Source: Halichondria panicea (taxonomy: Eukaryota > Porifera > Demospongiae > Suberitida > Halichondriidae). Taken from it: a stretch of DNA of 64,000 bases. The stretch covers positions 5,783,442-5,847,441 of the forward strand of contig NC_087379.1 of NCBI RefSeq assembly GCF_963675165.1. The letters run 5' to 3'. This document shows, piece after piece, positions 1-64,000 of this stretch. Made by a program: the position numbers and the translations under genes. Each line of letters starts with the position of its first letter. Position 1 is the stretch's first letter. The notes beneath the pieces were generated by a model, which made no database searches, was not told where the DNA came from, and saw only the letters and a program-made list of their open reading frames with translations.

Positions 1-2190
1 TTATAGAGCAGCATCAATATTCGGGCCCATCAATTATCTCGTACAGAGAGCAGATTGAGAAGTTGTCTTCCACTGACAATACTCGTTGTAAGGGCTAAAC
101 AACAAATATAATCCACTACAAGCCTTCCCTTAATTGTCAGAAAAGAGCTGCATATAAAGCTTAATCCGAAACGATATAAAAGTTTAATTAAACTGCGTTG
201 TCTTATAAATTATTATATCAATAGATCATTATTATTATTATTATTATTATATCAATATAACTGTTAGCTTAAGAGGAACAGCTACAGCTGCAAGGCCGGG
301 CAGACAATGTGCTACCAGGTGGCAGTATAGATTTGCATTAATTAGGAGGGTGTGTGGCAATCGAAAATCGTTTTGCGCACAAGGAAATTTGGGATTTCCG
401 TAGCAGCAATTTTTATCAATGAACTTACAAAGTGGTAAATATAAAGTCCCTGTTCCGTTTACGTGCATAATACACTGATACAGCGCAAATTAAACGCTAA
501 AAAGGACGCTCAAGATAAGAGCTTTTTTCTGTTGTTAAAATTACTTTGGCCATGCACCCATGCAGCTATAGAAATTTTGCAGCTTGCTAGCTTTGTATTA
601 TAGCTACATGTAAGTTAGCTATAGCAATTATGCTAAGATTAAAATAGTGCAGTGAATGGTGCGTTCTATTTCTTTATTAGATCTATGTAGACTATAGGCT
701 TATAGCTAAGCATAATTTAGCTGGGTATAACCATATTATGTTACTAAAGGATTGTCGCTTTGTATTCAAAAACATAGCAAACCGCATTTGTAAAGTGAAA
801 TGGTATAATTATAGCAACGGTACAGTAAAATACGCTTTTAATACAGTATCAAAATGGAAACACTTTAAACGTACTATACGTAAACGGAATGGGATATTGA
901 GCGCTGTATACGTATATAGACAGATAACTAAGTCAGATAAGTATGGTATACTGTTGCAATTGTTTTTTTGGGCAAAACCACTATACCATTAAATTAACAT
1001 TGTGGCAATACAGCAGCATAATAATACATACCTCCAATTGTGTCGATACTTTACAGTGGTCTGGTCATACAAGGGTGTCCAGTATAATGCTCTCTCCAAC
1101 AAGTGTCACTTTCAACATCATCCTGCAATATATTTTTTCACATCAATTCTTACAAAAATAATTATAGTACCTTCAAAAAAGTACGACCACCATTTTGAAA
1201 GAACTTTAGACGTGAGAGGGAATTAGCTGTATTGTTGCGAATGGCGTGGTTTCCCTCTGGGCAGTTGGCGTCTCACAACTATAATGTACACGTGAAAAGC
1301 AGTAGATCTAGTATGTACAATAATTATAAATCAAAAAAACATAGCATCAAGTATGTACAGCATATAGCTAGATAACTAGTCTAGCTACGATACTCGAGGT
1401 GACTAGGATTGTCTCTTTGTTTGTTTTTTTGCAAAACGTATACTTGCAACGTGCAACGGTAAATTGCAACGCTTTTAATACAGTGTAAACGTACTGGTGT
1501 ACTACATAAATGGAACTTATATTGACCGCTTACTGCATGCATCTATACAATAATAGTGCAACGTACGCTATGACAAGTACAGTCGAAAACGGCAGTGGTT
1601 CTTGGTCAGACATGCATGCAATGGAACTAACGAATAGCTATTATATAGCACTCTGGACATTCACCGGGACCAGAGTATAGTCTCACAGTAAAGAAGCCAG
1701 AACTCAAGCATGGCTGTATAGTGCGCATTTGATGTATCAAGCTTTAAAATGAAACTGTATTTAGCTAGCTTCAATGCATGTGTGTATACAAGATTTAATT
1801 TATACTTCTTAGCTTTTACGCAACTAAGCTTTTTACCATTTGAAAATCTGTCCAAACAAATAACTTTTTTGGCACTTATAATATTATTTAGAGTGGTGCT
1901 TAGCAACTATAGTGTAGCTGTTTCCACGAGGCTATCAGATCAGTTGTGCATGTAGCCTTGAATTAAGGATGCGTTATTTCTAATTATGTAAGCGCTAGCA
2001 ACTTGGCGCTTAATTGGATAATTTGTTTTGTGAATTTGGCCCTTCAATTAGAGTGGCGCTGTAATTAGAAGAAGTAAATAACTCACTTATTGCGTGCTAT
2101 GAAACTTGGGCAATATAGGCTTCAATTGGTCTCCACTTTGTTTGAGCCCTTTTACTTGCTTGTCCTTCCTGCATATTATATTGTAGAGTT
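1..2190. other. gene-free AT-rich stretch
   Basis: I see no supportable gene here. Open frames are short (under 90 codons), overlap on both strands and have no recognisable motif. A short ATT microsatellite lies at about 226-250. Words such as CTTTTAATACAGT recur near 835 and 1470, suggesting old decayed repeats, but no element boundaries can be fixed. Confidence 0.5.
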
Positions 2191-2195
2191 ATTAC

Positions 2196-2412
2196 AGGGT
2201 GTCATACAGGATTTTAAAGTAGAGGGGGAAAATATAAGGCATTCTTTTAAGCTAAAAAAAGTCAACTGCATGTTATTTCAATACCCTCGTTAGTATACAG
2301 GCTATGGACACTCAGTCATACAACATTACTAATACCTGAATGCAAATTTTAGGGGGAGGGGGAGCGGAGCCAGAGGGAAATACTCCCCCTGTGTACTGTA
2401 TGACACCCTGGT
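2196..2412. mobile_element. MITE, CAGGGTGTC family, copy 1
   Basis: The ends are inverted repeats: CAGGGTGTCATACAGG at the left and its complement-like CTGTATGACACCCTG at the right. The interior (TCAACTG..TTATTTCAATACCC, then a G-rich run after AATGCAAATTTTAG) is shared with a second copy at 44904-45090, so this is a dispersed non-autonomous element. No target duplication is clear. The right end is the probable source of the adjacent satellite. Confidence 0.65.
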
Positions 2413-3003
2413 ACAATAATTATTATACAATAGCTGTGCAAATACATTGTACAGATGCTCCCCTGTGTAATGTAAGACACCCTGGTATAATAATTATTAT
2501 ACAATAGCTGTGCAAATACATTGTACAGATACTCCCCCTGGCCTGTGTACTGTATGACACCTGGTACAATAATTATTATATTATACAATAGCTGTGCAAA
2601 TACATTGTACAGATGCTCCCCTGTGTAATGTAAGACACCCTGGTATAATAATTATTATACAATAGCTGTGCAAATACATTGTACAGATACTCCCCCTGGC
2701 CTGTGTACTGTATGACACCTGGTACAATAATTATTATATTATACAATAGCTGTGCAAATACATTGTACAGATGCTCCCCTGTGTAATGTAAGACACCCTG
2801 GTATAATAATTATTATACAATAGCTGTGCAACTACATTGTACAGATACTCCCCCTGGCCTGTGTACTGTATGACACCTGGTACAATAATTATTATATTAT
2901 ACAATAGCTGTGCAAATACATTGTACAGATGCTCCCCTGTGTAATGTAAGACACCCTGGTACAATAATTATTATATACAATAGCTGTGCAAATACAATTG
3001 TAC
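2380..3003. repeat. 158-bp dimeric tandem repeat
   Basis: The marker GATGCTCCCC starts at 2454, 2612, 2770 and 2928, an exact 158-base period repeated about four times. Each unit is two related half-units of about 76 and 82 bases. Each half has a GACACC(C)TGGTA word, an AATAATTATTATA tract, CAATAGCTGTGCAAATACATTGTACAGAT and a CTCCCCTG word. The halves resemble the right terminus of the CAGGGTGTC MITE that abuts the array. Open frames on either strand are by-products of the period. Confidence 0.85.
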
Positions 3004-3430
3004 AGCATTGTTCAGCATGCATGTTGAGGGAAACTTACCTAGTTCCACAGTTTTGTCAAACAGCTCTCAAACCATGTCTAAACTCAACTTCTTTTCTTCT
3101 TTGCAAGAACAGCAAATTAAACCTGTTTCAGCACACCCATTACATTTAGCACAGTCCATTTAGCACATTAATCGAACATCAAAATTACAAGCCATGAAAA
3201 AGCACACTAATACAACACGTAGGCTGTGCTATATGCCTACAAAACAGCACATGTAGTGTGCTGAATCACTGTTTAGCACACCACAGTGCTAATATAGCAT
3301 ACGCTCAGGGTCTAAAACAGCACACCTCTTTTCTCTGTGTAGGGTTGGGCATGATTTGGAGTGCCACAGCAATTATATTGAGCACTGTGGGGACTGGTGC
3401 ATGGCATTTAGTCTCAAGTCCAGGCCGCAC
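3004..3430. other. gene-free stretch
   Basis: No gene is supported. The word TTTAGCACA recurs between 3145 and 3290. The segment from about 3339 (GGGCATGATTTGGAGTGCCA) is related to the 3' flank repeat found after other transporter copies, e.g. near 26119, 60296 and 62922. Confidence 0.45.
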
Positions 3431-3690
3431 TTTTGTCTGGTCCAATTCCTATGTGAACTCGTTAGAAGTCCAGACATTTCTTGGACTGGTAATTAATCAC
3501 ACAGGACATCTACCTACGCACACGATCGGGCATGAATATAATCAATCCAAGTACAGAAATAGGATCGATAAATTAATTGCCAATTGTGGGCGTGCACGTC
3601 CTGCATGTGCGGTTAATTATCGGTCCAAGAAATTCCTGGACTTCTAACACGAGTTTCACATAGGACCTTGACTCTCTGACCAGACTATCT
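3431..3690. mobile_element. foldback MITE with long arms
   Basis: Two long inverted arms of about 80 bases are visible. The left arm (about 3433-3510) contains CCTATGTGAAC..TTAGAAGTCCAG..ATTTCTTGGAC..TAATTAA. The right arm (about 3611-3690) is its imperfect reverse complement. A 130-codon open frame on the plus strand crosses both arms and has no family resemblance, so I treat it as spurious. Confidence 0.65.
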
Positions 3691-3710
3691 CCCCTAAGGA
3701 GGCCTCCAGA

Positions 3711-3985
3711 CTAGGTGGCATTGTGGTCCTAATTATAGAACCTGGCCATCAGGCTTCAATGTGACCACAATGCCAACAATTCCCACACATGGTAGAACCC
3801 AATGAAAGCATGCAATTATTAAGTACACTAGAATCACTACTGAATGTTTGCCTCAAGGTAGAGGGTAAATCACTACTATACTATAGACACAACATAAATA
3901 TACGTTATACACGTAATATAAACTAACGCAACTATACGTATAATTCTATCCGCATACTGTTATTTTCACTACACTTGATATACAT
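3711..3985. repeat. class-B 3' flank repeat with hairpin, copy 1
   Basis: A GGCATTGTGGTC arm near 3717 and a GACCACAATGCC arm near 3761 form an inverted repeat. They are followed by CACTACTGAATGTTTGCCTCAAGG. The same arrangement lies just 3' of transporter copies 3, 6, 7, 8, 10 and 11, so it belongs to the duplicated unit. Whether it acts in 3'-end formation is unknown. Confidence 0.6.
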
Positions 3986-3989
3986 GCAT

Positions 3990-5867
3990 TCATTGGGTGT
4001 CTGAGTCAGAATCGCTCTCAAAGTGAACATCTAAATCTTCGAAGTCACGATTATGACTCACATCTTTCTCGTAAAAATCTTCAATGTATTTTCTTACATT
4101 ACAAAGTTCATCACGTTGTCGATACTGATACCTCTTTGCTGCTACTACGAAAACCACAACACCTGCGACTGAGATCACAATGTTCATCAGGAAATAAACC
4201 AGTCCAGCTCGAGGGGAGTCTTGCCAGATACTAAACGGTAGAAGAATTCCAAGAATACCAATCAACTGAAATAGTCCTTTAATGGCAAAAAAAATTCCAA
4301 TGAGAAATCCTTTCATAGAGTGAGGGCTTTGAGCACATATGAATTCAAACACTCCACCATAGATAAATACATAGGCCACAGCAATAAGGACTTGCTGAAT
4401 AAAGAGAAAGTATGGGGAGACATTAAGGGAGAGAGTAGGATCAAATTCATTGTAATAATTATTTTGTCCAGGAGCAAACACTGAAGTAGCATTGCGGCCG
4501 CTAGGGAGAAGGTGACCAATTGTATCAACAAACAGTGAGCAAAACAGACTGACAGTTATGAGACAAAGACCAATTCCAATTCGCCTCAAAATACCAGGGA
4601 AGTATTTTTGAAAAAGAGGATGAATAAATTTGAGAAAAATAGGAACAAAAAGAATAATAAAGACGGGGTACAGAGTGCCACCATTAGTGAATATAGAGTC
4701 AACAATGTTGCTTACACTAATATCAGGTGGCCAAATGTTAGGCTCTGCTTTCATGTGATCTTTCAGTATACTGAGAAATGGCGCTGCAGCAATATCAGCC
4801 GTAAAGAATGGTCCAATTGAAAATAAAAGGACAACGATTCCAAAAAATGATTTCACATTCTCCACCTGCTCGGTAGTGAATGGTCCTCCATACTTGTCCT
4901 TGCCTAGATCCAGTCCAGTGGGTATGTTATCCTCCCAGAATGTAAAGGCACTGCGTTGAATAGGAATCTTGTTTCTTCTTGCAAAGTTGACAACTTTTGC
5001 AACCTCTTTGTAAGGATTATCAATGCCAGTGTCAATAACAAACCACCTGCGCTTAGCAACACAGAAAGTTGCAGGTAAACAAATAAGCTCAACTAATACG
5101 ACAAGTAGAAATAGGGAAAGGTTTAAGAAATTAGTGGCATAAGCTGCACTCCATACAAGTTTTCCAACGCTTATTCCAATATATAGTGTGAAGAGAAACC
5201 AGTGAACGAAGAGAAAGCTGTCTCTAGAAGGAGAATCATTTAATTGTTCAACCCCAAACTGAATAACATTGGCTAAAAATGCAGCAAATGCAATCAAGAA
5301 GGAGATAATTAGAAAAAGTCCAAGTATACCAATCACTACTACAAGTGATAAAAATATGGAATCAAAGGAATCAATAGTTGTAGTAAACATAATTGGTAAA
5401 ATAATGGCGTTCACAATACCACCGATAAGAACAAAAGTCAAGAGTCCACACCACGTGGTACACACACCACACCTCACAACTTTATATCTGCCATATCGAA
5501 CATCTGCCAAGTATCCAGCTAGAGGATAGAAGAGAAGCCAGAAAGCAAATACAGCATATATGCAACTATCTACCATCTCACTGGTAAATATTGGTGAGAA
5601 AAATATAGGTATTTTCATCAATAGGTTAGTGAATAAGAAATAATTTTCAGGATTCAGCAAGAAACCATATATGAAAGACATTAATGCAGTCCAACAGAGA
5701 ATCATTATTGCAGCCTTTGACTTGATTAGTACACTTTTCTTGTTGCCATATTTCCTGTGATTACTTGTCACGAGTGGTGTTGCTTCAGTGGCATCTCTGC
5801 TAGCATCTGGTGCAGGAGTTTCATGAAGGGAAGCTTGCTCTATAGTTCCTTGCTCACAACTAGCCAT
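3990..5867 (-). CDS. POT/SLC15-like transporter, copy 1
   Basis: This is a single-exon gene of 625 aa, likely a proton-coupled oligopeptide transporter-type protein (major facilitator superfamily). The first POT signature reads GYLADVRYGRYKVV at residues 118-131. A NVIQFGVEQLN..RDSF block lies at 200-218. The family's TM10 glutamate is at about 508 in FEFICAQSPHSMKG. About 10-12 hydrophobic segments are visible. The N terminus is a soluble tail with a TEATPLV dileucine-like motif (residues 27-33), and the C terminus is acidic (DLDVHFESDSDSD). The usual ExxER motif of TM1 is not seen, and the Asn of the second POT signature appears as Gly (LYIGISVG), so proton coupling is uncertain. A sequon (N459-A-T) lies in a variable loop. 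Minus-strand neighbours are tandem paralogs. The substrate is unknown. The family call is firm; the SLC15A4-like assignment is inference. Confidence 0.88.
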   Translation of the reverse strand: MASCEQGTIEQASLHETPAPDASRDATEATPLVTSNHRKYGNKKSVLIKSKAAIMILCWTALMSFIYGFLLNPENYFLFTNLLMKIPIFFSPIFTSEMVDSCIYAVFAFWLLFYPLAGYLADVRYGRYKVVRCGVCTTWCGLLTFVLIGGIVNAIILPIMFTTTIDSFDSIFLSLVVVIGILGLFLIISFLIAFAAFLANVIQFGVEQLNDSPSRDSFLFVHWFLFTLYIGISVGKLVWSAAYATNFLNLSLFLLVVLVELICLPATFCVAKRRWFVIDTGIDNPYKEVAKVVNFARRNKIPIQRSAFTFWEDNIPTGLDLGKDKYGGPFTTEQVENVKSFFGIVVLLFSIGPFFTADIAAAPFLSILKDHMKAEPNIWPPDISVSNIVDSIFTNGGTLYPVFIILFVPIFLKFIHPLFQKYFPGILRRIGIGLCLITVSLFCSLFVDTIGHLLPSGRNATSVFAPGQNNYYNEFDPTLSLNVSPYFLFIQQVLIAVAYVFIYGGVFEFICAQSPHSMKGFLIGIFFAIKGLFQLIGILGILLPFSIWQDSPRAGLVYFLMNIVISVAGVVVFVVAAKRYQYRQRDELCNVRKYIEDFYEKDVSHNRDFEDLDVHFESDSDSDTQ

Positions 5868-6360
5868 TGTTCTTATAGTGAGTCGGATAGCTATCTAAAG
5901 AAATGCCCAGTTATTGCTCACTGCATGAACAAGTAAAAGCTAATAATTCAATAAAAATTATTGTGGCAAGAATAATAGAATTATAGAGGAGCCCTACAAC
6001 ATGCACCCAGAAAACACCAAATCATTACCCTGCCCACGCAGCAGGGGTAGAGTAGAGTAAATGATGTGTGTGGACACAAAAATGAGCAAACTAGACACTT
6101 TCATTGGACTGCTTTATTGATTCACGTCATTATCCCGATTCACGATCATTCTCCATAATGATAATAATAAAAATTATTATTATAATATAAGGACATTACA
6201 GTAAAAAGTTATTGTATCCGTTTTGCCGCTGTGGATCCGATGTTATCCAAAGCCCCCAGATACTGGGGGGATATTAGCGCATGCGCAAGCAGTCGATACC
6301 AGGCCCACTTCCCTAAGTGAAGTGGGAAGTGCGGCCTGGGATCGAGGCTACCCACTGCCC
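5868..6360. repeat. 5' flank of array unit plus small MITE
   Basis: The block at about 5985-6150 (TGCACCCAGAAAACACC, a CAGCAGGGGTAGAGT word and ACACTTTCATTG) recurs upstream of other transporter copies at about 25770, 34055, 59965 and 62585. It also occurs in opposite orientation at 10510 and 17685. A TAGCCTCGATcCCAGGCC-type inverted-repeat element lies at about 6286-6352, with relatives at 17460 and 46320. No gene is seen. Confidence 0.5.
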
Positions 6361-6925
6361 GGATGTTATTTGTCTAGTAGAAACATGGTTGTGTAGTATA
6401 GATAATGAGTTGCACATTCCTAACTACAATGTTATTAGATTAGATAGAACAGGAATGCTATGAAATTCACAATATATAGCATTCGTTTAGTATTTTACTT
6501 TCAGGACCTCGTGGTCTTGAATTTGGGCTTGTCACTTTAATCAGAGATCACCTCAAATTATGTCTTGGTGTCTTTTATCGTCCACCGTCCTCAAGATATT
6601 CTATTTTTGATACTTTCTCAGACGCATTACTTACTTACTATAAATCAGTCTTGTCTATCGGATTTAAGTGACTTCAAGTTAGTTTCTATCCTTCACATTA
6701 CATGTATGCACACTTGTTAAAATGTTTGTGTAACTTTTCGTTATCACAAATTGTCACTCGTTTTTCGGGCACAGTCCACTCATCGACCATTGATTTGGTG
6801 CTTGTTTCAAGGCTGAACAGTGTAGAGAACTCTACTTCCATACCTGAACTGGCCAATTCAGGTTTATTCCTCGTTCTGAAAAAAGACTGTCCACTCAAAG
6901 AAAGAGTTATCAGAAAACAATAGGG
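6361..6925 (+). pseudogene. LINE endonuclease-domain fragment
   Basis: Translating the plus strand gives DVICLVETWL near 6365, then PNYNVIRLDRTG, then GPRGLEFGLVTL..CLGVFYRPPSS near 6505-6590, and finally STIDLVLVSRLNSVENS..PELANSG near 6790-6870. This is the order seen in the APE-type endonuclease domain of CR1/L2-like non-LTR retrotransposons (ETWL motif, YRPP motif, and a late TxxTxxDLVL-type segment). Frameshifts and stops break the frame and no reverse transcriptase follows, so it is a short dead fragment. Confidence 0.65.
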
Positions 6926-7110
6926 CCGTAGATAGCTTAGGTTTTCTGGGGTGGTAACATAACAGCAGACACAATTTACTAAAAAAAAAAAAGGTAAACT
7001 CATATCCTACGAGTATAGCTGTTTATGACAACTTGTAACTTGTTGTGGCACCAACTTAGCTATTCATGGAGCAAGAAAAGCTCTGCCTAAAAAAAAGGTA
7101 ATAGCTTTTT
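6922..7110. repeat. dispersed repeat, GCCGTAGATAG family
   Basis: Begins AGGGCCGTAGATAG and contains CAACTTGTAACTTG and TGTGGCACCAACTTAGCTAT. A second copy lies at about 40050-40275 with the same order of words and ends in a similar AAAAAAGGTAAT tract. It is non-coding. Terminal repeats are not clear. Confidence 0.5.
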
Positions 7111-7399
7111 CCAGCAGGCTAGCTGCATGCATGCGAAAAAATGGTTTGGAATGACCCATTCTTGAATTGCAAAATTGCACCCAAATGCAATTCAAGTAAC
7201 CAAAAATGGGTCATTTCTTTTTTTTACAGTGCAACTTTGTTCACCTTACGTAATTATAGCAGCACGCTAAATATAGACCAAGTCCTGTATGTACTTTGGC
7301 TGATCGAACACTTTTTATATATACGCGTACGCTAGAATATAAATTAAGCGTAAGCCTGTAAGACCATGCCCCAATTCGCGTACGTAGAGTACAGAAAAC

Positions 7400-8360
7400 T
7401 TTTATCACTCCCTTCCCCTTCAGAGCTTCCATAAAAGCCTCTGGAGTACCACTTTTGGACCTCAGTGTCACCAGAGCGCTGTGCTCAAGGCCAAGTTGGA
7501 CCAGTCTCTTTGCCTGGGCTGCAGTAATGCTTGGCTTCCCCAGAGACCTGATGAGGGCATCAAATCGGTGGAACCTCTACTTTTGTGAGGTCCATAGCTC
7601 CATCTGCTTCTTAGCAGACCGAATAGGGAGGTTGGGGAGGCAGCTGATCAGTGCATGGTGTGTCATAACTGCCTCCATCGCCAGGACATCTGGAAATGCC
7701 CTATGAGCTCCTGTGCATGAGTATGATCATAATATAACACAGTTTGCCAACCTTCCAGACAAGTTCTATCGTGTGTAAGTATAGGTCCTACATCCCAAGT
7801 TTTTTTGCCAGCAAGGTGACTGTCCCCATTTTTCTTCATCTGGACAATACATGTGCATGTACAGTGAATAATTATGTAGTGGCCCCGGGTTAGGTATATA
7901 GAATCCATCATAGGAACCAACCCATTTTTTGTCATCACCCCTGTTCACAACATTTTTTCGTACCTGACCACAGGACCATTCTGCTAACTTGGTGGCATGG
8001 ATCTCCAGCTTCTGAAGGATGCGATGCCATTGTGTGATGGAACATGGTGGAAGACCCAACCAGCCATTCAACTGAACGTATCAACGTGCAGGTGGCCATT
8101 GAGGAGAAAGGACAACACTGCCATGGATAGTATTGTTGCCATGAACAGCTCAAATCGTGGATAGTACAATGTCCAAAGCACTGAAGAGAAACGCCTCCAC
8201 TCGACACAAATGAAGACAGTGTATTAACATCAAGAGACAACCAACCTGCTGTGCGACTAATGCTAGTTCAGGAACTTGGACACTCGTGCTGATTGTACCG
8301 AGACTGGGGTCTGTTGGCATACTTGCGTTTGTCCCATCTACTACTGAAGGCACTCCTTTG
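7400..8360 (-). pseudogene. decayed transposase-like relic
   Basis: On the minus strand several frames give pieces that line up with each other but not in one frame: KKWVGSYDGFYI followed by a shifted SIYLTRGHYIIIH (about 7860-7940), with upstream hydrophobic pieces near 8150-8350. An SYDGFYLTRGHYSNN-like segment is something I associate with a repeated transposon protein of sponges and cnidarians, but I cannot name the superfamily. Frameshifts throughout mean it is dead. What was seen is only the motif; the family is inference. Confidence 0.35.
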
Positions 8361-8501
8361 CTACAAATCTGGCTCTGTATTTATGTGAATTGTGTTATTT
8401 TGTTATTGTTTGTGTAGCTACCTGATTTTTTTGCAGCTTGTAGTTAATTTAATTGAAGACATTCTCACCAAACCACAATGTTGTTACTTGTGGTTACTAC
8501 T

Positions 8502-8861
8502 ACCGTAAGACCTCGATTTAAAGCGACACTTTTTTTTAATAATTACGAAGCCAGAGGTCGCTTCTTTTGGAGGTTGAAAAATTATATTGAAGTCCTGGTG
8601 TTGCATATTTAGAAGGTCGCATCTAATTAGAGGTAACTTTACAGAGTCCACTTGCCTCGATTTCAGGTCGCTTAAAAACACTATTTTCCAGTGGGTTACA
8701 ATCGAGGCTAGGGAGTGGCTACATTTACCTCTATTTAGAATGCGACATTAAAAAATAATTGTCAACGCAGCTGTCGCTATTTTTAGAGGTCAGAAAATTG
8801 CTGAAGCTCCTGGGTGTCGCACATTTGGAGGGTTGCCTTAAATCGAGGTCTTACGGTATAC
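8502..8861. mobile_element. MITE with GTAAGACCTCGATTTAA ends
   Basis: The left end, ACCGTAAGACCTCGATTTAA, is the near-exact reverse complement of the right end, TTAAATCGAGGTCTTACGGT, about 350 bases later. TA dinucleotides flank both ends, as in Tc1/mariner-type insertions. The interior repeats a GAGGTCGC word several times. It is non-coding. Confidence 0.75.
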
Positions 8862-9035
8862 TAGCGTATGCATTGAAATTGAGTGCAAGTCTCAGATTGC
8901 ACACGTGATCTAAACGTTGCATTTTTGTGGTTAAGTTATGTCAATTTGTTACTATGTGCGCCCACCCTTAAACGAAAAATTCCCTGGATCAAAGAAATTA
9001 TCAGAGCAATAACCAATACTTTTTCGGAGATCAAA

Positions 9036-9262
9036 TTAAGCTGGTGATGCTAAAAAGTTCAAAGAAACCTTGTGGTGTCCATGATTCAGAAAAGCAAGAA
9101 GAATTTGTTTGACATATTGAATACTCATGATGATAAACTGTTTTGAAACAATAAACATCCTGAATGGTAACACTTGTTCGATCACTACAGAGAATGGCAG
9201 GACACCAATTGTAAAGGCCACTGCACTAAACATTTTTTCCATTCTTGTTGCCGTTTGACCTC
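9036..9262 (-). CDS. possible terminal exon, unknown membrane protein
   Basis: A minus-strand frame starts right after a good acceptor (TTTCCTTTGATTTCAG, about 9263-9278) and runs 75 codons to a stop at 9036. The protein is hydrophobic (IGVLPFSVVIEQVLPF and a later FIIMSIQYVKQILLAF segment). I do not recognise it and see no upstream exon. It could be an orphan exon or chance. The DNA at about 9400-9440, with a TAGAGCACTAAAGTGC word, recurs near 13365, so part of this region is repetitive. Confidence 0.22.
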
Positions 9263-9704
9263 TGAAATCAAAGGAAATGCAGTGCCAATATATAGCATAT
9301 TGCACTGTGGTCAGTTCTGTATATGGCATACAAAAATAGAGTGAAGATCCCATCTCCCATCCAATCATAAGACAGTTATGCATTATTATGCTAGACAGCA
9401 TAACTAGAGCACTAAAGTGCAAACCCTCGGCTGGTGACATGATTATAAAGAAACCAGAAGACTGATATAATGCAGTGCATAATTATAGTGATGTTGTTAT
9501 CATCATCATGCATGACTTGCACAGCAACTCAGGAGCAATAAAACTAAACCAGACTGGAGGCATGCTGAAACATTTGAGAACAGGTAGTAGTACTATAGAT
9601 AATATGCACTGTGGATTAGGATCACAGCAAAGAAGCCTGGAGTCTCAGAGAAGTATGGCTCCAGGTCCTAATCCCAGTCAGCTAAAAGCAGGAGCTATAA
9701 TTCA

Positions 9705-9790
9705 AGCTTTCTGCTTTAGTGACCCTGTTCCATTGTTCTTGGTATATACAGCTTTCTACTTTAGTGACCCTGTTCCATCATTCTTGGTAC
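9705..9790. repeat. 43-bp tandem duplication
   Basis: The segment CTTTAGTGACCCTGTTCC..TTCTTGGTA occurs twice in direct tandem (about 9713 and 9757) with one or two differences. It is non-coding. Confidence 0.7.
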
Positions 9791-9889
9791 AGGATCACTT
9801 CAGTTATAAGTAACGCATGTGCAAGTTCTGTTCAAGCTACGTACATTTTGCTCGCTTTTATTAGACAACGAAGCTTTAACACCAAAAGC

Positions 9890-10225
9890 CAAAGTACTAA
9901 CTTGTTGTGTGGAAGCTACTCATGCTGTAAACGCAGTGCTAGAACATCCAGGTAAGCAGACCTAGTCACAAGCTTGTTCAAGCTTCTTAGCTTTTGCTCG
10001 ACAAAGAAGCTTTAACATCAAAATCTGCCACTATTTAAATCAAGATATTGTTGTGTGAAGGCTATCCATGCTGTAAACGCAGTGCTGTGGCATCCAGGTG
10101 AGTAGAAAAGCACCAACCGACTACTGAGCTACTATACCTGTGGCCGCCCACGCGCGCCTCGGGTAACAAACCAACAGACTACTATACCCGTGGCCGCCCA
10201 CGCGCCTCGGGTTAATAATGCATGG
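9890..10225. repeat. dispersed repeat, TGTAAACGCAGTGCT family
   Basis: GGAAGCTACTCATGCTGTAAACGCAGTGCT near 9912 is repeated near 10055 with different spacing, and GTGGCCGCCCACGCGC occurs near 10141 and 10190. The same order (GGCTATCCATGC, GTAAACGCAGTGCT, GCCAGGTGAG, GTGGCCGCTCACGCG) appears at 14205-14330 and in part at 49540-49640. No coding signal. Confidence 0.5.
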
Positions 10226-10870
10226 CAGTTACTATACAATAATTATTGTAATTCCAGCCACTGAAAAGCAGAGCAAAACTACCATCATTTTTTTCGCATC
10301 TACCGTATAGCGCGAAATTTTTAAGGGGCTTAATTTTCGCGGATTTCGTGGGTTAGAATTCTACCACGAAAATTGTTCTTTAATTAGAATTACCTGCTAT
10401 AACCAAGAATCTTGGGGATTGAGATATCTTAGTCAGTATACTGCAGTGATCCACCCACGCGCAAACAATGGGTATATACCAGGCCCTCTTTTCCCTGGGC
10501 TAGCAGTCTATGAAAGTGTCTAGTTCGCTCAACAGCTCATTTTTGTGCCCCCACCAACACACACCGATCATTCTACCCCTGCTGTGTTCTGCGCATGAAT
10601 GGGGTAACATTCCCAAACAGGGTTTCAAAGAGAGTGGAGGTGGGGGGTGTCCTGGGATTTCCCTTCCAGCCCAAGAGTCCCCCTCTATATAGAAATTTGG
10701 GAATTTATATCAAAATATGTTATTATCCGAGAAACATAGCTTTGATTCTTGCTAACTCTCTCACGACTATTTCCGGGAGAGGACTCCTCATTTAAGCATT
10801 TCCCCCATTATAATTATATACTACCAGCTAAATATCTTGTATTAAACCCTATGGCACAGTTACACAATTA
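10226..10870. other. repeat-rich gap
   Basis: Holds one end of a TACCGTATAGCGCGAAA-type MITE (about 10304-10400), a CCAAGAATCTTGGGG word shared with 17538, and an inverted copy of the array's 5' flank repeat (about 10510-10640), which is the reverse complement of the block near 5985-6100. Two short plus-strand frames here come from that repeat and are not genes. Confidence 0.5.
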
Positions 10871-10955
10871 ATCCTCCCTAGAGTGCATGGCAGACCTTCT
10901 TGCACTGAATGAGGGCATTAACGGTGGAGCTCTTGCCAACAATGAGGTACAATGG
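10871..10955 (-). pseudogene. LSG1 P-loop exon relic
   Basis: The minus strand reads VGKSSTVNALIQCKKVCHA, which matches the G1/P-loop exon of the circularly permuted GTPase LSG1 (family form GxPNVGKSSTIN). A deletion after CKKV removes the PVSATPGRTKHFQ part and a stop follows. It lies 3' of transporter copy 2. Equivalent relics lie 3' of copies 4 and 9. Confidence 0.6.
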
Positions 10956-11180
10956 AATAGTATTCTAGACAATAATTATTGTTGACTACCTTGCTATCAC
11001 TATACTGAAGTTGTCTCAAGGGGAGGAGTAATTTAAAAGGTCACTACTAAATTATAACAATCCTATTTCAACAACAATAATTATTCACCAAACCTAAATA
11101 TCTCGCTACTACACATGCAGTCATTGGGTCTCTGAGTCAGAATTACTCTCAAAGTGAACATCTAGATCTTAAATTCAAAT

Positions 11181-12992
11181 TCACGATTGTGCATGATTAA
11201 CATCCTTCTCGTAAACTTCTTTGATGTATTTCCTCACATTACAAAGTTCATCACGTTGCCGATACTGATACCTCTTTGCTGCTATTATAAAAACCACAAC
11301 ACCTGCGACTGAAATAAGAATGTTCACCAGGAAATAAACCAGTCCAGCTCTAGGGGAGGTCTGCCAGAAACTAAACGGCAAAAGAACTCCAAGAACACCA
11401 ATCAACTGAAAAAGTCCTTTACTAGCAAACAAAATTCCAATGAGAAATCCTTTCATAGAGTGAGGGCTTTGAGAACAGATGAATTCAAACACTCCATCAT
11501 AGATAAATACATAGGCCACAGCAACAAGGACTTGCTGAATAATGAGAATGAAGGGGCTGAGATGAAGGGTTTGATCAACAAGAGTGTCATTATTTGTTGT
11601 GTAGTTAAAATTATAATAAATCTGAGGACCAAACAGTGAGCCAGCACTATGGCCACTAGGGAGAAGGTGACCAACGGTGTCCACAAACAGTGAGCAAAAT
11701 AGACTAACAGTGATGAGACAAAGACCAATTCCAATTCGCCTCAGAATACCAAGAGAGTACTTTTGAAACAGAGGATAAATAAACTTGAGAAAAATAGGAA
11801 CAAAAACAACAATAAAAACAGGGTACAGAGTGCCACCATTAGTGAAGATCGAGTAAAAAATGTATTTTACCCTATTATCAGGCATGTAAAAGGGGCCTTC
11901 TGCCTCCATATGATTCCTCAGAATACTAAGAAAAGGTGCTGCAGCAATATCAGCCGTAAAGAATGGTCCAATTGAAAGTAAAATGACAACAATTCCAAAA
12001 AATGATTTCACATTCTCCACCTGCTCGGTAGTGAATGGTCCTCCATACTTGTCCTTGCCTAGATCTAGTCCAGTGGGTATGTCATCCTCCAAGACTGTAA
12101 AGGCATTGCGTTGAATAGGAATCTTGTTTCTTCTTGCAAAGCCGACAACTCTTGCAACCTCTTTGTAAGGATTACCAGTGCCAGTATCAGTAACAAACCA
12201 CCTGCGCTTAGCAACACAGAATGTTACTGGTACACAAACTAGTACAACTAACAAGACAACTCCAAATAAAAAAAGGCTTATGAGACCAGAGGCATAAGCT
12301 GCACTCCATACCAGTTTCCCAAAGCTTATTCCAATATAGAGTGTGAAGAGAAACCAGTGAATGAAAAGAAAGCTGTCTCTAGAAGGTAATTGGTCAACCC
12401 CAAACTGAATAACATTGGCTAAAAATCCAGCAAATGCAATCCAAATGGATATAAGCAGAAAAAGTCCAAGTACACCCATCGCTAACCCGAAAAAAGCCCA
12501 TAGAGCTGTGTAGAAGGCGTCATTTCCACTAGATAATATCAGTGGCCAAGCAATAGCGTTCACAATACCACCGATAACAGTCACAGTCAAGAGTCCACAC
12601 CATGTGGTAAACACACCACATCTCACAACTTTATATCTGCCATATCGAATATCTGCACAGTATCCGGCTAGAGGATAGAATAGGAGCCAGAAAGCAGTTG
12701 CAGCATATGTGCAAGTAACTACAATTATCTCAATAGTCTCCAAACCAAATTGGGGTGTAACAAATACGAACAAGTAAACTTCAGGGTTCAGAAAACTACC
12801 ATAGATCAACGACATTAAGACAGTCCAACACAGAATCATTATTGCAGCCTTCGACTTGATTAGCACACTTTTCTTTTTGCCTTCATTACTTGTCACGAGT
12901 GGTGTGGCTTCAGTGGCATCTCTGCTGGCATCTGGAGCAGGAGTTTTATGAAGGGAAGCTTGCTCTATAGTTCCTTGCTCACAACTAGCCAT
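11181..12992 (-). CDS. POT/SLC15-like transporter, copy 2
   Basis: Single exon. I use the MASCEQG start at 12992, as in all paralogs; the frame stays open 17 codons further upstream (MLFWGISLG..) without family support. The product is about 603 aa. The POT signature reads GYCADIRYGRYKVV, and the KYGGPFTTEQVENVKSFFG core and QSPHSMKG motif are present. The TM1-TM2 loop is of the NPEVY..TPQFGLETIEI type, and the late loop has GPQIYYNFNYTTNN with sequons. The C terminus ends at NHAQS: a two-base insertion plus a second indel removes the acidic FEDLDVHFESDSD tail that the other copies keep, although its DNA is still readable at about 11130-11180. Transport function is probably unaffected; loss of a tail-borne sorting or regulatory signal is possible. 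Confidence 0.82.
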   Translation of the reverse strand: MASCEQGTIEQASLHKTPAPDASRDATEATPLVTSNEGKKKSVLIKSKAAIMILCWTVLMSLIYGSFLNPEVYLFVFVTPQFGLETIEIIVVTCTYAATAFWLLFYPLAGYCADIRYGRYKVVRCGVFTTWCGLLTVTVIGGIVNAIAWPLILSSGNDAFYTALWAFFGLAMGVLGLFLLISIWIAFAGFLANVIQFGVDQLPSRDSFLFIHWFLFTLYIGISFGKLVWSAAYASGLISLFLFGVVLLVVLVCVPVTFCVAKRRWFVTDTGTGNPYKEVARVVGFARRNKIPIQRNAFTVLEDDIPTGLDLGKDKYGGPFTTEQVENVKSFFGIVVILLSIGPFFTADIAAAPFLSILRNHMEAEGPFYMPDNRVKYIFYSIFTNGGTLYPVFIVVFVPIFLKFIYPLFQKYSLGILRRIGIGLCLITVSLFCSLFVDTVGHLLPSGHSAGSLFGPQIYYNFNYTTNNDTLVDQTLHLSPFILIIQQVLVAVAYVFIYDGVFEFICSQSPHSMKGFLIGILFASKGLFQLIGVLGVLLPFSFWQTSPRAGLVYFLVNILISVAGVVVFIIAAKRYQYRQRDELCNVRKYIKEVYEKDVNHAQS

Positions 12993-13082
12993 TGCTCTTA
13001 CAGTGAGTGTATAGCTACCTAAAGAAATGCCCCAAAACAGCAATAGCCTTTGTTTATCTAATCAGTAGATCAGTGGTAAGAA

Positions 13083-13400
13083 TTATGGAGGAACCCACAA
13101 GTTCCACAAGAATATGACAAACATGCACGCAGAAAACACCAATATGCAAATCACTTTTACTAGAGAACATTGAAGGCGAGCGAAGCGAGCATAGATTGAT
13201 GCACGTAGATCAACCAAACAATTTCCTTTGAGTATAAAGAGCGTAAGTTTTGCTTGATTCAACCGAGCGACGTACGACACATACATACAAACATCGCACA
13301 AACATACATACATACTACGCTTCGTTGTATACATATACACAACAATAGCAAGACATAACTATAGAGCACTAAAGTGCTAACCCTCGGCTGGTGACACGAT
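13083..13400. repeat. dispersed repeat, GAGCGACGTACGA family
   Basis: Contains GGCGAGCGAAGCGAGCAT, ACGTAGATCAACCAAAC and GAGCGACGTACGACACATACATAC. Relatives are at 20840-21000 and 34455-34690. The CAT-rich tail looks like a degenerate microsatellite. No gene. Confidence 0.5.
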
Positions 13401-13614
13401 ATACCATAGCAGTGATAATATGTATACAGTAGTACAGTGAGTTGGACAGCACAGCAAACTAATAACAGGAACCAAACATCGAAATCTACTACTATTAAAA
13501 TTACTGCTGCAAGCTACACTGCACTAATGCTTCTCGCCATGCTTTGCTTTTGCTCAAAACTAAGATTATTTTAATTTAGTGTTATAGAGAGGTAATTATG
13601 TCTTTGTGCGCATG

Positions 13615-13960
13615 AGCAAGCGAGGTATACGGTAGTGTGTTTGTGTGTGTGTGTGTCTGTGTAGACTGCTGCAGCTGCTCAAGAATCAATGAAATGCAAG
13701 ATCTGTATATATATAGATTCAATAGCTAGCGTTCTAGTGCAGAGGTAACTATACTAAGTAGAGTAGCAAAACTCCATGGACAAGTTTTGCTACGCACTTT
13801 TCTGAAAAGACTGCAATGGCATTCCAAGTAAGCAAAAAACTCGAGAAAACCAAGCAAGAAAACATAACTAGAAGCATATACTACAGAAACTCTTAGTGCA
13901 GCTGTAGCAGTCTGCACAGACACACACACACAAACACACTACCGTATACCTCGCTTGCGA
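13615..13960. mobile_element. foldback MITE with GTGT arms
   Basis: The left arm at 13617-13678 begins GCAAGCGAGGTATACGGTAGT and runs through a GT microsatellite to GACTGCTGCAGCTG. The right arm at 13899-13958 is its reverse complement, including an AC microsatellite. The core (CTACTTAGTA, AAGTTTTGCTACGCAC, GCAATGGCATTCCAAGTAAGC) recurs inverted at about 52905-53170 and in part at 20525-20735. Confidence 0.7.
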
Positions 13961-14039
13961 CACAAACACATTACGTTTATTGCATGGATGGCATCCACAT
14001 TAGGCATAACTGGAGAACAAAGCTTTAGCTTGCAAATTC

Positions 14040-14335
14040 AATTCAATCAAGAACGTGACTAGACGCCTATAACGCTTACTTTTTGTCGCGTTGCAACCGT
14101 TGAGCAGTTACGACTGGAATAAGCACACACACACACACACAGTCAGCTTTACCGTATCCCTCATGCGGCTACGCTTTAAGGCATAACTAATAACTTGTTG
14201 TGTGGAGGCTATCCATGCATGCAGTAAACGCAGTGCTTATGGCAGCCAGGTGAGCAGATGTCACAACAGACAAACAAACAAACCAACAAACTACTATGGC
14301 CGTGGCCGCTCACGCGCCGCGGGTAACAATACTCC
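14040..14335. repeat. dispersed repeat with AC microsatellite
   Basis: Contains GCAACCGTTGAGCAGTTAC, an AC tract and CAGTCAGCTTTACCGTATCCC. Copies lie at 24770-24900 and 50560-50670. The second half belongs to the TGTAAACGCAGTGCT family of 9890-10225. No coding content. Confidence 0.55.
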
Positions 14336-14479
14336 CACTTCTGCATGCAGCAAACTTTGCGAGTGCTAATGGCTTGGAAAAAAAAAACAAGATCGCAAAA
14401 ACCTTTGTTAATCTATATTCAGAGACCTGTTAGAGCTACGTTAACGACTCTATGACATAATCGTCTACAGGTTATGTGT

Positions 14480-14712
14480 TTTAGTGAGCATACTATTAGT
14501 CCACTTACAACCATATAAGCTCCACACAGCTCCTCAGCATAAGGTGGTTGATCAAGGTCCTCTGCTTCCTGGGGGTGTGGTAGTCTGATTCCGTAGGTAT
14601 CCTCGAGGACAAGCCGTGGGATCCGTGAGGCCACAAGGGACACTGGGGGAATGTGGCATCTCATCTGGTCTATGGTAGGATCCACTTTGAAGGTCACAAA
14701 GGTGGGAGGCAA
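14480..14712 (-). pseudogene. LSG1 C-terminal GTPase exon, isolated
   Basis: The minus strand reads PTIDQMRCHIPPVSLVASRIPR, then LVLEDTYGIRLPHPQEAEDLDQ, then PPYAEELCGAY. This matches the segment of LSG1 downstream of the DCPGLVMPSF motif (the human counterpart has LPIDQMRDHVPPVSLV and a later SEELLTAYGYMRG). The reading frame is open through the conserved part, but no neighbouring LSG1 exon of the same quality is in place; the P-loop relic at 14915 is decayed. It looks like a displaced exon from a duplicated LSG1 locus. Confidence 0.7.
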
Positions 14713-14889
14713 TGGGCTACATGATTGAGGATGGAGCCTCTTACTCAAGTAAAAACGTAAACTGAATGAGTGTGTGCGTGGAGTAAGGGATGGTAATATA
14801 TATATACAGGGTACAGTGTAGTTATACATTCGAACAATGAACAGGATACAAATCTAAACAAACAAAGTACACAAACATTGAATCCACAT

Positions 14890-15130
14890 AGTTTCAGGTT
14901 CAGCTCACACAAGTCACCTGAAAGTGTTTACTCCTTCCTGGACTACAACCTTTGCACTGAATGAGTTTTGAGGGCATTGATCAACACTGGGATACCCCCA
15001 CCTGTACAGACAATAGAATGACATTTTGGATCTCCACAGTGGTGGGTGGCCGCAAAGTTTCTGAGTGACAGTATATATACACTTGGCCTGGCAGTGCTAT
15101 AACTGACTTATGATTAATTGTCTTTGTGGC
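14890..15130 (-). pseudogene. LSG1 P-loop exon relic with intron flank
   Basis: Minus-strand DNA retains the ATCAATGCCCTCA and CAGTGCAAAGG words and the GAAACACTTTCAGGTGA exon end of the LSG1 P-loop exon, but with stops and indels. The following segment (CACAGTGGTGGGTGGCCGCAAAG, ACACTTGGCCTGGCAGTGCTATAACTGACTTA) is nearly identical to 35275-35360, so the two are duplicates of one locus. Confidence 0.55.
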
Positions 15131-15139
15131 TTTGTACAT

Positions 15140-15335
15140 ACCGTATATTTTTGTATGGTGGACATTTTTGTAGATTTCGTATTGAAGAGCAGTATACGAA
15201 AATTAAAACTACGAAATTATTCTACCGCAATACATTACTATCCTGAGCTGAACGAAGAATAAAAATATGAAATATTTAAATGGGTTGTTCGTACGAAAAT
15301 TTACACCAAGGAAAATTACCCGTTATACGGCATAA
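15140..15335. mobile_element. MITE, TACCGTATA family
   Basis: Left end ACCGTATATTTTTGTATGG and right end ACCCGTTATACGGCA are imperfect inverted repeats with related interior words (GTAGATTTCGTA, CGAAAATTTACAC). It is similar to other TACCGTATAGC elements at 10304, 44028 and 53871. Confidence 0.45.
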
Positions 15336-15421
15336 TTGTATGTTTTATAAATTGTGGATTGGGCTATATATCCTCATTCCCAGGCCAATTTTTCTCTAGA
15401 AAAACAGGGGTGGTGATGAGG

Positions 15422-15612
15422 TAGTTGGGCGTGGCCTGACCTTCCGTTAGGACAGGGGGTCGGGTTGCAAGCTTATCTGAGATTTGTTCTGGGGAAGTGT
15501 AACCAACCACGTGAAAAATGTTGCAATCTGATAGGGCACCCTATAGTAGCAGCAGAATAAAGCTTGCAACCCGACCTCCCGTCCTAACGGAAGGTCGGGC
15601 CACGCCCAACTA
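15422..15612. mobile_element. 191-bp MITE with TA ends and 9-bp TSD
   Basis: The left arm (15422-15474) starts TAGTTGGGCGTGGCCTGACC and the right arm (15560-15612) is its reverse complement, giving about 50-bp terminal inverted repeats. The element is bounded by direct repeats GTGATGAGG at 15413-15421 and 15613-15621, a 9-bp target duplication. Its first bases closely resemble the autonomous element at 28403 (TAGATGGGCGTGCCCG), which also makes a 9-bp duplication. It is probably a non-autonomous relative. Confidence 0.8.
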
Positions 15613-15621
15613 GTGATGAGG

Positions 15622-15968
15622 CTTACCCCGCTATAATTATATAGGATTGGAGTGCCATACACTATACAGCAACTATTGAGCCCTGTGGCGACAGGTGGCA
15701 TTGTGGTCATGTGGCTTACCAGGCTTCAATGTGACCACAATGCCAATAATTCCCACCAATGCAAATACAGTACATACCACCGTACCGAAAAGTTCTTTCA
15801 CTACTGAATTTGGCTCAAGGAAGAGAGAGGGGTGGATTACTATACTAGATAATTAGATAGACAATTAACAATAGCTAATCTCCAATATACATTACATGTA
15901 CACGTAATACAAACCAACACAAGCTAGTATATATAGCTATCGGCGTCTGTTATTATCACTATACACAG
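15622..15968. repeat. class-B 3' flank repeat, copy 3 unit
   Basis: Contains TTGGAGTGCCATAC, GGCGACAGGTGGCATTGTGGTCATG and the opposing AATGTGACCACAATGCC arm, then CACTACTGAATTTGGCTCAAGG. Same order as after copies 7, 8, 10 and 11. No gene. Confidence 0.6.
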
Positions 15969-15971
15969 TCA

Positions 15972-16700
15972 TTGGGTCTCTTGAGTCAGAATCACTCTCA
16001 AATTGAACATCTAGACCTTCAAATTCCCGATTGTGATTAACATCCTTCTCGTAAACTTCTTCAATGAATTTTCTTACATTAATTGCAATCTTTCTCACGC
16101 TGACTCTGATACCTCTTTGCTGCCACTATGAAAGCCACAACACCTGCTACTGAAATGACAATATTCATCAGGAAATAAACCAGTCCAGTTCTAGCCATAT
16201 ACTAAACGGTAAAAAAATTCCAAGAATACCAATCAACTGAAATAGCAAAGAAATTCCAATGAGAAATCCTTTCATAGAGTGAGGGCTTGAGCACAGATAA
16301 ATTCAAACACTCCACCATAGATAAATACATAAGCCACAGCAATAATGACTTGCTGAATAATGAGAATGAAGGGGCTGAGATGAAGGGATTGATCAACAAC
16401 AAATGGGCCACGACCATTATAGTTGACCTGTCCAGGAGCAAACACAGAAGTAGCATTACTAGGGAGAAGGTGACCAATGGTGTCGACAAACAGTGAGCAA
16501 AACAGATTAACAGTGATGTGACAAAGACCAATTCCAATTCGTCTCAGAACACCAGAAGAGTACTTTTGAAACAGAAGATGAAGAAAAATGCGAACAAAAA
16601 CAATAGAAAGACGGGGTATAGAGAGTGCCACCATTTAATAATAAGCGAAGATCAAGTAAAAATGTATCTTATAATTATAAGATATGTAGGTAATAGGGAT
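15972..16700 (-). pseudogene. POT/SLC15-like pseudogene, copy 3
   Basis: Only the C-terminal 40% of the transporter remains. Recognisable pieces are FQKYSSGVLRRIGIGLC, FVDTIGHLLPSNATSVFAPG, the LHLSPFILIIQQ segment and FEFICAQ. A base is missing at FICAQ(SP)H, where the intact genes read QSPHSMKG, and more frameshifts follow towards the C terminus. The 5' part is absent beyond about 16700, where homology stops. Its late loop (GPFVVDQS) is closest to copy 10. Confidence 0.8.
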
Positions 16701-16709
16701 CTTCCAGCT

Positions 16710-17450
16710 CTCACTCTATAAAATGGGTCAGGAATGTAGTGCAGCTTGCACCCTCTGCTTTTTTAGCATCGGCTGCTACCTCTTCAGACCAATAGTTCAA
16801 CAAACAATTAATTGTTCCTCCAGCTCTCTGAGGCCCATGCAGTGGTCAGTTGGTTTCAGCAATGCCCCACCACTGAAGGTGCGGATAAGTGCAGACAGAA
16901 ATCATGGGACACCATAAAGGCGTCAAATAATTATGGAAGAAGGGCTTCTGACATATGTGCCAGATCCCAGAGTCGTTCCCGCTTCCAGAGTGAAGGAGAC
17001 TCGATGTGCTGCCGATTTCTTCAGGATGGATGAAACACCATCAGAGTCGCTGGACACTGGGTTTCTGGACAGCTATATATCTTGCATGGTATGATTGTTG
17101 TAAATCTATACAACTCCGATTCCAATTAAAATTTTTTATCATTCAGTTTTGCCACCAAATAAAATAAAAAATTATATGGGTATAGATTAAAAGAAAAGTG
17201 ATTGTAGAGTCACTACCCATTTTTACTATTTTAAGTTATAGAAGCGTGGTCTGCCATTAAAATGGGTCATTACACATGGCAATAACCTTTTACCGTAACG
17301 ACCTTATTATAACATAACTATGGGGAATGATTGTGAATCTAGAAAGTAACAATTAGAAAATAGTGTTTTTGTTGCCTTCAAAGATCACCTACAAGTTTCA
17401 ACTATAACTATCCCTATCATTTTTCAACTACTGTCTCATGAAGTTAAAGC
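16710..17450. other. unassigned stretch
   Basis: Two overlapping plus-strand frames (16723-16917, 16812-17033) read as if one frame continued in another (CAACAAACAATTAATTG region), but I recognise no motif. The rest, about 17100-17450, is AT-rich with an AAATGGGTCA word that also occurs near 7205. Nothing firm is seen. Confidence 0.35.
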
Positions 17451-17454
17451 AGTC

Positions 17455-17935
17455 TATTAGCCTCGATTCCAGGCTGCTCTCAAAGGAGAAGGACGGCCTG
17501 GTATACACTGCATGTCTGCGCATGCATCAATCGCCCCAAGAATCTTGGGGATTGAGATATCTTAGTAAATTAGTCAGTATTTAAATACTGTATATTTACA
17601 ATGATCCAGCCACGTGCAACAATAGATACCAGGCCCCCTTTTCACTAAAGGGCCTTGGATCGAAGCTATAGCAGTCTATATATGAAAGTGTCTAGTTTGC
17701 TCAAACAGTTCATTTTTGTGCCCCCACCAACACATATGCATGCACCAATCACTCTACCCCTGCTGCGCGCTGAGCATGCATGGGGTAGCATTCCCATACA
17801 AGATTTCAAACAGAGTGGGGGTGGGGGGTGCCCTGGGATTTTCCTTCCAGCCCAAGAGTCCCCCCCTCTATACAAATTTGGGAATTTTATCAATTATCAT
17901 TAAAGGGATTTATTGAAGTCTATGATTTTTCTCCC
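17455..17935. repeat. MITE remnant plus inverted flank repeat
   Basis: Starts with TAGCCTCGATTCCAGGCTG and later shows GGCCTTGGATCGAAGCTA near 17642, the two ends of the TAGCCTCGAT family. From 17683 to 17800 lies the reverse-complement form of the array's 5' flank repeat (GAAAGTGTCTAGTTTGCTC .. CTACCCCTGCTG), as near 10510. Short frames on both strands are by-products. Confidence 0.5.
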
Positions 17936-18134
17936 TTTAGATTAATGGTTTGAAGCACATAATTAATTATAAACAACCTAATACACCTTAGAAAGTCCTT
18001 CTTCACGACTATTTCCGGGAGAGGAACACTCACTTAAGCATTTCCTCCTATACCGGTATATACCATGCAGCTAAATATCTTGCATTAAACCCTATGGCAC
18101 AGTTACACAATTATAAATACACCGGTAAGCTTAC

Positions 18135-18228
18135 TTGAAAGTGTTTAGTCCTCCCTGGAGTGGCAGACCTTCTTGCACTTAACGAGGGCATTAATGGTGG
18201 AGCTCTTACTAACATTGAGGTACCCCAC
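18135..18228 (-). pseudogene. LSG1 P-loop exon relic
   Basis: The minus strand begins after a CTACAG acceptor and reads VGYLNVSKSSTINALVKCKKV, ending at a GTAAGC donor. The P-loop glycine of NVGKS is replaced by serine, and a deletion shifts the frame before the PGRTKHFQ part. This shows that the exon, with both splice sites, was carried along when the transporter unit was duplicated. Confidence 0.7.
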
Positions 18229-18433
18229 CTGTAGACAATGGAATAGTATTTTAGACAATAATTATTGTTGACTACCTTGTCTAAAATTGGTTACTTTCAC
18301 TACTGAAGTTGTCTCAAGGGAAGAGTAATTTAAAAGGTCACTACTAAAATAACAATCGTATTTCAACAACAATAATTATTCACTAAACCTAAATGTATCG
18401 CTAAACAGTCTATTATTATCGCTACACATGCAG

Positions 18434-20287
18434 TCATTGGGTTTCTGAGTCAGAATTACCCTCAAAGTGAACATCTAGATCTTCAAAATCAACATTGTGA
18501 CGAACATCCTTCTCGTATACTTCTTCAATGTACTTTCTTATATTGCAATCTTCATCTCGCTGTCGATACTGATACCTCTTTGCTGCTACTATGAAAACCA
18601 CATTACCTGCAACTGAGATCACAATGTTCAATAAGAAATAAACCAGTCCAGCTCTAGGGGAGTCCTGGCAGAAACTAAACGGTATAAGAATCCCAAGAAT
18701 CCCAATCAACTGAAAAAGTCCTTTAATAGCAAAAAAAATGCCAATGAGAAATCCTTTCATAGAGTGAGGGCTTTGAGCACAGATGAATTCAAACACTCCA
18801 CCATAGATAAAGACATAGGCCACAGCAACAAGGACCTGCTGAATAATGAGAATAAAGGGGCTGAGATGAAGGGTTTCATCAACAAGAGTTTCATTATTAG
18901 TTGTATAGTTAAAAGAAGAATAAAACTGAGGACCAAACACTGAGCCAGCATTATGGCCGTTAGCGAGAAGGTGACCAATGGTGTCGACAAACATTGAGCA
19001 AAACAGACTAACAGAGATAAGACAAAGGCCAATGCCAATTTGCCTGAGAATACCAGGGAAGCACTTTTGAAACAGAGGATGAATAAACTTGAGAAAAATA
19101 GGAATAAATACAACAATAAAGACAGGGTACAGAGTGCCACCATTAGTGAACATAGAGTAAAAAATGTTAAAATTATCTAATTCCATGTGATTACTTAGAA
19201 TATTAAGAAAAGGTGCTGCAGCAATATCAGCAGTAAAGAATGGTCCAATTGAAAGTAAAATGACAACGATTCCAAAAAACGATTTCACATTCTCCACCTG
19301 CTCGGTAGTGAATGGTCCTCCATACTTGTCCTTGCCTAGATCCAGTCCAGTGGGTATGTCATCCTCCCAGAATGTAAAAGCACTGCGTTGAATAGGAATC
19401 TTGTTTCTTCTTGCAAAGCCGACAACTCGTGCAACCTCTTTGTAAGGGTTACCAATGCCTGTGTCAATAATAAACCACCTTCTCTTGGCAAGACAGAAAG
19501 TTATTGGTATACAAATCAGCTCAACTAACAGGACAAGTCCAAATATAGAAAGGCTTATGAAACCAGTGGCATTAGCTAAACTCCATACCAGCTTCCCAAA
19601 GCTTATTCCAGTATAGAGTGTGAAGAGAAACCAATGAATGAAAAGAAAGCTGTCTCTAGAAGGAGAATCATTTAATTGGTCAACCCCAAACTGAATAATA
19701 TTAGCTATAAATCCAGCAAATGCGATCAACAGGGAGATTAGTAGAAAAGCTAAAAGTACACCATCCACCACCATAAGCAAAATGAATAGAGCTGTATAAG
19801 ACGCAGGTACAGTAAATGCAATTGGCATAATAATGGCATTCACAATGACACCGATAAAAACAAAAGTCAAGAGTCCACACCACATGGTGCACACACTACA
19901 TCTCACAACTTTATATCTGCCATATCGAACATCTGCCAAGTATCCGGCTAGAGGATAGAAGAGGAGCCAAAAAGTAAATATAGCATATATGCCACTTCCT
20001 GCCACTGCATTGGAAAGAACACCTCTTTTACTGGTTATACTGCCTCTGCTCAAGAGATAATCGAGTAAGAAATAGTTTTCAGGAGTCAAGAGGGCACCGT
20101 ACATAAAAGACATTAAGGCGGTCCAAATATAAACAATTATTACAGCCTTTGACTTGATTAGTACACTTTTCTTGTTGCCATATTTCCCGTGATTACTTGT
20201 CATGAGTGGTGTGGCTTCAGTGGCATCTGGTACAGGAGTTTCATGAAGGGAAGCTTTCTCTATAGTTCCTTGCTCACAACTAGCCAT
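18434..20287 (-). CDS. POT/SLC15-like transporter, copy 4
   Basis: An intact single-exon frame of 617 aa. The POT signature (GYLADVRYGRYKVV), the SPSRDSFLFIHWF block, the KYGGPFTTEQVENVKSFFG core and the FEFICAQSPHSMKG motif are all present, and the acidic tail is kept. The N-terminal tail lacks four residues (SRDA) found in other copies. The TM1-TM2 loop is of the TPENYFLL type, while the late loop (FGPQFYSSFNYTTNNETLVD) is almost that of copy 2, which has a different N-terminal loop type, so the gene is mosaic. The start is supported by conservation of MASCEQGTIE and an adenine at -3 or nearby. Confidence 0.88.
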   Translation of the reverse strand: MASCEQGTIEKASLHETPVPDATEATPLMTSNHGKYGNKKSVLIKSKAVIIVYIWTALMSFMYGALLTPENYFLLDYLLSRGSITSKRGVLSNAVAGSGIYAIFTFWLLFYPLAGYLADVRYGRYKVVRCSVCTMWCGLLTFVFIGVIVNAIIMPIAFTVPASYTALFILLMVVDGVLLAFLLISLLIAFAGFIANIIQFGVDQLNDSPSRDSFLFIHWFLFTLYTGISFGKLVWSLANATGFISLSIFGLVLLVELICIPITFCLAKRRWFIIDTGIGNPYKEVARVVGFARRNKIPIQRSAFTFWEDDIPTGLDLGKDKYGGPFTTEQVENVKSFFGIVVILLSIGPFFTADIAAAPFLNILSNHMELDNFNIFYSMFTNGGTLYPVFIVVFIPIFLKFIHPLFQKCFPGILRQIGIGLCLISVSLFCSMFVDTIGHLLANGHNAGSVFGPQFYSSFNYTTNNETLVDETLHLSPFILIIQQVLVAVAYVFIYGGVFEFICAQSPHSMKGFLIGIFFAIKGLFQLIGILGILIPFSFCQDSPRAGLVYFLLNIVISVAGNVVFIVAAKRYQYRQRDEDCNIRKYIEEVYEKDVRHNVDFEDLDVHFEGNSDSETQ

Positions 20288-20289
20288 TG

Positions 20290-21020
20290 CTTGGTCTTAG
20301 TGAGTGTAGCTATTGCAAATACTGAATGCCTACAAGACTAGAGTTACACCCCTTCTAAAGCAACAGCCCTAGAAGATGTGGTAAAATAATTGTGGTAAAC
20401 TTTGAATGAAAGCATGCACCGCGTGTGTTGATGCCTCAGTGGAGACACCAAACCTTTACGACATGCATGCATGAAGCTACTATAGCTATATTACATTGAA
20501 CATACACATATACAAAAAGGCACTATAGAACAGAGCAAACTACTGTAAGTAGAGTCACTCCAGATAGAGCGACAAATTTTGCTACGACTATTCTGAAACT
20601 AAGAAAAACGGTCAATTCCACAAAATGTAATGCAATCCATGACTATAGAAACTACTTCATTGATCTTTGAGTAGCTATTCTACGCACACGCACACGCACA
20701 CACACACACAAACACTATCGTATACCTCGATGTGCATGTGCACACCGAGGTATAATAGAAACCCTATATAACATGACAAACATGCACACAGAAAACACTA
20801 ATAATTATGCAATCATACACCATCATGCATTATACTAGAAGAATGTTGAACATAGGACGAGCGAAAAATGAGCATACTTTTGGATAATGTACCAAACGAC
20901 TTCCTATAGTGAGGTAAAGAGCCTAAGTTTGTTTGATTTAATCGAGCGACGTACGATACACATATAGATGCATGAATATTGATAAATATATATACAAACA
21001 GAACCAAACAACGAAAAGAA
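20290..21020. repeat. repeat-rich 5' region
   Basis: Holds a partial copy of the GT/AC foldback MITE (about 20525-20735, AAATTTTGCTACG and an AC tract with CGTATACCTCG) and a GAGCGACGTACGA-family repeat (about 20840-21000) like that at 13083. No gene. Confidence 0.5.
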
Positions 21021-21021
21021 A

Positions 21022-21352
21022 GCTGTCTCTAGAAGAGACTCGTCAACCCCAAACTGAATAACAATGCAGCAAATGAAATCCATAAGGAGATAAGAAAAAA
21101 GCTAGTCCACCATCCATTGCGAAATGGCTAAAGGCCTCCCCTCCGTAAGGATCTTTATTACTACTAGTTAACAAGATTGGCACCATAATAGCATTCACAA
21201 TGAAACCGATAACAACCACAGTCAAGAGAGTTCACACCACGCGGTACATACACTACATCTCACAACCTTATAATCTTCCATATCGAACATCTGCACAGTA
21301 TCCGGCTAGAGGATAGAAGAGGAGCCAGAAAGCAAATACAGCATATTATATG
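21022..21352 (-). pseudogene. POT/SLC15-like fragment, copy 5
   Basis: On the minus strand, pieces equivalent to residues about 105-220 of the intact genes are readable: AFWLLFYPLAGYCAD, NAIMVPILLTSSNKD and the SRDSFLF end. Indels break the frame several times. The fragment is cut at about 21355 by the recombinase-type element and does not resume beyond the next transposon. The AMDGG/ILTSSNKDPYG loop is unlike the other copies. Confidence 0.75.
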
Positions 21353-21362
21353 CTACTATCTA

Positions 21363-21880
21363 TTAAGTTATAGATAGTACATGGGCATGAGATATCTATG
21401 TGTTATAGTGTCCCATATCACGAGGGCTTTTCCTGAGGGATGAGGGACACTATAACCATAGATATCGAATGCACATGTGCTAACTGATTTAGATCCCACT
21501 TTTCATTGGCTATGTACTAGCCCTGTCTCAGGCAAAAGTGCATTTATAAAAGCAGCAAGCCTTATAGCAACAGCTTTATTTTCCTGTTTCTGACAGGGTG
21601 ATTTCTGCTTCTCTGCTAACAAAACCTTCGCATTGGCCCTGAATTGTCCTGCTTCAACATTGGAATGGACATTGGAATGGACAAGCTCCTCTGGGACAAG
21701 CTAGTGGATTAACTATGACTCCACCTTCTGCATGCAGGAAGCGCTCTGCCCAGCTTTCTGCACTCGAGCCCCAGCCCAAACTTCTCAGTTCTGTACAGCC
21801 GGCTATAGCCAAGAACAGCTTTGTCAAAAGATTTACAAGTAGGAGGTTGAATAGAAAGTTTGGAGTCAAATACAGATAAA
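21363..21880 (+). mobile_element. 5' relic of tyrosine-recombinase element
   Basis: From ATTAAGTTATAGATAGTACATG onward this matches, in opposite orientation, the end of the intact element at 52610 downwards. It includes the terminal hairpin, AGATCCCACTTTTCATTGGCT, a CAAAAGTGCAT..TATAAAAGCAGC promoter-like stretch with a TATAAAAG box, and the first coding part (DYDSAFC-like, then LEPQPKLLSSVQ). Coding similarity stops near 21800 and the remainder is gone. It is a dead 5' fragment. Confidence 0.75.
21391..21466. other. terminal hairpin of recombinase element
   Basis: GATATCTATG..TATAGTGTCCC pairs with GGGACACTATA..CATAGATATC across a short loop. The intact element has the same hairpin at 52510-52589, with a G-C pair where this copy has A-T (GGTATC/GATACC against GATATC/GATATC), a paired change that keeps the stem. 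Confidence 0.75.
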
Positions 21881-22621
21881 AAAAGGGCTAGCTTGCTTAG
21901 CATACTCTCAAAAGTACACAAAAGTAGCTACATGAAAGAAAAAAACTTTTTTATCATTAATTTTATTATTAGCAGGTACGTTTATAATAGCATAGATAGT
22001 AGAAAGAGATGGATAGGAAACTCCTACGTAAATATCCGCCCACTCCGAGTTGCGCGTTATCCTTGGTGATACATCATGATAAGCGAAATAACAACTTGGA
22101 AGCCATAGCTACAGTCCCGTCATAAGCTGTCAGCAGCACTGCAGCACAGTAGTTAGACGTATAGACATGGCCAGGTACATCCTTCAAAGTGATACTACTC
22201 CTTTGAGTGGGAAAAAAGCACCGTAGACTGAGTCATTCCTCTAGTATGCTCAGTCATTGCTGTTGCGTGCAAAAGGTAAGTTTTTGTGCTAGGTTATCTT
22301 CCAAACTATTGTCATAAAAGTTGCTCTTTTGTAATTGCTGAGTTAATAATGGTTGGATGCATAAGGTGTTTATTTAAGTGTAAAACATTCTAATTTCCTT
22401 GTTTTTAACCACTTTAGTACATTTATATTAGGTAATCTTTGTGTTAGGTTGTCTTCTTTTTATTGTCGTTTAAAGCTTAACTATTTAGATGTATATGAGC
22501 AATAATAAGTGTTACAAGAGGCTTTTAAGTATTTTACTTGTGAGATACTACACTGGACTCTTATACCATATTTTATTGTTCATTTAATTTTACAGATAAT
22601 TTTGCATGTACTTGTAGTATA

Positions 22622-23561
22622 ATGCCGAAGATTAGAGCTGGCCGACGTCATCATCTCTATAAAAGCCAAAATTCCGAACGAAAGCGTCAAACACTTCAGA
22701 CACTCACCAACACCATTGATAATTGGGATGCCATCGATCTATTTGAAGGTCTGAAACAAGAATTGTCGTCATCGCTGTTAAGTGGCTGGCATGTATTTGC
22801 TAACTCTGACACAATACAGATGTCTTTGGTTTCTAATTCGCCACCAGAACCTAGTGTTGTTCGCATAATTCTAACTGTGCACAAACATTTTAAATGGGCT
22901 GTACATGTGTACGGAAAGGTTGTACCCTCGAACAGTGGCTTTGTAAGAAAATTTCCAACATGCTTAAAAACCAAAGAAGAAGTACACCACATTTGTATAA
23001 GCCTACAGGGAGCTGCTTTATGCGAAGGAAACAATGATGACCGCTTTATTGAGTTGGTAGTGAAGAGAGGTGGAGTTGTCAAGAATCGTGCAGCAACAAC
23101 TGTTACAGCTTTCTTGGATGAAAAAAAATCACACTGTTCGTCACCAGAACTGTGAGATTATTCTGGCCGAAAAGGGCCAATGTAGTGCCTGTCATAATTA
23201 CAGGCCAACACTCCGTGCTATGTGCTCCAAAAAGGAATCCTCTCAATCAAGCAAGACATCAAGCAGTAGTCATGCTAATTATCGGTATCTACAACGCAGT
23301 GAGCTTACAGACAGGCTTTCAAATGTGCAACAGGCTAGGAGGGCAGCAGAACGAAATGTAAAACGGCTCAAAGAAAAATTAAGTCATATCATTGATGCTG
23401 AAGGAATTGAGCTTGAAGAAAATGATGAACATGAAATGGAAGAACTGTTCTCTATTGCAGATAAAGAAATTGAAGACCATGAGGGTCGTTCCATGTTGTT
23501 GAATAGTTTTCCTCGTTGCTTTTCGGTGACTATTAAAACTACTGAGTTTATCTGTCCATGA
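22622..23561 (+). pseudogene. transposase-like gene, N-terminal half
   Basis: The frame opens MPKIRAGRRHHLYKSQ and runs to about 23120. The frame changes at an A8 run (about 23120-23130), after which NHTVRHQNCEIILAEKGQCS..CHNYRPTLRAM is read in another frame. That continues with SHANYRYLQRSELTDRL, a coiled-coil-like stretch (QQARRAAERNVKRLKEKL) and an acidic segment before a stop at 23561. This order (basic N terminus, C..C motif, HANYRYL, coiled coil) is what I know from an uncharacterised transposon protein family of sponges and cnidarians. The catalytic middle is missing. The one-base shift could be a sequencing error in the homopolymer, but the missing middle could not. Confidence 0.6.
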
Positions 23562-24550
23562 TATGGCAAATGAATGTATTCGAATTGTGCTCCACAATTT
23601 TATAACAGATTTAAGTAAATCCATTTTTTGTGAAGCTGTATCGAGAGAAACAGTCATGGTCTCCCACAAAGAGGTAACGGCCTCCGTCTTTAGGGCATCT
23701 TCCTCTATCTTGGATAGCATGACATCTGATGGGTCTGTTCTTACATCAAGATGCTGCCTACATACCAATTTGATTGCTTTTGTGAGAGCAAAAAAATTGT
23801 TATATTAACATGATATAGACCACCTCTATCTCTTTGTTCGGTCCATGTGCGACTGTAGTCATGTATTGATGTAATACTGCTCTCGTATTCATCGAGACTT
23901 GTTTTCATCGAGTCCAATACACTGGCATATTGATGATGGTGCTTACGATATTTTTTCTTCAGCTTCATTATTACATACCCAGCCACGTATCTAACGACAT
24001 TCTCTTCCTTATCGGTCAACGATGAAGCTGCTGACTTTAATGTTAAATTCGATGGGACTACCATCTGTTTAACTACAGTGTACATCAGTCTCTTAAGAAT
24101 TAGTTGAAATATGACCCCAGACACTTTAGAAACATCTTGTGATAATATTATATGTAACATACCAATGCAAGAGTTCCATCTAGCACAATTCACTGGAGAC
24201 AGCCTATACACACATGAAAATTTCTCCATATACTTGAGATAAGGCTATTTTTTCCTTTCCACAAGCTAGGGCCTGAAACGCAGGTAATCACCATTTGAAG
24301 CAGTTCTTTTCCTAGTAACTTCCACTCGTCCTGCTCAATCTTATTTTGTATGGTTTCCAAAAGTTGCAGTATAGCAGAGCCTTGACAAGAAGTTTTCACA
24401 ATGTCGTCCTCCTTGCATTGGATAATACTTTGTAACAGGGTATAGCTTGAGACTGGTCAAGCTTGCTAAGCTCAACAATATGCTCCTCTTCATGGTCTGA
24501 GTCACTGTCTAGTTCCGTCTTTTCAGGTTCTGCATTGAGTTCTGCCATTG
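23490..24550 (-). pseudogene. transposase-like gene, C-terminal half (inverted)
   Basis: On the minus strand a start at 24550 gives MAELNAEPEKTELDSDSDHEEE, then a frameshift into EDDIVKTSCQGSAILQLLE, then another into VYRLSPVNCARWNS..LTDKEENVVRYVAGYVIMKLKKKY..YSRTWTEQRDRGGLYHVN, and finally TVSLDTASQKMDLLKSVIKLW, ending in SFAISWTDKL..RKTIQQHGTTL. EENVVRYVAGYV, DRGGL and IKLWSTIRIHSFAISW are C-terminal landmarks of the same protein family as the plus-strand half. At least two frameshifts make it dead. It overlaps the plus-strand half end to end (about 23490-23560). Confidence 0.6.
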
Positions 24551-24744
24551 CATATAATTATCAATGAGTTATGCCATGATTACGAGGTAGCAAATGACAA
24601 CTAGAAGACTCTGGAGTAGATAAAGAAAGAAAAAAAGAATGTTTTTTCCACCTACGCGAAACACGGATTGTGACAATGATTTACATGGAGTTTCCTATCC
24701 ATCTCTTTCTACTATCTATGATAATAGTAACAATAAGGTAGTTC

Positions 24745-24910
24745 GCAAATCCACAGATCAAATCCAAGAGAACGTGGCTAGAAGCCTATAGAAGCTTCGT
24801 CGCATTGCAACCGTTGAGCAGTTATGGCTGGAATAGACACACACACACACACACACACAGTCAGCTTTACCGTATCCCTGATGCAGCTACGCCTCGAAGT
24901 ATAAAAAGCT
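24745..24910. repeat. dispersed repeat with AC microsatellite
   Basis: AATCCAAGAGAACGTGGCTAG, GCAACCGTTGAGCAGTTATG, an AC tract and CAGTCAGCTTTACCGTATCCC, as at 14080-14160 and 50515-50660. Non-coding. Confidence 0.6.
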
Positions 24911-24984
24911 TATTCTACCTGCTAACACTCTAATACTTTTGAGCGAAAGCATAACATGGTGAGAGGCATTAGCACAGCGCAACT

Positions 24985-25200
24985 TGCAATGGTGGCATTG
25001 TGGTCATAATCATTAGAACCTGGCCATCTGGCTTCAATGTCACCACAATGCCTACACATGGTACCAGAACCCAATATATACATACCAAAAAGTACTTCCA
25101 CTATAAAATCACTACTGAATGTTTGCCTCAAGGTAGAGGGTAAATCATTACTATACTATAGAAATAACTATCTGCAAAATGTTATTATCACTACACATAC
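24985..25200. repeat. class-B 3' flank repeat, copy 6 unit
   Basis: GGTGGCATTGTGGTCATAAT and the opposing AATGTCACCACAATGCC arm, followed by CACTACTGAATGTTTGCCTCAAGG, as after copy 1. No gene. Confidence 0.6.
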
Positions 25201-25208
25201 ACATGCAG

Positions 25209-25624
25209 TCATTGAGTCTCTGAGTCAGAATCACTCTCAAAGTGAATATCTAGATCTTCAAATTCACGATTGTGATTAGCATTTTTCTCGTAAACTTCTG
25301 CAATGTATTTTCTTACATTACAAAGTTCATCTCGTTGACGATACTGATATTTCTTTGCTGCCACTATGAAAGCCACAACACCTGCAACTGAGATAACAAT
25401 GTTCACCAGGAAGTAAACCAGTCCATTAATTAAGACATTAAGGCAGTCCAAACGAGAATCATTATTGCAGCCTTTGATTTGATCAGCATATTTTTCTTTT
25501 TGCCATATTTACTGTGATTACTTGTCACAAGTGGTGTGGCTTCAGTGGCATGTCTGCTGGCATCTGGTGCAGGAGTTTCATGAAGGGAAGCTTGCTCTAT
25601 AGTTCTTTGCTCACGACTATAGCC
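25209..25624 (-). pseudogene. POT/SLC15-like pseudogene, copy 6 (internal deletion)
   Basis: The N-terminal 60-odd codons (REQRTIEQASLHETPAP .. LIKSKAAIMILVWTALMS) are joined near 25430 directly to the last 75 codons (GLVYFLVNIVISVAGVV .. ESDSDSETQ), deleting about 1.45 kb. The start region is also damaged: an inserted ATAG after ATGGC produces an early stop. No functional product is expected. Confidence 0.85.
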
Positions 25625-26100
25625 ATTGTTCTTACTGTGAGTGTATTCTTAATGTCAGAGTGTATAGCTACCTAAAGAAATTTCCAGTTATTGCTCACTG
25701 AACACCCTTGTTCTAATCAGAAGATCAAAAAATTATTATGGCAAGAATAATAGAATTATAGAGGAGCCCTACAACATGCACCCAGAAAACACCATAATTA
25801 AATTCATTACCCTGTGCGTGCGGTGCGCAGCAGGGGTAGAGTGCATGATTGGTGTGTGTGTGTGAGTGACACAAAAATGAGCTGTTATAGAGCGAAGTAG
25901 ATACTTTCATTGACTGCTTTAATTGTTAATGAGACAGTATTTTAGGCTAGTTATAGTTGAAACTTGTAGGCAATCTTCGAAGGCGACAAAAAACACTTCT
26001 AATGGTTGCTTTATAGATTTCACGATCATTCTCGATTCACTATCATTCCCAATAATGAAATGTGTTAAGGTCATAATACGGTAAAGAGTTATTTTAAACC
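25625..26100. repeat. 5' flank of array unit (copies 6 and 7)
   Basis: Shares blocks with 59940-60260 and 62520-62890: CACTGAACACCCTTGTTC (the empty site of the transposon at 28403), GCACCCAGAAAACACC, GCGTGCGGTGCGCAGCAGGGG, and AATGAGCTGTTATAGAGCGAAG. No gene. Confidence 0.6.
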
Positions 26101-26109
26101 GGGGTGGTT

Positions 26110-26455
26110 ATAGCTATATACGATTGGGTATGATTTGGAGTGCCATGCACGTACAGTAACTATTGAGCCTGTGGCGACAGGTGGCATTGTGGTCGGACGG
26201 AACCTGTGGCCACCAGGCTTCCAATGTGACCACCAGGCTTCAATGTGACCACAAGGCTTCAAGGTGACCACAAAGCCACCATGCAAGCACAGTATGTATA
26301 CCACAAAAAGTACTTTCACTACTAAATTTACAAGAAGGAAGGGGGTGGATTACTACTAATAGACAATTGAGACAATTAATTTCCACTTATATATACATTA
26401 CACGTAATACAAACCAATTACTCAAGTATAAATAACTATCCGTATCACAGTCACT
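26110..26455. repeat. class-B 3' flank repeat, copy 7 unit
   Basis: TACGATTGGGTATGATTTGGAG, GGCGACAGGTGGCATTGTGGTC and three tandem ACCAGGCTTCAATGTGACC-like units, then CACTACTAAATTTACAAGAAGG. Nearly identical to 63155-63445, showing a recent duplication. No gene. Confidence 0.65.
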
Positions 26456-26461
26456 ACACAG

Positions 26462-28339
26462 TCATTGGGTCTCTGAGTCAGAATCACTCTCAAAGTGAAT
26501 ATCTAGATCCTCAAATTCACGATTGTGATTAACAGCCTTCTCGTAAAACTCTTCAATGTACTTTCGTTCATTGCACAGTTCATCACGTTGACGATACTGA
26601 TACCTCTTTGCTGCTATTATGAAAACTACAACACCTGCGACTGAAATAACAATGTTCACTAGGAAATAAACCAGTCCAACAAAAGGGGAGTGCCACCAGA
26701 AACTAAAAGGTAAAAGAATTCCAAGAACACCGATCAATTGAAATAGTCCTTTAATAGCAAAGAAAATTCCAATGAGAAATCCTTTCATAGAGTGAGGGCT
26801 TTGAGCACAGATGAATTCAAACACTCCACCATAGATTAATACATAGGCCACAGCAACAAGGACTTGCTGAATAATGAGAATGTAAGGGGGGGCTTCAAGG
26901 GAGGGAGCAGCAACAAAAGTAGAAAAATTACTTGAGGCAAATACATCCTCAACAAAACTTCCAGGAGCAAATATTGAAATAGTAGCATTATAGTGGCTAG
27001 GGAGGTGACCAAACGTCTCAACAAACAGTGAGCAAAACAGACTAACAGTGATAAGACAAAGACCAATTCCAATTCGCCTTAGAATACCAGGGAAGTACTT
27101 TTGAAACAGAGGATGAATAAACTTGAGAAAAATAGGAACAAAAACAACAAGAAAGACAGGATACAGAGTCCCACCATTAGTAAACATAGAGTAAAATATG
27201 TTGCTTATATCAAACGGTAAAATGTTCCCAACCTTCATGTGATCTTTAAGTATACTGAGAAAAGGTGCAGCAGCAATATCAGCCGTAAAAAATGGTCCTA
27301 CTGAAAATAAAAGGATAACGATTCCAAAAAATGATTTCACATTCTCCACCTGCTCGGTAGTGAATGGTCCTCCATACTTGTCCTTCCCTAGATCCAGTCC
27401 AGTGGGTATGTCATCCTCCCAGAATGTAAAGGCACTGCGTTGAATAGGAATCTTGTTTTTTCTTGCAAAGCCGACAACTCTTGCAACCTCTTTGTAAGGA
27501 TTACCAATGCCAGTGTCAATAACAAACCACCTTCTCTTAGCAAAACAGAGAGTTACAGGTATACAAATCAGCTCAACTAACAGGACAAGCGCTAATGTAG
27601 AAAGGCTCAAGAAACCAGTGACATTAACTGAACTCCATACCAGTTTCCCAAAGCTTATTCCAATATAGAGTGTGAAGAGAAACCAGTGAGTGAAAAGAAA
27701 GCTGTCTCTAGAAGGAGAATCATTTAATTGGTCAACTCCAAACTGAATAACATTGGCTAAAAATCCAGCAAATGCAATCAACAAGGAGATAAGTATAAAA
27801 AGTCCAAGTACACAATTCACTACTATTAATGAAATGACTGCAGACTCAAAGGAATCAAACAGAGTTCTAGTTAACATAATTGGTAAAATGATGGCGTTCA
27901 CAATACCACCGATAACAGCCATAGTCATGAGTCCACACCACATGGTGCATACACTACATCTCACAACTTTATATCTTCCATATCGAACATCTGCCAAGTA
28001 TCCGGCTAGAGGATAAAAGAGGAGCCAGAAAGCAAATGCAGCATACACACCACTAGCTATTTTTATCTCAAGAGTCTCAAAACCGAGTTCTGGTGTATTG
28101 GCTAAGAAAAAGTAAACTTCAGGGTTCAGAAAACTACCATAGATCAATGACATTAAAGCAGTCCAACAGAGAATCATTATTGCAGCCTTTGACTTGATCA
28201 GCACACTTTTCTTGTTGCCATATTTCCCGTGATTACTTGTCACGAGTCGTGTGGCTTCAGTGGCATCTCTGTTGGCATCTGGTGCAGGAGTTTCATGAAG
28301 GGAAGCTTGCTCTATAGTTCCTTGCTCACAACTAGCCAT
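26462..28339 (-). CDS. POT/SLC15-like transporter, copy 7
   Basis: An intact single-exon frame of 625 aa with all landmarks of copy 1: a soluble N-terminal tail with TEATRLV, the POT signature in TM2-3, the WEDDIPTGLDLGKDKYGGPF core, FEFICAQSPHSMKG and the acidic tail. The TM1-TM2 loop is of the NPEVYFFLANTPELGFETLEI type, shared with copy 10. The late loop begins SHYNATISIFAPG, shared with copies 9 and 11. TM1 lacks the ExxER motif. Its promoter side is immediately next to the insertion site of the 5.6-kb transposon (28403), only 64 bp from the ATG, which may have separated the gene from upstream elements. Confidence 0.88.
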   Translation of the reverse strand: MASCEQGTIEQASLHETPAPDANRDATEATRLVTSNHGKYGNKKSVLIKSKAAIMILCWTALMSLIYGSFLNPEVYFFLANTPELGFETLEIKIASGVYAAFAFWLLFYPLAGYLADVRYGRYKVVRCSVCTMWCGLMTMAVIGGIVNAIILPIMLTRTLFDSFESAVISLIVVNCVLGLFILISLLIAFAGFLANVIQFGVDQLNDSPSRDSFLFTHWFLFTLYIGISFGKLVWSSVNVTGFLSLSTLALVLLVELICIPVTLCFAKRRWFVIDTGIGNPYKEVARVVGFARKNKIPIQRSAFTFWEDDIPTGLDLGKDKYGGPFTTEQVENVKSFFGIVILLFSVGPFFTADIAAAPFLSILKDHMKVGNILPFDISNIFYSMFTNGGTLYPVFLVVFVPIFLKFIHPLFQKYFPGILRRIGIGLCLITVSLFCSLFVETFGHLPSHYNATISIFAPGSFVEDVFASSNFSTFVAAPSLEAPPYILIIQQVLVAVAYVLIYGGVFEFICAQSPHSMKGFLIGIFFAIKGLFQLIGVLGILLPFSFWWHSPFVGLVYFLVNIVISVAGVVVFIIAAKRYQYRQRDELCNERKYIEEFYEKAVNHNREFEDLDIHFESDSDSETQ

Positions 28340-28402
28340 TGTTCTTACTGCACTTATAGCTAGCTATACCTAAAGAAATTTCCAGTTATTGCTCACTGAA
28401 CA

Positions 28403-28476
28403 TAGATGGGCGTGCCCGTCCCCGGCCATAAAAATGGGGGGACGGGTTTCAGCCCTATCTAGCATTCGTTCTGCTG
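28403..28476 (+). repeat. left terminal inverted repeat of the 5.6-kb transposon
   Basis: A 74-bp arm with a GC-rich outer half (GGGCGTGCCCGTCCCCGG) that contrasts with the AT-rich surroundings. It pairs base for base with 33929-34002. Perfect arms argue for recent activity. Confidence 0.92.
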
Positions 28477-28583
28477 ACCGCGTACTAACTATGAATATTG
28501 TTAATATTGGCGCGCTCCTGACCACAGAGCTCAGGTGTTAATTAGAGTCCACATGGCTTCAGTTCTGATTCTGTCTCCACTAA

Positions 28584-31500
28584 TTGTGCTGTTCTACGTT
28601 AATAATGGCGCACCCCATCTCCATATACTGCTTTGGTTGTGGAACTGATCTGACTAGTACTCCCACAGAGAGAAGATCTCTCACTAGTGAAAATAATGCT
28701 CATGTGGCTCAAGTTTGGAAAGCCTTTGTTGTGGATGAAAATGAGCCTGATGTTGACCTTGACTGCATACTGAGTGGTGATGGTATCCAAGAAAGAGCTG
28801 GTAAATTATGTAGGAAATGCCAATCCACCTACGAAAGATATTCAAAGCTACACGACACCATACAAAATAATATGAAGAAGGCAATTGATGCAATGCCGGG
28901 TGTTTTTCCTTCATCAACAACATTAGCCCCACCTTTAGCAAAGAAACCTCGTCTAGGCAGGTCTTTTAGCAATTATGCTGGCCATAGCAGTAAAACATCT
29001 CAGACTGCGAGCAGCGAGTCTCCAGACGTTGTTGTAAGTTAATAATCATTATGTATTGAAATGTTGCATGGTGTGTATTATAATTGTATAATCCTCAAAT
29101 TTAGGTTCATGTCTCTTACAAGAACGCAAAGAAGAGCTATCCCCTCACTCCTAATCGAAAGCACTTAACAAAAGCGATAGCTCGTAGAAGTAAAAAATCC
29201 ATTGCTGTCGAGGCCATGAAGGATAAGTCTGTCAAGAAATACATATTGAAGCTTGTCGGACAAGAAATCTTCAAAGAAGTGAAGTGTATGGCATCCGACA
29301 AGGTTAACTCAATCCTTCAGAGCACAAACGCCAATGACCTGAAATGTTTCTCCTGGAATTCTCTGCTTACTGAGCTCACACAGTTTGCTCCCTTGATGTC
29401 CAGTGTTCTAGTTTCTGCTACCAAAACTCGAGCACCTCGTTCTAATACCAAGGCAGTGATCGGTATGTGCGCAGCAATCATTCTCAAACATAGAAACCCT
29501 AGGATGAATATCGTTCAGAAAATTAATTCACTGATCTTGTACGCTGGTCATAGTTCAAAACAGGTGAGTTTCGTTAAAACTATATAATGTATAATAATTA
29601 TAGATCTGGTATCGGTATATAGGTGTATCAACGCTTGAACCCCCTCAACCTAACTGTGTCTCACGTATCGATGATTCGAGTGTTGGCAAAGGTAGGGCTG
29701 GGTTATGATGCCAGGGTGAAGGAGTGGAGAGACTCTCTTCTTGCCACTATCACTGACGAGGATGAATTAGTAAGCGAAAAAAATGTTTGTATAGACATAA
29801 TTCTGTGCATGCAGTATTAAATAATTATGCTACTTCACTTGCATTTATAGACTACACAACAAGCTCCTTGGTCAAAATCGACAGAAGATGGTGCAGCAGA
29901 CTCTGATGACTGTTCGACTGACAGTGATGACTCGTGGAAACAATTTCCCCCAATGACATCTGATGAAGAGGATCAACCTTCTGAAGATCATGATAGTGCA
30001 GACGATACTGGTGATGAAGACCTTAATGACAGTGGTCATTTAGGTACCTGCTCCCGATCAACAGAAGAAGAAAGTAGTGGTTGAAGCATACATAGTGAAT
30101 GTGGAAGTAGAGGTGTGCATATAATATGTAATTTTGCTTGTAACGTACATAATTACTTATAATTATTATTGTGCTAACGTCAAGCAAGTTATAAACGTTA
30201 TGCAGGTGGTGCTACAATGTTCCGTATTTGTGGTGACAATATTGACAAGGGAGTCAAGCAAAGGTACATGCGAGTGGGTGTGAAAAAACCGGATTCTCTT
30301 CACTGGTTTCATGCGTATGCTGTCTCTGACAGAATCGACTTCTCGAATCTCAGTGAACAAGTCATCCCGACTTCACAAATCTGTCCTGATAGAATTGCTG
30401 CGTCTTTATTGCCATCTGTTGAGGACGACTTGGCAATACGCAGAAACATATGCACACTTATGTCTCGTGTGCTTTGTGATAATGTTACGTTCTTCAAAGC
30501 TTCTTTCGATGGAGTCGTCGATCGCCATATAAAGCATGATTTTTATGACCAAATGTCAAAAAAATCTGATGTGGTAAGTAAATATAGTGTTAGCCCATAT
30601 CTATTCAGTTTGATTAATACTGCATGTGCTTACAACAGGTTCCTCTAGGGATTTTGGCCAAGAATGAAAACAAGGGGGAAGACATGGTAGCTATAATGGA
30701 GCATTTCCATCAGTATGTACCCATTAAAGAGATCAGCTGTGATCGGTATATGCCATGTATTGACAAGACAGTCAAAGTATCAAATGCGTTGGGTCGCCCT
30801 ATACTCTTCAGTGGAGACCAACTGACTGCAGCAAGAGCTCGAGGGGCGCAGAAGGCCAAAGTTAATTCACCCTCACCCTCAGCTAGATTTGTGGGTCTGG
30901 TTCCCATGGCAGAAGACTGGCATACTAAAGTTGCTTTTCTCAAGGTAACTTGTGTCATATACACGCATACATGTTGAATTTAAATCATCATTAATTGTGT
31001 AACATAACACCTATTTTAAACGAAAATTAATACTATCTGTATAGATAATTTGGAAGTACTTCTACTCGGAAAGGTCAGCTTCTGAACATGGAACTATGTA
31101 CCAAATACGGAACAAGTTGAATAGAATAAATGTGGTGAAATCACCAAAGAATGACGTGAATGCCTGTGAGGATTTCATTGAAATTGTCACTGCCGGCCAC
31201 ATTGTTGCATCTTCTTATGCTGTATTGAGATTGAAGTCAAAAGATGACACTCCTACTGATGACATACTACCGAATGCTAAAGATGTGTGGTTTAAGTCAC
31301 ATGAGGAGAGAAAGAAATGCTTAATGCAGTTGTGTGAGCTTATATATGATAAATGTGTATGCTTCAGTTACAATGGTTTGAATTGTGACTTAAAAGCGAG
31401 TTCTAAACGAGATGGCATTTTCAGCTACTCTACAGAGCTTCTACGACTTGGGTGTTTCTACCTAGAGTTTTCCGACGCTATCAGAGAAGGAGATGGTGAA

Positions 31501-32040
31501 CGCGTCCTGCGTTGCTGGAAATATCTTATGCCAGTATTTTACGGCTCTGGATCTAAGAATTATTGTTGTGAGTCGGTGAATTTACTTCTTCAACACCTGT
31601 ACACATTGTCACCAAGGCTTTCAGCACAGCTAATATGGAGTCGGTTCGTAAACATGAATGGTAAACCAGGGATGAATATTGCGGGTGATTTACACATGGA
31701 ACATCTAAATAAAATTGCCAAGACATGCATACGAGCTCAAGGTGTTAATAGAACAGCTAAGGCAATTCAAAGAACTGGGAGGGCAATCGGCACAATATCA
31801 CCACTGCTTGATCAGTTCGATGAAGATAACAGTATTACACATTCAAGTAGTAGACAAGCAAAACCTAATACACAAACAGATATCGAAGTTGTAGCCGAGG
31901 AACTTGTGAAGTCTCGTGGGTTTATAGTAGAAGATAACCGAAAGCACCTAACGTTCCCACGTGTTAGGAATGTGCTACATTCCAAAACTAAAGATGAACT
32001 AATGACCTGGATTTTAACCAAATTGCCTGATAAATTTTAG
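28584..32040 (+). CDS. DUF6589-type putative transposase, 7 exons
   Basis: The spliced model has exons 28584-29033, 29105-29563, 29623-29769, 29851-30043, 30206-30573, 30639-30944 and 31045-32040. All introns are GT-AG with consistent phases, giving about 972 aa (965 if the MAHPIS start at 28605 is used). The N terminus has paired CxxC motifs (CFGC, CRKC) like a zinc finger. A Ser/Asp/Glu-rich linker fills exon 4. The conserved core includes RYMRVGVKKPDSLHWFHAYA, LFSGDQLTAARARGAQ, RFVGLVPMAEDWHTKVAFLK and NVVKSPKNDVNACEDFIEIV, with DLHMEHLNKIAK and RTGRAIGTISPLLDQFD towards the end, which I recognise as DUF6589. GDQLT and MAEDWH/DLHMEHLN supply acidic residues that could be catalytic. It acts, by inference, as the transposase of the element that contains it. 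Confidence 0.8.
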
Positions 32041-32127
32041 TTTGATTTTTTTTACAGTTCAAAGAAAGCGTAATACGACTTTTCCCAATCATCAAGCATT
32101 ATAAAAAAAGTACGATTGCACGCGCAA

Positions 32128-33811
32128 TTAATCAAAATAAATAGTAGTAGATCTAGTAAGCTTAGTAAAATGTATCATATTGGTTTCACAGTTACCACAA
32201 AAGCATAGCTTGGCACAAATGTCACAACAAACACACTTACTACCCATATCGTTGTGAACGTAATTATCCATATCTGTGAATAGGAAATCGCGTCGGCATT
32301 TATCACAGTTTGAGGCATATTCTTTAATGTCCGTATCAACAGGGTGGTGAGTGGTTGCTTGAAGTAGTGTGACTGATGACAGATGTCCATCTCTGCCAGC
32401 CCGACCAGTTTCTTGAATGTAAGAACTATTGTCATCCGGCAGGCCAACATGAACTATTTGCCTCACATCAGCGCAATCTACCCCCATACCAAAGGCAATT
32501 GTGGCAATAACAATTCTCAGGCTGCTTTTTTTCTTAAATAACTGTATAATTTCTGTTTTGTGGCCAGCATCTGTAACGCTAGTAAACATGTCTACCATGC
32601 GGAAAGAGGGTACATCAGGAGCATAAACAGGCTCTGTGAAATTGGTGCCTAACTCTCTCCGAAGAAAAATGTATATATCTGCACACATACTGAACGACTG
32701 ACCGTAAATGATTGTTTTTGGGAAGGCAACACGCACATTTTTCAACTTCCGAGCTAATGGACGAAACGTTTCTTCAACTCCATTAAACACTCCAACACAG
32801 TAAAAGAGATTCTTTTTAGAAGGAGATCTTGTGATTACATAGGGTGACTTTAGCCCGATTGTCTTGCTGACAGAGTAACGAATGGTTTTTGTGGCTGTCG
32901 CTGTAACAGCCATTACATTCACACCTATTGGTAATAGGCTTCTCACTTCACCAATTCTATCCATGACAGGCCTAAAAGTCTCACCCCTATAAAACAATAA
33001 TTATATCATTATTTACCTACTTAAGATTATAATTATGAGTATAATATATACAAGTGCATTTGTTATGTGGCTTACCATTTCTTCACACAATGTGCCTCAT
33101 CAATCACAAAGGCCTTCAAACGATTAGCATAAACATCGCCTTCCAGCAATTTTCTCCACTTTCGGTTTCCAATGATCATCTCTGGCGTAAAGAAAATTAA
33201 CTGATACGCACCTCTGCACACACCATCTTGTACTTCAATGTCCACATTTTCTCCTGAAACTAGTGCCGAGGACAATCCCTTGGAAGAAAAAAATGCCACC
33301 TGCATTGGAATCAACATAGTTACTAATTTTGCTTGTCAGTCTGTGTGAGTTATAATTATTCGCTATAATTATGTACGACACATGCAGTGATGTGAATGTT
33401 ATCATGTTCAGGGCTTCAGGCATACTTGAATGTTTCTGTGAACACGAACATGCAATTGCAAGAGTGAAAAGGGTCACGTGTTATCTTCACTTGTGAGAGT
33501 ATAGTTTAATACATGCATGGCATGCCTTTTTAATCATGATAAACCCTAAACCAGCCTACCTGATCTTTCATAATAGCTAGCAGAGGAGTCACTACTATCA
33601 CCAGTGAATATCCTTTCTCCTTTTGAAGGATTTTATCAAAGGTGAATGGCAAACAAGCATAGCACAGACTTTTCCCAAATCCTGTTGGAAGAACAGCAAA
33701 TACGTCTTTCTTTCCCATAAAAGCACGCACAACATCCATCTGTTCAGGTTTCACACTTGGATAGCCCAACTCTCTGGCAGCTGAGCAGATGCTTTCAGTC
33801 AAAATACTCAT
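32128..33811 (-). CDS. RecQ-like superfamily II helicase of the transposon
   Basis: Three exons on the minus strand: 33560-33811, 33076-33299 and 32128-32986. Junctions are GT-AG with matching phases, giving about 444 aa. Exon 1 has a Q-motif-like region (GYPSVKPEQ) and the Walker A motif LPTGFGKS. Exon 2 ends in the DEAH box (FVIDEAHCVKKW), which continues across the splice into WGETFRP. Exon 3 has VMAVTATAT (motif III), IVIATIAFGMGVD (motif V), QETGRAGRDGHLS (motif VI) and a Cys-rich RecQ zinc-binding region (CDKCRRDF, CVCCDIC). No RQC or HRDC domain is visible, so it is shorter than cellular RecQ/BLM. The gene converges on the transposase gene with an 87-bp gap. It is probably a cargo helicase used in transposition. 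Confidence 0.85.
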
Positions 33812-33928
33812 AGTTTACTTTATTCAATTCAACTTGATATGTCAGCTGAGAAGCCAGGTTTAGCTGGGAAGCCACAATATGCATTACGTGATCACTCTGC
33901 AATCTGATTGGTGCTGCATGATTTTCTG

Positions 33929-34002
33929 CAGCAGAACGAATGCTAGATAGGGCTGAAACCCGTCCCCCCATTTTTATGGCCGGGGACGGGCACGCCCATC
34001 TA
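33929..34002 (-). repeat. right terminal inverted repeat of the 5.6-kb transposon
   Basis: Reverse complement of 28403-28476 over 74 bases with no mismatch that I can find. It is followed at 34003-34011 by the second CACTGAACA target duplication. Confidence 0.92.
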
Positions 34003-34011
34003 CACTGAACA

Positions 34012-34930
34012 CCCTTATTCCAATAAAAATTATTGTGGCAAGGAATTATAGAGAAGCCCTACAACATGTACCAGAAAACACCAAATCATTACCCCGCTGC
34101 AGGGGTAGAGTGATCGGTGTGTGTGGACACAAAAAATGAGCGAACTATACCGTATTACTAGAACACTTTGCGGGTGAAAAACTTTTAGAATAAAAGAACC
34201 AAATTATCAGAAATGTTGACCCTTTGCGATCTAACTATTGCATTCTGGCAATAATCGTGTGTATAATTTTGCGGATTTTATTGTTGCGAATTGATCAACC
34301 ATCGCAAAGTTCGCAAATGTTTAGATGCTCGCAAAACATTCTAGTAATACGGTAGATCGATTCACTTCATCAATCTAATCGTTGCTTCATAGATTCACGA
34401 TCATTCTCCATATAATTATAACGATATAATGAAGGTCATTACGGTAAAAATTTATTGTCTGTTTTGCTAAACATTGAGGGCAAGCGAAGCCAGCATATAT
34501 ATAGAAAATGTACGTAGATCAATCAAACGACTTAATTCATTAAGTGAGGTATAAAGAAGTTTGTTTACTTCGCTTCAACGGAGCGATTTGATTTGAGTAC
34601 AGTAATAAAGAGCGTAAGTTTTGTTAGTGCGATGTACGATTACATACATACATACAAATATACAGTCTTACATATACAAACAGAAAAAGGCATGTAAGTC
34701 GCTAGTGTAAGGCTCGCGAATTATGCTGACATGCATAATTATATATTAAGAATATACTTACTTCTAGAACATTCTCTGTGGACTCTTATAATGCCATGTG
34801 TTCTTAGTTCATTTCCTGCATGATTGTGTTCGAATGTTTCATTTTCTTTGATCTAGCTGAGCACATGCAGCTGAACCGGATTTCAATAGGTTATGGGCCC
34901 AGTGTCACAGTGCTAGCTAGCTGAAGTGAG
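34012..34930. repeat. continuation of array 5' flank, with MITE
   Basis: After the transposon the interrupted unit resumes (CCCTTATTCCAATAAAAATTATTG, ACCAGAAAACACCAAATC, GCAGGGGTAGAGTG). At 34148-34353 is a MITE with ends ACCGTATTACTAGAACACTTTGC and its imperfect complement, flanked by TA. A GAGCGACGTACGA-family repeat follows at about 34455-34690. No gene. Confidence 0.6.
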
Positions 34931-35039
34931 TAGAGACTATTTTGTCGTTGTCTTGGTGCTTAACTTGTTCGTTGCGGTAGAGACTATTTTGTAAGCCAGG
35001 TTCTTCTTTGTCGTCTTGGTGTTTAACTTGTTCGTCGCG
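34929..35039. repeat. imperfect tandem duplication
   Basis: GTAGAGACTATTTTGT .. TTAACTTGTTCGT occurs twice (about 34930 and 34977), the second with a 16-base insertion. The low-complexity minus-strand frame over it (Thr/Lys/Asn-rich) is a by-product. Confidence 0.55.
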
Positions 35040-35179
35040 ACAGTAAACTTGTTTGTTGCAGCAGTTGCATGAACATGGCTGAGAGCGTTAGAAGTACGGT
35101 ATCGGTTGTTCCGCTCAACAGTAGTAACTATGCTATACGTGGAAGATTCAAGCGAAGATGACACTGTTGAAGGAGAGAC

Positions 35180-35385
35180 TGTGGAAGATAGTCGATGATT
35201 GCACCAAATGGTATACAGATGGTGGAGCTCTGTCAACATTGGGATACCTTTATAAACAATGGAATGACATTTTAGATCTGCACAGTGGTGGGTGGCCGCA
35301 AAGGTTCTGAGTGACAGTATATACACTTGGCCTGGCAGTGCTATAACTGACTTGTGGTTAACTATCCTTGTGGCTTCATACATTT
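35180..35385 (-). pseudogene. LSG1 P-loop exon relic with intron flank
   Basis: GATGGTGGAGCTCTGTCAACATTGGGATACC at about 35210 is a decayed trace of the P-loop exon (compare 14980 and 18200). The next 150 bases (CACAGTGGTGGGTGGCCGCAAAG .. CTATAACTGACTTGTG) match 15030-15130 closely. No coding capacity remains. Confidence 0.5.
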
Positions 35386-35439
35386 GTGGAGTTGGGCTAG
35401 CCTCATTCCCAGCTAATCCCAGGCCAATTTTTATCTACG

Positions 35440-35835
35440 GGGTGGTAATGTGAAGTGCCATGCACGTATGTATGCAGCAACTATTGACGTACAGCAACTA
35501 TTGAGCCCTGTGGCGACAGGTGCATGGCATTGTGGTCATATAGAACCTATTACCTGTGGCAACAGGTGGCATTGTAGTCATATGGGACCTGTGGGCTGTG
35601 GCTGTGGCCACTAGGCTTCAATGTGACCACAACACCCATTAGTTCCACATTAGTTCTAAGTACATTACATACCACCAAAAAGTACTTTCACTACTGAATT
35701 TGCTTCAAGGAAGAGAGGGTGGATTACTATACTAGATCTTCAAACATTTAACAATAGCCAATCTCACTTGAATATACATTACACGTAATACAAACCAATT
35801 ACTCAACTATCCGCATCACAGTATTTTATTATCAC
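35440..35835. repeat. class-B 3' flank repeat, copy 8 unit
   Basis: GAAGTGCCATGCACGTATG, GCGACAGGTGCATGGCATTGTGG, a second GGCAACAGGTGGCATTGTAG unit, the CTTCAATGTGACCACAAC arm and CACTACTGAATTTGCTTCAAGG. It contains a short internal duplication. No gene. Confidence 0.55.
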
Positions 35836-35842
35836 TATACAG

Positions 35843-38004
35843 TCATTGGGTCTCTGAGTCAGAATCACTAAAGTGAACATCTAGATCTTCAAATTCCCGA
35901 TTGTGATTAACATCCTTCTCGTAAACTTCTTCAATGTACTTTCTTACATTACAAAGTTCATCTCGCTGTCGATACTGATACCTCTTTGCTGCCACTATGA
36001 AAGCCACAACACCTGCGACTGAAATAACAATGTTCACCAGGAAATAAATCAGTCCAGCTCTAGGGGATTCTTGCCAGAAACTAAACGGTAGAAGAATTCC
36101 AAGAACACCGATCAATTGAAATAGTCCTTTAATGGCAAATAAAATTCCAATGAGAAATCCTTTCATAGAGTGAGGGCTTTGAGCACAGATGAATTCAAAC
36201 ACTCCACCATAGATAAAGACATAGGCCACAGCAACAAGGACTTGCTGAATAATGAGAATGTAGGGGCTAAGTTGAAGGGAGGGAGCAGCAACAAAATAGT
36301 TATCAGTTTCGTAATGTCCAGGAGCAAACACTGAAATATTATTGCCACTAGGGAGAATGTGACCAATCGTGTCAACAAACAGCGAGCAAAACAGACTAAC
36401 AGTGATAAAACAAAGACCAATTCCAATTCGCCTCAGAATACCAGGGAGATATTTTTGGAACAGAGGATGAATAAACTTGAGAAAATAGGAACAAAAACAA
36501 CGAGAAACACAGGGTACAGCGTGCCACCATTAGCGAATATGGAGTAAGAAAGGTTTCTTAAAGTAATCCCAAGGAGAGTCTCTGTATCCATGTGATTTTT
36601 CAGTATACTGAGAAAAGGTGCTGCAGCAATATCAGCTGTAAAGAAAGGTCCAAGTGATAGTAAAATGACAAAAATTCCAAAAAAAGATTTCACATTTTCC
36701 ACCTGCTCGGTAGTAAATGGTCCTCCATACTTGTCCTTGCCTAGATCCAGTCCAGTGGGTATGTCATCCTCCCAGAATGTAAAGGCACTGCGTTGAATAG
36801 GAATCTTGTTTCTTCTTGCAAAGCCGACAACTCTTGCAACTTCTTTGTAAGGGCTACCAATGCCAGTGTCAATAACAAACCACTTGCGCTTAGCAACACA
36901 AAAAGTTACTGGCAAACAAATTAGCTCAACTAACAGAACAAGTCCAAGTAATGAAAGGCTTGTTAAAAATGTGGCAAAAACTGAACTTGACACTATTTTT
37001 CCAAGGCTTATTCCAATATAGAGTGTGAAGAGAAACCAATGAATGAAAAGAAAGCTGTCTCTAGAAGGAGACTCATTTAATTGTTCAACCCCAAACTGAA
37101 TAACATTGGCTAAAAATGCAGCAAATGCAATCAACAAGCAGATAAGTAGAAACACTCCAAGTACACAATTCACTACTATTAAATAATTATGATAGAATAC
37201 TGGAGGAAAGGTCTGGCAAACATGCCATAATTGTCGCAATAATGGCATTCACAATGGCTACAGCGACAATATAAGTCAAGAGTCCACACCACATGGTGCA
37301 CACACTACATTTCACAACTTTATATCTGCCGTATCGAACATCTGCCAAGTATCCGGCTAGAGGATAGAAGAGAAACCAGAAAGCAAATACAGCATATATG
37401 CAACTATCTATCATCTCATTGGTCAGCATTAGACTCGCAAGCCGTCACTGTTGCAGGCGAACAGTAGACTGGTCAAACTCCGTGTTGAGACTTGTGTAAC
37501 GTTTGCCACGATATTTGTGGCAACTAACCGCATGCGGTTACCACAAGATCAATGATAGTGACGTTTCACTAGAAACTCTGCGTATCACATGCAGTATACT
37601 GACGTCACGAAAACCGCAGCCACTTAAAATATTTTCTGATATGCTGACTGTGCAACACGAGTCTCTACACGGACTTTGACCAGTCTACTGTTCGCCTGCA
37701 ACAGTGACGGCTTGCGAGTCTAGGTCAGCATGGGTGTGATATACACTTGCTGCCTTAAGAGAGAACTGATCAAGAAATAATTTTCAGGATTCAGCAAGAA
37801 ACCATATATCAAAGACATTAAGGCAGTCCAAACAAGAATCATTATTGCAGCCTTTGACTTGATTAGTACACTTTTCTTCTTGCCATATTTCCCGTGATTA
37901 CTTGTCACGAGTGGTGTGGTTTCAGCAGCATCTCTGCTGGCATCTGGTGCAGGAGTTTCACGAAGGGAAGCTTGCTCTATAGTTCCTTGCTCACAACTAG
38001 CCAT
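35843..38004 (-). pseudogene. POT/SLC15-like pseudogene, copy 8 (MITE-interrupted)
   Basis: All parts of the gene are present, from MASCEQGTIEQASLRETPAP at 38004 to the acidic tail at 35843. Three defects are visible. A 293-bp MITE with a 9-bp target duplication sits in the TM1-TM2 loop (37430-37722). A frameshift at about 37190-37250 joins NAIIATIMACLPDL to VVNCVLGVFLL in another frame. One A is missing in a GAAAAATAGG run at about 36482, shifting the frame after FVPIF. The remaining sequence is well preserved (QSPHSMKGFLIGILFAIKG and so on), so inactivation is recent. Confidence 0.85.
37430..37722. mobile_element. 293-bp MITE with TA ends and 9-bp TSD
   Basis: Begins TAGACTCGCAAGCCGTCAC and ends with the reverse complement. 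The arms extend about 60 bases (through GCAGGCGAACAGTAGACTGGTCAAA). GGTCAGCAT occurs on both sides (37421-37429 and 37723-37731). It interrupts transporter copy 8, whose frame on each side shows where it entered. End bases and duplication length match the 5.6-kb transposon. Confidence 0.88.
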
Positions 38005-38039
38005 TAATTGGTCTTTAATGTATACTACATAAAAGTACT

Positions 38040-38700
38040 CACTATACGTTTATGCAAAGTCATGCAAAGTCATGCAAAGTCGGTTACACCCATTGGTTTT
38101 CACACAATTACCCAAATAAATGCCCACTAGACCAGAGTTACACCCATTCTGAAGTGCATCCATTCTAAAGTACATGTAGCAGCCTTGCATGTTTATCTGA
38201 AGATCAATTAAATGAAGATATACTATAATAGAATGAAAGCACCCCGCGGGTGCTGATGCCTCGCCTCAGTGGATGTGTCAAATCTACATAATTATAACAC
38301 TAGCCTCGAAAGTTTCACGACCAACATCCATCAGATAAACGGTGTTCTACAACAACACTTGATTCGAATCCAACAAAACCAGGTGATGTTTCAAGCTCAC
38401 GCTCAGCACACAAGCATGCATATTGTTGACAAATCATAAATTACGTCAAAATCAGTAGTATACAGAGGAGGTACAACATGGGTTGATCTTTCTCATTAGG
38501 TCGATAATGAGTTACTCCCGTATTATATTTCTGTAGCATGACAGAATTTCACGCCCACATTTACCCATGTGACCTCCTGTCATAATTTATTGTGGAGGAA
38601 TATGTGTGTGTACGGAGAAAGAAAGACTGAATATACGGAAGCATCACCACAACTTGCTCTCCTATAACTAAGTTGTGACTTAAGAAAATGAATAGCATGC
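38040..38700. other. gene-free stretch
   Basis: ATGCAAAGTC occurs three times in tandem near 38051-38080. Otherwise this is AT-rich sequence without a supported gene. The short frames of 38561-38927 overlap on both strands and enter the neighbouring TIR element. Confidence 0.45.
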
Positions 38701-38703
38701 ATA

Positions 38704-39657
38704 TACCGTATAATCTGGTTAATAAGCGCACATCAACTAATAGGCGCATACTGGTTAGCAGACCAAGAGCCTTGATAGAAGGCACATGGTTTCTGCACAG
38801 TTCTCTGCCCAACAACTGGTCTCCACACTTCTTTATAGATGTTAAGTCTCTTTCACTATCGGTAGCTGTGTTACTGCTGTCATGCAGATATGACAATAGA
38901 CCTCTTGCAGACAAACGATCGAGCTAGCTAATGGAGATTTGAAACGTCATAGGCGTGGTTAATTTCTATAACCCTTTCCCGTTCAGCCACACACAATCTC
39001 GACACAATCTGGAACAGTTCCATCACTTTAGTTTGCATCTGAGCCCAACCCACCAAATTAGCTTGATGTTATCTCCGCCCCCAATGAAGTTGCTATGGCT
39101 TGTAGAGATGGGCGTGGGTCAATGGCTGTGCACAAACTAACCATCGATTTTATGCCTTGCTGCTGCCTCGATGGAAGTATGTGTGGCCTTTAAAAGCTGC
39201 ACTCTGGTCAACTAAGCTGCTTAGCAAGCATGTAGACTATTGTAGAGCTTGTGTCCACTTGTGAAGTGCCTGTGTACACAAAATTAATGGCTTGCTGCTT
39301 CCTCTTCGAAAATATTCTATGGCTACCAAGATAGTCCAGAGGGTCTACCAATGGATACTACTCAGTCCTACATGCTGTATAGCTTGTTTTAAATTTTTTT
39401 TTTTTTTTTTAAGTGTCCTAATTGAACAGCTCAGCAGAACTTCAAAGGATAATGGCATTCATGATACTATCCAATCTGCCACAGAATCCAATATCATGCA
39501 ATATTCACAAGTTGATAGCACGCTCCCTCCCAGATTGTTGTTGTAAAATTTACAACAATTTGACCGGTAAAGGGATAAGCACACCTGGATAATAGGCGCA
39601 TAGAGGTCTGCTCTTTTCCCTATAGGCGCATGTGCTTACTAACCAGATTATACGGTA
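38704..39657. mobile_element. 954-bp TIR element, TACCGTATAATCTGGTTA ends
   Basis: The left end ACCGTATAATCTGGTTAATA and the right end TACTAACCAGATTATACGGT are inverted repeats of about 28 bases. TA lies at each boundary. ATAGGCGCAT words are repeated inside near both ends. There is an 18-base T run at about 39401-39418. No long frame is present, so it is non-autonomous, probably of Tc1/mariner type judging from the TA flanks. Confidence 0.75.
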
Positions 39658-39829
39658 GTCATAGTCCCAAGTAACAAACTGGTCAAAAACTTATACATGT
39701 AGTGTAAAGGTTTGTTGCGCTTCTACCATGTTTTGGTATAAGTATGTGATACTACATTGTACGTCACTCCTGAACCAAATTTAAGTGGATGCGTATATTT
39801 AGTAGTTAATTAGTTAATGAAAGCACCAC

Positions 39830-40740
39830 GGGTGCTGATGCCTCGGTGGAGGTGTCAAAGCTACATTAGACGTCACTGTTGTACTGTTCACCGTGCAACA
39901 GTGACAGCTTGTGATTCTAAAGCTACATAACATAAATTAGCAATAGTTTTACACATTATATATCACGATAAACATTAATTTTTTGCATTAATTAATTTTG
40001 CTGCAATGCAGGCAGAGAAACTCAAAGAATGCTTTTATACACACATTATATCCAGAGCCGTAGATAGTCTAGGTTTACAGGGGTGGCAAAATACAGCTGA
40101 AATGAAAAACTGTTTTGATATAATTATATCCTCTAAGTATAGCAGTTCATGGCAACTTGTAACTTGCTGTGGCACCAACTTAGCTATATTCATGGAGCAA
40201 CTAAAAAGAGGTAGCTTGAGCTAATAAGGTGCTCCTGCTGCCCAGTGGCGTAGTAGAGCTCTGAATTGTACCTAAAAAAAAGGTAATCACACGGGAAGGA
40301 GGCAACACCCCCGCAAAATGTTTAACCGGAAACCACACCCAATAATTATCACGTAGAAGGCAGGTAATTGGCTAGTTGGGCGGAGTATCAGTTTTTGACA
40401 TCAGGGGGGCTTAGAAAGGTCTGTATCGAATTTGCAATGTATCATTGTTTATAAAGTCGCCATGATAGTCTTACCCATTGTTGTTTTATATGCATGTAAC
40501 TGTAGTAGACACGGTTTTGTAGATATACATACCAGGTTTCGAATGCTCAATTGCAAAGGACATACAAGACTGATTGCATTTCCAACTATTACCAAATTGC
40601 TGCGCATGCTTTCCACTTTGTGAGTCGTTGTTTGCGATGTATGCAAAGGAAAACTGGCAATTTGCAATTGAAAGAGTATCGAATTTGAAACTCGGTATCT
40701 GTACTAAATTTTAAGAATCAAATTCCAAACAATAGCAGGT
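39830..40740. repeat. repeat-rich gap
   Basis: Contains a small inverted repeat ACGTCACTGTTG../..CAACAGTGACA (about 39869-39908), a GCCGTAGATAG-family repeat (about 40050-40275) like that at 6922, and unassigned AT-rich DNA to 40740. No gene. Confidence 0.45.
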
Positions 40741-40744
40741 CATA

Positions 40745-41265
40745 ATAATTCAGCCACTCACCATGCATTCCCCCATTGTGGTGAGTGTATCTGACTGACA
40801 GACAGCAGTAGTTCAACCAGCTCCTCTCCAGTTAACAGTCGAGTGTCTTTCTGTCATCACTCACTACATGCACGGGAACAAAACACTGAAGTCAGCACCA
40901 TATATACACTGTAGTAGGTTAACAGTGGTCAAAATATTCGTGGTTGAGCAATATTAATTTTAGTTGCTAAAGGTGGTCAATGATCGCTGGTAATATTCGT
41001 ACTCTGGGATTCAACCACGAAATATTTGCCCCCCCCCCGAAATTAACCCGCTATACGGTACAGAAAGCACTGCATGGTTACATGTAGTTAGTACAATACG
41101 TACAAAATGCTTTTGGTTTCATGCTGCTCTATATACGTTGCAAGATTTGTTTTCATCTACAGCCGCATATTCTCGATTCGGATTCCAGCAATGGCACTGG
41201 GACTTAAACAGTTCGTTTAGATGCTCGGTTTCCATAGTGACCCAAGCTTGCCTGCATGCATTGGA
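40745..41265 (-). pseudogene. partial duplicate of LSG1 exons 7-8
   Basis: The minus strand carries a copy of the LSG1 exon at 54364-54476 (CGACTGTTAACTGGAGAGGAGCTGGTTGAACTACTGCTGT, about 40800-40850). Upstream, near 41170-41255, is a trace of exon 7 (ACRQAWVTMETEHLNELF, compare CRQEWLKYF and ATMETERLQQLELLNS). The acidic GDDEEG part and most of exon 7 are lost. A truncated TACCGTATAGC-type MITE lies between (about 40930-41060). Confidence 0.65.
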
Positions 41266-41761
41266 TAATATTTTATCAATGTAGCATAAATACTGAGTCA
41301 AACATTCATTACAGAGTTTTAAAAAATGATGTAGGTGCGTTGAACAAATTGCGTAGAGTTAGAGGTACTTTTGATTTATGCTAGACGGTATAACAGTGTA
41401 CATGCAGCTAGCTTGAACTTATTTACAACGCAAATTGGGAGCTTCCAGCACCTTTTCAGGCTTTTCTTCGATTTCTGTTTTTGCCCAGACTAGGCTTCCA
41501 CCTCTCTCTCAGTCTCTTCCACACTGGCTCATGACCACAGAGCTCAGCAAACTGACAGAATGCTAGCTAGCTAGATCTACTTAGCCAGCTTTACAGGCTA
41601 AGCAGAGATACATATACAAACACTACACATGGGTGAAGGTAATGCCCATGTGCAGTCCTAGTCTTGCGAGCCATTAGTGATTTTGCAGGTATGGCCCACG
41701 AGACTATTGTAGTCTCTCTTTTACCCACGCAGCCACTTGGCCGGCTACAAAAAAGTAGAAG
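41266..41761. other. gene-free stretch upstream of PPR gene
   Basis: No gene. A TAGTCTTGCGAGCC..GGCCCACGAGACTATTGTAGTCT segment at 41658-41720 is a weak inverted repeat distantly like the MITE at 37430. The promoter of the PPR gene should lie here, but I cannot point to an element. Confidence 0.4.
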
Positions 41762-44457
41762 ATGTTATTCCTTTGCTCGCTCCTTGTTAAAAATATTGGC
41801 AGCAGTATCCACTTGACGTACTTGAGGACATTATCACTTTGCAATAAACTCAGTAGCAAGTCATTCACTGCTGAAGACAGATCAACTGATCCAAACACAT
41901 ACAAAAGAGGAAGGAATGATGAGGATCGTGAAAATCATAAGTGGACCAAAAGCCCATACAAAATCAAGCAGCTCCGTTTTTCAAGACACATAGTTAACCT
42001 GGTGCACAAGGGGAAGGTTTCCGAGGCCGCTGAAGTGTTTGAGTCGATGAGAGGCAACAAAGTGAAGGCAGATGCCGTCGTATACAACTCTCTCATTGCA
42101 GGCTACGGGAGATCGGGGAACGTCGAGGCTAGCTTCAGAGTCTTCAACCAGGTAAGTAAATAGTATTTATAGATACGACGTTGCATTTATAGCTGCTACT
42201 GTTTTACTGAAAACTTTCTCTCATTCACAGATGAAGAAGCATGGACTAGTACCGACTGACCACACCTACACCAGCATGTTGTCAGCCTGTGCCGAGGCCG
42301 GTACAAAGGCAAACGAAATCCTCACTAAGGTTGAGAGTGAAATAGAGAGAAGAGGAGTTCGTCTAAACACCATCGCAACCAACGCCCACATTAATGCATT
42401 GGCCTCGTGTCGGCAACAAGAACACGCCCTCAAGGCTTATCTGGACATGATAAAGACAGGCACCACACCAGACCTGCACACCTATAGTAGTCTACTGCAG
42501 GCCAGCGCTAAGGACAGAGTGGAAGGTATGGTCATAGCACAAAGAGTGTGGGAGGAAATGATTGCCACTGGACATCAACCGGACCTGTACAATTTCAACC
42601 TCCTCCTACAGTGTTTGAGAGATGCTGGTTTAGAGGGCACTCGATCAAACGATTGTGAAGAACTGATACGTGTACCTGCAGTTAAAATACCATCAGATTT
42701 GCAACGAAGTTCGACCGTTATTGCAGACTCTTCTTCTCAGGACGAAGTTCGTTTATCCTCACCATCAATTAATGTCAAACAAACAGGAAGTTTTGAAGTG
42801 TTCCTTTCTAAGACTGAATCACTCACTGTAAATCTTGGCTCAGTAGCAACTAAAGGAGTCAGTAGCAGCTCAATAAGATGGCTGGATCGATTTGGAATTG
42901 AAATCCTGTTTGAAAGTTTGAAGACTTTGAATCTAAAGCCAGATATTCGAATGTTTCACCTTCTCCTACAATTAATGCTATCTCCAAATGACGTGCTGAG
43001 TCGATCACAGGAGTGTGGAGTGAAGCCTGGTGCAAGGGCTCTGGTAGCGGCCATTCGAGTACAGGCGAAGCTGGGGAACATGACCGGAGCTAAGGTGAGT
43101 GGGTAACACAATGTGTGTAGATTGTGTTAGTTTTGTGCATGATGGTGATGAAGCTTAATACATAAACTTGAGACGTTATTACAACTACGTGTGTGTAGCA
43201 ATTTTACTGCTCAATGTCCACAGGCTATTCTGAGCTACTCTCATTCCATGGGTGTGGACATGGGTCAGTTTGGCTACCAGGCTGTGGCCAACTCCTGTGT
43301 GAGACAAGAGGAAGGCCTTGAACTACTGGCAGAAATCAAGGTGAACCACTCACACTTGCTATAACTATCCGACAGCTTCACCCTAGGTTATCCTGTAGCT
43401 ACGACACTTGGTAGCTATTATTATAGAGCTCTCCATTACAGAATAATGATTGTTAGGTGACTAACTATGCTGCTGCTTTGCTATAATTATTAGCTATATC
43501 ATTGTTTTTGTTTTGGGTCTTTTGCAGGCCGTTGATTTGGTACCAAACGAGCATGTATTCGAGACACTGATTGGGAATGCAGCGAGAAGCAGGAACTTTG
43601 TGTACCTCACCGCACTGATCAAGAAGATGAGGCACTTTGAGGTGTTGCCTAGTAACTCGTTAATCGAAACACTGGACGCTGCCGCAAATCAGAAACCAAA
43701 GGTACGCTGGGACAATGGTAGTGTGTACATATCACAGGGGAGAAGTGAATAGAAGCATGATACAATAATGCTTGTGAAGGCCCTTTTTCCTCGGGAGTCA
43801 GGGTGTTATACAAGATTTTAATAGAGGGGGGAAATAATGCATGCGGAGTGTCGCCAGTTAGGGGGACCCAGGGGCATGCCCCCCTAGCTGGAAGTTAATT
43901 AGGTGATCTCTGGTGGGTTTTGGGGTTGCTTCAGTTAGTACCTGAATAATTGTAGGGGAGAGGGGAGATTTGAGAACTTTGCTTTTTAGCAACAATCATG
44001 GTCAATTGTTTGCACCAATGTAAATTTACCGTATAGCGGGAAATTTCGTGAGGTGCAAAATTTCGCGTTTTGAGGGCAGAGCAGTTAACGTGAATTTCAC
44101 ATTCAAAATTCTTGGGGTGTGGTTTCCTGGCATTGAACTATGATTATTAAAATCGCGAAAAATTTCTTCTGAACCAAATAGCAAAACATCGCACCCACAA
44201 ATTAACATTTCCCGCTATATGGTACTTTGTAAGCTTCATGTCGTATAATATAGCTTTGGTGCATCCACCGAAGCTTCAGCACCCGCGATGCTTTAATTCA
44301 TTATTTTATAGCTCGATCATGAGTAGTTGTATAACGTATTCCCCATTCCCTGCAGAGTGTGTACCTGTTGAGACAACTAAATGGGTTCAAAGGTTACTAT
44401 AGTATCTGGAAGGAGATGATGGTCGGCTCCAAAGTAATGATGAAACGTACTGATTAA
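41762..44457 (+). CDS. PTCD1: PTCD1-like pentatricopeptide repeat protein
   Basis: Five exons: 41762-42151, 42231-43094, 43224-43340, 43528-43701 and 44356-44457. All introns are GT-AG and phase 0, giving 548 aa. The N terminus (MLFLCSLLVKNIGSSIHLTY, Arg present, no acidic residue before Glu38) looks like a mitochondrial presequence. PPR units follow: residues 73-105 (HIVNLVHKGKVSEAAEVFESM), 106-139 (VVYNSLIAGYGRSGNVEASFRVF), then TYTSMLSACAEAG, TNAHINALASCRQQEHALKAY, HTYSSLLQASAKDR and YNFNLLLQCLRDAG, with a linker before MFHLLLQLML. Order and spacing resemble PTCD1, a mitochondrial RNA-binding protein of leucine-tRNA and ribosome metabolism. Human PTCD1 is about 700 aa, so this is shorter. 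Intron 4 carries MITE insertions. It appears intact. Confidence 0.8.
43795..44224. mobile_element. two MITEs in PPR gene intron 4
   Basis: At 43795 a CAGGGTGTTATACA end with GATTTTAATAGAGGGGG belongs to the CAGGGTGTC family, but its right end is not clear. At 44028-44224 is a complete 197-bp element with ends ACCGTATAGCGGGAAATTTC and GAAAT-like CATTTCCCGCTATATGGT. TA flanks both ends. The same element, interrupted, lies at 53825-54295. Confidence 0.65.
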
Positions 44458-44903
44458 CGACTCATTATCTCATCATTGTATTGTCAATTCAGTTTCATTC
44501 AAGCACGTGTGTATCAATTTTGACGTTGGAACAAAGTTTACCAATAGATATATAGAGCACTCATTAATGATATAATATAAATCGGTGGTGATCGAAGGAC
44601 TGATTCTAGAGATGCATAACACACACACAGCTGCACAACACTAACAATGAACTCCTAACAAGTTGAGCACTGGCTACTTCCAGAGAGATTTTAGCATTTT
44701 CTTGGCTGATAGTCTTGAGAGAACGAGAGTGGCTACGAACATGCCTACCACTACTGCACTGATGAGAGTGTAGTCAAAGTCTTCGGCCAGGAGATCAAAT
44801 TGATTGGACGGAGTCACTCGAGTGTAGTAAAGATCTGTACGGTGTGAGAGGGTGTGGGTGGGGAGGTTACGTGAAAGTATAGGTTTCACTATACGAGTAC
44901 AGG

Positions 44904-45090
44904 GTGCCATGCACGATAATGTTGCTAAAAAAAGGTCAACTGTTATTTCAATACCCTGTTAGTAAACATTGCCAGCTATGTACTCTCAGTCATACAACTA
45001 GTATCTGAATGCAAATTTTAGGGGGGGGGGGGGGGGGAATTGGAGCCACTGGGGAATATCCCCCTTCCTCTCCCTGTACGACACCCTGAA
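44904..45090. mobile_element. MITE, CAGGGTGTC family, copy 2 (in EMC1 intron)
   Basis: ACAGGGTGCCATGCAC at the left, CCTGTACGACACCCTG at the right, with the same interior words as 2196-2412 (GTCAACTG..TTATTTCAATACCC, AATGCAAATTTTAG) and an 18-19 base G run at about 45022-45039. It sits in the last intron of the EMC1 copy. Confidence 0.7.
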
Positions 45091-46319
45091 GTAGTACTTG
45101 AAGTACTAATGGCATGGTATAACCGTATGTTGTTGTTTCGCTATACCATTATAATAGCAAAAGTAGTTTCCTATAACAGAGTGTGACACTCACCTAGTCC
45201 ACAGACGAACAGTAGACACGTGGACTCAAGCCCACTGGGTGTAGCGTAAATTTCTCGTATCCTAGCAACGGTGCGATTGTAGTTGACGAAGCTAAGAGGG
45301 TTGAGTGGAATCTCGGGATGGTAGGGAGGAGTCCTGTCCTCCCTGCATGGAGGGAGAATAAGAATAGATAATAGAGCCCATACTGTAACTAGAAGCCTAC
45401 AGAAGCTCTTAGTTACACTGTTAAGCAGTAACACCCACACAATGCACCATGTAACACCGAGGCATAATTAAAGGCTTCACACACAGAGTCAACCAGCAAG
45501 TCACTCACTTCATTTGGTCAGTGATCTCCAGTTCTCTGCGATGGTTCAGTAGAGACTTGGGCATGATCACCACTCGACCAGACGCAAGACCAACTGCAGA
45601 GGAGGGAGAGAAGCACCAGCTATTAGCACTAGATAACACTTAGCAACAGAAAGCTTTATGCACTCATTCAGCAAATGCTCCACAAAAAGCTTTGCATGAT
45701 GATAATGCATTAGTTTTGTACATGTATTGTACAGCTATGTTAGTATTATAACTATACAGACACGGCATGTACATGTAGTACTGACAGTACAGTGTACTAA
45801 AGTCTACGGGATTAGGTACTCACAAATAACTCCCTTGTAAGTGATTCCCCTGAGAGTCTGTGTGGTTGGGAGAGTGGTGATGGTGGTGGGAAGAGTGTAG
45901 GCCTGTGACATGACAGCGGGGGTGGGGGGAGGGGCCAGCGACGACCAAACAGTGCTATAGGGAAGATTGATTTCCATTGATAGCACTTCACAAATAAGTC
46001 GGTGCATACTGCTATGAGTGACGAACATGCAGCATCATGTGACGTACTGTGATTGGTTGGTGTGTATTTCGTAGAGCTCTAGAACCACTAATTCATGGCG
46101 ACGCTGCTTGCTGTTGAAGAACTCATACTGTAAGAGGAGGCAACAAAGATAACTATAGAATGCAGCTAACAATGAATGTAATAACAATACTACACTGTAA
46201 AATAATTATGCATACTAAAGTCTTGTATTGAGTTTGACCTTCATAAAATTAATGTTGTCATAACTCGGTCATACTTTGCTGAAATTCAAAGTTCACCTAT
46301 CTATAATTATGCTTTAGAG

Positions 46320-46920
46320 TAGCCTCGATTCCAGGCCGCTCTTCCTTGAAGAGAGGGCCTGGTATCGACTGTTTGCGCATGCGCTACCTACACAGAAACT
46401 GGGTAATTTGGATAACATCGTATATGCTCAGTAAAACAATGACGTCACAACGAACGGAAGTGGATTGAAGAAAGTAGATAGAAGTTCGATTGTGAAGGTT
46501 TTTAGCCTATCTGATAGCATTTCTAATAGCTAGCCTTAGCCTGCTATGTTAATAAAAGACTCACAGCCTGCAACAGTGTGGATGACAATCGTCTGAACGG
46601 AGTGAAGGCTGACAATAGCCTATACAGACAGGCCATGCCCATCTGCTACTAATCTTGGTGAAAGTCTACATGTAGAATCTATCAGAAAGAAATAGCTGCT
46701 GTAACCAAACGTACTACAGCTCTGTCTCTAGCTAGCTAGCTATGTAGCTCTGTGTATGACTTTAATATTATCAATTTGTATTCTTTGTCTGTATACTTAT
46801 TCAGGACATTTTTTCTGGTAAAATTTATGTTTAATGGAAAACTTTACGGGGAAATTGTCCAATAATTTTGCGCATGCGCTAGCAGGCCTCCTTGTTGAGG
46901 CCTTGTGAAGGAGGCTAGCT
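46320..46920. repeat. TAGCCTCGAT-family repeats inside EMC1 intron
   Basis: GTAGCCTCGATTCCAGGCCGC at 46320 with GAGGGCCTGGTATCGACTG and GCGCATGCGCTA at about 46365-46385. A related end (GCGCATGCGCTAGCAGGCCTCC .. GGAGGCTAG) lies near 46862-46917. Such elements explain the enlarged intron (46128-47005). No coding exon is seen between. Confidence 0.45.
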
Positions 46921-48006
46921 TTAGAGCTGATAAGCGAGTGAAAATGAAAAACATTTGAAGCACCTGTTGCAAAGATAACAGAAACGGTACAAAAAGATAA
47001 CTCACAACAACCCAGTTCTCAGAGTGAGCCATGTGCACGGGGCCCCAGGGCATTCTTGTGAGGTGTGGTAGATGATGGCCCCAGTGATACTGTCTATCAG
47101 GTACACTGTCACCAGAGGTTTGGTCCAGTCTGTGGACTCTGTGACCACACCCACCAGATTAGGGTTGAGATACTTGTACTGTACGTTGCTGACGTGCTCT
47201 GCAGAACAGCGACGTTACATGTATACTTGTATATACACACACAACTAATGAGAAATACGTACATAGTACAGGTATGTAGACAATGAAAATTATTCCGTTT
47301 TCGTATATACTTTTCGTACACACTACAATGTAGGCATACTGTACCAATACTTAATGTGCATGCAAAGAATTGCCAGAACCAAAAATGAAAAATGTTGAGT
47401 ATTGATGTATTAAAAACTAGAACCACAGACACACATACAAACCAGCTCACCATACGCCTTCTTCCCCATCACAGCTGCTATCTGCTCATTCAGAAATAAA
47501 TTCAATCAATCACACACTCCGCAAGTTTTTTACTTACCTTTCCGTTTGCCGTGGTAACTAAGATAAGCTTGCGAGTGTTGAACCGATCTCTGACAAGTGA
47601 GGTCCGTTATATTGTAGTAAGCTGGCTATACCTCCTTGTTCAGGTTCATCAGAAACTTCTGCAGCGACACAGGGGGGAGGGGGGGTAATTACTAAGGTAA
47701 GGGCAACACACACACCCAGTAACACCACCCCCTTACATTGGCAAGAGCCACAAGCACACACACGCCTACACTGCCCTCTCACCTTGGAAAGGGTGAATTG
47801 AACCTGCGCTCTGGGGGTGGCCACTTTGAGAGGGTTGACTTTAGATTTGGTCATCTCTACAAAGCTCTCGATCTTCTCTGACTGGCCAGCTGGTAAGTCT
47901 AACATCTCCACAGCAACTGCGGCTCCCAGGGCATCTTCTCGAGCCCATATTACACCATCTGAAGAAGCACACACTCATCACCAATCACATACTCATCAAT
48001 AGAGGA

Positions 48007-48815
48007 CAGGGGCGTAGCCAGGATTTTAGGGAAGATATATATACTGTATTTAATTGATTAAACGCCCGGGCGTTTATTTCCTAGCAGCATCTGTAGAGGG
48101 GGCGTTTAAACGAGATGCGAGCTTATTCGAAACGGGCGTTTATTGTTTCAAACTCTTGCTCATCAGCAGTTATTATGCTCTTTTTGGCTGCTGCCACCAC
48201 AGCTCTCAGCTTCAATCTTAAGTCGTAGGAGTGGTGTTTCTCCCTCTGTGTCCTCTCTGCCATAATAAATAGTATCTATTTATTCTATGCTGCCATTGTT
48301 TCAGCTGGTTCCACGTGCTAATTCAGCTCCACCCACAGTGCCACGCCCCATACATGGGCAATTATTTAAGAGGGGCGTTTATTGACAAAGACAGCTTTTA
48401 TTATGGGCGTTTAAACGAGATGGGTGTTTAATCAAGTAAATATGGTAAATGAAAGAGGGCGTGAAACGCCGGATTTTTAGCCGCACAGTGCCGAAATTTT
48501 CTTGACCAGAAACCACATCTCTTATTAATGACGTCATAATTAACTTATGCCAAGCTGGCCGTGGCCGAATCTTTATTTGCATAGAGAAGCCTATTAGCCA
48601 CGAAAGAGAACGATTTAAGCCAGAATAACCAGAATAGCTCAGTGTAGAAACTGAATCGTTTTGCTTGCCTACTAGCTAGCTAACTGCAGCAAGATCTGGA
48701 AGAGACGGGGGTGCTCAGCTGGATAATCAGATACATTTCTCTGTGATTTGTATACTTGCCTCAGGCTGGTTGGGTGTGCTCGAGCACCCCTAGCACCCCC
48801 CTGGCTACGCCCCTG
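48007..48815. mobile_element. nested TIR elements
   Basis: The outer ends are CAGGGGCGTAGCCAGG (48007) and CCTGGCTACGCCCCTG (ending 48815), a perfect 16-bp inverted repeat typical of animal MITEs. Within it, 48042-48446 is a second element with ends TACTGTATTTAATTGATTAAACGCCC and an imperfect complement finishing in ATATGGTA, with GGGCGTTTA words repeated. No gene. Confidence 0.7.
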
Positions 48816-48869
48816 GAAGAAGAAAAAAGTTAATGGCTTGTAAGTATTAACAGGGCAAACATAATTATT

Positions 48870-49443
48870 ACCGGTGTAGAAGCGATATGGCCCCCCGGCC
48901 CTAAAACACTAGCGATTTAGGGTGTTGGGGGGGGGCCTATTACGCTAGTGATCTAGGCCCCCATAGTGATTTAGGGCCCCCCTAGAGAAGTCTATTCTGA
49001 GCAGTAGAGTCAAGCCAGCACAACAGTAATAGGAGGTTGAGTTTGAGAATCAACGGTTATAATGTTTATGTAGATCTAAGCTTCCAATACAGAGTAATTA
49101 CTAGCCTATAATTTGTGCTGCTTGCAGGTCACTGAGGATAACAGTATTACTGTCAGTATATATAGGGCAGCCATATTATGTGAAAAATACCTGCGTTACA
49201 GTGTATTAGCACAAATAGCCATTGTACACAGCACATGCTGCTGGAGGATGAGGCTGAGGCTACAAGCATAGATACCATAAATTACTATCTACACGGCAAG
49301 TTATAAGTGGGGGCCACATATCACTGGAGGGGCCTCAAAGCGCTAGTGAAATAGGGCTGTGGGAGGGCTTCCAAATCGCTAGCATTTTATAGGTCCGGGG
49401 GTCCCAAAATAAGGGGGGCCTATAATCGCTTCTACACCAGTAA
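48870..49443. mobile_element. 574-bp TIR element with GCGATTTAGG words
   Basis: The left end TTACCGGTGTAGAAGCGATA and the right end (AATCGCTTCTACACCAGTAA) are inverted repeats of about 30 bases. GCTAGTGATTTAGG/GCGATTTAGGG-like words with GGGGCC are repeated at least six times, three near each end on opposite strands. Non-coding, and I know no family for it. Confidence 0.7.
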
Positions 49444-49499
49444 AGGATCACTTCAGGTGCAAATAATTATGTAGATATACCTCGAAAAAAGTCGCGTGT

Positions 49500-50700
49500 A
49501 GCCAATGTGTGAGTTTAAGCTTCTTAGCTTTTATACAACATTAACAACAAAGCTTTAACTCGAAATCTGCCACAATTAAAACTAATAACTTGTTCTGTAA
49601 ACGCAGTGCTATGGCATCCGGGTAAGTAGACTCACATGTCACACACAGACAAACAAACAAACCAAAGTACTACCAGAAGCCCATAAATATGAGAAGGAGC
49701 GGCTGACTACGGGGCCAGGGATCACGTTTCGTAAGTGGCTACGACCGCATTTCTATAATATGAAGAGTCACTAAGATTAAATTATTAAAATTTTTTCATA
49801 GTAAACAGCATGCTAGCTCAGCACATTTTTACTACGGAAGTAAAACAGGTAGTAACTAGTGTTCAAGCTGGCGCTGTGCTAATGCCTCTCGCCATGTTTT
49901 TGCTTTCGCTGAAAAGTATTAGAGTGTTATATTAGTTTCTATAATGAATATTAAAGTTAGCTTATCTATATAAAGTCACTGAGAAGAAAAGACTTATTTA
50001 CATGCATCTATTGCTGTATTATGTGGCTTACCAGGACCTCAAGAAAGAAGAAAATTGATTCTTCCAGGATCTGTGTAGTTCAGTGTATATAATATCTAAG
50101 AAGAAAAGACCTGTGTACATGCATATTGTTATCTATATTGTTATATGGTGGCTTACCAGGCCTTCAAGACAAAGATGATTCTGCTAGGAGGATCTGGATC
50201 TGGATCTTGGATATTATTTCTCACACATGGGGAATGAGCGCGCATGCGCATTACATCCACAGGAATAATTAAAGGGTGTGTCCAAAGAGATCAATTTTCA
50301 CAAATGGCTACTGCTAGCTAGCTGTTTTAACAGATATTTTCTGAGTATTGTAGCTAACAAAAAGCTAGCGCTTTAGTGCAAGGCCAACTCATATGTTGAA
50401 TAGAAAGTTTGTGCGGACAGATGATGCTATGAAAGATTCTGAAGAGACTGCAACAGCCTTCAATGTGAGTCAAACTAGCCATAACTCGAGAAAGAAGCTT
50501 TAGTTTGCTAATCCACGAATCAAAATCCAAGAGAACGTAGCTAGAAGCCTATAGAAGCTGTTAGCTTTCGTCGCATTGCAACCGTTGAGCAGTTACAGCT
50601 GGAACAGACACACACACACACAGTCAGCTTTACCGTATCCCTTGTGCGGCTACGCCTCGAGGCATAATTATGATGTCACAGACCCTAATTAAATTCCTCA
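49500..50700. repeat. dispersed repeats and a tandem duplication
   Basis: 49540-49660 belongs to the TGTAAACGCAGTGCT family. 49977-50095 and 50096-50205 are imperfect tandem copies (AGAAGAAAAGAC, ACATGCAT, GTGGCTTACCAGG, GATTCT). 50515-50665 is the GTTGAGCAGTTAC/AC-tract repeat as at 14080 and 24770. No gene is supported. Confidence 0.5.
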
Positions 50701-50942
50701 TACTCTTAAATGAAAAGGCCTATTAGAGTAGAGAGGCAATTTTAAACAATGTTAGATCCCACTTGTGTGTGTTTAGCAGGGAATTATGAGCCATAATCTC
50801 ATAGTTTCCCAGGGAATTATAAGCTTGAGGGTATAAAGTACAAGTGTAATTTTTAAATGTTACAGTATAGATCTAACTACATACAGAAATGTTAAATGAA
50901 GCTGTTCAGTTTTGAACTAAATGAAGCTGTTCAGTTTTTTCT

Positions 50943-52397
50943 CTATAGAGCTTGCTGCGTTGATGACATGGTGGAGCCAGTAACATTTCCTTGATTGTAT
51001 GCAATTGTTACTTGGCAGTTGCTAAAGTTCAACACTGGCTGACCATGGCTGGAGTTTAAGTGAGTTGAAGTCGTCTTGTTTATTTCTGCGTTGAAACTTG
51101 TTTCGCGGTCTGATGAGAGAATTCTTGAGACAGCATGGTGTTGTTTGTCACTTGTTCGCTCATACATTCGAAGGGACTCTAACGATCGATGTCCAGTCCT
51201 TTCCTTGATTATTTTCTCTGGAACACCGGCATTGTACAATTCAGTTGCACCAGTTGCTCTAAGACTGTGGTTACTTTTGAGTTCGATTCCTCCTTGTGCA
51301 CAAATCGTGTTTACCATTTTGTACAGCATATTCTTTCCAACAGGAACAGATGAGTACCACTTTTGAGAGTCTGTGACTACTTTCCTCAGTGGTTGTAGAT
51401 AAAACAGATCAGCATCGATAGCCTCTTGAGGGAGTTTGCTTATATACTTGTCAAGCAACTTACAGTGGCAACGTTCTCCAGCTTCAGGGACCTCTGCAAT
51501 GAACACAGATTTGTTGTCCAGTTTTAGCTGTGCAATTCCTCCAGCTCGATTCTTTGAAGAATTCTCAGTGTACGTGTAGCCATCTTTCTCTCTTCTCAGC
51601 TGTGAGAGCCTCAAATCTCGGTGCTCGACGCCACCTCTCAAACAGAAACATTTTCCGTTGTAATAGAATACAGCTCGTAGTAGTGCCAAGGGATCGTTCG
51701 AACCGATAGCTCCTGAGGACCAAAGCTGGTTTTCTTCTTCTTTTGAGAAGGCTTTTGCGTGTTTCTTGTCACTTCCAACCCCCTGTTTACGTAGTTCTCT
51801 GAAGACAGAGTCCATTGTGTTATGGAAAGTTTGGAATCTCGGATCCTTTTTTGCAAAGAAATTTGGACATTTCTTTGCATCCAGTGAGCGCATATATCGG
51901 AGAATACCAGACAGGATGCTGTGTATAGTTGTAGGAGGGTAGGGTTCTCCTGTCACTTTTCTTGTCTCTACGATAAAAATAGAGAGCCAATGATTTAGCT
52001 GTTCTGGGTCCATTTTCACAAGCAGGTCTTCTGGGCATTTGTTAAATTCGTCCTCCATATTCATGTTTCTGTGCTGCAGCCATGTTTCAAAATTTTTGAC
52101 TGCCCATTCAGTCGACTCTTGCGTCTTTTTGGGAACAAAAGTTTTCGATAGTGTAGCAAGCTGTTCTTTGCTTGCCGTACAGAACCGAGAAGCTTGGGCT
52201 GTGGGGTGTGGCTCGAGTGCAGGTTTTTTGCAAAAGAGGGGGCTGGGCTCGTTTTTTGCAGAGCGCTTCCTGCAGAAGGCGGAGTCATAGTTAATCCACT
52301 CGTCCATTCCTATGTTAAAGCAGGGCAATACAGGGCCAACAAGAACTTTTCTTAGCAGAGAAGAAGAAATCACTCTATCAGAACAGGACATTTTCAA
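50943..52397 (-). CDS. Crypton-like tyrosine recombinase
   Basis: A single open frame of 484 aa with no defect. The N-terminal third is variable and basic. A SAM-like core-binding region (TEWAVKNFETWL .. LNHWLSIFIVETRK, about residues 95-150) is followed by the catalytic domain. Landmarks are LLRAVFYYNGKCFCLRGGVEHRDLRLSQ (first Arg), HSLRATGATELYNAGV (His-x-x-Arg), IKERTGHRSLESLRMYER (second His, then the Tyr nucleophile). This is the Arg..HxxR..H..Y set of tyrosine recombinases, in the form found in eukaryotic Cryptons and related domesticated proteins (DUF3504-like). No reverse transcriptase is nearby, so DIRS/Ngaro is unlikely. A 5' relic of the same element lies at 21363. The intact frame suggests recent activity. 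Confidence 0.82.
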   Translation of the reverse strand: MKMSCSDRVISSSLLRKVLVGPVLPCFNIGMDEWINYDSAFCRKRSAKNEPSPLFCKKPALEPHPTAQASRFCTASKEQLATLSKTFVPKKTQESTEWAVKNFETWLQHRNMNMEDEFNKCPEDLLVKMDPEQLNHWLSIFIVETRKVTGEPYPPTTIHSILSGILRYMRSLDAKKCPNFFAKKDPRFQTFHNTMDSVFRELRKQGVGSDKKHAKAFSKEEENQLWSSGAIGSNDPLALLRAVFYYNGKCFCLRGGVEHRDLRLSQLRREKDGYTYTENSSKNRAGGIAQLKLDNKSVFIAEVPEAGERCHCKLLDKYISKLPQEAIDADLFYLQPLRKVVTDSQKWYSSVPVGKNMLYKMVNTICAQGGIELKSNHSLRATGATELYNAGVPEKIIKERTGHRSLESLRMYERTSDKQHHAVSRILSSDRETSFNAEINKTTSTHLNSSHGQPVLNFSNCQVTIAYNQGNVTGSTMSSTQQAL

Positions 52398-52509
52398 AAA
52401 TAAAGCTGTTGCTAAGGCTTGCTGCTTTTATAGATGCACTTTTGCCTGAGGCAGGCTAGTACACAGCCAATGAAAAGTGGGATCTAAATCAGTTAGCACA
52501 TGTGCATTC

Positions 52510-52589
52510 GGTATCTATGTGTTATATAGTGTCCCTCATCCCTCGGGCTAAAGCCCTCGTGATACGGGACACTATAACACATAGATACC
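52510..52589. other. terminal hairpin of recombinase element
   Basis: GGTATCTATGTGTTATATAGTGTCCC pairs with GGGACACTATAACACATAGATACC around a CTCGGGCTAAAGCCCTCG inner stem. The outer flanks (ACATGTGCATTC, CTCATGCCCATGT) extend the pairing imperfectly. It lies about 110-190 bp upstream of the recombinase ATG and could be the recombinase binding or crossover site, or a transcriptional element. Confidence 0.75.
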
Positions 52590-52904
52590 TCATGCCCATG
52601 TACTATCTATAACTTAATTACTATAATGTATCAATAATGACGCATTACCTAGATCGCAATCATCTACTACATCATAGTTAATGTACGTACGTATAAGCAG
52701 AGAACTATAGAGGCAACTTTAACAATGTTATCATACTACTACAATGCTTTACATGCAACAAACAAGCGAACTTTATTTATGGGTGCTAATGTGGCTTTGC
52801 ATAAATAGCACTGCAAAAACCTTATACAGGTACTTACAGGTACGTGTAATGATATAAAAGTTACACGCAAAGTGTTATGTTTTCTGCTGATTTGGCTCAT
52901 TACA

Positions 52905-53170
52905 CCTCGGGCATGCGCAAGCAAGGTATACGATAGTGTGTTTGTGGACTGCTCTCTAGGCTTCTAGCCATGTTTTCTTGGATTTGCAAAATAATTGTTG
53001 CTTCTCGAGTTATGCATTGTTTTGCTTACTTGGAATGCCATTGCAGCCTTTTTAGAAGAGTGCGTAGCAAAAGTTGTCTATGGAGTGTTGCTCTACTTAG
53101 TAGTTAGCTCTGCTAAAACGCTAGCTATTAGTAGCTGCAAGGCTGCTAACATGATGCAGCAGCCTACCGA
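52905..53170. mobile_element. foldback MITE relic
   Basis: GCAAGCAAGGTATACGATAGTGTG, then CTTACTTGGAATGCCATTGCAG and GCGTAGCAAAAGTTG match the element at 13615-13960 in reverse orientation. The far arm is missing. No gene; the short frame at 52995 is a by-product. Confidence 0.55.
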
Positions 53171-53297
53171 TTCTTATTAGCAACAATCATGATCAATCAT
53201 TTCCAACTCTTTTGATTCTGAGCTGCTTGTTGCATGCAGCAAACATGTTTATCATGACATCAATGTGTATTAGCAAGTTAGTAGCTTTATGTATAAT

Positions 53298-53712
53298 TAT
53301 AGTAGACTCTCGTTAATTCTGTCACCCTTGGGACAGTGCAGCTTGGCCAGAATAGCGAGGTGACTGTATTCAGGAAATAGCCGCGGCTTAAAACCGACCT
53401 TACCTCGAATCTAATAACTAGGTTCTTGTCTCGAGAATAATGAAGGAAAATGAATCATTATACTCTCTATTTAGTGTATCCAATTTTATCTGCCAAACCA
53501 CACCTAAAACGTCATATCCGGCCATAATAAACTACATCGAAAACCTAGTTTGGGGCAGCCAGCACTGGCCAGTATACGGAAGAGCGAGTGGCTGTACTAC
53601 TTCAGGATGAGTTTTGTGCAGTAAACATCTAGCTAGCAATCTATGCCAAACCAAATGGCCGGTATATCGAGGTGGCCGTACTTCAGAGAGCCGGAAGAGT
53701 CTACTGTATAGC
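53298..53712. mobile_element. pogo/Tigger-like MITE
   Basis: The left end ATAGTAGACTCTCGTTAATTC and the right end CTCCGGCTCT-like GAGCCGGAAGAGTCTACTGTAT form an imperfect inverted repeat around words such as GGCCAGTATACGGAAGAGCG and GGCCGGTATATCGAGGTGGC. The style resembles mariner/pogo-type elements, but the class is inference. Confidence 0.45.
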
Positions 53713-53824
53713 TTTGACACATCCACTGAATGCATTAGCACCTGCAGTGCATGCTTTCATTTGAAAAAATTTTATACCCATAAAACACTGTTACGCAGTT
53801 AGGAATACGTGTATTAAGATTGAT

Positions 53825-54295
53825 ACCGTATAGCAGAAAATGTTTGTTGGGTGCAAATCCTCACTACCGTATAGCGCGAAATTTTCGAGGCACTTATATT
53901 TCGTGGATTAGCCTCTAAAAGTATTTTCGTTGCAGAATGTTCGCGGAATGACTGCTTACCGGAAGCCACGCCTTTAAATCTTGCACGTTATAGCAGGTAA
54001 AGAACGATTTTCGTGGACTTAATTTTCGTGTAGGATTGCTAACCCACGAAATCCACGAAAATTAAGCCCCTCGAAAATTTCGCGCTATACGGTATTTGGT
54101 TCCAGAGCCCTCAGCAGAAATGTTGTGTTCTAACATTTGCATTTCAATGCCAGGAAACCACACCCACCAACAGCTTTGAATGTGAAATACCGGTGCGTGG
54201 GAATTCATTCCAGTTTTAATTTTCGCATTAACTGCTCTGCCCTTGAAAAATGCAAAATTTTGCACCTCACGAAAAGTTCCCGCTATACAGTATAC
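53825..54295. mobile_element. nested TACCGTATAGC MITEs
   Basis: The outer element starts ACCGTATAGCAGAAAATG (53826) and ends TTCCCGCTATACAGTA (54294); it is the 44028-44224 family in reverse. It is split by an inner 226-bp element at about 53870-54094 with ends ACCGTATAGCGCGAAATTTT and its complement, flanked by TA. The inner element inserted after the outer one. Confidence 0.75.
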
Positions 54296-54363
54296 ATGCA
54301 CACAGAAATTGCAATCACTTTTATCACACAAGTATAGCAGAACATAATAATCCAGCCACCCAC

Positions 54364-56918
54364 CATTCCCACTGTAGTGAGCCCCCCGTCTTGTACTGGA
54401 CTGACAGACAGCAGTAGTTCAACCAACTCCTCTCCAGTTAACAGTCGAGTGTCTCCTTCTTCATCGTCATCACTCACTACATGGGGAAAAAACTAATGTA
54501 GCCAGCTCACAGTGATAATGGCTGTATCTCTAGAGTACATACAAAATGCATTTTTGGGTCCCTAGCTCCACTCAATAAGCCACTGGTTATGTGCTAAATG
54601 TATGACATAATTTATAAGTGCTTATAAATATTATCTATAGTGCTTTAAGTTACTTTTTGAATCAGAATGGTCTCGATCTTCAAACTGAAGGTCTAACACT
54701 TTCAACTGGAGGCTTCTTAGCTTCAATTTCACCAAGTGCTGGCTCTACTGCAAAGTTCGTGCCTTGGGTTTCGATTGTTGAAGTATCTATGGTGTCATTG
54801 ACGGTGACTGTCTGGTCATCCATTGCACATTCATCAGAGGAGGTAGAGTCATGGCGACTAGATTAGACTCGGAGCCAGGTTCTGATCCTGATTCCAGCAC
54901 GGGACTCGGACTTAGTGAATTCAACAGCTCGAGTTGTTGCAGCCGCTCAGTTTCCATGGTAGCAGACCAGAATGCCACAGTAAGGGACGGACAGTCTTCA
55001 GTGAAGTACTTGAGCCATTCTTGCCTGCATTTGTTATATACCGTATAGAGCACATTTGTTGAGGGTATAAATGTTCACGGTTTTCGCGATTAAGCATGCA
55101 CCGCTAACATAATAATTATAAAACCACAAAATTTAATACAGCAGCTACAGTACAACCTCGATTATCTGGACACCTTGGTTCCAGAGGCAGGCTGGATAAC
55201 CGAAATAGATAAACCACGCCTTGATTCACCCACTTTATTGACAAACAGAAGTGCCACATGGTTGTCTTGCGCATGCGCAGAAGATAAGTAGGCTTGTCTC
55301 TATAGTAACAGCTGTAGCGCGCATTTAAGGGACACGCCCATTTTCGAAAATTGCCAAGCCGGATAATGGAGGGTCCGAGGTTCAACTGTATTCCCCAAAA
55401 ATTAAATCCGCGAAAACATTTCTATTGGTTATTCCGCGAAAGTGTAGTACAATAATTTCTATGTGATACCAATCAGTCAAAATGATATTATTGTTAATTC
55501 TCACCGTTGCTTGAGTGTTAATAGGTCGGACTTGCTGATGAGCACTACATTCACTTTCTCAGACTTTATTTCCTTCACATACTTCTCCTGGAGAAATGGT
55601 ACCAAACAATAAGAGATCACAAAGCAACTTGTTGAGCTCACCAAGTCTTCACATCGGAAGAGAAGAGGATTTCGTGCATCAACGATCTGCACCACCACAT
55701 CACTGAGCAAAATACAGCACTCAATCATGTGACAATCCACATCTACCATAACACCAAAGGAGGTACGACACGAGCACCTCGATTAGGCTTGGTCACATGT
55801 GACTAATTTAGCCTAATCGAGGTACTCGTGTCGGACCTCCTCTGACATAACACTCTAAACTTGATACAAGCATTATAATTATTATTGAATTGCCATTAAT
55901 TTTGACACAACTTTCAGCACTGAACACCGTAAATGCAATGTAGTTTATCTTGATCATTCTCACCTTCTCTCGATGACCCTCCACAGTTGTCTCCAGAACT
56001 CGAGGTTCCTCTCAAATGGAGTGAGGACCAACTTCTCGTTCTCCTCCAGCACCACGAGGCCCCTCCTCCACTCTAGGAATGAGTCCCTCTCCAACTGGTC
56101 CAGCTCTTTTCTTGTTGTCGTGGAGTCCCAGTGAGGCCTGGAGGGGAACAAAAACAGCATTTAGTGGCTCTATTTCTCTCATTCAAAGGTAGCTAACAAC
56201 ATCAAATCTTTTTGATAAGTATATAATGCCATTATGGGCCTTCAAATCTCCACATAAAAAAAAACTATGCCAGTTTATTGTGTGTTCTGATACTATACCT
56301 TACCTTCTGGGGATGCATAGGAACTCTTGATGATCTTTCTGAGCTTGCTCGATCTCTGCATACTCTGATGCACTGGGCAGACCCGTGTAAACACTAAAGT
56401 CCACCACCCGTATATTCAGCTTCTCTGCAACGACAAAGAATGAGACACAAACCTCCAAACTATATAAACTACTAAGATCGAGTGTAGGCATTAAGTGTAG
56501 TTTTGCTAAATACAAAAATTATGCGCTCTGCACAGCGTACCTGCTGTGAATTCAGTTCCTGCCAGTTTAGCGGTGTTGAGGAACTCGTCCAACCTACTCT
56601 CCTCAGTCACAGAGCGGAGGTTCAGGTGACCCCACTCGTACCCATCCTCCAACTCAACTACAGGGAATTGAATACTCTTTGGTAAGCTAGCTAGGTGCGT
56701 CAGACAGAATAGACATTGGTTTGATGATGATAATTGAGCTGGTATCAAAGTGTACATGCTATCTCTAGCTCTTGGACTCAGATCATTGGATATCATAGTC
56801 TCACCCAACTGTCTGCCTGGGCTTTTCCAGCACCTCTTCTCCTTCTGTTTTTGTCCTTGATGATGGCCTTCCCTAGACCAGTCTTCCCACCTTTCTTTCC
56901 AGGTTGACTCTGACTCAT
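54364..56918 (-). CDS. LSG1: LSG1 large-subunit GTPase, 5' exons only
   Basis: Exons on the minus strand: 56805-56918 (MSQSQPGKKGGKTGLGKAII, basic), 56541-56676 (ELEDGYEWGHLNLRSVTEES), 56304-56424 (EKLNIRVV .. FLCIPRR), 55964-56137 (LTPFERNLEFWRQLWRVIER), 55642-55702 (DVVVQIVDARNPLLFRCEDL), 55505-55587 (NVVLISKSDLLTLKQR), about 54700-55024 (RQEWLKYF .. AFWSATMETERL, acidic linker) and 54364-54476 (LLTGEELVELLLSV .. GLTTVGM). Splice phases agree. The order fits LSG1, the circularly permuted cytoplasmic GTPase that releases NMD3 from pre-60S subunits: G4 and G5 come first, with G1 expected next. The G1 and later exons are absent downstream. G4 reads SKSD instead of NKxD. Exon 7 shows a frame change at about 54860. 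Probably a truncated gene, or one split by rearrangement or assembly. Confidence 0.72.
55147..55391. mobile_element. MITE in LSG1 intron, ACCTCGATTATC ends
   Basis: ACAGTACAACCTCGATTATCTGGA (left) and CCGGATAATGGAGGGTCCGAGGTTCAACTGT (right) are imperfect inverted repeats of about 30 bases. The CAGT..AACCTCG start is typical of pogo/Tigger-type elements. It is inserted within an older TACCGTATAG-type sequence (from about 55040). Confidence 0.6.
55759..55840. repeat. long hairpin in LSG1 intron
   Basis: GGAGGTACGACACGAGCACC..TTAGGCT (55759-55789) pairs with AGCCTAATCGAGGTACTCGT..CTCC (55810-55840): about 31 bases per arm with one or two mismatches around a 20-base loop containing TGGTCACATGTGACTA, itself palindromic. 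Either a minimal foldback element or a structured intron segment. Confidence 0.75.
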
Positions 56919-57045
56919 GTCTCAACTGTAGATCTGTGTTTGTTTTGCTGAGCTGACTACACGAGGGTAAAGCAACACCCATGCGCAGCCACACCCTTCT
57001 TTGCTTAGCCTGGATTTTGAGAAGCGTTTGGAATCGAGGCTAGCC

Positions 57046-57189
57046 ATTATTATGCCATTAATTTTTTGAGCAAATTATGTACTCATAACTATTATGCCAT
57101 CCATGCTCATGACTGTGAAATAATGACAAAAGACAAAAGACGGGAATGCTGATTCTATGAGATGCACACAGTGCATGCACATGTACTAA
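57046..57189. other. short spacer
   Basis: A TAGCCTGGATTTTGAGAAGCGTTTGGAATCGAGGCTA minimal inverted repeat lies just before this (57008-57045, TAGCCTCGAT family). The spacer itself shows nothing. Confidence 0.4.
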
Positions 57190-57375
57190 TAATGAACTCC
57201 TAACACATTGAGCAATGGCTATATGCTTCGAGAGAGTTCAGTACTTTCTTGACTGAGAGAACAAGAGTGGGAGTAGCGTAAATATCTTGTATCCTAGCAA
57301 TAGTGTGGTTGTTAATTGATGAAGCTGAGATGGCAGAGAAGAGTCCCGTCCTCCCTGCATGGAGACAGAAAGAAA
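57190..57375 (-). pseudogene. EMC1 exon-junction relic
   Basis: On the minus strand GRTGLFSAISASSINNHTIARIQDIYATP matches the EMC1 exon at 45194-45342 (EDRTPPYHPEIPLNPLSFVNYNRTVARIREIYATPSG). It runs straight into LVLSVKKVLNSLEA, which matches the DNA of the last exon end (44648-44735). The intron and about 40 codons between are gone. The acceptor (CCATGCAG) is kept. A small deleted duplicate of the EMC1 3' end. Confidence 0.7.
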
Positions 57376-57704
57376 ACAGATAATTTATAGAGCATAATAC
57401 TGTAACAGCAATGACAATGTCATGCACCTGCCGATGTGATTGCATTGCTAAGTAACAACTCCCCATGCTGGTTGGTAGTGGAAATAACTATGCTCTAAAA
57501 TAAGTGGCTATATAGACTTAGTGGTTGGCACACTAACAACCCAAAATACATCTCAGAAAATCTCTCCTCACGACAATTTCCGGTAGAGGACACCCGGACT
57601 CCTCACATGACTGTAAGCATTTCCTCCTATAATTATATACCAGATAAATATCTTGTATTAAACCCTGGCCTATGGCACAGTTACACAATTATAAATAAGC
57701 TCAC

Positions 57705-57810
57705 CTGAAAGTGTTTCGTCCTCCCAGGAGTGGCAGACACTGGGACCTTCTTGCACTGAATGAGGGCATTGATGGTGGAGCTCTTGCCATCATTGGGGTA
57801 TATACCTCAC
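57705..57810 (-). pseudogene. LSG1 P-loop exon, best-preserved copy
   Basis: The minus strand reads YPNDGKSSTINALIQCKKV and then PVSATPGRTKHFQ, ending at a CAG/GTGAGC donor. This is the LSG1 G1 (P-loop) exon with its G2-like PGRTK segment. A four-base TATA insertion near its 5' end (GTGAGGTATATACC) breaks the frame after the CTATAG acceptor, and the usual Val of NVGKS is Asp. It lies 5' of the LSG1 exons at 54.4-56.9 kb, in the wrong order to be part of them, and 3' of transporter copy 9. Confidence 0.72.
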
Positions 57811-58018
57811 CTATACACAATGGACTAGTATTTTAGACAATAATATATTATTATTGTTGCTATACTAAAACTCCCTTGGTTACTTTTACTATGAATTTGC
57901 CTCAAGGGAAAAGTCATTACTACAAAGCAATAAGAATGCATGGTTATTTCTACAACAACAGTTTTAACTCCAAACCTAAATATCTCGCTAAACAGTCTGT
58001 TATTATCACTATACACAG
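57811..58018. repeat. class-A 3' flank of copy 9
   Basis: AATGGACTAGTATTTTAGACAATAATA .. TTTGCCTCAAGGGAAAAGT; similar blocks follow copies 2 and 4 (10960-11100, 18240-18420). No gene. Confidence 0.55.
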
Positions 58019-59869
58019 TCATTGGGTCTCTGAATCAGAATCACTAAAGTGAACATCTAGATCTTCAAAATCCTGATTGTGATTAACATCCTTCTCATAA
58101 ACTTCTTCAATGAATTTTCTTACATTGCAATCTTCCTCACGCTGACGATACTGATACCTCTTTGCTGCTACTATGAAAACCACAACACCTGCAACTGAAA
58201 TAACAATGTTCACCAGGAAATAAACCAGTCCAACAAAAGGGGAGTTCCGCCAGATACTAAAAGGTATAAGAATTCCAAGAACACCAATCAATTGGAATAG
58301 TCCTTTAATGGCAAAGAAAATTCCAATGAGAAATCCTTTCATAGAGTGAGGGCTTTGAGCACAGATAAATTCAAACACTCCACCATAGATAAAGACATAG
58401 GCCACAGCAATAAGGGCTTGCTGAATAATGAGAAAGTATGGGGAGACATTAAGGGAGGGAGCACCAACATAATTATATGAGACATCAAAATGTCCAGGAG
58501 CAAACATTGAAATAGTAGCATTATAGTGGCTAGGGAGGTGACCAAACGTCTCAACAACTAGCGAGCAAAACAGACTAACAGTGATAAGACAAAGACCAAT
58601 TCCAATTCGCCTCAGAATACCAGGGAAGTACTTTTGAAACAGAGGATGAATAAACTTAAGAAAAATAGGAACAAACAAAATTAAAAAGACGGGGTACAGA
58701 GTGCTACCATTGGTGAACATAGAATAAACAATTTTACTCACACTAAAAAATGACCAATTGTAATAAATATCTGCCTCCATGTGATCTCTAAGTATACTGA
58801 GAAAAGGTGTTGCAGCAATATCAGCCGTAAAAAATGGTCCTACTGAAAATAAAAGAATAAAGATTCCAAAAAAGGATTTCACATTCTCCACCTGCTCAGT
58901 TGTGAATGGTCCTCCATACTTGTCCTTGCCTAGATCCAGTCCAGTGGGTATGTCATCCTCCCAGAATGTAAAGGCACTGCGTTGAATAGGAATCTTGTTT
59001 CTTCTTGCAAAGCTGACAACTCTTGCAACCTCTTTGTAAGGGTTACCAATGCCAGTGCCAATAACAAACCACCTGCGCTTAGCAACACAGAATGTTACTG
59101 GTACACAAATAAGCTCAACTAACAGGACAAGTCCAAATATAGAAAAGCCTAAGAAATCAGTGGCATTAGCTGCACTCCATACCAGTTTTCCAAAGCTTAT
59201 TCCAATATAAAGTGTGAAGAGAAACCAATGAACGAAAAGAAAGCTGTCTCTAGAAGGAGAATCATTTAATTGGTCAACCCCAAACTGAATAACATTGGCT
59301 AAAAATCCAGCAAATCCAATCAATAAAGAGATAAGTAGAAAAAATCCAAGTGCACAATTCACCACCATCATAAAAATAAATAGAAGCATGGAGTTGATAA
59401 ATAGTATAATGATGGCGTTCACAATACCACCGATAACAACCGTCAAGACTCCACACCACATGGTGCATACACTACATCTCACAACTTTATATCTGCCGTA
59501 TCGAACATCTGCCAAGTATCCGGCTAGAGGATAGAAGAGGAGCCAGAAAGCAAATACAGCATATATACCACTATCTATCATCTCACTGTTAAGTATTGGC
59601 CCTACTGATTGTACTCTCGTCAATAGGTAAGTGAGTAAGAAATAATTTTCAGGATTCAGAAAACCACCATATATCAAAGACATTAAGGCAGTCCAAATAA
59701 GAATCATTACTGCAGCCTTTGACTTGATCAGCACACTTTTCTTTTTGCCCTGTTTTCCATGATTACTTTTCACGAGTGGTGTGGCTTCAGTGCCATCTCT
59801 GCTGGCATCTGGTGCAGGAGTTTCATGAAGGGAAGCTTGCTCTATAGTTCCTTGCTCACAACTAGCCAT
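58019..59869 (-). CDS. POT/SLC15-like transporter, copy 9
   Basis: An intact single-exon frame of 616 aa. All landmarks are present: GYLADVRYGRYKVV, NVIQFGVDQLN, the KYGGPFTTEQVENVKSFFG core, FEFICAQSPHSMKG and an acidic tail (slightly shorter: HFSDSDSETQ). The TM1-TM2 loop is of the NPENYFLLTYLL type, while the late loop is SHYNATISMFAPG, as in copies 7 and 11. The loop after TM4 is shortened (FINSMLLFIFMM). TM1 has no ExxER. Of the array copies, it lies nearest to the LSG1 exons. Confidence 0.88.
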   Translation of the reverse strand: MASCEQGTIEQASLHETPAPDASRDGTEATPLVKSNHGKQGKKKSVLIKSKAAVMILIWTALMSLIYGGFLNPENYFLLTYLLTRVQSVGPILNSEMIDSGIYAVFAFWLLFYPLAGYLADVRYGRYKVVRCSVCTMWCGVLTVVIGGIVNAIIILFINSMLLFIFMMVVNCALGFFLLISLLIGFAGFLANVIQFGVDQLNDSPSRDSFLFVHWFLFTLYIGISFGKLVWSAANATDFLGFSIFGLVLLVELICVPVTFCVAKRRWFVIGTGIGNPYKEVARVVSFARRNKIPIQRSAFTFWEDDIPTGLDLGKDKYGGPFTTEQVENVKSFFGIFILLFSVGPFFTADIAATPFLSILRDHMEADIYYNWSFFSVSKIVYSMFTNGSTLYPVFLILFVPIFLKFIHPLFQKYFPGILRRIGIGLCLITVSLFCSLVVETFGHLPSHYNATISMFAPGHFDVSYNYVGAPSLNVSPYFLIIQQALIAVAYVFIYGGVFEFICAQSPHSMKGFLIGIFFAIKGLFQLIGVLGILIPFSIWRNSPFVGLVYFLVNIVISVAGVVVFIVAAKRYQYRQREEDCNVRKFIEEVYEKDVNHNQDFEDLDVHFSDSDSETQ

Positions 59870-60290
59870 TGTTCTTACTGTGACTGTATTAATTCTTGCT
59901 GTCAGAGTGTATAGTAATCAGAATATCAAAACATTTTTGTGGCAAGAATAATAGAATTATAGAGGAGCCCTACAACATGCACCCAGAAAACTCCATAATT
60001 AAATTCATTACCCTGTGCGTGCGGTGCGCAGCAGGGGTAGAGTGCATGATTGGTGTGTGTGTGTGACACAAAAATGAGCTGTTATAGAGCGAAGTAGACA
60101 CTTTCATTGACTGCTTTAATTGTTAATGAGACAGTATTTAAAAAATAATAGGCTAGTTATAGTTGAAACTTGTAGGCGATCTGCTTTATAGATTTCACGA
60201 TCATTCTTGATTCACTATCATTCCCAATAATGAAATGTGTTAAGGTCATATAATACGGTAAAGAGTTATTTTAAACCGGGGTGGTATAGC
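59870..60290. repeat. 5' flank of array unit, copy 9
   Basis: GCACCCAGAAAACTCC, GCGTGCGGTGCGCAGCAGGGG, AATGAGCTGTTATAGAGCGAAG and GAAATGTGTTAAGGTCATA, in the same order as 25740-26080 and 62560-62890. No gene. Confidence 0.6.
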
Positions 60291-60615
60291 TATATACAAT
60301 TGGGTATGATTTAGAGTGCCATGCACGTACAGTGACTATTGAGCCTGTGGCGACAGGTGGCATTGTGGTCATATGGAACCTGTGGCCACCAGGCTTCAAT
60401 GTGACCACAACACCCACAACACCAATAATTCCCACCAATGCAAGTACAGTGCATACCACAAAAAGTACTTTCACTACTAAATTTGCTTCAAGGAAGAGGG
60501 GGTGGATTACTCCTAATAGACAATTCAATATAGCCTATTTCCACTTAAATATACATCATACGTAATACAAACAAATTGCAAATAACTATCCACATCACAG
60601 TCTTTTAATATCACT
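60291..60615. repeat. class-B 3' flank repeat, copy 10 unit
   Basis: CAATTGGGTATGATTTAGAG, GGCGACAGGTGGCATTGTGGTCATATGG and AATGTGACCACAACACC arms, then CACTACTAAATTTGCTTCAAGG. No gene. Confidence 0.6.
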
Positions 60616-60621
60616 ACACAG

Positions 60622-62480
60622 TCATTGGGTCTCTGAGTCATAATCACTGAAGTGAACATCTAGATCTTCAAATTCCCGATTGTGATTAACATCCTTCTCG
60701 TAAACTTCTTCAATGTACTTTCTTACATTACAAAGTTTATCTCGCTGTCGATACTGATACCTCTTTGCTGCCACTATGAAAGCCACAACACCTGCGACTG
60801 AAATAAAAATGTTCACCAGGAAATAAACAAGTCCAGCTCGAGGGGAATCCTGCAGAAACTAAACGGTAAAAGAATTTCAAGAACACCAATCAACTGAAAA
60901 AGTCCTTTAATAGCAAACAAAATTCCAATGAGAACTCCTTTCATAGAGTGAGGGCTTTGAGCACAGATGAGTTCAAACACTCCACCATAGATGAAGACAT
61001 AGGCCACAGCAACAAGGACTTGCTGAATAATGAGAATGTAAGGGCTAAGATGAATGGTTTGATCAACAACAAATGGGCCAAAATCATTATATTTGACCTG
61101 AGGAGTAAACACAGAAGAGGCATTATGGCCTCTAGGAAGAAGGTGACCAATGGTGTCAACAAACAGTGAACAAAACAGACTAATAGTGATGAGACAAAGA
61201 CCAATTCCAATTCGCCTCAGAATGCCAGGGAAGCACTTTTGAAAAAGAGGATGGATAACTTTGAGAAAAATGGGAACAAAAACAACAATAAACACAGGAT
61301 ACAGAGTGCTACCATTAGTTATTATAAGGAGAAAACTTTGTCTAATGGCAGCCTGAAGTGAATCAATGACAGGACATTCTACCATGTGACTTTTCAGTAT
61401 ACTAAGAAAAGGTGCTGCAGCAAAATCAGCAGTAAAAATTGGTCCCATTGAAAGTAAAACGACAACAATTCCAAAAAAAGATTTCACATTCTCAACCTGC
61501 TCGGTAGTGAATGGTCCTCCATACTTGTCTTTCCCTAGATCCAGTCCAGTGGGTATGTTATCCTCCCAGAATGTAAAGGCACTGCGTTGAATAGGAATCT
61601 TGTTTTTTCCTGCAAAGCTGACAACTCTTGCAACCTCTTTGTAAGGATTACCAATGCCAGTGTCAATAACAAACCACCTGCGCTTAGCAACACAGAATGA
61701 TACAGGTATACAAATAAGCTCAACTAATAGGACAAGTCCAAACATAGAAAAGCTATAGATAAATAACGAAGCTGTACTCCATACCAGTTTCCCAAAGCTT
61801 ATTCCAATATAGAGTGTGAAGAGAAACCAGTGAATGAAAAGAAAGCTGTCTCTAGAAGGAGACTCATTTAATTGGTCAACCCCAAACTGAATAACATTGG
61901 CTAAAAATCCAGCAAATGCAATCCAAATGGATATAAGAAGAAAAAGTCCAAGTGCACCCATTGCTAACTCGAACAAAACCCATGGTATGTATGAAGGGTT
62001 ATTTGCAACCGAATTGCTATGTAACATCAGTGGCCAAAAAATGGCGTTCACAATACCGCCGATAACAGTCACAGTCAAGAGTCCACACCACGTGGTACAG
62101 ACACCACATCTCACAACTTTATATCTGCCATATCGAACATCTGCACAGTATCCGGCTAGAGGAGAGAAGAGGAACCAGAAAGCAAATACAGCATACACAC
62201 CACCAGCAATTTTTATCTCAAGAGTCTCAAAACCGAGTTGTGGTGTATTGGCTAAGAAAGAGTAAACTTCAGGGTTCAGAAAATTACCATAGATCAACGA
62301 CATTAAGGCAGTCCAAATAAGAATCATTAATGCCGCCTTTGACTTGATTAGCACACTTTTCTTGTTACCATATTTCCCGTCACGAGTGGTGTGGCTTCAG
62401 TGGCATCTCTGCTGGCATCTGGTGCAGGAATTTCATGAAGGGAAGCTTGCTCTATAGTTCCTTGCTCACAACTAGCCATT
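60622..62480 (-). pseudogene. POT/SLC15-like pseudogene, copy 10 (two frameshifts)
   Basis: Full-length and well conserved, but with two small lesions. In the N-terminal tail an 8-base deletion after TPLVT (about 62382) removes SNHG-coding bases and shifts the frame. One base is missing in TTCTGCAGGATTCC (about 60853), shifting the frame after LLPFSF. Between them 513 codons are open, and the acidic tail is readable (HFSDYDSETQ). The TM1-TM2 loop is of the copy-7 type. The TM3-TM4 block (ELAMGALGLFLLISIWIAF) is of the copy-2 type. A start at MLIKSKAAL (62354) could still give an N-truncated protein lacking the last two helices. Confidence 0.8.
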
Positions 62481-63455
62481 GTTCTTACTGCACTTATAGC
62501 TATACCTAAAGATATTGCTCACTGAACACCCTTGTTCTAATCAGAAGATCAAAAAATTATTGTGGCAAGAATATAGAGGAGGCCTACAACATGCACCCAG
62601 AAAACGCCATAATTAAATTCATTACCCTGTGCGTGCGGTGCGCAGCAGGGGTAGAGTGCATGATTGGTGTGTGTGTGACACAAAAATGAGCTGTTATAGA
62701 GCGAAGTAGACACTTTCATTGACTGCTTTAATTGTTAATGAGAGACAGTATTTTAGGCTAGTTATAGTTGAAACTTGTAGGCAATCTTCGATTGCGACAA
62801 AAAACACTTCTAATTGTTGCTTTATAGATTTCACGATCATTCCCGATCATGAAATGTGTTAAGGTCATAAGGTCATAATACGGTAAAGACTTCTTTTAAA
62901 CAGGGTGGTATATAGCTATATACGATTGGGTATGATTTGGAGTGCCATGCACGTACAGAAACTATTGACCCCTGTGGCGACAGGTGGCATTGTGGTCATG
63001 TGGCTACCAGGCTTCAATGTGACCACAACACCAATAATTCCCACCAATGCAGGTACAGTGCATACCCCAAAAAGTACTTTCACTACCCCCGATTCACTAT
63101 CATTCTCAATAATGAAATGTGTTAAGGTCATTATTTTAAACCAGGGTGGTATAGCTATATACGATTGGGTATGATTTGGAGTGCCATGCACGTACAGTAA
63201 CTATTGAGCCTGTGGCGACAGGTGGCATTGTGGTCGGACGGAACCTGTGGCCACCAGGCTTCAATGTGACCACCAGGCTTCAATGTGACCACAAAGCCAC
63301 CAATGCAAGCACAGTACATATACCACAAAAGTACTTTCACTACTAAATTTACAAGAAGGAAGGGGGTGGATTACTACTAATAGACAATTGAGACAATTAA
63401 TTATACAAACCAATTACTCAAGTATAAATAACTATCCGTATCACAGTCACTACAC
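62481..63455. repeat. array-unit flanks, internally duplicated
   Basis: 62515-62890 is the 5' flank of copy 10 with the empty transposon site CACTGAACACCC. From 62915 the class-B 3' flank starts (ACGATTGGGTATGATTTGGAG), and it starts again at 63157 after about 240 bases, so the 3' flank is partly duplicated in tandem. The second copy is nearly identical to 26110-26455. No gene. Confidence 0.65.
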
Positions 63456-63457
63456 AG

Positions 63458-64000
63458 TCATTGGGTCTCCGAGTCAGAATCACTCTCAAAGTGAACATCT
63501 AGATCCTCAAATTCACGATTGTGATTAACAGCCTTCTCGTAAAACTCTTCAATGTACTTTCGCTCATTGCACAATTCCTCACGCTGATGATACTGATACC
63601 TCTTTGCTGCTATTATGAAAATTACAACACCTGCGACTGAAATAACAATGTTCACTAGGAAATAAACCAGTCCAACATAAGGGGAGGGCCACCAGAAACT
63701 AAAAGGTAAAAAAATTCCAAGAACACCGATCAACTGAAATAGTCCTTTAATAGCAAAGAAAATTCCAATGAGAAATCCTTTCATAGAGTGAGGGCTTTGA
63801 GCACAAATGAATTCAAACACTCCTCCATAGATAAAGACATAGGCCATAGCAATAAGGATTTGCTGAATAATGAGAATGTATGGGTTGACATTAAGTGAGG
63901 GAGCAGCAATAAAATAAGTAACATTATATGTAACATTATAATATGAGTCATAATATACATAATCAATAAAATGTCCGGGAGTAAACATTGAAATAGTAGC
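63458..64000 (-). CDS. POT/SLC15-like transporter, copy 11 (runs off edge)
   Basis: The C-terminal 176 codons or more of another transporter copy are open to the window edge: a late loop starting TISMFTPGHFIDYVYYDSYYN with several N-x-T sequons, then NPYILIIQQILIAMAYVFIYGG, FEFICAQSPHSMKG, GLVYFLVNIVISVAGV and the acidic tail ESDSDSETQ. Closest to copies 7 and 9. The 5' part lies outside the window, so completeness cannot be judged. Confidence 0.8.
   Translation of the reverse strand, partial: ATISMFTPGHFIDYVYYDSYYNVTYNVTYFIAAPSLNVNPYILIIQQILIAMAYVFIYGGVFEFICAQSPHSMKGFLIGIFFAIKGLFQLIGVLGIFLPFSFWWPSPYVGLVYFLVNIVISVAGVVIFIIAAKRYQYHQREELCNERKYIEEFYEKAVNHNREFEDLDVHFESDSDSETQ

Follow-up and report, generated by a model that had tools for sequence, protein, structure and literature searches.

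Helitrons encode a helicase of their own (Pif1-type) together with an HUH nuclease, and they have a hairpin near the terminus and no terminal inverted repeats (TIRs) or target site duplications (TSDs). TIRs are a general feature of DDD/E transposons and are expected of AcademH for that reason. As described in PMC10045372, AcademH elements encode a helicase and have TSDs of 9 or 10 bp, AcademX elements have a nuclease instead of a helicase and TSDs of 3 or 4 bp, and TSD length is suggested to go with the accessory enzyme. By its title, Kojima 2020 (Mob DNA 11:15, cited in PMC10045372 and PMC10799480) places AcademH in animals and fungi. A RecQ helicase is also described for KolobokH and for the red-algal Kolobok-1_CCri, in the latter on the complementary strand, and the TSDs of Kolobok elements are given as TTAA, 4 bp (PMC9587614). 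The question at stake is why some transposons of the cut-and-paste type carry a RecQ helicase. Here we analyse such an element in a 64,000-nucleotide stretch of the sponge Halichondria panicea (contig NC_087379.1, positions 5,783,442 to 5,847,441; henceforth the window). Taken as a whole, the data are probably best explained by an AcademH-type element with a DDE transposase and a partner helicase that may work at the TIR tips.

The element, its insertion site and its copies

The window contains a 5,600-bp two-gene DNA transposon at positions 28403-34002. In agreement with the original prediction, its TIRs are 74 nt long and 100% complementary (28403-28476 on the forward strand, with the tip TAGATGGGCG, and 33929-34002 on the reverse strand), and the 9-bp TSD CACTGAACA abuts both ends (28394-28402 and 34003-34011). 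The 25-base pattern of the TIR tip is expected 0.00 times by chance in the window. When the two flanks are joined with a single CACTGAACA, they align unbroken to two sister units (matches at 25434-25882 and 62253-62691), which bears out the uninterrupted targets proposed near 25697 and 62520, while in two further units that match across the joined-flank query (5632-6096 and 59636-60079) the junction is not seen intact. The best explanation is that a tandem array of POT-transporter genes recently received the element in one of its units.

A genome search with the TIR yielded 40 matches among those listed (the best 40 of 127 candidates scored, the two ends in the window included), so that the TIRs, far from being unique, occur at least 40 times. 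Further 9-bp duplications are present as well: 11 of the 13 delimited copies of the window family have exact 9-bp TSDs, all of them different. Taking all families together, exact 9-bp TSDs flank 23 of 29 delimited elements, the six without being L007, L011, L028, the C10 copy of the L027 family, the autonomous element L029 and C1:9779770. For L029 the TIR tips were seen by eye and no TSD was found, and a search for the element ends of L030 and L031 found none.

The second full-length copy, L001, differs from the window copy by 0.3% (18 substitutions and 2 indels) and is frameshifted. Of the earlier description of the element as intact and recently active, recent mobility is upheld, but intactness is not, given this frameshift and a splice-dependent stop in the window copy (see below). 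Short derivatives without either gene retain the same tips and the same duplications, so the transposase and the helicase can presumably both act in trans.

The transposase and helicase genes

The forward-strand gene was modelled with exons at 28605-29033 (exon 1, with an N-terminal paired-Cys region read by eye), 29105-29563 (exon 2), 29623-29769 (exon 3), 29851-30043 (exon 4), 30206-30573 (exon 5), 30639-30944 (exon 6) and 31045-32040 (exon 7). A domain search with the spliced 965-residue protein (972 residues in the original model) confirmed the predicted DUF6589 domain with E=1.1e-55, the bulk of the match lying in exon 7. This model stays free of stops only by using, at the end of exon 4, an upstream donor (GTACCT) followed by an intron of 162 bp. 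If the donor further downstream (GTGTGC at 30113) were used instead, the phase would be unchanged, the intron would measure 93 bp, in line with the 59-100 bp of the other five transposase introns, and a TGA (30082-30084) would come into frame in the window copy; at that position a sense codon is read in L001 and L021, two other copies in which the region is present. The claim of two spliced genes without stops accordingly holds for the helicase, and for the transposase only with the upstream donor, since a plausible alternative splice form meets the TGA.

The DUF6589 protein is most likely a DDE transposase, judging from conserved sequence. D420 (exon 5), D592 in GDQLT (exon 6) and E853 (exon 7) are the proposed first, second and third catalytic residues; they are invariant in 9 of 9 families, and were chosen by motif among many invariant columns that include other acidic ones. 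A search for solved structural relatives of DUF6589 found none. The domain would then correspond to the Academ transposase.

As predicted, a RecQ-type helicase gene lies convergent to the DUF6589 gene on the opposite strand, with exons at 33560-33811 (exon 1, LPTGFGKS), 33076-33299 (exon 2, DEAH box) and 32128-32986 (exon 3, with TATAT, QETGRAGRDG and a Cys-rich C-terminus). The spliced model of 444 residues contains DEAD and Helicase_C domains and is open both in the window copy and in L001. It matches recQ_fam at 1e-64 with a score of 219.1, slightly below the curated cut-off of 219.8, and its closest solved relatives are WRN, RecQ and BLM. Weak matches to RecQ_Zn_bind are seen in several of the transposon helicase loci as well. 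We rejected the possibility that the window helicase is a cellular RecQ gene, since a tree separates 10 transposon helicases from two presumed host RecQ loci with support of 100/99, one of the two host rows filling 37% of the columns. Over its few conserved columns this short host row shares 49% identity with the window helicase, which is higher than the mean identity of 43% between the window helicase and eight other transposon helicases.

Hairpin-capable tips and a possible role of the helicase

Both TIR tips can form a hairpin, the left one at 28403-28461 (forward strand, inner stem 28414-28447) and the right one, of the same sequence, at 33944-34002 (reverse strand, inner stem 33958-33991). 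By computed folding, a strong hairpin lies about 10-14 nt from the TIR tip in five of the seven families with a delimited end. In the remaining two, L066 has weak hairpins and L029 has none, though its helicase is present; the hairpin at the left tip of L033 is likewise weak. The five hairpin families do not amount to five independent cases, because there are only two tip types.

A second lineage of the genome (L034 and L035) shares the DUF6589 domain with the window lineage. L034, a helicase-less family whose limits (2664-8882) were set by comparison of copies, has 4-bp TSDs in two copies (GAAC in L034 and TGAA in the C14 copy), and its C3 copy (L043) has one end only. As the sole helicase-less 4-bp family measured, L034 showed no tip hairpin. 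Neither L034 nor L035 matched a nuclease in Pfam, where only weak CXC matches were obtained, and the C-terminus of L034 matched no solved nuclease; an XPG-type nuclease that had seemed likely by eye in L034/L035 was therefore dropped. The genome offers a natural comparison, in which a single transposase domain occurs either together with a helicase and 9-bp TSDs or with 4-bp TSDs and no helicase.

In the mechanism we favour, the DUF6589 protein would bind the TIRs, cut at the TAG/CTA ends and join them to the target with a 9-bp stagger, and repair would convert the stagger into the 9-bp duplication that is observed. The helicase may open or process the TIR tips, for which the computed hairpins are a concrete candidate substrate. 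The earlier suggestion that the helicase unwinds the ends gains indirect support from hairpin-capable tips and loses some from the L029 family, with its helicase and no tip hairpin; we propose only tentatively that the helicase acts on hairpin ends.

The main rival, which we regard as a realistic possibility, is that the palindromes at the tips are bound in double-stranded DNA by a transposase dimer, as dyad sites whose arms match because both half-sites are contacted by one and the same protein; the helicase would then have its task elsewhere, such as on nicked or gapped intermediates that follow strand transfer. Matched arms are also what a symmetric site predicts, and the family L029 with a helicase and no palindrome would fit it. 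Covariation is modest. No stem pair is changed on both sides in the window family, and one stem pair of the TAG.TGGGCG tips reads T-A, A-T and G-C in separate foldings. For the TAGCCTCGA-type ends, 3 pairs are altered on both sides, a result equalled by 91 of 500 shuffles, and the score of 0.092 is still 0.075-0.076 when the partner is slid by one column. This test took 15 of 28 folded TAGCCTCGA-type ends, a choice that favours the hairpin because the 13 omitted, besides very short elements, include ends without matching arms. Against a dyad site, however, the foldings show that the spacer between the arms varies among TAGCCTCGA ends and that inner arms have been replaced between families, and the helicase-less L034 is without a tip hairpin.

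Extending the hairpin reading, it is conceivable, if rather doubtful, that AcademH ends are structured, the hairpin persisting through turnover of its sequence, and that a co-evolved RecQ helicase extrudes, opens or resolves the hairpins during excision or strand transfer. If true, Helitrons, with their logic of hairpin plus helicase, would have a DDE counterpart here, and the arrangement might explain why duplications are of 9 bp in the helicase lineage and of 4 bp in the helicase-less one.

We consider it unlikely that the helicase is mainly replicative, serving strand displacement or repair synthesis in a process that copies the element instead of moving it. The RecQ-type fold and motifs and the recent multiplication of the window family and its relatives would suit such a role, but no polymerase or replication initiator was found in either of the two genes, and the data fit copying and cut-and-paste alike.

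Pairing of the two genes and comparison with known systems

Although the combination of a DUF6589 gene with a convergent helicase gene had been called an uncommon architecture, it is common in this genome, where a convergent helicase accompanies 27 of the 61 DUF6589 loci; for the other 34, none is listed within 6 kb. Across nine families, the transposase and helicase trees agree at all resolved forks, and the correlation of transposase and helicase distances (0.96) was matched or exceeded in none of 5000 permutations. In seven family pairs pN is 0.26-0.40 for both genes against a pS of 0.73-0.89 that is close to saturation, and both genes look selected. Since the trees are paired, the helicase would belong to the transposition machine, and we hold it very likely that it is functionally tied to the transposase. 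Judged by the co-diversification and selection seen in these comparisons, the RecQ-like helicase has long been paired with this lineage of transposases.

The opposite reading, in which a cellular RecQ gene was captured as a passenger and is dispensable for transposition, could draw on the spread of short helicase-less elements and on helicase-only derivatives, whose dN/dS of 0.43-0.82 (five pairs) does not clearly indicate a need for a helicase of their own. Yet short copies can get help in trans, and the concordance of the trees over nine families, together with a helicase pN as low as that of the transposase at near-saturated pS, makes a passenger very unlikely. Least credible, to the point of being negligible, is that the element belongs to KolobokH, the other RecQ-carrying group, or to the Helitrons: the RecQ helicase of KolobokH and its complementary-strand position in the red-algal element (PMC9587614) are points of likeness, but the TSDs here are 9 bp and not TTAA, and the TIRs and TSDs do not suit a Helitron.

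Like KolobokH and Kolobok-1_CCri, the window element has a RecQ helicase beside a probable DDD/E transposase, and it differs from them in superfamily and in its non-TTAA, 9-bp duplications. It shares with Helitrons a helicase of its own and a hairpin near the terminus, but it has hairpins at both ends, TIRs and a 9-bp TSD, and not the HUH/Pif1 plan. AcademX, with its nuclease and TSDs of 3 or 4 bp, differs from the window element and resembles in its 4-bp TSDs the second lineage, as seen in L034 and the C14 copy. With AcademH the agreement extends to the helicase beside the transposase, to the 9-bp TSDs in the window family and in all families together, and to the presence of TIRs. We are therefore highly confident, from comparison with AcademH by description, that this is an AcademH-type DDE transposon, as the original prediction had proposed, and the window copy, taken by itself, is an unexceptional representative of an established group.

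Ends, genes and copies of the window element

The window element (28403-34002; 5,600 bp) has the perfect 74-bp terminal inverted repeats (TIRs) of the original prediction, with 0 mismatches over 74 nt, and carries the proposed 9-bp target site duplication (TSD), CACTGAACA, at both flanks. The uninterrupted target noted in sister units was also recovered, since two array units have it intact with a single CACTGAACA. A minus-strand ORF adjoining the element encodes a POT-family transporter (Pfam PTR2, 9.6e-11). The array that houses the element consists of tandem related units, one at 26462-28363 of the window with repeats at about 5632, 12765, 20096, 25434, 37772, 59636 and 62253.

The transposase gene, on the plus strand, is modelled in seven exons encoding 965 aa, with a DUF6589 match at residues 476-904 (1.1e-55); a solved-structure search found no solved relative for it, giving three matches at E 0.23 to 0.99. 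The helicase gene, on the minus strand, is modelled in three exons encoding 444 aa with DEAD and Helicase_C domains; its top NCBIfam model is recQ_fam (1e-64; 219.1 bits, below the cut-off of 219.8) and its nearest solved structures are WRN, RecQ and BLM. The two genes lie tail to tail across a gap of 87 bp (32040 and 32128). The exon-4 donor that gives an open transposase frame defines a 162-bp intron, while a second donor of equal phase, lying 69 bp further on, defines one of 93 bp, the other five introns being 59-100 bp. Use of this later donor would place a TGA in frame in the window copy, which is absent from two other copies of the family, L001 and L021. The window copy would thus be intact, as had been claimed, with the first donor and interrupted with the second.

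Searching the genome with the TIR gave at least 40 matches (best 40 of 127 candidates), the window's two ends included. L001 differs from the window element by 18 substitutions and 2 indels; its helicase is open and its transposase frame is shifted by a 2-bp insertion at the second proposed catalytic Asp. L021 is an older, disrupted copy. The window element, L001, L021 and ten elements that are just some 0.33 kb long make up 13 both-ended copies, and 11 of them bear exact 9-bp TSDs, all different, in keeping with the duplications anticipated at other copies. The exceptions are L007, with one mismatch and a flank common to locus L003, and L011, with three mismatches. Nine further single TIR ends were taken (L012-L020). 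L012 proved to be the right-hand end of L021 and L013 an end of locus L022, and L017-L020 have one common flank; within the fetched stretch, none of the nine had a partner end whose TSD matched.

Pairing and co-evolution of transposase and helicase

A DUF6589 profile search gave at least 92 exon matches (best 102 of 106 candidates scored), which fall into 61 loci. At 27 of these listed loci, window included, a helicase match follows downstream, on the other strand and no more than 6 kb away, and 22 of the 27 have at most 520 bp between the domain matches. This count used 71 of 142 helicase matches, those left out being other exons of the same loci, from a search in which the best 95 of 446 candidates were scored. 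For the remaining 34 loci, the matches listed include no helicase at up to 6 kb; a RecQ_Zn_bind match adjoins the one at C14:4789923-4791302. Among the matches listed, 39 of 70 helicase loci are without a DUF6589 match within 6 kb. Three delimited loci of this kind (L023:3231-5341, L039:1046-3139 and L040:855-2950) are 2.1-kb non-autonomous elements with 9-bp TSDs, in which the catalytic portion of the transposase is gone and only its first exon and the helicase region remain. The L023 helicase appears frameshifted.

We built maximum-likelihood trees of the transposases of nine families, and of the helicases of those nine together with locus L037 and two presumed host RecQ loci. The two trees agree at all resolved forks, with four inner branches strongly supported and two open in each, and pairwise transposase and helicase distances correlate at 0.96, which none of 5000 label permutations matched. 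The transposon helicases split from the presumed host loci with support of 100/99. For seven family pairs, transposase and helicase alike show pN of 0.26-0.40 and pS of 0.73-0.89, and this low pN relative to high pS points to purifying selection on both proteins. By these sequence comparisons, transposase and helicase behave as a co-evolving pair.

Aligning the stitched exon matches shows the proposed DDE triad D420, D592 and E853 to be invariant in all nine families, D592 within a GDQ-type and E853 within an EH-N-type motif. Numerous further columns are invariant too, some of them acidic, so that the triad is a choice by motif. Read by eye, L034, a DUF6589 family without helicase, shows these motifs as well. 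A DWH at residues 625-627, after the second proposed Asp, is also invariant in nine of nine families and readable in L034.

Target site duplications and tip structure

Across all families, 29 elements of the helicase type were delimited, whether autonomous, deleted or short. An exact 9-bp TSD flanks 23 of these, 20 of them coming from a main set of 23 and three from the four copies in the L027 family. It is missing at L007, L011, L028 (8 bp on a shift of one position), C1:9779770 (6 bp), the autonomous element of L029 and, within the L027 family, the C10 copy; the match at L066 is readable as 9 to 11 bp. L034 has 4-bp TSDs, GAAC and TGAA, in both copies read at two ends. It encodes an intronless 1,732-aa DUF6589 ORF with a CXC-like C-terminus (L034:2664-8882), its copies in L041+L042 and L043 are 98-99.9% identical over the stretches compared, and a nuclease sought in it was not confirmed. 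One published account (PMC10045372) gives TSDs of 9 or 10 bp for AcademH and 3 or 4 bp for AcademX, tying the difference to helicase versus nuclease.

Folded as DNA, the window TIR reaches -20.4 kcal/mol, where its shuffled versions average -9.9 (z -4.9; 0 of 200 shuffles equally stable), and five other TIRs gave z of -2.4, -2.4, -5.3, -0.2 and -2.6. In a wider set, which includes unverified motif matches and a few tiny elements whose two ends pair together, z was -2 or lower at 23 of 34 distinct ends. When the tips (outer TIR ends) of six families were compared with inner positions, 9 of 12 were more stable than all 1,029-1,124 inner windows (window, L038, L027, L032 and L033 right); the left L033 tip was equalled by 44 inner windows, and the two L066 tips by 73 and 25. 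The single readable L029 tip was equalled by 359 of 706 inner windows, and the tips of the single 4-bp-TSD family by 710 and 449 of 1,203. Shuffles are the fairer control, because the tips are richer in GC than the inner windows.

The hairpin families have only two tip types, TAG.TGGGCG and TAGCCTCGA, and hence offer few independent cases. At 15 selected TAGCCTCGA ends, pairing covers 81.7% of cells, against 77.3 when shuffled (reached by 0 of 500 shuffles), and covariation scores 0.092 against 0.044 (1 of 500), one-column slides scoring 0.075-0.076; three pairs are altered on both sides, as 91 of 500 shuffles also achieve. Across the three TAG.TGGGCG tips, a single stem pair is T-A in one, A-T in another and G-C in the third, and the inner arms have been replaced; no both-side stem-pair change was found in 30 aligned tips of the window's own family.

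In a sister family (TIR at L038:1459-1531), at least 35 of the best 40 out of 416 candidates are full-length 73-bp tips identical to one another, which marks a very recent, large amplification. The element at L029:528-1610 is non-autonomous and 1,083 bp long, has TAGCCTCGA tips and TSD GGTTGGGCA, and lies inserted in the left TIR of another DUF6589 and helicase element.

Proposed mechanism and known systems

The family has TIRs, 9-bp TSDs, recent copies and two conserved genes. The transposase would bind and cut at the TAG/CTA ends, which would be joined to the target with a 9-bp stagger, followed by gap repair; the helicase may, with lower certainty than these steps, open or process structured ends. 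Much of the same data is explained if the tip palindrome is the binding site of a dimer, and the helicase may have a replicative role.

DUF6589, a domain whose function is not defined, is not named in the literature searched, so that its link to Academ rests on the present argument. That literature, to which the defining AcademH description does not belong, contained no mention of hairpin tips in AcademH, and we do not claim that they are undescribed. Transposons that pair a DDE transposase with a RecQ helicase are already known from AcademH (PMC10045372) and from KolobokH (PMC9587614).
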